A stretch of DNA of 64,000 nucleotides from Panopea generosa. Taxonomy: Eukaryota > Mollusca > Bivalvia > Adapedonta > Hiatellidae. The notes beneath the pieces are model-generated. The model did not search any database. It was not told the DNA's origin and saw nothing but the letters and a program-made list of their open reading frames with translations. Every line of letters starts with the position of its first letter. Position 1 is the stretch's first letter. The DNA lies in contig CM055895.1 of NCBI GenBank assembly GCA_029582155.1, positions 20,509,004 to 20,573,003 on the forward strand. The letters run 5' to 3'. This document shows positions 1 to 64,000 of the stretch, one piece after another. Position numbers and translations under genes: made by a program.

Positions 1-540
1 GAAAATTCAAAAATCTTTTTCTACCAAAGCTGAAGAACTGGAGCTCAGATTTAATTAATCCCCTTTTTTTTTTTTTTAAATGAATTCTTTTAAAAAATAA
101 ATTTTTATGAAAGTTTAATTTCATCTCAACTTTAGCTTAATACACTAATATAGATTCTTGCTGATATTATATCAGGTAATGTTTAATTAGTATTTCTTGA
201 TATGCTTTACCAACTTGTATTATTATATTCAGGCAATTGTATTATTTAGGGTTAAAATTGGCACACCTATCAGATTATTTGTAAGCAATGGTTAATGAAT
301 TTTAAAGCAATTTTAAATTTTGAACGATAAATGTAACTAAATGCTAAATTGAATAATATAAAAGCAATATATACAATGTTGTTTTCCAAACTTATTTTCA
401 ACTGACAAGCAATAATTATAGCTTTATTTTACTACCCCTGAGTTTTTACATTTATTGTCGTCTGTTTAGTTCCTATTCCTGAAATAGCATCAAAATAGTC
501 AAGCACGCTGTCCCTCTGACAATTTTTTTTTTTGTTCCAG
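1..540. other. Intron sequence, no feature seen
   Basis: AT-rich sequence with homopolymer T runs, ending in the polypyrimidine tract of the first exon. I see no coding module and no clear repeat. Confidence 0.5.
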
Positions 541-660
541 GTTACTATGGTGACATGTGTGAGGTTGCCACTCACATTTGTGACACCAATCCATGCTACA
601 ATGGGGCGACCTGTATCCAAGGTGACTCAGTAACCAAGATGTCATGTTTATGTCCAGTTG
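541..660 (+). CDS. Exon: end of one EGF-like module and most of the next
   Basis: The acceptor is a T-rich tract ending TTCCAG and the donor is GTATGT; the exon is phase 1-1 and 120 nt long. The reading begins YYGDMCE, the typical tail of an EGF module whose first part must lie upstream of the window. A second EGF follows (ICDTNPCYNGATC ... SCLCPV) and is cut after its fifth cysteine. The remaining G-x-x-C-E tail is not found until 8804. An antisense open frame over this exon (432-620) is a shadow. Confidence 0.85.
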
Positions 661-3600
661 GTATGTTGGAATTTTTATATTGATTTGTTGTTATCTTGAT
701 ATGCTGAAAATTTTCAGAATATTTACTTTTGGATTTTAAACATTATGTACAATACTCCACATACAAAAATTGTTAGTTGTGGCCCTTATTTAATGTCATT
801 TCAACTATGTTTGCACTTACTAGTGCACTGGGTTTGACTAAAAAATTAAAAAAACTAAACTTCAGATAAAATAAGATGGTCAGATTACGTAATTCACAAC
901 TTGGAACAGAGGTCACATATTGGCCCTGAACATTTTATATCCCTGAAATGGTTCCCATTGACAAGAGGGTTCAGCAAAAATGCTTTGTGTTTTTAAAATT
1001 ACAAATGGTATTACTCTGGATTACATGGAGAGAATTTTATATCAGCTTCAACTGCAGTTTCTCATCATACTAGATTCCATGACTGGTTCTTAAAATATAC
1101 GGTAGTTCCAAAGGTTTAAAGTGTTGGGTTAAAAGCTTTTGTGAATTCTGGATCAACCTAATGGAACAAGTTACCTCCACACATGAGAACAATAAATAGA
1201 CTTGTGTCTTTCAAGGTTGTTGTCAAAAGCCATTTGCTTAGCACTTGATATTCATATATATATATATACAATGTTATATATTTGTCCTTTATATAAAATG
1301 TCCTTAACTGGATCCTACTCATATAAAGCTATCAGTTCATGTATGTAAATCTGTCCGTCCAGTCCAGATATGTTGCATGTAAATCAATAGTATATAAGTC
1401 TTGGTCGGCACCAAATATATTGATTTGGCAGAAGCCTTGATATTGTGTTTATGGTTTGCATTGTAGCTAGGCGCTCTCGCCGTAGTTTGGTCTGTACATT
1501 TATGTCTTGGTTATTCACAAATAAATATCTCCATATATAGAAGCCTTGATATTGTGCCTATGATTTGCATTGCATCTAGGCGCACTCGCTGTAGTCTGGT
1601 CTGTACATTTATAGAAAAGTTTTGTTGGTCATGTTCATTTTTTTTTATTTTTAAATCAGATTTTTTATATGGTCTCATCACCAGTATCACATTTATGTTT
1701 AACACATTTGAGCACAATATTCCTTTCTTCTTTTTCTTTCCCATTCTTTTGATCTCATTTAAATGTAGGTAAGCCTTATTAAGAGTGTTCTTATATATAA
1801 TCTCCAGTATGCCTCTTCATGTCATGCCACCAGTAGCAAGGTTCATAATGGACAATGTTCAAACATTATGTAACTTAAAGACTTATTAGACAGTGGCAGT
1901 TTTCCTAATCCATCATGCTTAGTTAAATTGTGGATTAAATACTTCACTCATGAATAAGAGTAAGCTAATTAACAATAAAGATATTGTGGCATCTTGAAAT
2001 GTTTATGTCTGTTAAAGTTGCAGCATTGTCTTGTTAAAGTAGTAGCTTGTCTTATTAAAGTAGCAGGATTGCTTTTATAAAGTAACAACATTGTCTTGTT
2101 AAAGTAGCAGCTTGTCTTGTTAAAGTAGCAGCATTGTCTTGTACATGTAGCAGCTTATCTTGTTAAATAGCAGGATTGCTTTGATAAAGTAGCAACATTG
2201 TCTTGTTAAAGTAGCAGCTTGTCTTGTTAAAGTAGAGGCATTGTCTTGTACAAGTAGCAACATTGTTTTGTTAAAGTAGCAGCATTGTCTTGTTAAAGTA
2301 GCAGCTTGTCTTGTTAAAGAATCAACATTGTCTTGTTAAAGTAACAGGATTGCTTTGTTGAAGTAGTAGCTTGTCTTATTAAAGTGGCACCATTTACTTG
2401 TTAAAGTAGTAGCTTATCTTTTTAAAGTAGCAGATTGTCTTGATAAAGTAGTAACTTGTCTTGTAAAGTAGCAGCATTGACTTGTTCAAATAGCAGCTTG
2501 TCTTATTAAAGTAGCAGCTCATCTTGTTAAAGTGTCAGCTTGTCTTATTAAAGTAGTAGCATTGACTTGTTAAAGTAGCAGCTTGTCTTATTATAGTAGC
2601 AGGATTGTTTTATTAAAGTAGCAGCTTGTCTTATAAAAGTAGCATCATTGACTTGTTAAAGTAGCAGCTTGTCTTGTTAAAGTAGCAGCTTGTCTTGTTA
2701 AAGTAACAGGATTGCTTTGTTAAAGTAGCAGATTGTCTTATTAAAGTAGCAGCTTGTCTTTTGTAAGTAGCAAATTGTCTTGTTAAAGTAGTAGCCTGTC
2801 TTATTAAAGTAGATGCTTGTCTTATAAAAGTAGCAGCATTGACTTGTTAAATAGCAGCTTGTCTTATTAAGTAGCAGAATTGTTTTATTAAAGTAGCAGG
2901 ATTGCTTTTATAAAGTAGCAACATTGTCTTGTTAAAGTAGCAGCTTGTCTTGTTAAAGTAGCAGCATCGTCTTGAACAAGTCGCAGCTTGTCTTGTTATA
3001 TAGCAGGATTGCTTTGATAAAGTAGCACATTGTCTTGTTAAAGTAGCAGCTTGTCTTGTTAAAGAATCAGCATTGTCTTGTTAAAGTAGCAGGATTGCTT
3101 TGTTAAAGTAGTAGCTTGTCTTCTTAAAGTAGCATCATTGACTTGTTAAAGTAGCAGCTTATCTTTTTAAAGTAGCAGATGGTCTTGTTAAAGTAGTAAC
3201 TTGTCTTGTAAAGTAGCAGCATTGACTTGTTCAAGTAGCAGCTTGTCTTATTAAAGTAGCAGCTCATCTTGTTAAAGTGTCAGCTTGTCTTATTAAAGTA
3301 GCAGCATTGACTTGTTAAAGTAGCAGCTTGTCTTATTAAAGTAGTAGGATTGTTTAATTAAAGTAGCAACTTGTTTTATTATACCCCCGACAAACGAAGT
3401 TTGAGGGGGGATATTGGAGTCACCCTGTGGTCGGTCTGTCGGTCTGTCGGTCTGTCGGTCGGTCTGTCCGTTGCAATTTTCCTTGTCCGGAGCATCACTT
3501 GAAAAGTACTGGATGGAATTTCATCAAACGTCATACAATGGTAGAATATAATGAGAGGAAGTGCAGTGTACAAGAAACATAACTCTATTCTTGCTAATTA

Positions 3601-6600
3601 CAGAGTTATTGCCCTTTGATAATTTTTCTTGTCCGGAGCATAACTTGAAAAGTACTGGATGGAATTTCATCAAGCTTCATACAATGGTAGAATATAATGA
3701 GAGGAAGTGCAGTGTACAAGAAACATAACTCTATTCTTGCTAATTACAGAGTTATTGCCCTTTGATATATTTCCCTTGTCCAGAGAATTACTTTTAAAGT
3801 ACTGGATGGAATTTCATCAAACTTCATACAATGGTAGAATATAATGACAGGAAGTGCAGTGTACAGGAAACATAACTCTATTCTTGCTAATTACAGAGTT
3901 ATTGCCCTTTGATATATTTCCCTTGTCTGGAGCATAACTTGAAAAGTACCGGATGGAATTTCATCAAGCTTCATACAGTGGTAGAATATAATGAGAGGAA
4001 GTGCAGTGTACAAGAAACATAACTCTATTCTTGCTAATTACAGAGTTATTGCCCTTTGATATATTTCCCTTGTCTGGAGCATAACTTTAAAACTATTGGA
4101 TATAATTTAATAAAACTTCATACAATGGTAAACCGTTTTCTGTCATGGCGGCGTTCGGGGATATTCATCACCTTCAGTGATAGCTCTAGTTAAAGTAGCA
4201 GCTTGTCTGGTTAAAGTTGCAGCTTGTCTCATTAAAGTAGCAGGATTGCTTTGTTAAAGTAGCAGCTTGTCTTATAAAAGTAGCATCATCGACTTGTTAA
4301 AGAAGCATCTTGTCTTGTTAAAGTAGCAGCTTGTCTTGTAAAAGTAACAGGATTGCTTTGTTAAAGTAGCAGCTTGTCATATTAAAGTAGCAGCTTGTCT
4401 TTTTAAAGTAGCAAATTGGTTTGTTAAAGTAGTAGCCTGTCTTATTAAAGTTTTAGCTTGTCTTGTTAAAGTAGCAGCATTGACTTGTTAAATAGCAGCT
4501 TGTCTTATTAAGTAGCAAAATTGTTTTATTAAAGTAGCAACTTGTCTTGTTAAAGTAGCAGCTTGTCTGGTTAAAGTTTTAGCTTGTCTCATTAAAGTAG
4601 CAGGATTGCTTTGTTAAAGTAGCAGCTTGTTTATTTAAGTGGCAGCATTGTCTTGTTAAAGTAGCAAATTGTCTTTTTAAAGTAGCAGCATTGTCTTGTT
4701 AAAGTAGCAGTTTGTCTTATTAAAGTAGCAGCTTGTCTTATTTAAGTAGCAGCATAGACTTGTTAAAGTAGCAGCATGTCTTATTAAAGTAGCAGGATTG
4801 TTTTATTAAAGTAGCAACTTGTTTTATTTAAGTAGCAGCTTGTCTGGTTAAAGTTGCAGCTTGTCCCATTAAAGTAGCAGGAATGCTTTGTTAAAGAAGC
4901 AGCTTGTCTTGTCAAAGTAGCAGCTTGTCTTTTTAAAGTAGCAGGATTGCTTTGTTAATGTAGCAGCTTCTCTTATTAAAGTAGCGTATTGACTTGTTAA
5001 AGTAGCAGCTTGTCTTTTTAAAGTAGCAAATTGTGTTGTTAAAGTAGTAGCCTATCTTATTAAAGTAGCAGCTTGTCTTATTAAAGTAGCAGCATTGACT
5101 TGTTAAAGTAGAAGCTTGTCTTATTAAGTAGCAGAATTGTTTTATTAAAGTAGCAACTTGTCTTGTTAAAGTAGCAGCTTGTCTGGTTAAAGTTGCAGCT
5201 TGTATCATTAAAGTAGCAGGATTGCTTTATTAAACAAGATTGCTTCATTAAAGTCACATGATTACCTTGTTAGAGTATCAGAATTGCTTTGTTAAACTAG
5301 AAAAATTGCCTTGTTAAAGTAGCAGAATTGCCTCATTAGTAGTTTGTGACATTCCTATTTTTTGACATCTGGCGTAATTTATTAAAAATCTGTACAATTG
5401 ATTTCTGAAGTCTCAGCTTTCATTTAAAGTTTTTTTTTTTGTTTTTTTTTTAGAATTCAAGTATGTGAAATATTAAAAGTAATTTAAAATAATGGTCATT
5501 GATTAATTTAATACCCAGCTAAACTTAAAAGTTAAAAAGAAACAATTTTTCAAATTTTTTATGGAGTGAAAGCCAAATACTAATGAACACCTCAGATGTA
5601 AAAATAGCAGATGGCTATCTGCACAACAAATGGCAGATGTCTATCTGCACAACAAATAGCAGATGATGTCTATCTGCACAACTAATAGCAGATGGCTATC
5701 TGCACAATGAATAGCAAATGTCTATCTGCACAACAAATAGCAGATGGCTCTCTGCACAACAAATAGCAGATGATGTCTATCTGCACAACAAATGGCAGAT
5801 GTCTCTCTGCACAACAAATAGCAGATGATGTCTATCTGCACAATTAATAGCAGATGGCTCTCTGCACAATAAATAGCAGATGTCTATCTGCTCAACAAAT
5901 AGTAGATGTCTCTCTGCACAATATTCTAAGTAAGCAGGTTGGTTTTCATCCATTTCATTCTGGTAAAGTAATGGTCACATTTGTGGATAATAAAACTAAT
6001 TGTAAGACACCTTTATAACAAGATAATGTATAACTCTACATTTTACTTTGTAAAAAGGTAATTTAATGTGTTAGTTGATGTTAGTGTGACTTTAATGAAA
6101 TGGTGTTATTAGATATATGTGGGGGGGGGGGGAGGGCAGTAGTGCAGTGGAAAGTGTTGGCCGTTTGCACCTGAGGTTGTGAGTTCAATCCCCAGCTCAA
6201 CCCGTTGTTTCAAAAACAACACTCAGTATTGGTTCTACCCAGGAAGCAGACTTGAGAGCAGTGGATACAAGCTCTGAGCTTTCTTCACAATCAAGCTGAA
6301 ATAAATTAGTATAACTAAGCATTGAGCTCCTCAAAATTATATTATCAAGAATAATACCTTGAACTAAATATCATTGTTTCTGCAGAGGATCCTTGTCCCA
6401 TGATGAGAGAAGAAGGAAGAGATGGCGGAAACAATTATGCAGGATTTCTTCAAGATACAGATCTGATTACTTGTGAATCATTTTGTCAGAAAGAAGAGAC
6501 ATGTGTTGCAGTTTCATTAGTTGTAAACTTATGTGTTTGGTACAACAATACAGCAGCTCTGCATAATATTTCTGATGGCAAGAGCATTTTCAGTCAAAAG

Positions 6601-9600
6601 AATTGTAGAGAATGTAAGTGATATGTCCACTAGTGTTTACATTTGTGTCAGAACCCCTCATTGAAACAATATCAGACTTTGTGATTCCTGTATCATGAAT
6701 GATACCATTTACATTTGGGGACAAATTAATGAAAAGTGTGTTAGCAAGAAAATGAAGTAGAAAAAGATATCAAAAACATCACCAATCAATATAGAATAAA
6801 AAATTATCCACTTATAATGTGTACATGAATCTTAAGATTTGTTCTAAGACATGTACTTTGTCATGCTGCACACATACATATGAACGTAACTATATATTTA
6901 AAGTTCACACTTTCATTTACCTAGACTCTATACTCTTTAAGTGGCAGTGACCTTAGGTTAACTATAAATAAACATCAATTTTTACCTTGACAATACTCTA
7001 AGTGACCATGACCATAAACTATAAGTAAACATCATTTTGAGCTCTACTGGCCAAAGGTCAACAGGGCTTATGTCATGATATATTGTCAGTAGTCTATCGT
7101 CCATCTGTCCATCATCTGCCCATTAACCTTTTTCTTGTAGATGCGATAGCACTTTCATTTTTAGCTCGCCAGGAAGAAGTCCAAGGAGAGCTATTGCCAT
7201 GACCTCAGTGTCGTCGTTGTAGACACTCAGGTTAAACTTTTGCATTTAAGTTTAGGATATCTATGCAACCACTCACTGGATGTGAATGAAACTTTGCTTG
7301 TGTATTCATCATCATCATTGGAACACACACAGCCAAGAACCGTAACTCTGGATTGCATTTTGGCACAGTTATTGCCCTTTTTGGACTTAGACACCCAGGG
7401 GCGAGCTTTGTTGTTTTCTGACAACTCTTGTTCATTGAATCTTAACCAAACTTACACAGCAGTTATATAACCACAAGATTCAGACAAGTTCTTGAACCAG
7501 TGTGATTATACCACAAATGCCCCCACCACAGGGCTTATAAGCACATTTTAATTAACATTTCCCTGAAAGTTGATGGCATAGACCTTAGACATTTTACATG
7601 TAGAATTGCATGGAGGTCCCCTAAAAGAATGTTGAAGTCGGTCCCGTGGGTCAAATTTGGGACTGCCACAGGGGTCACTGTTTTACAAAGAGTTATATCG
7701 GAAAAATGTTGTAGATGCGATAGCACATTCATTTTTCATCGCATCTTAACCAAACATGCACAGCAGTAATATAACCTCAAGATCATGGACGAGTTCTTGA
7801 ATCAACATGATTTGAAAACAAATCACCCCACCACAGAGTTATAAGCAAATTTTAAGCAAAACTTTGAAAAACAATTTCTCTGAAAGCTCATGGCTTAGAC
7901 CTTAGATATTTTACATGTAGCATTGCATGGAGTTCCCCTAAAGATTTGTTGAAGTCTGGTCCCTGGGGTCAAATTTAGGACCACTACAGGGGTCACTGTT
8001 TTACATATAGTTATATAGGGAAAATGTTGTAGACGCAATGACACCCTTTTTCATTTCATTTTAACCAAACTTGCACAGCAGTTATCTAACCACAAGATCT
8101 CGAACAAGTTCTTGAACCAGTGTGATTCAGCCACAAATGTTCCCACCACAGAGCTTATAAGCACATTTTAAGCGAAACTTTAAAATTTCTCTGAAAGTTC
8201 AGGACCAAAACCTTAGATATTTTACATGTAGCATTGCATAGAGGTCCCCTAAAGAATTTGTTGAAGTTTGATCCCTGGGGTCAAATTTGGGGCTGCCACA
8301 GGGGTCACTGTTTTGAATAGAGTAATTTTTGGAAAATGTTGTAGCCACAATAATACCCCCAATTTTTCATTGAATCTTAACCAAGCAGTTATGTAATTAA
8401 CCACAAGAGCACAGACAAGTTCTTGAACCAGCATGATTTGACCACAAATGCCCCTGCCATAGGGCTTATAAGTACATTTTAAGAGAAACTTTAAAAAACA
8501 TTTTTTCTGAAAGTTTTAGGCCTAGATCTTAGATATTTTACATGAAGCATTGCATGGTGGTTTCCTAAAAGATTTGTTGAAAAGAATCTTACAAAAAACA
8601 TTTCCTCTGAAATCTTCATCTGTCCATTTGTTGCAAGTTGAGCGATTCAGGGCTTTTTGTTTACCTTGACTATATTCTAAGTAACCATGGCCATATACAT
8701 TAAATTAACATCATTTTTTATATTGACACTTCACACTTAAGTGACAATTACAATAAATTTTAAATTTACACAATGATAATACATTGTTTTTTTTATAATT
8801 CAGTGTTCGCAGGTAACTTCTGTGAGATAAACTTGGTAGATGAATGTGAGAATCCAGCATGTGACCAGAGTGATGGATGCCCAACCCTAGAAATGCTTTG
8901 CAAATGTGGAGAAGGCTATACCTTTGTTTCTGATAAGTATGATGTCTTTAGTTTGTTTTAATTCATTTGCAAGTCCACAAGTAAATGTTTAATAATGCTA
9001 TTATAATGCAATACATTAAAGCTATTTATACTTTCTGTAATGAGATATTATATTTTATTCTGTTTCTGTAATATGGACTTTTTGTGGTTAGAACGTTGTT
9101 GTATACTTTGTTGTATGGTGTTGTTTTTTTTAGGTAGCAAAACCCTGAAAAAAAAATCTTATTAAAATGGTGATAGCACTAAAATTTTCATACAGTATAT
9201 TGATTTACCAATCAAAGTTATTCACTTGAAAAGGTCAAGTTCACTGAAAAATGCTGTATGGATTTGAGAACTAACAATTTCACAACTACAGACCAAAAAT
9301 TGTGACTTGTTTCCCAGGAACAGAGCTCAACACAAACTTATGTTGAATTGTTGACACTAGCACCCATGTTTTTTTTTTTCTTCAAAATGATGAGACAAAA
9401 ACAGTGAAACTTCAAAATAACATCTGGCACAGGAGGAGTATGTCCACACATCGGAAGATGAACTTTAGTTTATATTCAATGTATGCAAATTAGGTATATT
9501 GATTTGATAAATAAATTGTTACCATGTTATATGTGTTGGCCAGAATCTTGTTGTACCTGTATTACTGGTAACACAAATAAACAAACTGATGAAATGTATG

Positions 9601-12600
9601 TTTTGTAGATGTGTGGCAGTCAATAAGGACCCATGTGCTTCATCTCCATGTATGAATGGAGGAGTCTGCCGAAAACTAGAAGGATGTGATCATAGTGCTG
9701 GCTATGAGTGCATATGTCCTTATGCAACGGAGACACGTGGTAGATATTCTGGTGAAAGATGCGAAAACTATGGTGAGTCATTCAAAACATGTAACATATT
9801 TATTAGCTTGGTTCAGTCCATCAAAACATGTGACACGTTAAATAGCTTGGTTCAGTCCATCAAAACATTTGACTCACTTACTAGCTTGGTTCAGTCCATC
9901 AAAACATGTGACATACTTAATAGCTTAGTTCAGTCCATCAAAACATGTAACATACTTAATAGCTTAGTTCAGTCCATCAAAACATGTAACATACTTAATA
10001 GCTTGGTTCAGTCCATCAAAACATGTGACATACTTAATAGCTTAGTTCAGTCCATCAAAACACGTGACATACTTAATAGCTTAGTTCAGTCCATCAAAAC
10101 ATGTGACATACTTAATAGCTTGGTTCAGTCCATCAAAACACGTGACATACTTAATAGCTTAGTTCAGTCCATCAAAACACGTGACATACTTAATAGCTTG
10201 GTTCAGTCCATCAAAACATGTGACATACTTAATAGCTTGGTTCAGTCCATCAAAACATGTGACATACTTAATAGCTTGGTTCAGTCCATCAAAACATGTG
10301 ACATACTTAATAGCTTGGTTCAGTCCATCAAAACATGTGACATACTTAATAGCTTGGTTCAGTCCATCAAAACATGTGACATACTTAATAGCTTAGTTCA
10401 GTCCATCAAAACATGTGACATACTTAATAGGTTGGTTCAGTCCATCAAAACATGTAACATACTTAATAGCTTGGTTCAGTCCATCAAAACATGTGACATA
10501 CTTAATAGGTTGGTTCAGTCCATCAAAACATGTAACATACTTAATAGGTTGGTTCAGTCCATCAAAACATGTGACTTGTTAAATAACTTGGTTCAGTCCA
10601 TCAAAACATGTAACACACTTACTAGCTTAGTGGCATATTTGCTCTCATATATGGAGGAAATAAAGAAAATATATGTTTTATGCAGTATATATGTAAGCTT
10701 GGTTCAGTCCATCAGTACATGTGACATTCTTCAAGCTTGGTTTTAAGTACATGCTTAGCAATCCATTAAAACTTTTTAAGAAAATATATATTATAGCCTT
10801 AGGACAAAATGTGCAGATCCCTATTAAGAATAATTGCTATTTGTGGCATTTACAGTCGTTAACTGCCAGATATAACTGGTACTGGCTTATAATCTGGGCA
10901 CTTTGATCAACTATTTCAACTGAGATGAAATGTCATGGTATTGTTCATGTACATTTTAATAGTTCAGATGATTAGGTCATAATGAATTCATTCTAAGATT
11001 TTAATTCCTCCAGATTTGTTTAAAGATAGGGGGGTCGGTATGGGAATCCTTTAATTTTTTTATTTCTTTTTTTAATTATCAAAACAGATGTGTCATATTA
11101 GGCATGAAACAAAAGAAAATCATTGAATGGAAGTTCATCAGGAAGAGATGTTATAAATGTCTTTAGAAATAAAATAATTATTAAAATGGATAAAAGACAT
11201 CTCAGGATCTTTAATAAATAAAATCTGAATGGTTTGGAATGTTTATTCCACCAAAAATGACAAAATTTACATTAAAGTTGATATGGTAAACGTAAAATGA
11301 AATCCCCATTCTAAAAATAGACAGCACTTAAATACTGCTTGGCAGCCTTCACATTGCATTCAGATTCTTTTTAAGATGAAACAATTTTTAATGTGTGTAA
11401 CCTGTATCATATTGAAATCAGAATGAAATCACATGAGCATTTAATACATCACAAAATTTGTTGTAATTTTAAGCTGGAAATCTATTTTAGTCTAACCTAG
11501 ATGCATAGCCTTAGTAAGGAAATCCCTTTCTGATAAATTATTATGAAATGTTTAAATAGACATCTTTTTGACAACATGGGGTCATTGTGTATATGATATT
11601 ATTATAGGCCTGATGCATTGGGAATAAATATTTTTAGTTAATTTTAAAGCTTTGAAAAATCCTGATATATTCCCTTTAAAGATCAAAGGGTCTAGAATGA
11701 GGTGCCGTTTTGGAAATTATTCCAAAATACCAATGTCTATATTAAATTCTTTTTTTTTTTCACAAATTTTCGGTTTACACCTTTTGCAGGAAAATCGCAG
11801 TCTTTTAAAAACTATGTCACTTCCATTTTGTAAAGTTTAACTAAATAACTGACAGGAGATGACGTAACATCAAAACATTAAAAAGGAGATGACATGACGT
11901 TAGCAACGTCAATTGATGTCGCTTTAGAATTTCCCAAACTTTTAAGATAAATACAGATATAAGATCGATAGTAAATTTTATTTCAAAATATGTTGGGGCT
12001 GGGAAAAAAAAGGCAGCAGATGGGATGAAAATCCAGCAATTATGTTATTATGAGCTGAAAAAATAATGACTAGATATAGATAACTATCAATGATGTGGAC
12101 AGCCCTTATTTTCTAGGGGTATGAATCTGCACTTGTCGTAATCCATTCAATGTTATGAATGTTATTGTACAAAGGGAAATCTTACATGAAGATAAATCTA
12201 TTTTTCGAAAAATCAAAATATACAATTACATGTACAGTACCAAAGGGTAGGATAGATCACTACCCTACTACATGATATATATTTTCAGTTGAAAGCACTG
12301 ATAAAAACTGCATGGTGCCCACGGTCAGAAAGTCAGCAGGGGATGGCTTCTACGAATCTGGCTCTAAAAAATCTGCAAGTGAATGCTCTATGTGGTGCTC
12401 AATGGATCAAGATTGTCATACAGCAACATTCATAGAAGTAACCGGGTATGGACGCAAAAACTGCAGGAAGTATGGAGATAATAATGTGGACCTTATTCAA
12501 GATGCTCTGAGTATCACCTTCACAAAAATCTGTCAACCAGGTGTGTATGTTCCGTCCCTGTCAATATTATTGTTTGTGTCCCATCACCTTCACAAAGATC

Positions 12601-15600
12601 TGTCAACCAGGTGTGTATGTTCCGTCCCTGTCAATATTAATGTTTGTGTCCCATCACCTTCACAAAGACCTGTCAACCAGGTGTGTATGTTCCATCCCTG
12701 TCAATATTCATGTTCTTATCCTATCACCTTCACAAAGACCTGTCAACCAGGTGTGTATGTTCCATCCCTGTCAGTATTATTGTTTGTGTCCCATCATCTT
12801 CACAAAGATTTGTCAACCAGGTGTGTATGTTCTGTCCCTGTCAATATTATGTTTGTCCCATCACCTTCACAAAGATCTGTCAACCAGGTGTGTATGTTCC
12901 ATTCCTGTCAATGTTAATGTTTGTGTCCCATCACCTTCACAAAGGTCTGTTATCATGTACATGCTTGTTGCATGATTGTGTCCCATCACCTCACAAAGGT
13001 CTTTTGTCATGTACATGCTTGTTGTATGTTTGTGTCCTTTCACCTCACAAAGGTCTGTTGTCATGCACATGCTTGTTACATGTTTGTGTCCCTTCACCTC
13101 ACAAAGGTCTGTTGTCATGTACATGCTTGTTACATGTTTGTGTCCCTTAACCTCACAAAGGTCTGTTGTCAACAACATGTTTGTTACATGTTTGTGTCCC
13201 TTCACCTCACAAAGGTCTGTTGTCATGTACATGCTTGTTACATGTTTGTGTCCCTTCACCTCACAAATGTCTGTTGTCATGTACATGCTTGTTACATGTT
13301 TGTGTCCCTTCACCTCACAAAGGTCTGTTGTCATGTACATGCTTGTTACATGTGTGTGTCCCATTGCCTCACAGTTGTCTGTTATCATGTACATGCTTGT
13401 TGCATGTTCATGTCCCATTGCCTCACAGTTGTCTGTTATCATGTACATGCTTGTTGCATGTTCATGTCCCATTGCCTCACAGTTGTCTGTTATCATGTAC
13501 ATGCTTGTTGCATGTTCATGTCCCATTGCCTCACAGTTGTCTATTATCATGTACATGCATGTTCATGTCCCATTGCCTCAAAGAGGTCTGTTATCATGTA
13601 CATGCTTGTTGCATGTTCGTGTCCCATCACCTCACAGAGGTCTGTTATCATGTACATGTTTGTTGCATGTTCACAGAGGTCTGTTATCATGTACATGCTT
13701 GTTGCATGTTCATGTCCCATCACCTCACAGAGGTCTGTTATCATGTACATGCTCATTGCATGTTCATGTCCCATCACCTCACAAAGGTCTGTTATCATGT
13801 ACATGCTTGTTGCATGTTCATGTCCCATCACCTCACAAAGGTCTGTTATCATGTACATGCTTGTTGCATGTTCATGTCCCATCACCTCACAAAGATCTGT
13901 TATCATGTACATGCTTGTTGCATGTTCATGTCCCATCACCTCACAAAGGCCTGTTATCATGTACATGCTTGTTGCATGTTCATGTCCCATCACCTCACAA
14001 AGGCCTGTTATCATGTACATGCTTGTTGCATATTCGTGTCCCATCACCTCACAAAGGTCTGTTATCATGTACATGCTCATTGCATGTTCGTGTCCCATTG
14101 CCTCACAGAGGTCTGTTATCATGTACATGCTTATTGCATATTCGTGTCCCATCGCCTCACAAAGGTCTGTTATCATGTACATGCTCATTGTATGTTCGTG
14201 TCCCATTGCCTCACAAAGGCCTGTTATCATGTACATGCTTGTTGCATGTTCGTGTCCCATCGCCTCACAGAGGTCTGTTATCATGTACATGCTTGTTGCA
14301 TGATGATGTCCCATCACTTCACAAAGGTCTGTTATCATGCACAATGCTTGTTACATTAATTTAAAGATTAAGTTTCAAACATATATTTGTACCAATTTCA
14401 AACTTTTTCAAAACTATATCTTCCTCTGCCTGGTAGGACACTGTGTTCAATCTTTTGTAGATAAATTATTCAATGATGATGATAACATGGGGAATTATTT
14501 TTAGAGCGCAATTTTGTTTGCGTCATGCATCCGTAAAAAATCACATTTTTTACTTCTTCTTAAAACCCATTAACCCGATTGTAATGAAATTTTGTATGTA
14601 GCTTTGATACTTAAAGGTGAATAAACATGAATTTCATGATCTCCATCCCCATTGTCAGTCAAGTAATATAGTGATATTAAAAAAACTAGTATGACCATTG
14701 TGATGTTTTCTAACAGACACTCAACTGGAGAATTGTATGATTGGAGAAGGAGTCGAAGGATACTATGGTGGCATGAACTGCTACAGAACATTTGAAGGAC
14801 TGATGGCAGCTAACTGCAAACTTGAATGTCTTTGGGACCCCGATTGCACAGCTGTGGCACATTTGAATGAAGATGACCTATGTCTACTCTATAAGGATAT
14901 GTTCACCCTTGTGCCTCTCAAAAATGGAATATTTTGGAAGAAAGAATGTGCTAAAAGTAAGAAACAAAGTTCCAGCATGGTTGCGATGCTAAATTTGATT
15001 TTGAATTGAACTGCCTTACTAAATAGTGCAAGAAATGACATAGCATTATTTGAAATTCTCCTACCAGGATATGATGTCATGTCATGATAACAAAACAAAT
15101 GTAGTTAGAATGAATATCACATAGCTGTATTAATGACTTGATTTTTTTATATAAAGGCTAAGTGGTAGAATTTTAATAAAGAATGATTTTTTTAAATATT
15201 TATATCTGATTCCCTGGGAAAGATGCTTGAATGAAATATTTCTTTTCAGTTTTATTAATTTTAGTAAGCAGAGAAAGTTTGTTTCAATGAAAATGTAAAT
15301 GTTATTTCTGAAATTTCTAATTGTCGATACTGCAACAATGATATTGTTCATTGTTACTTTCTCACTCTGTAAAAGTATTTGTAACTATTATTTCAACTGT
15401 CATAAATATCTATCAAGATCAAATTATTTTAAAGATAATGATATTCAAATAAATAATTTTATCTACAAATTCAAAACAACTTACTGAAACAAATATTAAA
15501 ACTGGAGAGATAGCTATTGCATTGATGCTTTATATGTCTGTTACAGAAGAAGATTCTTGTAATCTGGATAACAAAGTTACTGGAGAGTATGGTGGTGAAG

Positions 15601-18600
15601 GTTCGTACAGGTCGCTGTGGGCTGATGACTGTGTTGCTGAGTGTGACAATGATCCCCAGTGTAGCTCAGTTTCATGTATTATCTTGAGTATTGGAAACCT
15701 ATGTAGACTGTATGCCCACAGTAAATATGTGAAGACTATCCACCCAAGAGGTATCACCTGGCACAAGGATTGCCCAAGAGGTACATTTTATTCTTGCTTG
15801 TTATTCTTTAATGTTTAATTTGAATGGGGTTTAATGGTTAACAGCCATTTCCAACACATTACAGTACCAGTATTAATAGTGGAGGAACTGCTCAATTAAG
15901 ACTTGTGAATTAAATTTAAGTTGAAGCACGTTTCTGCCGCAAATATCTGACTTCAATTCTAGTAATATACTGTTTCTTTTCTGTTTGTTTTGGAACGCCA
16001 TTTCCAACACATTTCAGGTTTTATGTGACATATCCAGTGTTATTAGTGGAGGAAGGACTGAGTAGAATCTGAGTAGAACCGCAGTCCTTCTGCAAAGAAC
16101 TGGCAAATTCACATAAAGTTATTGGCGAGAGCGGGACTTGAACATATGACCTTAGCAGTGAGAGCTAATTAAGTGATCTTGAGATGGTGCCTTAGATCAA
16201 ATGGCCATGGAGGACACCTTATACTTTTTCTGTTCAGTTAGTGATTGAGTTGCACCTTTACCATTCTACTTATATTTTACCCTGTGGATCATACTGGTTG
16301 CTGATACAACAAAGCTTTTATCTTAATGAACCCTTTACTTCATAAAGACGCCTTTTGACACCTCTAATAAAGATGGCTTTGGACTCCTGTAATATAGAAA
16401 GCTTTTGAATTATTGGGTGAATTATGTTTATATTAACTGACAGAGTGGAAAACAGTGCAGAAAGTGTTCAGATTGCTTGTTACAAGCAATCTGAACATTC
16501 CTGCACTGTTTTCAAAGGCCTTCTGTAATTGGTGTGGGAAAACTAGTATCTCTGGAGTAAAGGGTTAAGCATATTTCAAAATAATTGACTTGTAACAGTT
16601 TCTATTCTTAGGGTTGACTTATAGTATGGAAAATTTATAATCATTTCCTAGACTGTAGAACTATCCTAGCTCTCTCACATTATGGATCATAACACAGCAG
16701 TGAAACAAGCACGCTGATTGGTCAGTTGCTTCAGCGGATGGTCATACACATCACAATTTGGTTTACATATTAGCAGGCTTGTCTGCTTCTAGTTTATTAT
16801 TATGTGCACAGAAACCACTTTCAATAGAAATAAATTCTATTAAAAGTTCATTTTTCGGGTCAAATCTCACTGACAATATAAGCAAAGTATGCAACTATGA
16901 GCAGTGTTGTTGCACCTCATTTAATTTAATAACATGCATTAACTTATATGCCATTAACTGGTTTATTTTATATATGGCTGCATAAGGTAAATTTAATAAT
17001 TAATCAACATAATAAAAGTCATCAGTCTAATACTTCAATCTTCTATAGCCTATAAATAATGATACAAAAAAAAAAAATATGGCGACGATATATTGTTTGG
17101 TAACTTGGGTTGTCATTTGATCATTGGAACAGATTTTCAAGTTTTATATTATGATATTTTCCCCACCCACCCTACCCCCACCGAAAAAAATAAGAGCCAA
17201 GCAAAAACCACATTATAACGGAATTCATGTTGTATCAGACTGCATTATAACGGGACCGCAGTGTAGTAAATATAAGCACTGAATCCATAGTAAATATGTT
17301 GTAAATATAAACATCCAGATAAACTCTCAGTTATATACAGTCAAACCTGTGTTTAGCAGCCAGTAATGGGAAGGAGCAAAAGTGACCTCTTAAGACAGGT
17401 TGTTGCTTAATTCAGGTCACTTTGCTCTAAAAGTATAGAAATGAGAAATAGCAAATGTGACTGCTTAAGACAAGTGGCTGCTTAATAGAGGTGACTGCTA
17501 ACCAGGGTTGACTGTATGTTAAATATAAACACTTGGGTATTAAAATCATTTTCATCATCAATCATCACAGAAATGAGAAGTCATCTTTTATGTTTTTAAT
17601 AATCATCTTATCCTGCTTGCCAAAATGACTTGTTCAAAGTGCGAAGGGTAAATAAAAACTTATACATACATCTAGTTTATTCTAATCATTCAATTCATAA
17701 CTATTTTTCAGATGGGAAATACTGCTACACTAAGATCTACGATGGTTTTCATGGAGGAGAAATGTTTTATGATAGTCTGTTAACAGGTTCATTTGAGGAA
17801 TGTAACCAAGCATGCTTGGGAGACGAGCGTTGTACTAAAGCACATGTTAGTTTACAAACAGTTGGCTGTTTGTGCCTCTTGTATGATAACAAAGGGTTCA
17901 AGTTACAAGAACACCCAAATGGAGAACTGACAGTGAAATATTGTCCTGTTGGTAAGTGGACATTAAGAAGTTACTATTTGTGCTAATGTTTGTATTACTA
18001 CTTAGAAGACAATTATAGTAAAATTTATGGATCCTGAAATGTCCGTTTGGATTTTAGATATAATAGTTCATCCTATCATTAGTTATTATTTTACATGATA
18101 AAGTGGTGGCCTGATAAATTTCAGTTTATTTGGTAGGTCATAAAATAAACTCTGTCAGACTGCTAGGATTTTTTTTAAAAAATTTAAAGGGGGTTTATTA
18201 GGATTTTTTTTAAAATTGGCTAAAAACATTTATTTCCAATATACCATGCCTATAATTTTTATATACTCACTTACCCCGTATTGCCCAAAAGATGTCTATT
18301 TAAAAATGCTAAAATAATATATTGAAAAGGATTTCTTAACTTTGCTGTACACCTCGGTTAGACTAAAATAGATTTACCTCTTAAAATGGCAACATCTTTT
18401 GTGACAAATTGAATGAGTCTTATGATTTCATATTGATTTCAATTTTACGCATAGTAAATAATGTTTCATCTTAGAAAGAGTCAGAATGACAATGTGACGG
18501 TTGTCAAACAGTATTTAAGTGTTGTCTATTTATAAAATGGGGATTCTGTTTCAAGTGCACCACTCCAATTTACATATTTTGATTTTGTTAAGTTTTTGGT

Positions 18601-21600
18601 GGATTTGACATACGAAACTATTCAGTTTTTATCTATTAATGATAATGAGATGCTTTTTATCCATTTTGATAATAAGTGGGGTTTTTTTAAGACATTTATA
18701 GCATTTTATCCTGATACACTCCCTTTAATAGTTTCCTAGATATTGTGTTTGAAATCCACATTATTTTTGTTTTAGTCAAAGGATAAATAAAGTACTAGAG
18801 TAGGGCATGTACTCACAAAGTTTAATAGCTTCACAATAGTTTGGCAGAACAACATTTTATTGAAATTTCACATAATAGAGTTTGTAGAGGAAGGCACTAA
18901 CCTAATGCTCGCTATTTTATCATTTAAGAGTAGAAACTTGAAAGTACTGTTTCTTATATGACTTGCATGTATTTATCCATCACCATGCAGAATTTGACAT
19001 GCTAAATGGCGACCTTAAAGCAACACATCCACGTTTAAACTTTTTTAAAAAGTTTTTCAATTGAGTTGTGAGCACATTTCCCATACATAAATATATGGTC
19101 AGTGAGCTGTATATGTGCTAACAAACACTATCCAGAACGCTTTAGAACTATAAAAAAAGATGTCCAAATTATAAAGCGTGACAAACGCTTTATAAATTAT
19201 TTTTATATTACTGAGGATTCCAACTTGGCTTCAAATTGAATTATGTGAGTCGTATTAAAAAACTTCATGTTTTAGTGGGTAGTGTACTTTACCTGCCTTG
19301 AAAGTCATTTTGACAATTTTTTTTGACTCGGGTGAGTTACACGCTTGTTTTATAAAGTGTTAGTCACGCATTATAATTTGGGCATCATTTTGTACGGGAT
19401 TGTGTTTATATGCTCATATACAGCTAATTGATCATATGTTTGTATGGGAAATGTGCTCATGACTCAATTAAATTTTTTTTTTTTAAAGTTCAAACATCAA
19501 TGTGTTGCTTTAATATAAACTTGACTTTATTTGGAAGATAGTGAAATAAACTTTCAATTAGATTATTAGCTTTTCTTCTTTAAAAATATAAATGTCCAGA
19601 ATATTGTGGTTTAATCTGCAAAATTACAAAATAAAAGGATTGATAAAGTGCTTGCGTTGTGCCTTTCCCTACAAAGTTTATAAGGTTTGTCAAGAAAATA
19701 CAACAAAACCTCTGCCATGTTGGGTTTTCAATACACACTTTTGCCAGTAAAGGCATTATTAATTAAAGGTTTCTCTTTATAAAATGTATGTGAAAAACCT
19801 GAAAATCAAGGCTATTGAGACTAGAATATTTTCAAGGTGGCTTAAAAATGACATGCATGCTGCATAAGGCCATAATAAATCAATTGCTAGATTATCATTC
19901 CGACCCGCCCTGTAATTTCATGCCACCCTTGCAGACCCTTTTTATTTTCATAAAAATTAAAAAAAATATATAAAAAAATCTTTTTTTTTTATTAAAAAAC
20001 ATCAAAATTTTAAAAATGAAAATAAAATTCTCCCACACTCCCCGTTTTTATGACAAATTTGGATGATAATCTAACAATTAATTTATAATGGCCTTATTGT
20101 ACAAATTTTAATATTTCAAGACTTACCATGTTTCACAATCAAAATGTAAATACTGGTATACTTTTTTTGTTTCTAAATGAGAATATAGAAATGGCAATTT
20201 CAATGAGATTACACAATTTTTTCCAAGATATTTCTTTATGGTTAAAGAAAAAGCATAAAACAAACTCTTTAAAGGTTTTTGATAAGTAAGAGACATATCT
20301 CAGTGAATATGTTATTTATAATATTACTGTTTAAAGCAGTGAAATTATAAATGGTAATTGCACAATTTTCAAGTTTCTTTTTGGTTTCTGTGGTGAAAAT
20401 ATCAATCAGATTTCACATTTGGACACTGAAATTTTCATGCTTAATTGTGACTAAATTCCCATTCTAACAGCCTTCAGAATATTCCTGTGATTTCATTGGT
20501 TGGTGCTTTTAGATTTGCAGGTACCAAAAACTGCATATGTCATTGGTAAAATCACCATGTTTTTGTGTTCCATGTAGTATTAGACTATATTGCATCATTT
20601 GTTAAGAGCGTTGTGAAAAAGTGGAAACAGTAGTTTAAAAAACCTGTTTGTCGATTTAAATTACTTTTAATTGGTAAAGTGTTTAGAATAGAAAGTTGTA
20701 TTAGATATTTTGAACTGTTTTGTGATTTAGTTTGATTTTTACCAGAAACTATTTTTATAGCTCATCATTTGCTGATATGCTTCATTCAGCTAAACAGTAA
20801 GTTCAATTTGGACACCAGTCGCTTTAGTAACTTGGTTTAGTGAGCAAATTTTAATAAAAAGTTCATTAGAATAGGGTTAAGTAATTTTTAAATTTGTGAC
20901 CGTATATGAGATGATAATGGTCACAATTTTTATAACAGAATGGATTTAACCCTATTCATGTAGCTGTACCACTTCATTCTTTAAATGAGGAAATTTGCAT
21001 ACTAATTCACGGAAACCAACAACTATTTTCTAATATTGTATTAATTGTGAAAAGGAAATTTGACAACAATTGGAGTTGATGTGACTTTAAATGTCATAAT
21101 ATATACTATTATTCCATATTCCATGTTTTTTGCTTAGAAAACTCTGGATGCATAATGGAATCATCAGGCTCTGGTTTTATCAGGGACGGAAGTCACTACA
21201 AATCCCTATCTGCGAGATCCTTTGCTCAGTGTTCCATGGAATGTCTCAATGATAAAGACTGCTGGGCCAACAGCTTTTCCTCGATACTGCATAACGGTCA
21301 TACGAAGTTATGTTCACTTTATAAGCAATCAGCTGATGATCAAATTCTTCGGACTTCCTCAGGTGGAGAAATTGGATATAAAGTCTGTAATAACAGTAAG
21401 TATGACCTGTTAAATGACCTGGTAATGGTCTCGGTCCGTCCGTTCGCTGCCCGTCCGTCCATCTGTTACACTTTTGTCCAGAGCATAACTACAAAACTAG
21501 GGATTTTGTTGAATCTTCACACATTGACTGTGGACATTGAGAGGAAGTGCAGTGTACAAGAATCATAACTCTACCTAGTTTACTTTTGGTATTATCTCCC

Positions 21601-24600
21601 TTTATAAAATTTACTTGTCCAGTGCATAACTCCAAAACTGTTCAAGGGATTTTGTTGAATTTTCACACAATGACTGAGGATATTGAGAGGAGGTGTAGTG
21701 TACAAGAACCATAACTCTTTCTTCCTTTCTTTTTTAATTATCTCCCTTTATTGAATTTACTTGTCCTGGGCATATCTTTTAATGTGCGGAATGCAATTTA
21801 TTCAAACGGCATATAAAGACAGTCAGTGCAGTGTCTAAGAATCATAACTCTACCTTGCCTCAATTTTCAATCATTCTGATTTCGCACTTTTAGTTAACTC
21901 AGGAACTATTCAAGGGATTTGGTTCACATTTCACACAATGATAGAAGAGATTGAGATGAAGTGCATTGTCCAAGATCTGTAGCTCTACCTTGTCCATTTT
22001 TTAATTATTTTCGTTTATTGTGCTTGTCCAGAACATAACTCAAAAAGTGTTCAAAGAACTTAGTTGATATTTCACACAGAGGATATGAGAGGAATGCAAT
22101 GTGCAGGAAACATATTAACTCTTTCAATGGTCTTCACAGACTTACTCCCTTTTTCATTTTCCCTTGTGCAGTGTGCAGGAAGCATAACTCTTCCTTCTGT
22201 CTTTGCAAAATTATTCATCTTTGTTATTTTCCTTTGTTTTGAGTATATCTTGAAGAGTTTTGAAATGAATGCTTTAAGATAGAGAGGCTGACAGAAAGTG
22301 GACAGTACAAGAATTTGGTTTGACTCTTGTTGACCTGGTAAATAGCATGGTAATTGACCAGGTAATTGACTCCTGAGTCTTATTTTAATTGCATGTTTTG
22401 TTTATTGGGAATGTGATAAAATATTTGTTTAACATAAATAATCATCTTATCCCACTTGCCGAAATGATTAGTTCAAAGTGTGAGGGTAAATAAATACTTA
22501 TACACACATGTTAAACATAATATATTAAGTGCATACTTGCATAAAAATGGAGGTGAAAGATTCTTGTTAAATATGTTAAATGTATACTAAACTAATAAGC
22601 TTGTGGTGTGAGAACCTTTGTAACATGGAAGTCTATATGTTTCAGATGATGATATGAGATGTTCCTATGAGAAAAAACCATGCCTTGATGGTGGGGAGGA
22701 TTTTTACACACAGAACATTGCAACAACAGAAGAGGGGTGTTTGGATATCTGTATGTATAACTTACAATGCCAGGCTGTCAGTGTTTACCTAATCTCCAAG
22801 CATCGCTATGAATGTCGCTTGTTTCAGCGCTCTAAACTCAATATGACAGGAGAAGGTGACGCAAACTGTGTAACCAGCTGGGTGCAGTTTTGCCATTCAA
22901 ACAGTGAGTTTTGTTGGATTGTTTGTTGTTTGATTGTTTCACTTAGTTTTTATGCCATTGAAGGTTAATGAATGATTAGTTAACCTAACCACTGTTTCCT
23001 TGGATCCTGGAAGGTTAACCAGTACTCAAGCTCACCATTTTTGCTTGTAACATTCACACTTGAATCAGTGGTGAGAGATTAATGAAAAGGAGACCCAGTG
23101 TCATATATCAATCATCAAGGAGACTTTGGCCAGACGACGGGGATTCAAATTCAGAACCTCTAAAATGCTACCAACTGAGCTAAAAGGGTGAGAAAAAGTC
23201 TTTATACAGTGTATTAGAGGCAAAGCAAAACTTAATGTTCTTATGGCAGAATTTCCACTTAACTTTTTATTTTATCAGTAAATGTGAGATCATCCTAGAA
23301 GATAGAAATAAATTATAAATGATGGATGTAAAATATGTCTTGCACTTCTATATGCAGTAGAACCCGACGGGACTGGGCAAAATAGTTTGAGGGTTGTTTG
23401 AGCCAAGTATTATCTGATCATACATGTACATGTATATACATCAAAATAGGAATTCGGCAGGGACCAGACAAGTAGTTTGAGCTATATGTGGTGTTCCTTT
23501 TATCTGTGTCCGAACCACAAAGTTCTACTGTACACTTACTACAAATTGCATAACATTGTTCGACATTGCTTTCTATAATTGTGTATTATTCTATGTAATC
23601 AAGCAGGGTAAGATTAATTAAGCTTTATCAGCTAAGAAACTTATTTTGCAGAAACAGACAATCAAAATAATGACATCATTGTTTTTGTGTTGTGTTGAAC
23701 TCAAGTTTAAACTAATTTTTTTTTGATAAACTGTTTATTATATAAAAAGATATAACCAATGGTTATGACTAAGACATTTATTTTAATTTCATCATGATCA
23801 GTCAAATTTGGAACTATTTCCTGACACATTTATTGCAGATGTACACACTTGCATTTATTTGCTGGACTAAAATCAAAAGTTGCTTTTAAGGTTACCTGAG
23901 GCTTTATCTAAAGGGAGCTTTCGCGATCGCCTTATGTCTGTTGTTGTGGGTCAACTGTCGTGTGTCCATAAACAATTGACATTTTCAACTTCTCAAAAAT
24001 TGTAATCTTAATCGTAATGAAATGTTGTATGCAGCTTTGGTACCTAAGAATGAATCATAATTTTGAATTGCATGGTCCTCACCCCTCTGGGGCCTTGGGG
24101 GCTGGCTAAAACAGTCAAATTCAAGATAAACTTTAAAAATCTTCTTACTTCTTCAGAAGCACTGGGAAACAAATGGTGAACATGATTATTGATGTATATG
24201 GGTCCTTTTTAAAAAAAAAGTGATTTGCATGTCCTTTGGTCTCATGGTTTGGCCATGGGGGTTGGGCCTACTTTAATAAATCTATATAAGAGAAAATGAC
24301 CAAAAAACATAATTTCTGATGACTGAATAGACTAATTTGAATGGTTTTTGGTGTGATTTGATGTTGCTGACATGACAGTTAATGACAAAAGTTGGAAAAT
24401 AGATTCATATAGCTTTATATCATCAATACAATAAGTTGCCCATTCAGGCCAATGGACATTTTGTTTAAATAAAAAATTTATGAAATACACAAATATCGAC
24501 CTGATAAAGGGATACGATATTAGTGCATGATAGTCTAAAATTTATCAAGTTAAGTTTGAAAAAAAATATGATTGGTCAGTTAAGATTAAGTGAAATAAAT

Positions 24601-27600
24601 TGAATGTTTATATATATATGCCTTGATATTAATTTTGAAAAATTCTTCGGCAGCTATAACTTTGATGTTTTTATAGGCCAGTTTCACTTGGCTAATCGTT
24701 AACAAACTTGATGTCAGATGGGGCTTTGTAGCAAATGGGCATTGAAGCATTAGTTGATATGCAAGATACAAGCACAGGGGGCGCTGTCATAGAAAAAAAT
24801 AATAAAATCATAAAATACACATTGCTAAAGTGAATTTTTTAAAGTTGATTCATTCTGTGGCATTATGCAGCAATTATCAATAATGGAACTATTCATTACA
24901 GATGAAAAAAGATTCTGCATGATGGAGGAAAAAGTTGATCAGATATATCAAGGAAGCTATACATATCATAAAGAATATAGCAAAAGAGATGAATGTCAAA
25001 GCTTGTGTGGTAAAGACAGAACATGCGACCATGCCACATTCACTGCTGATGGAGAATGTTTCTTATATCAAACAACTGGCACTGGAAGATCTCTTGAAAG
25101 CATAACTGTAGAGGGTGCCATCTCATTTGATAAAATGTGCCCACAAGGTATGTGTTTATAAAAGAAAAATCAGTTTTAATAGAAGAGTACCATAGACTTT
25201 TCAGGAACTGTGAAATTTTAAATTCATACTTACAGACACTTCTAATGAAGGTGTAAAGCCAAAAGCTAGCTAAGGATATTTTGTTATAAGTTTTAGCACT
25301 GTAAAATGGTAATTCTCTCTACTGTATTTACTATTTCTATCATTTATGAGTCCTTTACGGATCCGGTGCTCCTGAAAAGTGTTTTGTTAGACTATGGTTT
25401 TCCCTATCATAAATATATATATATATAAAGGGAGATAATAAAATTCACAACAACAGAATTTCCAATATGGGATCTGTTTTCAGATGCTCATTCATAATGC
25501 ATGATATATATATATATATATATGGAGATGATTATTTGTAAAAATCAGACATAATATACAAACCGGACTACAGCAAGGGTGCCTAGTTACAATGTGAACC
25601 AGAGATACAATATCAAAGCCTCTGCCAAACCAATAAATTTGGTGTCAACAATGACTTATATACTATGGTTAAACATACAACACATCTGGACTAGATGAAC
25701 AATTTACATACATGAGCTGATAGCTTTTTATGAGTAGGATTCAGTTTAGGATTCATGACTACTCACATGCTAAATAAAGGACAGATTTAGAAACCTGTTG
25801 GATCATGAAGATACAGTAAATTCATATGTATTTTATATCATAAATAATTAAATTCACAACAACGGAATATCAGATATTAGGATCTTTAAAGATGCCAATT
25901 CACAATGCATAATATATATATCAGATGACGCATGCCCTGCTTACACAACTCCCCAAATTAACTGATCTATTCATCTAAACATCGATTATAAATCACGGTT
26001 CTGTTATATGATTGACAATTAGGAAAAGTTTTCACGCCATTTTTATCAAAACTTTTCCACTTAATGAAATAGAACACAACAGAAAATGGCACATGAAACT
26101 GCCAGAGTGATGACATCCCACATTGGCACAAGGACAAAATTTAATTGTGTCAGAGTTATAGACATATTATAGTATGTACATTCGCTACATAAATTAAAGC
26201 ATGTGTATTTGTAAATATATTCATCTTTGCGGATTATATAAATTCTTTTGTTTAATGAATTGCTATATTTGTTTTACATGACAATCTATCAAAATTGATA
26301 ACTGAAATTATAATTGCAGTAAATAATGCATTATTCCTGTACATAAGATAAATACTTGCCTGCTGGGTTTATATTTGTTTTTTGCATAATAGCTAATTAT
26401 AAACCAATTGAGACATAGACTAGTTCACATTTATTTATTATTTACGTTTTCGATACCATAATGTTTACTTTGGTGTAAACCAGTCTGGTTTTGAGTGAAC
26501 ATTTATGATTACATGACCTTTATCTGATGAAATAGACATGACACGCTTACCGTGTGTATTTAATTTCAAAGGATGCAAAGCAATTGAGTTTTAGGTAACA
26601 GATTAATCTGATGTCACCCTACAAATCATCACTTATATGGTAGATCATAATTATGTAAAATAGGGTGGCATAGTAAGCAATCTTTCACAAAGATTTCAAG
26701 ATTTTAGTCAATAAACTATCATATATAACCCTTGTGATTTCTTTAAATATATTGTTCTAACAATTTATTCTACTGCAACAAAATATTTTGTAATGGGTGT
26801 TACAATTGGACAACCAGAGATGATGCGATTGGTGAGCACACCATGTAAACAATAAATGATACACGGTTAACAATACTCGGTAAATGATACACGGTAAACG
26901 ATACATGATTCGAACACAGGCTAAACTTTGTTTAGTTTCGTTTTGAACTGCATTTTCACATTTATCTCCAATGTTAATCATTCAGAAATGCAAACCATAA
27001 ATGAAACTAAAATGAATTTGAAACATGTTACAAACATGTTTGAAATGCATGTTTGGTGTACATGTATCACCTCACCAACAAATGAAGTATAAAAATGCTG
27101 TTCATGTATCACCTCACCAACAAATGAAGTATAAAAATGCTGTACATGTATCACCTCACCAACAGATGAAGTATAAAATTGCTTTACATGTATCACTTCA
27201 CCAACAAATGAAGTATAAAAATGCTGTTCATGTATCACCTCTCCAACAAATGAAGTATAAAAATGCTGTACATGTATCACCTCACCAACAAATTTAGTAT
27301 AAAAATGCTGTACATGTATCACTTCACCAACAAATGAAGTATAAAAATGCTTAACATGTATCACTTCACCAACATATGAAGTATAAAAATACTTTACATG
27401 TATCTCTTCACCGACAAATGAAGTATAAAAATGCTGTTCATGTATCACCTCACCAACAAATGAAGTATAAAAATGCTGTTCATGTATCACCTCACCAACA
27501 AATGAAGTATAAAAATGCTGTTCATGTATCACCTCACCAACAAATGAAGTATAAAATGCTTTACATGTATCACTTCACCAACAAATGAAGTATAAAAAAG

Positions 27601-30600
27601 CTGTTCATGTATCACTTCACCAACAAATGAAGTATAAAAAAGCTGTTCATGTATCACCTCACCAACAAATGAAGTATAAAAATGCTGTATATGTATCACT
27701 TCACCAACAAATGAAGTATAAAAATACTTTACATGTATCACCTCACCAACAAATGAAGTATAAAAATGCTGTTCATGTATCACCTCACCAACAAATGAAG
27801 TATAAAAATGCTGTTCATGTATCACTTCACCAACAAATGAAGTATAAAAATGCTGTACATGTATCATCTCACCAACAAATGAAGTATAAAAATGCTGTAC
27901 ATGTATCACCTCACCAACAATGAAGTGTAAAAATGCTGTTCATGTATCACCTCACCAACAATGAAGTATGAAAATGCTGTTCATGTATCACCTCACCAAC
28001 AATGAAGTATAAAAATGCTGTACATGTATCACCTCACCAACAAATGAGGTATAAAAATGCTGTACATGTATCACCTCGCCAACAAATGAAGTATAAAAAT
28101 GCTGTTCAGGTATCACCTCACCAACAAATGAAGTATTAAAATGCTGTTCATGTATCACCTCACCAACAATGAAGTATAAAAATGCTGTTCATGTATCACC
28201 TCACCAACAATGAAGTATAAAAATGCTGTTCATGTATCACCTCACCAACAATGAAGTATAAAAATGCTGTACATGTATCACCTCACCAACAAATGAAGTA
28301 TAAAAATGCTGTTCATGTATCACCTCACCAACAATGAAGTATAAAAATGCTGTTCATGTATCACTTCACCAACAATGAAGTATTAAATGCTGTTCATGTA
28401 TCACCTTACCAACAATGAAGTATAAAAATGCTGTACATGTATCACCTCACCAACAATGAAGTATAAAAATGCTGTTTATGTATCACCTCACCAACAATGA
28501 AGTATAAAAATGCTGTTCATGTATCACCTCACCAACAAATGAAGTATAAACATGCTGTTCATGTATCACCTCACCAACAATGAAGTATAAAAATGCTGTA
28601 CATGTATCACCTCGCCAACAAATGGAGTATAAAAATGCTGTTCATGTATCACCTCACCATCAATGAAGTATAAAAATGCTGTACATGTATCACCTCACCA
28701 ACAAATGAAGTATAAAAATGCTGTTCATGTATCACCTCACCAACAATGAACTATAAAAATGCTGTACATGTATCACCTCGCCAACAAATGAAGTATAAAA
28801 ATGCTGTTCATGTATCACTTCACCAACAATGAAGTATAAAAATGCTGTACATGTATTACCTCACCAACAAATGAAGTATAAAAATGCTGTTCATGTATCA
28901 CCTCACCAACAAATGAAGTATAACTGTATATATCTTAACAAATACTTTTTTCCTTTCTTAATGACTTTTCAATGCAATTAACAGCTGAAGTCAGACATTG
29001 TGATCTTGGAAAAGTAGCAGGTAAATGGGGAGGTGGAGGTCACGATTACTGGAAAATAAGCGACAAACTTGAAGATTGTCATGGGATGTGTCTGACTAAT
29101 GGAAGATGCATGGCTGTCAGCACAATGGCGCGTCCAGATAACACAGTCCTCTGCTACTTTTATTATCAGTCTGACTTGACCTTGCTGGACAATGATGATG
29201 CCAATACTTGGAACAAGATTTGCAAGCAAGGTATTTATTTATATTTCCAATAAGATGTCAGCATGAAGGTGTCGGTAACTCTGTTATACTTTATTTGTGT
29301 TGAGTGCTTGGTCTTGTGGCAGACCACCGAACCCAACATTCAAGGGTTGTGGGTTCATTATCCCACAGATTAAGATTTTTTGTTGGTTGTATTACAATAA
29401 GTGTTAATGAAATAGGCCTCAACTGTACCAATCAAGTTTACTAATTAAGTGTAAAAATAATTAAACATATGTTTATAACACTGTGTCCCACATGTACAGT
29501 TATACATATAAAAAATGTCTATATTAATTCATGCTTTCTCGTAGTTAGTTTGTCACATACAGGTTGCACCACGAATATAAAATTCTAAATTTCTCATAAA
29601 TTTTGATAAAGTTACATGCTCTTCTGTGCCTGAGTGTAAGTGTGAATTTGTTGGTATTTATGTATTGTCATTATATAAGCCCTTTACTTCTTTAGGGACA
29701 CCTTGTAACACCTCTAATATAGAAGGCTTTTTTCTGCTCTATAAGAATAAATAAGTAAAATGTATCTATTCATGGAAATTGACTATGTGTGGCATTTGAG
29801 TTTGGAAGAGTCCAGTTAAAATGTATATGGAGTAAAGAGATAGTATTAATATAATATCATTTTGTCCTCAAGGCAATGAACATTTACCTATAAAGAAATC
29901 GAAAAAGAAACCATACCATATTTATATGACTGCCATGTTATGTGTATATGTGAGACTGTTTTATTGTTCTGGTCAGGTTTGTCTAAATGCGAGTATAACT
30001 TAAATGTAAGAGACCAGGCTCCTGTTTCACCAACATATACTTAAATACTTAAAAACTTAAATCTAAGAAAAGTAGCCATGTGATCATGATTTTAGACTGG
30101 TTCCAATAAAACTGCATATTGTGTCAATGATTTTGATTATATAATAGATAAATAACCAGTCAAAACTTAGTTAAGTTTTTAAGTATTTAAGTTAAATGTT
30201 GGTGAAACAGAAGCCTGGTAGGAATTTCATCCTTCATTTCAATACTGGGAAAATCATTAAAGCAGGATAGAATGGTCAACTAGGCAGTGATCTAAAAAAT
30301 AAATACTTGTAACATCTCTGCTTTATTTATCAACCATGTGGTCTGCCTATAATTGTGCCCATTGGTCAAATGTTTGTTTTGTTTCAGATAAATATAATAC
30401 TTGTAACATCTCTGCTTAAATTATCAACCATGTGGTCTGCCTATAATTGTGCCCATTGGTCAAATGTTTGTTTTGTTTCGGATAAATATAGTACTTGTAA
30501 CATCATTCTCTTCTTAACTTGTGAACCATGTGGTCTGTCTGTAGTTTTGCCCATTGGTCAAATGTTTGTTTTGCTTTGGATGAATATAATAAAAATTTTA

Positions 30601-33600
30601 TTTCCAGAAACGGAATGTTACGCAACTGTAACATTGGATAAAACAGGGGGAAACGGCCATTATTCAAAGTTTTCTTTAGATTCAGAGGACATATGTTTAA
30701 ATGCATGCCTGCAAGACGACATGTGTTTTCATGTTGGTGTAACAGATATCCCAGACTGGGGCATTGACTGTATGCTGTATGGAGATGGCCAAGTAAACAT
30801 GATGGTTTCCCAGGGAAGCAGTGTTTATATGAAAACATGCCCAGGTACTTTATATCATATAATATTGTTTAACAATTTAATGCACCCAGCCAAAACATAA
30901 AGTAACATAATGTCAGAGCTTAAACATATTCTTGTTTTTTTTGTTGTGTGTATTTTTTCTATATTTGAACGCAAGAGTAATAAATAGCTTTGTTTGCTCA
31001 TTTTGAACATTTAATAATAAAAATATATATTTCAAAATGAAGTAAAATAGTTTTAGTGAACAACTGATGAAAAATTTATATTGGCATCAATACTGAAAGA
31101 GAAATAACAAAAAATGTTCATATCTTCCACCAAAGAGATGCCTTAAGGTTTCTTTATATTAAATTTGGTTTAAAGTGAGCATATCGGGGAAAATGCTATA
31201 AATGTCTTAAAAATAAAAAATAAATGAAATGGATAAAAAATGTCTCATTATCATAAATATTAAAATATTTCGGGTTATCAAATCCACCAAAACATGACAA
31301 AATTGATAATTCAATTGGAGAGGTCAACTTGAAATGAAATCCCCACCCTAAAAATAGACAGCACTTAAATACTGCTTGACAACCTTCACATTGTCATTTG
31401 GACTTTCTATTTTCAACATGTCAATCTGTACGACAGATCAAATTGAAATTAAAATGAAATTTTATATTATATTGGAAATCAATGTCAGTGAGTATGAATA
31501 GGCATAATATATTGGAAAATCTGTTTTCAGCCAATTAAAAAAAAAATAAATCCTGAAATATTCCCTTTAAAGTCACATTAGCTGCGATACAATATAAAAT
31601 GCACATTTCAAAATGACGATTAATTTATATTAATCAATGCATAATCAGTTCTCCATAATAAAAAATTATGTAACAAGTATTATTCCCAGATCAGTTTGAT
31701 AAACATTTACTTAGTTTTAGGTGTAAACCCAACGTTGATTTTTGTTCTTTATTCTATAGCAAATAATAAATGTTTGAAGGCTTGTCATTCATAGAGAGAC
31801 CAATTGAAAGAAGTGAAACCTACATTTTACTGTTTGTCAACCTCTGCACTATCAAAATATGATGAGAAAACTAGGGGTCATTTGTCATATAAGAGATGTT
31901 TTTTTTGCTTAGTGTGTACACTGTTGAAAAAGTGAAAGTAGACTTCCGAATTCATGTATTCATACCCCAATTTCCAAGCATCAATAGTTTTTTTCTAAAT
32001 TCACAATTCAAACATGACATTGCTATCAAAATGTTTAAGGGAATGGCCGAATTTAATGTTGAGAGAACTTGTGGCCAGACCCTTTTGCCTTAAATTGTAT
32101 TTGACTTATATGCATGATAAATAATGTAATATGTGTTTATTTGGCAATGAAATATGTAACTAGAATCAAAATGTATAAAATACATCAATAATGCCATTCA
32201 AATAAAAAAATGAGCATTAAAATAAGGAAAATGCATTTTTAAAGAAGAAGAAACAAGGATTATTTATAACCAATTATGCGATTACCCCATGGAAGCACTT
32301 CCTTTTTGCAATGGTGGTACTATGCCTTTAAAATGAACTTCAGGTATTCGGACTTCCACTGTTTTTTTTTTTAATTTTTGCTTACCTCTATAAACTGTTT
32401 GAAAAATAAAGCCTTCTGAGTTTAATTAGATATTAAATTGGTCAACAACTATTCATTTATGAACACTTCAAAAACTGTGATTTATACGTTATACTGCACA
32501 AATTTTGGTAGTCTGGGTTACTTTAATGTTTGATTTTTTCAAATTTCCAACAGATAAAGATGAACCTGCCTGTGAATACTCTACAATAATGAATAAAGAA
32601 ACATTTGGTGGCACTAATTTCTACAACACGTCGTATGTTGATGCCACAGGGGACTGTGAATGTGCCTGTTTGGAGGACGACCAATGTGCCGCTGTGACTT
32701 ATATACCTGGCCTACTATTCAACTCTTGTTACTTTTACAAAGAGGGCATGATTGAATATCAGCCATCAGAGAGCAGTACAGTATTCACCAAGCAGTGTAC
32801 AGGTATCAACTGTCAGTTGTCTCTAACTCCAGGCCAGACAAAAGTATTGCTATGGTTACTGTTTGATGTCTGACACTTCAAAATCTTCTGATTCCAAAAG
32901 TTATTTTGTCAAAAAATATATATTCTAAAAACACAGAATTAAACTAAATGGGACCTATACAATGAATTGATTTTTTTATGGACAACTATCATAGATAATT
33001 ATATATGTTATTCATTCCTTTATAACTAAACCAGATCTTTAAACAAATTAATTTGCAATTGATTGATTGATTGATTGTTTCTGGTTATTAATCAATTTAT
33101 AAATATATCGAGGGATAAAAATGTGCATGAAGCCAACAGTAATGAATATAATTTAAAACAGTATTTCCAAATAAACATTTATAGCAATATTGCCTATCAG
33201 TCATCACTGACTGTGGCTGGACAGGGATTCAAATGCGTGGCCCAGGAATTGATGTCCAGATGCGTAATTGACTGCTAACCAGGCAGATCATATTGATTTG
33301 AAGCCTCCTGAAATAATTCCATATTAAACAAATAAATTTATTGCATATTTTACATACTGAAATTCCTCCTGCACTAATGTGTCAGAAGAACTTGCAATAC
33401 AGTTGGAAAATTGCAGCTGCTTGCCATACAAGAAACTAGCAAAACAGTTGGAATATTGCAGCTGCTGGCAATACAAGAAACTAGCAATATGGTTGGAATA
33501 TTGCAGCTGCTGTCTATATAAGAAGCTAGGAATACAGTTGAAATATTTCAGCTGCTGGCTGTATAGAAACTAGCAATACAGTTGGAAAATTGCAGCTGCT

Positions 33601-36600
33601 GGCTATATAAGAAACTAGCAAAACAGTTGAAATATTGCAGCTGTATGCTATATAAGAAACTAGCAATACTGTTGGAAAATTGCAGCTGCTGGCTATGTAA
33701 GAAACTTAAACAGTTGAAATATTGCAGCTGCTGGCTATATAGGAAACTAGCAATACAGTTGGAATATTGCAGCTCCTGGCTATATAGGAAACTAGAATAC
33801 AGTTGGAATATTGCAGCTGCGAGCTATAAAGGAGACTAGCAATATAGTTGGAATATTGCAGCTGCTGGCTATATATAGAAGACTAGCAAAACAGTTGGAA
33901 TATTGCAGCTGCTGGCTTTATAAGAAACTAACAATACAGTTGGAATATTGCAGCTGCAAGCTATATAGGAGACTCACAATTTAGTTGGAATATTGAAGCT
34001 GCTGGCTATATATAGAAGTCTAGCAATACAGTTGGAATATTGCAGCTGCGAGCTATAAAGGAGACTCACAATATAGTTGGAATATTGCAGCTGCTGGCTA
34101 TATATAGAAGACTAGCAATACAGTTGGATTATTGCAGCTGCTGGCTTTATAAGAAACTAGCAATATAGTTGGAATATTGCAGCTGCGAGCTATAAAGGAG
34201 ACTAGCAATATAGTTGGAATATTGCAGCTGCTGGCTATATATAGAAGACTAGCAAAACAGTTGGAATATTGCAGCTGCAAGCAATATAGGAGACTAGCAA
34301 TACAGTTGGAATATTGCAGCTGCTGGCTATATATAGAAGACTAGCAATATGGTTGGAATATTGCAGCTGCTGGCTGTACAGGAAACTAGCAATACAATTG
34401 GAATATTGCAGCTGCTGGCTATATAGAAACTAGCAATACAGTTGGAAAATTGAAGCTGCTGGCTATATAGAAACTAGCATTACAGTTGGAAAATTGCAGC
34501 TGCTGGCTATATAAGAAACTAGCAAAACAGTTGAAATATTGCAGCTGTATGTTATATAAGAAACTAGCAATACTGTTGGAAAATTGCAGCTGCTGGCTTT
34601 GTAAGAAACTTAAACAGTTGAAATATTGCAGCTGCTGGCTATATAGGAAACTAGCAATACAGTTGGAATATTGCAGCTCCTAGCTATATAGAAAACTAGC
34701 AATACAGTTGGAATATTGCAGCTCCTTGCTATATAGGAAACTAGAATACAGTTGGAATATTGCAACTGCGAGCTATAAAGGAGACTCACAATATAGTTGG
34801 AGTATTGCAGCTGCTGGCTATATATAGAAGACTAGCAATACAGTTGGAATATTGCAGCTGCTGGCTTTATAAGAAACTAGCAATACAGTTGGAATATTGC
34901 AGCTGCAAGCTATATAGGAAACTAGCAATACAGTTGGAATATTGCAGCTATGAGCTATACAGGAGACTACCAATACAGTTGAGATATTGCAGCTGCTGGC
35001 TATACAAGAAACTAGCAATATGGTTGGAATATTGCAGCTGCTGTCTATATAAGAAGCTAGATATACAGTTGGAATATTGCAGCTTCTGGTTGTATAAGAA
35101 ACTAGCAATATGGTTGGAATATTGCAGCTGCTGTCTATATAAGAAGCAAGAAATACAGTTGGAATATTGCAGCTGCTGGCTGTATAGGAGACTAGTAATA
35201 CAGTTGGAATATTGCAACTGCGAGCTATATAGGAGACTAGCAATACAGTTGAAATATTGCAGCTACAAGCTATACAGGAGACTAGTAATACAATTGGAAT
35301 ATTGCAGCTGTATGCTATATAAGAAACTAGCAATACAGTTGGAATATTGCAGCTGTGAGCTATATAGGATACTAGCAATACAGTTGGAATATTGCAGCTG
35401 CTTGCTATATAGGAGACTAGCAATACATTTGAAATATTGCAGCTGCTGGCTATATATAAGGAACTAGCAATACAGTTGGAATATTGCAGCTGCTGGCTAT
35501 ATAAAAAAACTAGCAATACAGTTGGAATATTGCAGCTGCTATCTATATAGGAGACTAGCAATACAGTTGGAATATTGCAGCTGCGAGCTATATAGGAGAC
35601 TAGCAATACAGTTGCAATATTGCAGCTACGAGCTATACAGGAGACTAGCAATACAGTTGAAATATTGCAGCTGTTGGCTATGTATAAGGAACTAGCAATA
35701 CATTTGGAATATTGCAGCTGCTGGCTATATAGGAAACTAGCAATACAGTTGGAATATTGCAGCTGCTGGCTATATAAGAAACTAGCAATACAGTTGGAAT
35801 ATTGCAGCTGCTAGCTATATAGGAGACTAGCAATACAGTTGGAATATTGCAGTTGCTGGCTATATAGGAAACTAGCAATACAGTTGGACAATTGCAGCTG
35901 CAAACTATATAGGAAACTAGCAATACAGTTGGAATATTGCAGCTGCTGGCTATATAAGAAACTAGCAATACAGTTGGAATATTGCAGCTGCTAGCTATAT
36001 AGGAGACTAGCAATACAGTTGGAATATTGCAGCTGCTGGCTATATAGGAAACTAGCAATACAGTTGGAATATTGCAGCTGCTGGCTATATAAGAAACTAG
36101 CAATACAGTTGGAATATTGCAGCTGCTAGCTATATAGGAGACTAGCAATACAGTTGGACAGTTGCAGCTGCTGGCTATATAGGAAACTAGCAATACAGTT
36201 GGACAATTGCAGCTGCTGGCTATATAAGAAATTGATGATATTGAAGCTGCTGATTGTATCAGAAACTAGAAATATAGTTATTTTATGTTGATGGTATTGC
36301 AGCTAATGACTTCAGTCGCTTCCTGCAAGAAGTGACCGGTACAGGTGATGCTGTGATTGATGACTCTGTATCTAATGGCGGGAAGATGGCGTGCCTGACT
36401 TCATGCCAGAATGATGTTGAATGTGCTGCAGTATCTTATCATGGACAAGATGATGGTGAAAACCGCTGTGTCACCTACAGTAATTGGACTGCAGATGGAA
36501 GTGAAGTTCAGACATTGTATGTCGCAAAAGATTCAGGTAAGAACATTTATTTTGTATACATGATAATTTATTCATTTACTCTTACTGCAGTGTGTATAAT

Positions 36601-39600
36601 ATACAATTACTGTATATCTTGTGGTATGAATAGCTGTCTTTTCCTTTTTCAAATGATCAGTCTGTTATGTTGTTCACTAGATTCTCTTCAAATATCATTT
36701 CACATTCCTGCCTATGAGTGTTTAAGCAAACCATTGTGAGACCAATACTGTAAGATTTTTTGACTACTTTTTATGCTACACTTCTGCTGGGTCTCCCCAC
36801 ACATGCATACTTTTATTGATAAGGACAATCAACATGTGTTTTATGGTTACCTCTACTAGTATGGGTCATTTGTTACTATTTACATACCCTTTTTATAAAT
36901 CATAATTATTGTCTGATGTACAGGGTGAAATATCTTATAAAACTTGTAGAATAAACTAAAAAAAGTTTTTAAAACCTAACAAAGCCGATTATAATACCCC
37001 CGACAAACGAAGTTTTGAGGGGGTATATTGGAGTCACCCTGAGGTCGGTCTGTCGGTCTGTCGGTCTGTCCGTTGCAATTTTCCTTGTCCGGAGCATAAC
37101 TTGAAAAGTACCGGATGGAATTTCATCAAACGTCATACAATGGTAGAATATAATGAGAGGAAGTGCAGTGTACAAGAAACATAACTCTATTCTTGCTAAT
37201 TACAGAGTTATTGCCCTTTGATATTTTTTCTTGTCCAGAGCATAACTTGAAAAGTACTGGATGGAATTTCATCAAGCTTCATACAATGGTAGAATATAAT
37301 GAGAGGAAGTGCAGTGTACAAGAAACATAACTCTATTCTTGCTAATTACAGAGTTATTTCCCTTTGATATATTTCCCTTTGATATTTTTTCTTGTCCGGA
37401 GCATAACTTGAAAAGTACCGGATGGAATTTCATCAAGCTTCATACAATGGTAGAATATAATGAGAGGAAGTGCAGTGTACAGGAAACCTAACTCTATTCT
37501 TGCTAATTACAGAGTTATTGCCCTTTGATATATTTCCCTTGTCGGGAGCATTACTTTTAAAGTACTGGATGGAATTTCATCAAACTTCATGCAATGGTAG
37601 AATATAATGAGAGGAAGTGCAGTGTACAAGAAACATGACTTTATTCTTGCTAATTACAGAGTTATTGCCCTTTGATATATTTCCCTTGTCTGGAGCATTA
37701 CTTTTAAAGTACTGGATGGAATTTCATCAAGCTTCATACAATGGTAGAATATAATGAGAGGAAGTGCAGTGTACAAGAAACATAACTCTATTATTGCTAA
37801 TTACAGAGTTATTGCCCTTTGATTTTTTTTCTTGTCCGGAGCATAACTTGAAAAGTACTTGATGGAATTTCATCAAGCTTCATACAATGGTAGAATATAA
37901 TGAGAGGAAGTGCAGTGTACAAAGAACATAACTCTATTCTTGCTAATTACAGAGTTATAGAACCAAGTTGATGAATACATGGAGTTCGAGCAAAGCAGGT
38001 TTGATATTGTATTCCTAGTGCTGATGTTTGTTTCTTATCCATAAAATTGTTGTCCCTCAACATAACTCGAAAAAGTATAACATTTATTGATTGCCATGAA
38101 AGCTTGTACACTGCACAATGATTAAAAAGACAGTTTTTAATTTTAACAAAACCATAAAAAAATTAACAATACAAAAAACTCAATCCATAACATTCTCTTT
38201 TATTAATATTTTTTTTTTGTCTGGAGCATAACTTTAAAACTATTGGATATAATTTAATAAAACTTCATACAATGGTTAACCATTTTCTGTCATGGCAGCG
38301 TTCGGGGGTATTCATCACCTTCAATGATAGGTCTAGTTAAATCTACTCATATTTATACCCCCGACAAACGAAGTTTTGAGGGGGTATATTGGAGTCACCC
38401 TGTGGTCGGTCTGTCGGTCTGTTGGTCTGTCGGTCGGTTGGTCGGTCGGTCTGTCCGTTGCAATTTTCCTTGTCCGGAGCATCACTTGAAAAGTACTGGA
38501 TGGAATTTCATCAAACGTCATACAATGGTAGAATATAATGAGAGGAAGTGCAGTGTACAAGAAACATAACTCTATTCTTGCTAATTACAGAGTTATTGCC
38601 CTTTGATATTTTTTTGTTGTCCGGAGCATAACTTGAAAAGTACTGGATGGAATTTCATCAAGCTTCATACAATGGTAGAATATAATGAGAGGAAGTGCAG
38701 TGTACAGGAAACATAACTCTATTCTTGCTAATTACAGAGTTATTGCCCTTTGATATATTTCCCTTGTCGGGAGCATTACTTTTAAAGTACTGGATGGAAT
38801 TTCATCAAACTTCATACAATGGTAGAATATAATGATAGGAAGTGCAGTGTACAAGAAACATAACTCTATTCTTGCTAATTACAGAGTTATTGCCCTTTGA
38901 TATATTTCCCTTTTCTGGAGCATTACTTTTAAAGTACTTGATGGAATTTCATCAAACTTCATACAATGGTAGAATATAATGAGAGGAAGTGCAGTGTACA
39001 AGAAACATAACTCTATTCTTGCTAATTACAGAGTTATTGCCCTTTGATATTTTTTTGTTGTCCGGAGCATAACTTGAAAAGTACTGGATGGAATTTCATC
39101 AAACTTCATACAATGGTAGAATATAATGAGAGGAAGTGCAGTGTACAAGAAACATAACTCTATTATTGCTCATTACAGAGTTATTGCCCTTTGATAAAAA
39201 ATTTGTTTCTTGTTGGCAGTTCTTCTCAGAACTATGTTATAAAGTGCACTAAACCCACAAGTGCACCGTAGTAACTGTTCCATACTTAATAATAGAGTTC
39301 AAGTGTCAAAAATGTAATAAACATATGCTATTTGTTAACAAACAATGCATAAATGTTCAAAACTTTCAATTGCTCCAAAATCATAGCAGTGTCATTTGAA
39401 ATGAACTGTATACAAAGACTTTGCCAAATGTTTATAAATTGTCTTCTTCATAAAAAGCCATCAGTGATAACAGTTTAATAAAGTTCATGAAAGAACCAAG
39501 TTGATGAATACATGGAGTTCGAGCAAAGCAGGTTCGATATTGTATTCCTAGTGCTCTTGTTTGTTTCTTATCCATAAAATTGTTGTCCCTCAACATAACT

Positions 39601-42600
39601 CGAAAAAGTATAACATTTATTGATTGCCATGAAAGCTTGTACACTGCACAATAATTAAAAAGACAGTTTTTAATTTTAACAAAACCATAAAAAAAATTAA
39701 CAATACAAAAAACTCAGTCCATAACATTCTCTTTTATTAAGTTTTTTTTTTGTCTGGAGCATAACTTTAAAACTATTGGATATAATTTAATAAAACTTCA
39801 TACAATGGTAAACCATTTTCTGTCATGGCGGCGTTCGGGGGTATTCATCACCTTCAGTGATAGCTCTAGTTCATTCTGGTAATGAATGACCGCTTTACTG
39901 AAATTAGTTTGTCCAGTTTCAAAGTGGTCAAGGACTTGTATAGAAGGATAGGAAACTTGCATCTCCTGACTATATGTTGATGAAACAGCACACAAAGGAT
40001 TCATTATTTGCAAATTAATCATTCATAATTCACAGGTAACTGATTTCTTGTACATAAACTGTAAGTTGTATGTAATCTTAGATGTTTAAACATGTTTAGA
40101 TCACAGAAAATGCTCTTGAATTAAAGATATTGGGGTTTTAAGGAAAATTTATTGTAATTTGTCATTATTTTAGCTGCAGTATACACATTTTGTAATCACA
40201 TGTACTTAAAAAAATTTTAAACACAAATTTCTGGGAATGGTTTTGTTTTGATGACAATTTCATTCTGCAGTGTAAGAATTTTGATTTGTGTTCCTGAGAT
40301 GAATGGAAGTGAAGATAATTAAAACGAGATATTGCAAATTTTGCGTGAATACGCAAGCATTCACAAAATCTCGATCATTTCCTTTTCCTTTACTACATAA
40401 TTCTTTGAAGTGGTTAAGACAATGATCACATTCTGCCATTAATTAGGAAAGATGTGGCAATTAAATCTTTATTGACATATGGTATAAATTTATAAATTGG
40501 CACACCCATATTTTTATTTTTCAATAAAGTAACAGTTTTTACATATTACAATTAAACAAAATCATATTTTTTTTACATTAAATCGTAGTTTTCTCTATTC
40601 AATTGAAAAAATACCATTATTATATATCAACTATATATAGCTACACAAAACATATTTTGCAGCTAACAAAGATCTTCAAAACCAGTTCTTTAAAGGGCCT
40701 GTTTCTTCATTATGTATGCCATACCTGGCGTTACATGGGATAGATCGTCATGGCAGCTGTACATGTAATGTGAATGATCTTTATTGGTACGATATATGTG
40801 GTTTTGATTGAAGGGGCTTCATATATTCATGTATGTTCTTTACAATCTCGAATTAATGAAGCCCCTACAGTTAAAACTACATATCATTGTACCGATAAAG
40901 GTGCAATGTTTCAAACTAAAGTCCAAAGCAAGGATGAAATAGTACTGTAGAATTTCATCGAGTTCAGGGATCCATGATGTACATATCATGAATATTCATT
41001 TGTGTTTTTTTTTTTCCAGCATGTCTTGAACATGAAGAATGCAGAGTACTAGAACTGAATAATGTTTCTGGTGGGGACAAGGCTGACAAGCAGGTGGAGA
41101 CCCCAGATGCCCAGACATGTAAAGATGAATGCCTGACTAGTGGCATCTGTGACTTCTCCACATGGTCATCTGATGGCACGTGTTCTATGTATGCCAGTGA
41201 CAGTGTTGTCCTACAAAGTAATGGAACCAGCAAAAGTTGGAGCAAGGACTGTTCTCAAGGTAGATGCAATATATAAATCTCACAGATTTTGTTCCTTCAT
41301 AATGGGGTACCAGTAAATGGAATTATTCACCTCTTGAAAACATATCAGATTTTTTATGCTGATGAAGGCTCAGAAATTCGCCTTTCCAGTGAGTAAATAA
41401 CCCCTTCTCTTTCGAATAACAAACAACAACGAATAGTCTAACTGAATAGGTAAGTTAATTAAATGTCATTAAATATTTCATAAATTGACATTGAATGTTC
41501 ATTATCATCTAGCTCATATCTGGAAAAATGTCCACCATTTTGTTTTATAAGGTTTTAGGTCACGCATCCATAACTTTATAATTCAGGTTTAAACATTGGA
41601 ATTTTTTTGTGCTCTTTTTTTTTTGTTTCACATCAAATCCCAGTCCATCCCAGCCACAGTCTCTGTGCTGATTGATATACAACATTGCATTATCATTATC
41701 ATTCATTCCCACCACTAATTCAAGTGGTATAGTTATCAGTTACTTGCAGTGATGGATGTGCTTGAATAATGGTTAACTTCCAGGATCCAAAAAAAGAGTG
41801 ATCTGTTTGCCTTCGATAGCATCAGAATAAATAATTAAACAAACAAACTCAACATATTCAACTTTGTTGATAAGATACATGACTTGTTTCTTGCTTCAAC
41901 TTTCAGACTGTCGAACAATGGTTAAACAAGACCAATGTGGGTCTGACAACTTCTACATGTTAACCATTGCCGATTCCGTAGAAATGTGCTACATGACATG
42001 TTTTGCGGACCAGAGATGTGGCGCCACTTGTGCCAGTGTAATGGACAATTTAGAGGTCATATGTACAATGTATTCAATGCATAATACAGACGCCAACTCC
42101 ATGGGACACTCAACATCCTCCACAAAAAAACAATTCCTGATGACTAAATATTGTGAGAAAGGTAAGTGCCTTCCTGTTATCGAGAGTGTATCAGACAGGT
42201 AGGTTTGAGATGTGTATACAGACAGGTAGGTCAGAGATGTGTATACAGATGGGTAGGTTTGAGATGTGTATACAGACAGGTAGGTTGAAGATGTGTATAC
42301 AGACTGGTAGGTTAGAGATGTGTATACAGACAGGTAGGTTGGAGATGTGTATACAGAAAGGTAGGTTTGAGATGTGTATACAGACAGGTAGGTTTATGAT
42401 GTGTATACAGACAAGTCGGTTTAAGATGTGTATGCTGATGTGTAGGTTGGAGATGTATATACAGACAGGTAGGTTGGAGATGTGTATACAGACAAGTAGA
42501 TTGGAGATGTGTATACAGACAGGTAAGTTTGAGATGTGTATACAGACATGTAGGTTGGAGATGTGTATACAGACAAGTAGATTGGAGATGTGTATACAGA

Positions 42601-45600
42601 CAAGTAGATTGGAGATGTGTATACAGACAGGTAGGTTTGAGATGTGTATACAGACATGTAGGTTGGAGATGTGTATACAGACAAGTAGATTGGAGATGTG
42701 TATACAGACAAGTAGATTGGAGATGTGTATACAGACAGGTAGGTTTGAGATGTGTATACAGAAATGTAGGTTGGGGATGTGTATACAGACAAGTAGATTG
42801 GAGATGTGTATACAGACAAGTAGTTTGGAGATGTGTATACAGACAGGTAGGTTGGAGATGTGTTTACAGGCAAGTAGGTTGGAGATGTGTATACAGACAA
42901 GTAGATTGGAGATGTGTATACAGACATGTAGTTTGGAGATGTGTATACAGACAGGTAGGTTGGAGATGTGTTTACAGGCAATTGGGTTGGAGATGTGTAT
43001 ACAGACAGGTAGGTTGGAGATGTGTATACAGACATGTAGGTTGGAGATGTGTATACAGACAGGTAGGTTGAAGATGTGTATACAGACAAGTAGGTTGGAG
43101 ATGTATATACAGACAAGTAGGTTTGAGATGTGTATACAGACAAGTAGGTTGGAGATGTGTATACAGACAAGTAGGTTGGAGATGTGTTTATAGATAAATA
43201 GGCTTGAAATGCGTAAAGAGACAAGTAGTAGGTTGAAAGTGTGATTTTTTAATAAATCTGTTTTTGAAAAACCATACTTCCCTGTATAAATGCTTCCCCC
43301 CCCCCCCCCCCCCACCAAATGTCCTGCTCATTTTTGTCCAAAAAGTTGGGAAAAAAAATTAAATATAATATATTTTAAATGTTTTTGAAGTATTTGTGAA
43401 CAAGTTCTTACATGTTGCAGAGCATTATGGATTTTGTACCACCAAAAGTGAATTTGCTGAAATTTTCCATTAATTTATCAAATTATTTGGCATTTAAAGG
43501 TAATTATGGTAATGTATGTTAGTTAAGTTTTTATTTTTTATGTTAATAGAGGGCTGGCTGGCCCACTTTGACACTCAAACACCTATTAATGACCACCATT
43601 TGATTGAAATGAAAAAAATATATATAATGTTTTCATTTTTCAGATGAATATTTCTGTATCACACAAACATATGAGAACACGTTTGCCAGTCACTTGCATG
43701 AAGGTTACTTTTCCCTGGCTGTTTCCTCGGCAGCACAGTGTGTAGACAGGTGTCGCGATCAGCATGACTGTAACTGGGTTGCTGTAACAAATATTGAGTC
43801 ACTGTTCACCTTGTGTACACTATCCAAATCACCATCTACTGATCTCAAAGTTTCCCCTGGCAGTACCGTTTTTGAAAACATATGTCTCCCAGGTAAATAT
43901 CACTTCTGTTATTTTGACATTTCCAGAACACTTGAGCAAAATTACAAGCTAGACACCATACAAATACATATGAAGTTTAATTGGCACACTTGAACAAAAT
44001 TACAATGTAGTCACCATACATATACATATGAAGTTTGGCACATTTGAACAAAATTACAATGTAGTCACCATACATATACATATGAAGTTTGGCACATTTG
44101 AACAAAATTACAATGTAGTCACCATACATATACATATGAAGTTTGGCACATTTGAACAAAATTACAATGTAGTCACCATACATATACATATGAAGTTTGG
44201 CACACTTGAGTAAAATTACAAGTTAGTCGACAAATGTCTGACTATCAATCCAGGGTTCGTGAGTTTGAATCCCCGCTCGGCAACAGTCTCCATGATGATT
44301 AATATACAATGTTGTGTCTCATTATCATTCGTCTCATACCACTGATTCAAGTGAGAAAGTTATCAGTTACTTGTGGAGATTGGGTTTGCTCGAGTACTGG
44401 TTAACCTTCCAGGACCCAAGGAAACGGCGGTTAGGTTAACTGATCCTCTTTGAGCCATTGATGACATTAAAATGACGCTAAATATTCAATCAATCAATCA
44501 AAACCTTTGACAGTCGTTTAAGTACACATAACAGGATATCTTTCACCTTTCATTTTAACTTCGTATATAGCAGTGTAAAGATGAAACATTTGTTAGTATT
44601 ATATAAATCTGCACTTCCGTCAGGTGGGCATGGCTGTTTAATGGGTTCCTTGTACTTGATTTTTCAGAATCGACGCTGACATGTAGCATGTATCTGAAAT
44701 ACTCAAATCAGACAGGAGGAAGCAATCATTACATGTCTTTCTCATCAGCCAGTAGTAGTTTGTGCACGGATGCATGTATTGCAGATACCAAATGCCGGTA
44801 TATGGAACAATATATTGAGAATGGAGCTTATATATGTCATTTGTTTACATATGACAACAGTTATTTTGTTACTGAGCTAAGCAACCATTTAATCTTTGAA
44901 AAGACATGTATGCGAGGTAAGACTTTATTAAACTTTGAACTACATATACCAGGGGCATTTAATAAGTAATGTTTTTCATAACATAAATTATAAATAGTGA
45001 ACATTTCATTTTATTTGTGAAATCACAGATAGATTGATACATGTATCAGCAAAAATGTGATTTCCAGAAGATTTTTTATGATAGTCTTTGCCACATATAG
45101 TCTTAGTCATATATGGTTTGAGAGTCTTACTATATCTACTCGAATACTGAACTACATGAATGCGTGTTGCAAAAGTGGAATACGTTTATTACATATTTTT
45201 TCATATAATATACAATGTTATAAAAATAAAATTACAATTTCGAGCCCCATAGAAAGAATAACAGGAACAAAGATAAACGAAGGTCCTTTACGGCCAAAAG
45301 AAGTGTAAAAAAAATACAAGGTCTGTCATTCTTTAGGTTGCAGTTCTTAAAGATTCGTAAATATCGATCAGTACTCTGAATTTGTTAAATACGTTGTAGG
45401 CCACTTCTGTATCGTCTCTGAGGTCACAGGTTTGAGTCCAGCTCGGTCTAAAGAATATGTGAAAAAAAAATCAATTATTTGCAAAAGGATAATACTGTAT
45501 ATACCATATATTACCTACATGTGTTGAAAATGGTATTTAACCCCATTAAAAAAGTTTCCAACATTAAAGAAGCATCCAGCTAAACGTGGCCTCCCCAACA

Positions 45601-48600
45601 AGCATGGGGTTCAGCTGTTGTTCAGTGTCTGATATGTTTACGCAAAATCGACTACTAGGACATATAAGGGAAATGGTTAAAAAGACATAAAATATGAATT
45701 TCTTTCAAAGGAGATTACTTTGAAGGTGAGGTCTAAATATTATTAAGATATTATTTGTTGTTTTTATTTACCAATATAACATTACCTATTGAACATCTCT
45801 CATATTGATCCCTTAATTGGCACAATAAGAACTCTTTGTTTATTTTGATATTTTATTGTAGCAACACAATACAGTAAATTATTTTTGACAGTATATATAA
45901 AGGCTCTGAATATTTTACCTTTAGTTTGTACATCTCAGATGTTCTACTTTCTTAGCCAATTAAATCGCTCAGACTTTTCAAAATAGTATGTTTCAATTTA
46001 CATAGAACGTTACGACCATCAGTAGATGTTGACCTTCTTCCTCAGCCAATGAAATTGCTCTAGGAACAAGAAAGTAGATCAACATTTAAGCTGGTTAGAA
46101 GTTACATGGAAATTTCTACCTGAATTTCATGTTACTTCTAACCTTTACATATTTAACAAGATGCATATAATATAGAGGCAATGAAGACAAATTATGTTTT
46201 ATCAGTGTACTATCGTTTAATAGTCATATGTGTATTAGTCACACATGTTTATAGCCACGGAACTTGAAGTTCATTATCCCTATTGACATAAACACTCTCT
46301 GGTCTAGACTTACATCATGTGCATCTTTATTGTAAAATTCGTCTATACAGTAATGTACTTCAGTAATTATAATGCCAAATAAATAGGATAAAATCTCTTC
46401 AGACATTATTCCTTTTCTTTATTTAAAGCAATAGCAGCAGATGACAATTGTCGGTTTGAAGTACAAGATGGGAAAATTGGCTCAAGCACAGCTGTTGTCA
46501 CCTTGGTGATGGATGATGTAGACCAGTGTCTAGAACAGTGTGTATCCAGACCAGGATGTGAGCTGGCCAGTTTTATGACAGATGGAATTTGTCAGCTGTT
46601 TGAGAATACCGCCACCATGGCAGCATCAGGGGTCTCCTCTCTGGTGAAGATATGTACTCCAGGTATATGTACTAGTTCAATTGTTTTAAACATATTTGTT
46701 TTACATTGATTGTGAAGCAAGTTCTTCCAATTCAAACAAATAAGTCTCAAAGGCTTCCTGGATGGACCAGTACCAAGCATATGCAATAAAAGTGTTTTGC
46801 TAAAAAACACTTCACATAGCTGTGGCAGAGAATCAAACCAATGACCCTCCTATCATGGGTCTCAGATGCTCTACCATTGGACCATATGCTCCACTACTGT
46901 TCAGTTTATGGGAAATGTTAACAAAATCTATTTTGCCTGTGATATATCCAAAAACGGACAGCATTAACTGCATTAATGTTTATTAAGTTAAAATTCAAAG
47001 GGACCATTTTATCAAGCTGTAGCTTAAAAAGAAAATGTTGTCAATTTAACTTAGGAGTAATTTGCTGAGCTTTAAACGGAGTATATCAGGAAATTTCAAT
47101 TTTTTTAAAATTTGCTTAAAACATTTTTTACCAATATAGCTAGCTAGTCAAACCTGTCTTAAGCAGACAGCCAACAGAAAGAACAAAAGTGGCTTTATAA
47201 GACAGGTTGTTGCTTAATACAGGTTGATTTTCTCTGAAAGCAAGGAAATGGGAAATAGAAAATGTGGCTGCTTAAAACAAGTGGCTGCTTAATTAAAAGA
47301 GGTGACCTCTGACCTAGGTTTGACTTCTGTAACAACAGTGTTAAATCTGCATAGCACGGGCACAAAAAGAATCTTCAAAAATGTTAACATTGTCGGGAAT
47401 ATCACAATAAATTATTGAGTACAAATCTGTCTTCTCTATTAATGTATGGTAACAAGTTTCTATGATGTGTGATCAGGGCAAAAAAATATTGAGGGCTTGG
47501 GATGCATTGTGCTTAAAGGGAATTCCAATAAAATATAGTTTTTATTCTTTGACATGTAAAAGAAAGCCAAAGATACCAAAACCTATAACTAATGAAGATT
47601 ATTTATTGTTTAAAGTTCCAGGTATTTTCTTTATCTGTCGACTAAAGCAAACAAAAACAAAAATTGTTTGTTACCAGAAATAGATACTTGTCAAAATGTA
47701 GAAATGGGTCCCGCTGGTCCTGTTAAGCTATTGATTTTTACCCGTTGTGTGAATAACATGAATTTGCCTTGTTGTGATGACCTTTTAAACTATATTTAGG
47801 AGTTAAAGTTTATAAATTGTCAGATCATGGGTCTATCAGAACAGCCCAGCAGAAGTACAAGTTTATAAAAATAAAAGATGGCATGTCTAGAGATTGTATG
47901 ACATCATACTGCTCTGGGTCATGAATTTTCATTCTTGCATGTGTCAATACTTACATTTATTTGAACATATGATATGTTTTTTTCATCAGAGTCCACATTA
48001 ACATGTGCATCAAAAACATTTACTGCTATGTTTGGTGGCAGTCAGGGCAGTATAGTATCCGAACCAACAGAGCAAGATTGCTGGAACAATTGTGGATTTG
48101 ACCAATCGTGCAAAGCTGCTAGTTACCATGCCAACACCTGCTATAAATATACATCCACATATACCCCACAAACCATGTATAGCAGTCAGCTGTATGTCAA
48201 ATTTTGTGACCAAGGTAATTATCTTTTATTGTTTATATGATTATTCTCTTTACATTGGCTAATGATGCTGAACCAAACGATGACCCTGAGATAAGAAATG
48301 GCCCCACCCTTGTATTAAACAGTATCCCTTAAATGTCACTGTGCTGTAACAAACCTTAACCCTGGGATCAGAAATGGTCCCACCCTTGTATTAAACAGTG
48401 TCTCTTATGCCACTGTGCTGTACCAAACCTTGATCCTGGGATCAGAAATGGCCCACCCTTGTATTAAACAGTGTCTCTTATGCCACTGTGCTGTACCAAA
48501 CCATGACCCTGGAATCAGAAATGGTCCCACCAATGTATTAAACAGTGTCTCTTATGCCACTGTGCTGTACCAAACCTCGACCCTGGGATCAGAAATGGTC

Positions 48601-51600
48601 CCACCCATGTATTAAACAGTGTCTCTTATGCCACTGTGTTGTACTAAACCATGACCCTGGGATCAGAAATGGTCCCACCCATGTATTAAACAGTGTCTCT
48701 TATGCCACTGTGCTGTACCAAACCATGACCCTTGGATCAGAAATGGTCCCAACCATGTATTAAACAGTGTCTCTTATACCACTGTGCTGTACCAAACCAT
48801 GACCCTGGGATCAGAAATGGTCCCACCCATGTATTCAACAGTGTCTCTTATGCCACTGTGCTGTACTAAACCATGACCCTGGAATCAGAAATGGTCCCAC
48901 CCATGTATTAAACAGTGTCTCTTATGCCACTGTACTGTACCAAACCTTGACCCTGGGATCAGAAATGGCCCCACCCATGTATTAAACAGTGTCTCTTATG
49001 CCACTGTGCTCTAACAAACCTTGACCCTGGAATCAGAAATGGTACCTACCTTGTATTAAACAGTGTCTCTTATGCCACTGTGCTGTACCAAACCATGACC
49101 CTGGGATCAGAAATGGTCCCACCCATGTATTAAACAGTGTCTCTTATGCCACTGTGTTGTACTAAACCATGACCCTAAAATCAGAAATGGTCCCACCCAT
49201 GTATTAAACAATGTCTTATGCCACTGTGCTGTACCAAACCTCGACCCTGGGATCAGAAATGGTCCCACCCATGTATTAAACAGTGTCTCTTATGCCACTG
49301 TGTTGTACTAAACCATGACCCTAAAATCAGAAATGGTCCCACCCATGTATTAAACAGTGTCTCTTATGCCACTGTGCTGTACCAAACCATGACCCTAGAA
49401 TCAGAAATGGTCCCACCCATGTATTAAACAGTGTCTCTTATGCCACTGTGCTGTACCAAACCATGACCCTGGGATCAGAAATGGTCCCACCCATGTATTA
49501 AACAGTGTCTGTTATGCCACTGTGCTGTACTAAACCATGACCCTGGAATCAGAAATGGTCCCACCCATGTATTAAACAGTGTCTCTTATGCCACTGTGGT
49601 GTACCAAACCTCGACCCTGTGATCAGAAATGGTCCCACCCATGTATTAAAAAGTGTCTCTTATGCCACTGCGCTGTACCAAACCTTGACCCTGGGATCAG
49701 AAATGGTCCCACCCTTGTATTAAACAGTGTCTCTTATGCCACTGTGCTGTACCAAACCTTGACCCTGGGATCAGAAATGGTCCCACCCTTGTATTAAACA
49801 GTGTCTCTAATGCCACTGTGCTGTACCAAACCTCGACCCTGGGATCAGAAATGGTCCCACCCTTGTATTAAACAGTGTCTCTTATGCCACTGTGCTGTAC
49901 CAAACCTTGATCCTGGGTCTCTTATGCCACTGTGTTGTACTAAACCTTGACCCTGGGATCAGAAATGGTCCCACCTTTGTATTAAACAGTGTCTCTTATG
50001 CCACTGTGCTGTACCAAACCTTGACCCTGGGATCAGAAATGGTCCCACCTTTGTATTAAACAGTGTCTCTTATGCCACTGTGTTGTACTAAACCTTGACC
50101 CTGGGATCAGAAATGGTCCCACCTGTGTATTAAACAATGTCTCTTATGCCATTGTTCTGTACCAAACATTGACCCTGTGATCAGAAATGGCCCACCCTTG
50201 TGTTAAACAGTGTCTCTTATGCCACTGTGCTGTACCAAACAATGACCCTGGGATCAGAAATGGTCCCACCCATGTATTAAACAGTGTCTCTTATGCCACT
50301 GTGTTGTACTAAACCTTGACCCTGGGATAAGAAATGGTCCCACCCTTGTGTTAAACAGTGTCTCTTATGCCACTGTGCTGTAACAAACCTTGACCCTGGG
50401 ATCAGAAATGGTCCCACCCATGTATTAAACAGTGTCTCTTATGCCACTGTGTTGTACTAAACCTTGACCCTGGGATAAGAAATGGTCCCACCCGTGTATT
50501 AAACAGTGTCTCTTATGTCACTGTGCTGTACCAAACAATGACCATGAGATAAAAAAAAATGGCCCAAACCTTGTGTTAAACAGTGCCTCTTATGCCACTG
50601 TGCTGTAAGAAATCATGATCCTGGCATAAAAAATGGCCCCACCCATGTATTAGACAGTGTTTCTTATTTCACTGTGTTGTACTAAACCATGACCCTTGGA
50701 TCAGAAATGGTTCCACCCTTGTATTAAACAGTGTCTATTATGCCACTGTGGTGTCTTTTATGCCAAAAAAGGAGAAAAAGAGAGCTAAAGCTTTATTTCT
50801 ACCTCCTTCATCTGTAGGTCCGGAGTACTCAAGGGAGATAATAGTGGTGTGAGTCCTTTAATGACTAGGGAAATTGGCTAGAATGTGAATAAGTGTCCCA
50901 AACCTTAGGAGCAAATGCACTTTGAAATAAAATTTCTGTCTTCTTACAGTTTGTTGGGTTCAAGAGACAAGTTATTATCATGGAGGGGCAGGTGGTTACA
51001 AGTATGTTCCTGTTGCAAGCATCACAGAGTGTGCTGAAGGGTGTAAAAGCAATCCTAGCTGTGTGGCTGCAACCTTCACTAAGATTGCCGATACATATTC
51101 TGGTATGTGCCAATACCATGACAAAGAAATCAGCATGTCAAAACGGGAACATCATGGAGCCACTCTGATAACAAAGGAATGCAAAACAGGTGAGTTTACC
51201 AAGATACTAGTGCTTTTGATTAACAAGGTAGTATATAATAACTTTGATATAGAAAAAATTATGCTAGTCTTGGATACTGTAGTATAGAGCTTGAAATTTC
51301 TGATAAAAGCTACTCATCCACCCTTTCCAACATTATTAATTGAATGCTTAAATTCAAAGAAATATTAAGGTCAGTTTCTTAAATCTTACTCATCCTGACC
51401 AAATGTTCACTCATCATGATGAGCGGACGAGTGGAATTTTCCAGCTTTGTAGTATCCAGCAAATAGCCGCTGCCGGCCAGCGCTGAAGGATGTGCATTAC
51501 TCCACTGTATTATATGGTTAATTTGCAATGTTTTGTACAATATATTCCCATATTGTACAAAGCATTGTAAAATGATCTTTTTATTCTATACCTCAATCTG

Positions 51601-54600
51601 AAAGAAATTTATTAAAAGAGCAAACAAAAATCAAGATCCTTTTAGATAAATAAACTGAGTGTTCAAAGCGGCAGATGAATAGGGAAAATATTTGGATTTT
51701 TTTCAAAGTTATCTTCATGAGGAACATTTTGTCGGTTGTTTGTTTTTAACGTTTCCTTTTTTTAAGACGCCGTCTTGAATTTTGAACTGTACAATATAAA
51801 ATTTATTGGATCCAATAAACTTCTACATATTTATGGTCACATGGTAACATCCAGAATAGCTGATTGGCTATACACACACAGGTATAGAATAAGTTAATTT
51901 CTTGTATGTTACTGCATGTAGCTAGAGAGTTGTTATTTAGTAGTCCAACAAGACACATCATAAACCAAGCTCTTGTTCATTTACTTAATCATACAAGATA
52001 TTAACATACAGTGGAGTAACTTGTGAATATGTGGCCAAGCCTTAAACACTGGCAGGCAGCAGCTCTTTGCTATATACTACAGATACAATGGGCAGTAATA
52101 CTTTGTAATGGCAGGATTTTAATAACAATTGGTAAAATATTTATTCCCATAGCAGCTATCATTTCATGGTCAAAATTGTTGTACTAACTTTAGAGTTATT
52201 GCCCTTGAATTGAGGAAAAATATCTCATTTGCTCATCAATTTTTAGGGCAATAACTCTGTAATGACTGATTTTATGTAATCGTTACCCTGTTCATTCATT
52301 TGTTATGTATTCATGCCCTGAGGTGAAAAAATAGATTTTTGATCAATAACAGTTACTGCTGAAAGGGTATAGTTATGTATTTAATCAATAAGGGTATTTT
52401 GTGTGTACCTGTATGATTATGAATTACAAGTCAAGTTCAATATTTATCAATGTCTGTCAAAATTACAGGAATGATGCTCTTTTTCAACTTATCTGAACTC
52501 TAACATGCAGATTTTCAGAAATAAATTCATTTACTACCTTTCATTCAACTGAAACAGTTCATAATTGTTTATCTAAGAAACATTTGTCAAAAACCTGTTT
52601 CTTTTTTAATTTATAGTGGACGTGGACAGAGTCTGTTTTTCGGAGATTAAGAAGGATGTATATGGAGGAAAGGACATCTCTAAAGGTTTTACAACAAAAT
52701 CAATTGAAGAATGTGAAGTGTCCTGTCGTCACGACCGAGACTGTCAATTAGCTACATATAGGAGCATACCCCATGTGAACTGGTGCCAACATTACAGAAA
52801 TATCAAGTTCCTGGCAAAATTCACTCCAGGCAGTTACACCATCTTGAAATACTGCTTGCCAGGTAAGTATTTAGTAGTTGTTTTAAAAACAATATAAATA
52901 CGAGCTCACTTGTTGTATTTAATACAATTTTGCAAGGAAAGCTTTACAAATCATGTTCAAATGCATATTATGTGTATAAGAAGTAGTTAAGAAAAACTAT
53001 GGCTTCTGAAGTTCCACATTAATGATGATTATTGGATCACAATTTCACTTTTCTCCTTTTAAGACATAAATTGAATAGAAATCTTAATACTTATTCCATT
53101 TTGACCATAGAAGTATTAAAACATGTTACTTTGAATGCAGGATTATATTATTTTTAAAGAATTTAGGGGTTGTTATATCATGTAATAGGCAAATATAACG
53201 ATATTTTACTGAAGTTTATTAATTGACTTGATGTGAGAGTGACTCCGCCGTAACTGGCCATGTGGCATTGTTTGTCCAAGTAAATACAATGTAATAATTT
53301 GTCTAAGGAAAATAGCAGGGTAGCAAGCATTATTTATCGTTGATTGGATTATTGACTTGTTTTATTGACAGTCTGCATCAGTTAAATTACTATTTAAAAG
53401 GTATTGTTATCTGTAACTTCAAAAATTAAGAGCAAAGTATAAATTTATGAATATACATGGAAAATAGAAGATTACTCCATTTCAGAACTCAGGGGTCGTG
53501 TTCACCAACCATTCTTGAGTTTATTCTTAGATTTGGCTTTAAAGTCTAAATTTAATCTTTTGATATTCAGTTGACCATGACAGATAGAATAATTGTGAGA
53601 GTTTATTTGGCTATATATTTGGTGTCCCTGCAAGCTTTCAAATTTTTGCTTGTAAAATGATCATTAAGACTGCTTTTCATAATTCATTCTTGAGCTTAAG
53701 TCTAAGAATGTTCTTAAGAAAAGTTGGTGAACCCAGTTATAGGAGATATCTTTGGAATATTGTTTATTTTCTCTATAAGATGTCAGTCAATAGCTATTCT
53801 TAGCTAATATTTATACCATGTTTTGTAACCAATACTGACTCAACATTAAATTTTGTATCTTTTATATCATTTTACACTTCATTGCATTGTTAATGGTTAT
53901 ATTATCAACTTGACAGTTGGTGATGTTTCATGCTCCTTCCCAACCAGAAAAGTTGGTAACAATGGTGGTATGCACCATTATGACACTACATCAGACAATA
54001 CCGAATCAGAGTGTTCGTCCGAATGTTTGTCAAGCAACATGTGTGATGCGTACAGTTTTAGTCCTTGCCGGTTGTACGCTGCGGACAAAGTTGAAGAGAC
54101 CCTGTCGTCAGTCAATGAAGTGCTTGCATACAAAGTCTGCAGACCAGGTAAACAGATGGCCCTTTTATACATTATTTGTTCATGAAACTTTATGAATAAC
54201 TTTCTTTAAAAGCATGTAAATGCAACTTCATTGTTCCTTGTGTATATAACAATCTATATAAAGCATCTACTTTATTTTGTGTGCGCAAAGATTAATGAGT
54301 GTGACGATGAAAGTAAGATATTAAATAAACATGGTTAAATTATATTGTTATTATTTACAAATAAATAAATGAAGACATTAATAAAGTATACATAAAAAAA
54401 ATTAGATAGTTTCTCAGATAAATATGGTTTGCAATATATATATAGAAAGGGTTCAAGTCCTTCAAGGCTGGGTATTATAATGCCTGTCGCATATAATAAT
54501 GAAAGCCTGAGCTACTGAGTTGATGGTTATAATGAGATTCATTCTGCTGACTTGGATCAAGATTTATTGGTTGAGGACTCTAATAAATATGGATACCATA

Positions 54601-57600
54601 GGGCCACCCTTAATAAATTGTTTGTTTGCCACTTCAGACTTATACCATTAAGGGATTGGTAGGTAGGTAGGTTAAAATTTTTTTATTATTTGTAATCAAT
54701 CAAAGAATCTTTATAAGGACATGCTATGACCGAGAATACTTTAAATGAACACCAAAAAATTTGGGACACCCCAAAAAAAAAATCCTGCCCGGTGGGATTG
54801 TTTTGGGTCAGCCGGAAGCAGCAAACAAACAATTTTTTAATTTAGGCCCAGTAAATATAATCTGTAATGTTTTGAAAATTGTGTTAAACCCTGTCAGAAG
54901 TAGACTACTGGTATTTTCAGTTAATATGTTTTCTTCCAGGCTGATCATTTATGCAATCAAAAAACAAGCTCATGCAGTCATGTCATTTCTTATAAAGAAC
55001 ATTTAGGTTTACAGAGGGTAGAATATAGTTTAACAAAACAAAAAGAGAAATCAATGATACAAATATTTTAACAATTTTGTTTTTCTAGTTAATGAACTAC
55101 CTTGTGCACAGCACATGAACCAATACACAGCGGGAGACAACATCTACAAGATAACTGACGCCAAGACAGTAGTAAACTGTTCTACAGATTGTGCTGGTGA
55201 CGACCTCTGTAACCAATCAGTGTTCCATGATGATCAATGTAAGCTGTATAGAGAAGGAGAAGCTGTTCTGACAAAAGATCCGACATCGACCATGTCCACC
55301 AAGAAATGCAACTTTCGTACGTTTTGTTTAGTTTTAACTTATTTATTTTACTTCGATTGTGAGACAAGTTCTTACAACTTAGACAAATCATGCTCGAAGT
55401 CTCCTAGTTAGAACCAGTACTAAGCATATGCGGAAATGGTATCTTGCTCAAGGACACCACACATAGCCATGGTGGAGGATCGTACCCATGACCCTCCGAT
55501 CATGGGTTCGGTGCTCTACCTCTGGACCCAGCTAACGCTCATGTGTAAAGAATGAGCTTGTCAAGTTTTTGCCTTTATCTTCACCGAGTGCTGAATACAC
55601 ATTTTTTTCTCTCTAACAAATATAAATAGCATTTCATTTGAATTTTAAATGTTTATTCTGCGGTGTGACATTGTAACTCAATTGTTATGGTATGGTGTTT
55701 ATCATCGCTTTCAACAATTTTTCAGTCATATTGCAGCGGTGTCTACTTGAGACAGTATTCTGAGTGCTGTCACACTGGAGTATCATGCCGCAGACACATG
55801 GTATAATACCCCACCCAGTCACATTATACTGACACCGGGCCGACAAGATTTAGAACTCTCCTCTAAATGCTGAGTGTCAAACGATGAAGCTTCTAATATC
55901 ATTTTTAAAGTCTTTGGTATGACCCAGCCGAGGATCAAACCCACAACCTTCCGCATGCGAGGCAGACGCTGTATCGTAATTCATACATGTACCTTTATTG
56001 ATTAAGATTCACATATTTTTTCATCTACATAAAAAGGATTATGTTCTTTGAGATAACCGTAAACTAGATCATTCAAGACCCTATATTGCATAAATACTTA
56101 ATTTGTCCAAAGTTGGTATACTGGTATCCATGGATAACATAAATGTTGAGATACCATGTTTTGATGACATAAATGTTTTAACTGGCATAATTTTAAAATT
56201 ATATACAGTACAGAATATTACATCCCGCTTTATTCAGTTTCAATGGTAAATGGCACCAAGTCATACTTGGGTTCTTGTTGATGGCACCATGTTCACTGTC
56301 TACACACACATCTGTATTGTATTTCCCTAGGGTTTATGCCAACATGTTCACTGTCTACACGCATGTCTGTATTGTATTTCCCCAGGGTTTATGCCAACAT
56401 GTTCACTGTCTACACGCATGTCTGTATTGTATTTCCCCAGAGTTTATGCCAACATGTTCTCTGTCTACACGCATGTCTGTATTGTATTTCCCCAGGGTTT
56501 ATGCCACCATGTTCACTGTCTACAGGCATGTCTGTATTGTATTTCCCCAGAGTTTATGACAACATGTTCACTGTCTACACGCATGTCTGTATTGTATTTC
56601 TCCAGAGTTTATGCCAACATGTTCACTGTCTACACGCATGTCTGTATTGTATTTCCCCAGGGTTTATGCCAACATGTTCACTGTCTACACGCATGTCTGT
56701 ATTGTATTTCCCCAGAGTTTATGCCAACATGTTCACTGTCTACACGCATGTCTGTATTGTATTTCCCCAGGGTTTATGCCACCATGTTCACTGTCTACAC
56801 ATGTGTCTATATTGTATTCACCAGGGTTTATGCCACCATGTTCACTGTCTACACACACGTCTGTATTGTATTTCCCCAGGGTTTATAACAACATGTTCAC
56901 TGTCTACACGCATGTCTGTATTGTATTTCCCCAGGGTTTATGCCAACATGTTCACTGTCTACACGCATGTCTGTATTGTATTTCCCAGGGTTAATGGTAC
57001 CATGTTCATGGTGTACATACATGTCTGTATTGCATTGCCCCAGGGTTGATGCTCCCGTGTTCACTGTCTACACACGTCTGTATTGTATTTCCCCAGGGTT
57101 TATGGTACCATGTTCACGGTCTACACACATGTCTGTATTGTATTTCCCCAGGGTTTGTGGTACCATCTTCACTGTCTACACACATGTCTGTATTGTATTT
57201 CCCCAGGGTTTGTGGTACCATCTTCACTTCTACACACATGTCTGTATTGTATTTCCCCAGAGTTGATGCTCCCGTGTTCACTGTCTACATACATGTCTGT
57301 ATTGCATTGCCTCAGGGTTGATGCTCCCATGTTCACTGTCTACACACATGTCTGTATTGTATTTCCCCAGGGCTTGTGGTACCATGTTCACTGTCTACAT
57401 ACATGTCTGTATTGTATTTCCCCAGGGTTTGTGGTACCATGTTCACTGTCTACATACATGTCTGTATTGTATTTCCCCAGGGTTTGTGGTACCATGTTCA
57501 CTGTCTACACACATGTCTGTATTGTATTGCCCCAGGGTTGATGCTCCCATGTTCGCTGTCTGCACACATGTCTGTATTGTATTTCCCCAGAGTTTATGCC

Positions 57601-60600
57601 ACCATGTTCACTGTCTACACACATGTCTGTATTGTATTTCCCCAGGGTTGATGCTCCCATGTTTACTGTCTACACACATGTCTGTATTGTATTTCCCCAG
57701 GGTTTATGGTACCATGTTCACGGTCTATACAATGTCTGTATCATATTTTCCCCAGGGTTAATGGCATGTTCATTCTCTACACAAATGTCTGTATCATATT
57801 TTCCCCAGGGTTAATGGCATGCCACCGTGTTCACTCTCTACACACATGTCTGTATTGTATTTCCCCAGGGTTTGTGGTACCGTGTTCACTGTCTACACAC
57901 ATGTCAGTATTGTATTTCCCCAGGGTTTGTGGTACCATCTTCACTTCTACACACATGTCTGTATTGTATTTCCCCAGGGTTTATGCCAATATCTTCACTT
58001 CTACACACATGTCTGTATTGTATTTCCCCAGAGTTTATGCCACCATGTTCACTGTCTACACACATGTCTGTATTGTATTTCCCCAGGGTTTATGCCAACA
58101 TGTTCACTGTCTACACACACATCTGTATTGTATTTCCCCAGGGTTTATGCTACCATGTTCACTGTCTACACACATGTCTGTATTGTATTTCCCCAGGGTT
58201 AATTGCAATCTGTTTTCTGTCTACACACATTTCTGTATTGTATTTCCCCAGGGTTTGTGGCAATGTGTTCTCTGTCTGCACACATGTCTGTATTGTATTT
58301 CCCCAGGGTTTATTGCAATGTGTTCTCTGTCTGCACACATGTCTGTATTGTATTTCCCCAGGGTTTATGTTACCATATTCACTGTCTACACACATGTCGG
58401 TATTGTATTTCCCCAGAGTTTATGCCACCATGTTCACTGTCTACACACATGTCAGTATTGTATTTCTCCAGGGTTTATGCCACCATGTTCACTGTCTACA
58501 CACATCTCTGTATTGTATTTCCCCAGGGTTTATGCCACCATGTTCCTATTCTACACACATGTCAGTATTGTATTTCCCCAGGGTTTATGCCACCATGTTC
58601 ACTGTCTACACACGTGTCTGTATTGTATTTCTCAGGGTTTATGCCACCATGTTCACTGTCTAGACACGTGTCTGTATTATATTTCCCCAGGGTTTATGCA
58701 AACATGTTCACTGTCTACACACGTGTCTGTATTGTATTTCCCCAGGGTTTATGCAACCATGTTCATTGTCTACACACGTGTCTGTATTGTATTTCCCCAG
58801 GGTTTATTGCAATGTGTTCTCTGTCTGCACACATGTCTGTATTGTATTTCCCCAGGGTTTATTGCAATGTGTTCTCTGTCTGCACACATGTCTGTATTGT
58901 ATTTCCCCAGGGTTTATGTTACCATGTTCACTGTCTACACACATGTCTGTATTGTATTTCCCCAGGGTTTATGCCACCATGTTCACTGTCTACACACATG
59001 TCAGTATTGTATTTCTCCAGGGTTTATGCCACCATGTTCACTGTCTACACACATCTCTGTATTGTATTTCCCCAGGGTTTATGCCACCATGTTCCTATTC
59101 TACACACATGTCAGTATTGTATTTCCCCAGGGTTTATGCCACCATGTTCACTGTCTACACACGTGTCTGTATTGTATTTCTCAGGGTTTATGCCACCATG
59201 TTCACTGTCTTGACACGTGTCTGTATTATATTTCCCCAGGGTTTATGCAAACATGTTCACTGTCTACACACGTGTCTGTATTGTATTTCCCCAGGGTTTA
59301 TGCAACCATGTTCATTGTCTACACACGTGTCTGTATTGTATTTCCCCAGTGTTTATGCCACCATGTTTACTGTCTACAGGCATGTCTATATTGTATTTCC
59401 CAAGGGTTTATGCAACCATGTTCACTGTCTACACACATGTCTGTATTGTATTTCCCCAGGGTTTATGGCAATGTGTTCTCTGTCTACACACATTTCTGTA
59501 TTGTATTTCCCCAGGGTTAATGGCACCATGTTCACTGTGTAAACACATGTACATGTGTGGAGGTGAGTGGCCTGATAATATAATACAGACAGCATCAGAG
59601 GAAGATTGTGGTGAGAGTTGCCTGTCCAATGATAAATGCATGGCTTCCAGCTTCAACTTTGAATCATCTGAATGTAGATTATATAGTCATCAACCAGTGG
59701 GCGTGGCAGATTCTGGTTGTGTTTTATACATGAAACACTGTGGAAGAAGTGAGTTTTCCTTTTTTGTTATACTTATTTAATTATCGCTTTATGGCAATAT
59801 TTAAAATTGTGTGACATACTTTCTATGGTCAAGTTATATTTTCTCTACTACTCGATGTTCACATTGGACAAATTATGATACATAATATCATTTAGCACAA
59901 TAATACAAAATGAACATATACAAATGATGAGCATTATAATGAATATTCACAGGAATAGCCATCATTATTGTATTTCAATGGGGGCCTTTTATCTGGAATT
60001 GCAGATATATTTCATCTAATGCAAGTTGTGACCATATTTCAGCTGCTTCCTGTACACTAAGTAGCAAGGTTGGAGTGTATGGTGGACAGGACTATATTAT
60101 GACCATGACACTGAGGTCTCCCACAGAATGCTCTCTCAACTGTCTCAACATGGAAGAGTGTCATTACGCCTCCTACACCCTCATCAATGGTTTACATGTG
60201 TGTCTCTTCTACTTTAGGAACCAATACACGGAGATGCCTGTTGGGTATGGGATAACTTACTTTAAAACATGTGAAGGTTTGTGGCTTTTCTCAGTTATCA
60301 ATACACAGTGGAAATTTGAGACATTTATCTTTAAGATGTCATGTTGCATTCGCAGCATCATCATTAATTTGTACGTTAAGTTATCACAGTACAAACAGTC
60401 ATGAATAGAAAACAGATAGACAAATTGTGTTTTCATTAATGATGCTCCAGTGGGCAGATGAATGATGTTTGAGTGGGTAGACAGAGGTTTAGGTTAATTA
60501 AATCCTTTAAAATAGTTCTAAGTAATTTTGCTTGCAGGTTCCTTACTTGAAGTTTAATGATGAAAGTATAACTAAACTTGTCTAAGTAACTTTTGTCTTT

Positions 60601-63113: not shown

Positions 63114-63147
63114 GTAAGTCATTGCCCACCATTGCTATGAAATGTCT

Positions 63148-63240
63148 TTTTAATGACACTGTATTTTAATGACACTGTATTTTAATAACACTGTATTTTA
63201 TTGACACTGTATTTTAATGACACTGTATTTTAATGACACA
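63148..63240 (+). repeat. Short tandem repeat, 18-bp unit
   Basis: About five units of TTTTAATGACACTGTATT directly after the second DOMON exon. The rest of the right edge (63241-64000) is AT-rich with a GGCGGGTGGTCG patch near 63293 and a GACATGACATGACATACTGACA run near 63550. I see no further exon. Confidence 0.75.
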
Positions 63241-64000
63241 AGTTAAAAGTTTAGTAGAAAAAACTTACACCATGTCTGACTGGCTGAGCGGGTAGGCGGG
63301 TGGTCGTTCTGTCCGTCTCTTGTCACAAACATTTGTGTTAAGAGGCTAAGTATTAGGATTAGAAATTAGTTAGAATATGAATGATTGCTCATTAAATACA
63401 AAATAAACAATGAATGTCTGTCTGTACAGGAAGTCTTTGTCTTGCATGTAAGTCCTTCCTTTATACACAGATCTCTTTCAACTTTCCATAGATGTTGCCC
63501 ATGACTTGATTATGTTTGGAATAAAAGATTAAGGTTTGTTATTGTTTCATGACATGACATGACATACTGACACGACTGATCTATTCAAAATTCTCTTGTC
63601 ATGGAGCAAGAAGATTTTGATTATATCAGTCAAAGCTGTTTGAAAATCATGCCTAAAAATTTTGTCAATGATACTTCTCTGATATACCTTGATAGATAAA
63701 CAAATGGGAAGTTAAATCTGCTTAATCATAACAGCTCTAGTTATTCATACATTAACAAAAGCTTTTAAGATCATTCTCACAAATTCAAAAAAAAAATTAG
63801 TTTTATATAAGTTACGATGATGCACCTTTTAACATAAAACTATATTTCCATAAGGTGTTTACTTTAATACCTTAATAACTTGGACAAATAGCTTTGCACT
63901 CTTGTTTTTTATTTATTATTTTAAAAAAGTCACAAGCTTTTTCCTTCAAAAAGCTCTTATTATTTCATCAAATATCTTTATCATGTAGAACAATTTCGGA

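Follow-up and report, generated by a model that had tools for sequence, protein, structure and literature searches.

The closest described relatives of the locus considered here are tandem repeats that carry splice sites or lie at exon boundaries. In the 6-16/IFI6 type of minisatellite the repeats reportedly supply donor splice sites, several of which are said to be used in the mRNA. The W repeats of Epstein-Barr virus repeat whole exons, with splice sites in every unit. Tandem duplication across a splice site is also said to multiply splice signals, as in the introns from tandem arrays of Zhuo et al. 2007. The viral W repeats (IR1) are described as a tandem array in the excerpted text of PMC5834210, whilst for human genes in segmental duplications the excerpts of PMC2812944 describe internal tandem repeats, located at exon-intron boundaries and able to alter splicing, with a mean of 30-bp units, 4 repeats, recent paralogues and RNA support. 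In the open-access literature, no cellular minisatellite that multiplies an acceptor is found in the titles and abstract beginnings among the matches listed, and the excerpted texts of PMC4039745, PMC3039753 and PMC12783039 hold no description of one.

The array and its host exon

Within the window, the whole 64-kb stretch of DNA that was analysed, TRF finds a forward-strand array with a period of 55, 59.6 copies, a score of 4799 and 89% matches (Table 1), which places it among the minisatellites (head-to-tail, with units of roughly 10–100 bp). The unit is composed of the final 20 intron bases and the initial 35 bases of a PAN exon (59515-59748) in a large animal gene, and cyclic alignment resolves the array into 59 acceptor-terminated units, after which the exon start itself forms a partial copy of 36 nt. 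The acceptor AG is kept in 59/59 units, CAG in 57/59 and the exact tract ATTGTATTTCCCCAG in 43/59, whilst the exon start (59515-59550) shares 32 of 36 positions with the unit, for a score of 52 where none of 500 shuffles exceeds 20. With an AG in every unit and the exon start as the last unit, the repeat holds a splice site of its host gene. This bears out the first-pass annotation, which had proposed about 59 copies of a 3' splice site joined to the start of a PAN exon, with the first cysteine codon of that exon inside the 55-nt unit. Each array acceptor is accompanied by a branch-point-like site.

A genome search with the unit, which passes over very common words, places all 33 matches inside the array, and elsewhere in the window just 10–15-nt matches are found, at E 0.31 or worse. 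Folding of the RNA of the last units is unremarkable (-46.7 against -41.7, sd 4.0, in 100 mononucleotide shuffles, or about 1.3 sd). The near-identity of two 9-unit blocks is a sign of recent array growth, and such a duplication would fit a copy number that differs between individuals, as judged from one assembly.

The host exon is open in phase 1/1 and matches Pfam PAN_1 with 27.1 bits against a gathering cut-off of 21.4; in a scan of 11 window exons three lie above the cut-off, seven match a PAN model below its cut-off and one has no match. Six cysteine columns are invariant across 24 window PAN exons, an alignment that leaves out exon 36303. When 16 candidate paralogues of the host exon were scored, none but the exon itself reached E <= 0.001.

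Table 1. Features of the array, its host exon and companion arrays (window positions; a slash marks the splice junction)
Feature	Position	Strand	Details
PAN exon (PAN23)	59515..59748	+	phase 1/1; first 36 nt = final partial array unit
True 3' splice site	59495..59514	+	same as unit consensus; 0.39 bits, third weakest of 24 PAN acceptors
Preceding PAN exon	55089..55316	+	donor TTC/GTACGT, weakest of 24 (leave-one-out -1.18)
Internal donor-like site GAG/GTGAGT	59560..59568	+	after 59562, 48 nt past true acceptor, in frame
Minisatellite, 55-nt unit	56277..59550	+	TRF and unit alignment; unit = 35 nt exon start + 20 nt intron end (TCTGTATTGTATTTCCCCAG)
9-unit block duplication, first copy	58307..58800	+	4 differences in 494 nt
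9-unit block duplication, second copy	58856..59349	+	4 differences in 494 nt vs first
Three-unit stretch from exon start 59350	59350..59514	+	sole upstream acceptor with in-frame stop-free extension (+165 nt, 55 codons)
Companion donor array	12513..14356	+	70-nt unit = last 28 nt of exon 12289-12540 + donor CAG/GTGTGT; 5 further donors
Companion acceptor array	33389..36302	+	45-nt unit with ATATTGCAG/CT; failed systematic junction scan

Splice sites, frames and variation within the array

Splice sites were scored with a weight matrix built from the host gene's own sites. By this measure 49 of the 58 upstream array acceptors equal or exceed the true site, and the intron 5' of the array holds four AGs above 4, the best of them 11.06 at 55737; hence site strength leaves the choice of the last acceptor unexplained. 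Taking 55737 as the true acceptor leads to a stop 13 codons in. The first-pass annotation had named a true acceptor further downstream as an outcome that would overturn its reading. The exon contains 15 AGs, and three of these exceed the true site's score, one out of frame at 59589 (1.28) and two in frame at 59599 (3.93) and 59698 (5.11); the use of any of the three would cut into the domain and delete the first cysteine and more, and no downstream acceptor yields an intact domain. As for donors, the internal GAG/GTGAGT site reaches 9.49 bits and the exon's real donor 6.31. The repeated unit is without a donor above 4 bits, the sole higher site (5.48) being at 59548 in the exon part, whilst 21 of 24 real donors lie above 5 bits when scored leave-one-out.

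The array had also been said to lack forward-strand stops, to have every third acceptor in frame and to permit, in principle, N-terminal extensions of variable length. Seventeen forward stops are in fact present (6, 5 and 6 by frame), two of them in the exon part; the consensus unit itself has no stop, a property shared by 331 of the 8649 55-mers (3.8%) taken from the rest of the window. The statement about frame is roughly correct as a count, with 19 of 58 upstream acceptors in frame, or 20 of 59 including the true one, but only the true site and 59350 are both in frame and open. Use of any other upstream acceptor (57 of 58) would bring a frame shift, a stop or both, and variable extensions are thereby left largely unsupported. 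Coding selection on the array is rejected, given these stops and the lack of depletion of stop-making variants, which make up 5 of 55 distinct variants against 4.5 expected.

Parsimony assigns 20 events to the 20 acceptor columns and 74 to the 35 exon-like columns. The lower variation of the acceptor half has a p of 0.010 by fixed-window permutation and 0.015 when stratified by base, with 0.069 for the 11 core acceptor columns and 0.165 in a floating-window scan; the same scan of 9 other arrays gives lower p values in 4, of which 3 are below 0.05. The coldest 20-column window coincides exactly with the acceptor-half boundary. The reduction is modest, and selection on the array acceptors is not established.

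Companion arrays along the PAN locus

The PAN locus comprises 64 PAN hits over a 131-kb run. Four of 122 junctions are tandemly multiplied, each with at least two further junction-spanning copies in the adjacent intron, against 0 in shuffles and 0 in the reverse complement, and a fifth, at exon 36303, is multiplied via a degenerate match only. The multiplied donor at 12541, to which the first-pass annotation had likened the present array, is real, and the acceptor array is its mirror. In the companion acceptor array the units are followed by a degenerate copy (36238-36279), an unmatched stretch and then TATTGCAG/CT, the acceptor of the PAN-like exon 36303-36536, which has 20.1 bits for PAN_1, under the cut-off of 21.4; of the 58 sites of this array only the true one is open. 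A donor at 42161 associated with a 27-mer array was not counted, as the units are donor-like yet lack exon-flank homology (p 0.93).

More broadly, 9 of 13 arrays in the window lie within 80 nt of an exon edge against 2.84 expected, in a set that includes the array at 21474 and to which exon 36303 was also added. In held-out sequence the count among the 21 arrays with a known intron end, a set without the 22nd array at 137267, is 6 against 4.94 at random (p 0.33). The pattern was not replicated, and a general tendency of arrays to hug exon edges is rejected.

Origin, meaning and known counterparts

The array is best explained, with a probability of about two in three, as a minisatellite, neutral or close to it, that originated across an intron/exon boundary and of which the exon-proximal acceptor is normally used and the others are mostly 'poison' decoys. 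Slippage in replication or unequal exchange across the boundary would have started the array, with the duplicated segment by chance holding a branch-point-like TTCAC, a pyrimidine tract, the AG and the first 35 exon bases. The array would then have grown into the intron whilst the real exon stayed as the fixed last unit, and the pre-mRNA would now have 59 near-identical acceptors on offer. Acceptor 59515 would normally be chosen, because only from this site does the donor at 59748 define an exon of 234 nt, the upstream copies acting as weak decoys whose frame-shifted or stop-containing products would be expected to go to nonsense-mediated decay. As nearly all the extra copies would break the protein, the array looks like a tolerated accident, probably without function, rather than a protein-diversity device. 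Its unbroken run into the exon argues for this reading, as do the confinement of the unit's listed genome matches to the array, the recent block duplication, the ordinariness of minisatellites here, where arrays of at least 250 bp occupy 32% of 204 kb, the presence of splice-like motifs in arrays on both strands, the single protein-compatible site among 58 extra acceptors, the single open site of the companion acceptor array and the undepleted stop-making variants. Against it stand the less variable acceptor half (base-stratified p 0.015), with its boundary at the coldest window, the many decoys and upstream intron AGs that match or outscore the true site, and junction-carrying arrays that are perhaps commoner in the gene than uniform seeding predicts.

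It is possible, though doubtful, that the array acceptors are used frequently and for the most part unproductively, such that copy number might set the level of full-length mRNA or of exon skipping. The strength of 49 of the 58 decoys would suit such tuning, as would the frame shifts and stops that they bring and the weakness of both the upstream donor and the exon's own acceptor. Skipping of a PAN exon of phase 1/1 leaves the reading frame unchanged, and 25 of 25 window exons fit that phase, most of them having been found with it as a filter and the rest fitted to it. Costly decoys should, however, favour mutations that destroy them, yet the AG is intact in every unit. A role in protein diversity, through N-terminal extensions of the PAN unit or through an exon made from the array and closed by the internal donor after 59562, is very unlikely, for although acceptor 59350 would add 55 codons in an open frame and the internal donor outscores the real one with the frame kept, no other upstream acceptor is suitable, the stops are neither absent nor depleted, and internal donors stronger than the real one are present in 4 of 24 PAN exons, so that this exon is not unique. 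Equally improbable is an assembly artefact behind part of the copy number; near-identical 9-unit blocks are the type of repeat that assemblers are prone to miscount, but the contigs are chromosome-scale (39 for 1.47 Gb, with 100 Mb for the array's own), many distinct variants occur among the units and the finding rests on the arrangement rather than the exact count.

Splice junctions might also be favoured starting points for arrays in this genome, owing to some process linked to transcription or splicing, the present array then being one of a class. This is rather unlikely, but it is compatible with the other explanations and not exclusive of them. The multiplied junctions described above point towards it, since uniform seeding of the 27 arrays whose period is at most 100 would yield 0.49 (P(4 or more) 0.0016), and the flank alone, which was not chosen for its arrays, has 2 against 0.21 expected (P 0.019; 18 arrays, period up to 100). 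On the other hand, the window part was selected because of two such arrays, the evidence comes from one locus only and the broader edge-hugging pattern failed in held-out sequence. Moreover, with all 35 arrays 1.58 are expected (P(4 or more) 0.076), with all 22 flank arrays 0.68 (P(2 or more) 0.15), and with any overlap allowed in the flank 0.54 or 1.09 (P 0.10 or 0.30). Non-random seeding of arrays at junctions is only suggested. Slightly less probable still is the wider proposal that splice junctions are preferred array birthplaces in the genome, with five PAN-locus arrays amplifying a real donor or acceptor together with its exon edge, introns growing through multiplication of the splice signals they carry and decoy number serving as a fast-mutating dial on splicing of the neighbouring exon.

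How the spliceosome chooses between dozens of 3' splice sites that are nearly identical and 55 nt apart is a question for which the array offers a natural test. If the last acceptor is faithfully used, the cause cannot be site strength and must lie in exon definition or in the distance to the donor; if it is not, the length of a minisatellite would be a mutable splicing control. With several junction-carrying arrays at a single locus, one RNA data set would be enough to test the question, and the further nearby examples make a proper survey worthwhile.

Among the known systems, the introns of Zhuo et al. 2007 differ in that no new intron is evident at the array locus, where an existing one has been lengthened. 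The Epstein-Barr virus W repeats resemble the array in having splice sites in each tandem unit, but they repeat whole exons, whereas the unit here has the acceptor only, its best repeated donor-like site scoring 3.98 bits. The human boundary repeats, as excerpted from PMC2812944, likewise lie at an exon-intron boundary; they amount to about 30 bp x 4 with RNA support, in contrast to the 3.3-kb genomic array of an animal gene. In the 6-16/IFI6 type, as here, the tandem unit includes a genuine splice site of its host gene, but the repeated sites there are donors with reported use in transcripts, whereas the present array, as read from genomic DNA, multiplies an acceptor 59 times in 55-nt units.

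Anatomy of the 55-nt array

The minisatellite at 56277–59550 comprises 59.6 copies of a 55-nt unit which, read in register, consists of 35 nt matching the start of the PAN-domain exon 59515–59748, followed by the intron end TCTGTATTGTATTTCCCCAG. The first 36 nt of this exon are themselves the last, partial unit of the array (32 of 36 identical). The acceptor AG is intact in all 59 copies and is the sole AG from column 20 onwards in 51 of them. Of the 59 units, 58 have a branch-point-like yTnAy that precedes the AG by 15 nt or more, and in 43 the exact form TTCAC is present. This anatomy is real and tidy. Two 9-unit blocks show 4 differences in 494 positions, which indicates recent growth of the array. 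Within the 1.47 Gb genome (39 contigs; the window lies at C2:20509004–20573003), a search with the unit gave 33 matches, all inside the array, although the search omits very common words and so does not prove the unit rare.

When the 59 units are placed on a tree, 20 changes fall in the 20 columns of the intron part and 74 in the 35 that resemble the exon; of all 20-column windows, the one with the fewest changes is exactly the intron part. By permutation, p is 0.010 for a fixed window, 0.015 when base classes are kept and 0.069 for the 11 core columns; with a floating window p is 0.165, and four of nine other arrays return a lower value. The lower variation of the acceptor half is no more than a hint of selection on the acceptors.

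Reading frame and splice-site strength

The frames of the array acceptors were reckoned from the preceding exon (55089–55316), in phase 1. The statement in the first-pass annotation that every third acceptor is in frame with the PAN exon holds roughly, as 20 of 59 keep the frame, the true one at 59515 included. The array had also been described as lacking forward stops, whereas 17 are counted across its span, two of them in the exon part. Besides the true acceptor, only that at 59350 (+55 codons) is both in frame and stop-free, and the sequence thus leaves little room for the proposed variable N-terminal extensions. Among 55 variants, 5 create a stop, in line with the 4.5 expected from a matched spectrum, and there is therefore no sign of the array being kept open. 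The exon region 59515–59570 carries two extra cysteines near its start (CSLCKHMYMC), absent there in the other 19 aligned exons.

Splice sites were scored with the gene's own matrix (24 exons), which rests on few sites and therefore ranks acceptors only roughly. At 0.39 bits the true acceptor ranks third from the bottom among 24, and its score is equalled or exceeded by 49 of the 58 decoys, the upstream array acceptors; by this matrix the array acceptors are not strong. The donor of the exon preceding the array is the weakest of 24. Inside the PAN exon, GAG/GTGAGT at 59562 (59560–59568; slash, junction) has a higher score than the real donor, and its use would yield a 48-nt exon that preserves the frame. 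Such internal donor-like sites outscore the exon's own donor in 4 of 24 exons, so this one has company.

Junction arrays across the PAN run

All 25 PAN-domain exons of the window are compatible with phase 1/1, 20 having been found using that filter and five by profile, with the phase fitted afterwards. Downstream, the same strand carries a further 39 profile hits, which extend to about +137 kb (window coordinates), and the profile search gave no hits in the 60 kb upstream of the window or the 50 kb beyond the last hit. All 64 hits are taken to form a single gene. In a Pfam scan of 11 window exons, three scored above the PAN_1 cut-off, seven matched a PAN model below it and one matched none. 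Of the 204 kb examined, 32% lies in tandem arrays of at least 250 bp, and the dispersed 147-nt repeats are presumably bivalve-like.

Features of the locus (window coordinates unless a flank piece is named)
Feature	Position	Details
PAN run	6386 to about +137 kb	~131 kb; one strand; 64 PAN-domain profile hits
Donor array	12513–14356	alternative donor 12750 (+210 nt) in frame, open
Acceptor array, 45-nt unit (15 codons)	33389–36302	precedes PAN-like exon 36303–36536
Donor array, 32-nt unit ACATGTTTGAATG/GTATGATG...	L017:7143–8302, outside window	donor 101155 (L017:7155)
Donor array, 26-nt unit	L021:3267–4455, outside window	donor 137239 (L021:3239)
147-nt repeat arrays, one family	3476–4130, 37079–37958, 38463–39196	three arrays

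The previously noted donor array at 12540 is confirmed, with five further donors, and three more candidates were found. The 45-nt array continues via a degenerate unit (36238–36279) towards GGTATTGCAG/CT, the acceptor of exon 36303–36536, which has TATTGCAG/CT in common with the unit. It contains 58 TTGCAGCT acceptors, 26 of them in frame and only the true one open; the five nearest upstream (36033–36213) all keep the frame, and reading from each of them runs into a stop at codon 7. The exon lacks the usual first cysteine, and this array is the weakest case. By exact motif, the donor 101155 array has 23 further donors (seven in frame, one of these open) and the donor 137239 array 20 (nine in frame, none open). 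A 27-nt array at 42182–43228 begins 20 nt past a donor and carries 32 CAG/GTAGGT donor-like sites in sense and none in antisense; compared with the exon end, it showed no homology.

A systematic scan covered 122 junctions, with automatic calls in the flank, where 3 of the 39 hits did not have both ends and were dropped. It found four junctions with at least two additional copies spanning the junction in the adjoining intron (0 expected from shuffles, 0 for reverse complements); acceptor 36303 is not among them. If each array starts as one unit at a uniformly random place, 0.49 junction units are expected from the 27 arrays of period up to 100 (P of four or more, 0.0016) and 1.58 from all 35 (P 0.076). 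The downstream flank is the fairer test, because the window was chosen for two of its junction arrays. There, two were seen against 0.21 expected (18 arrays of period up to 100; P 0.019) or 0.68 (all 22; P 0.15), and against 0.54 and 1.09 when any overlap is counted (P 0.10 and 0.30). The excess over chance is suggestive at most. Nine of 13 window arrays lie within 80 nt of exon edges; a general tendency to hug them was dropped, the flank giving 6 of 21 against 4.94 expected (p 0.33).

Origin and relation to known minisatellites

In the simplest account, which goes beyond the anatomy throughout, slippage or unequal exchange across the intron/exon boundary would have started the 55-nt array, which would then have grown into the intron, and the exon-proximal acceptor at 59515 would be chosen through exon definition. 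PMC2812944 describes repeats at exon–intron boundaries as able to alter splicing. It is the recurrence of junction arrays at one locus that deserves further attention. The 6-16 (IFI6) minisatellite is reportedly a tandem repeat with a splice site of its host gene, a donor, within the unit, and the 55-nt array is an acceptor version of this known kind.
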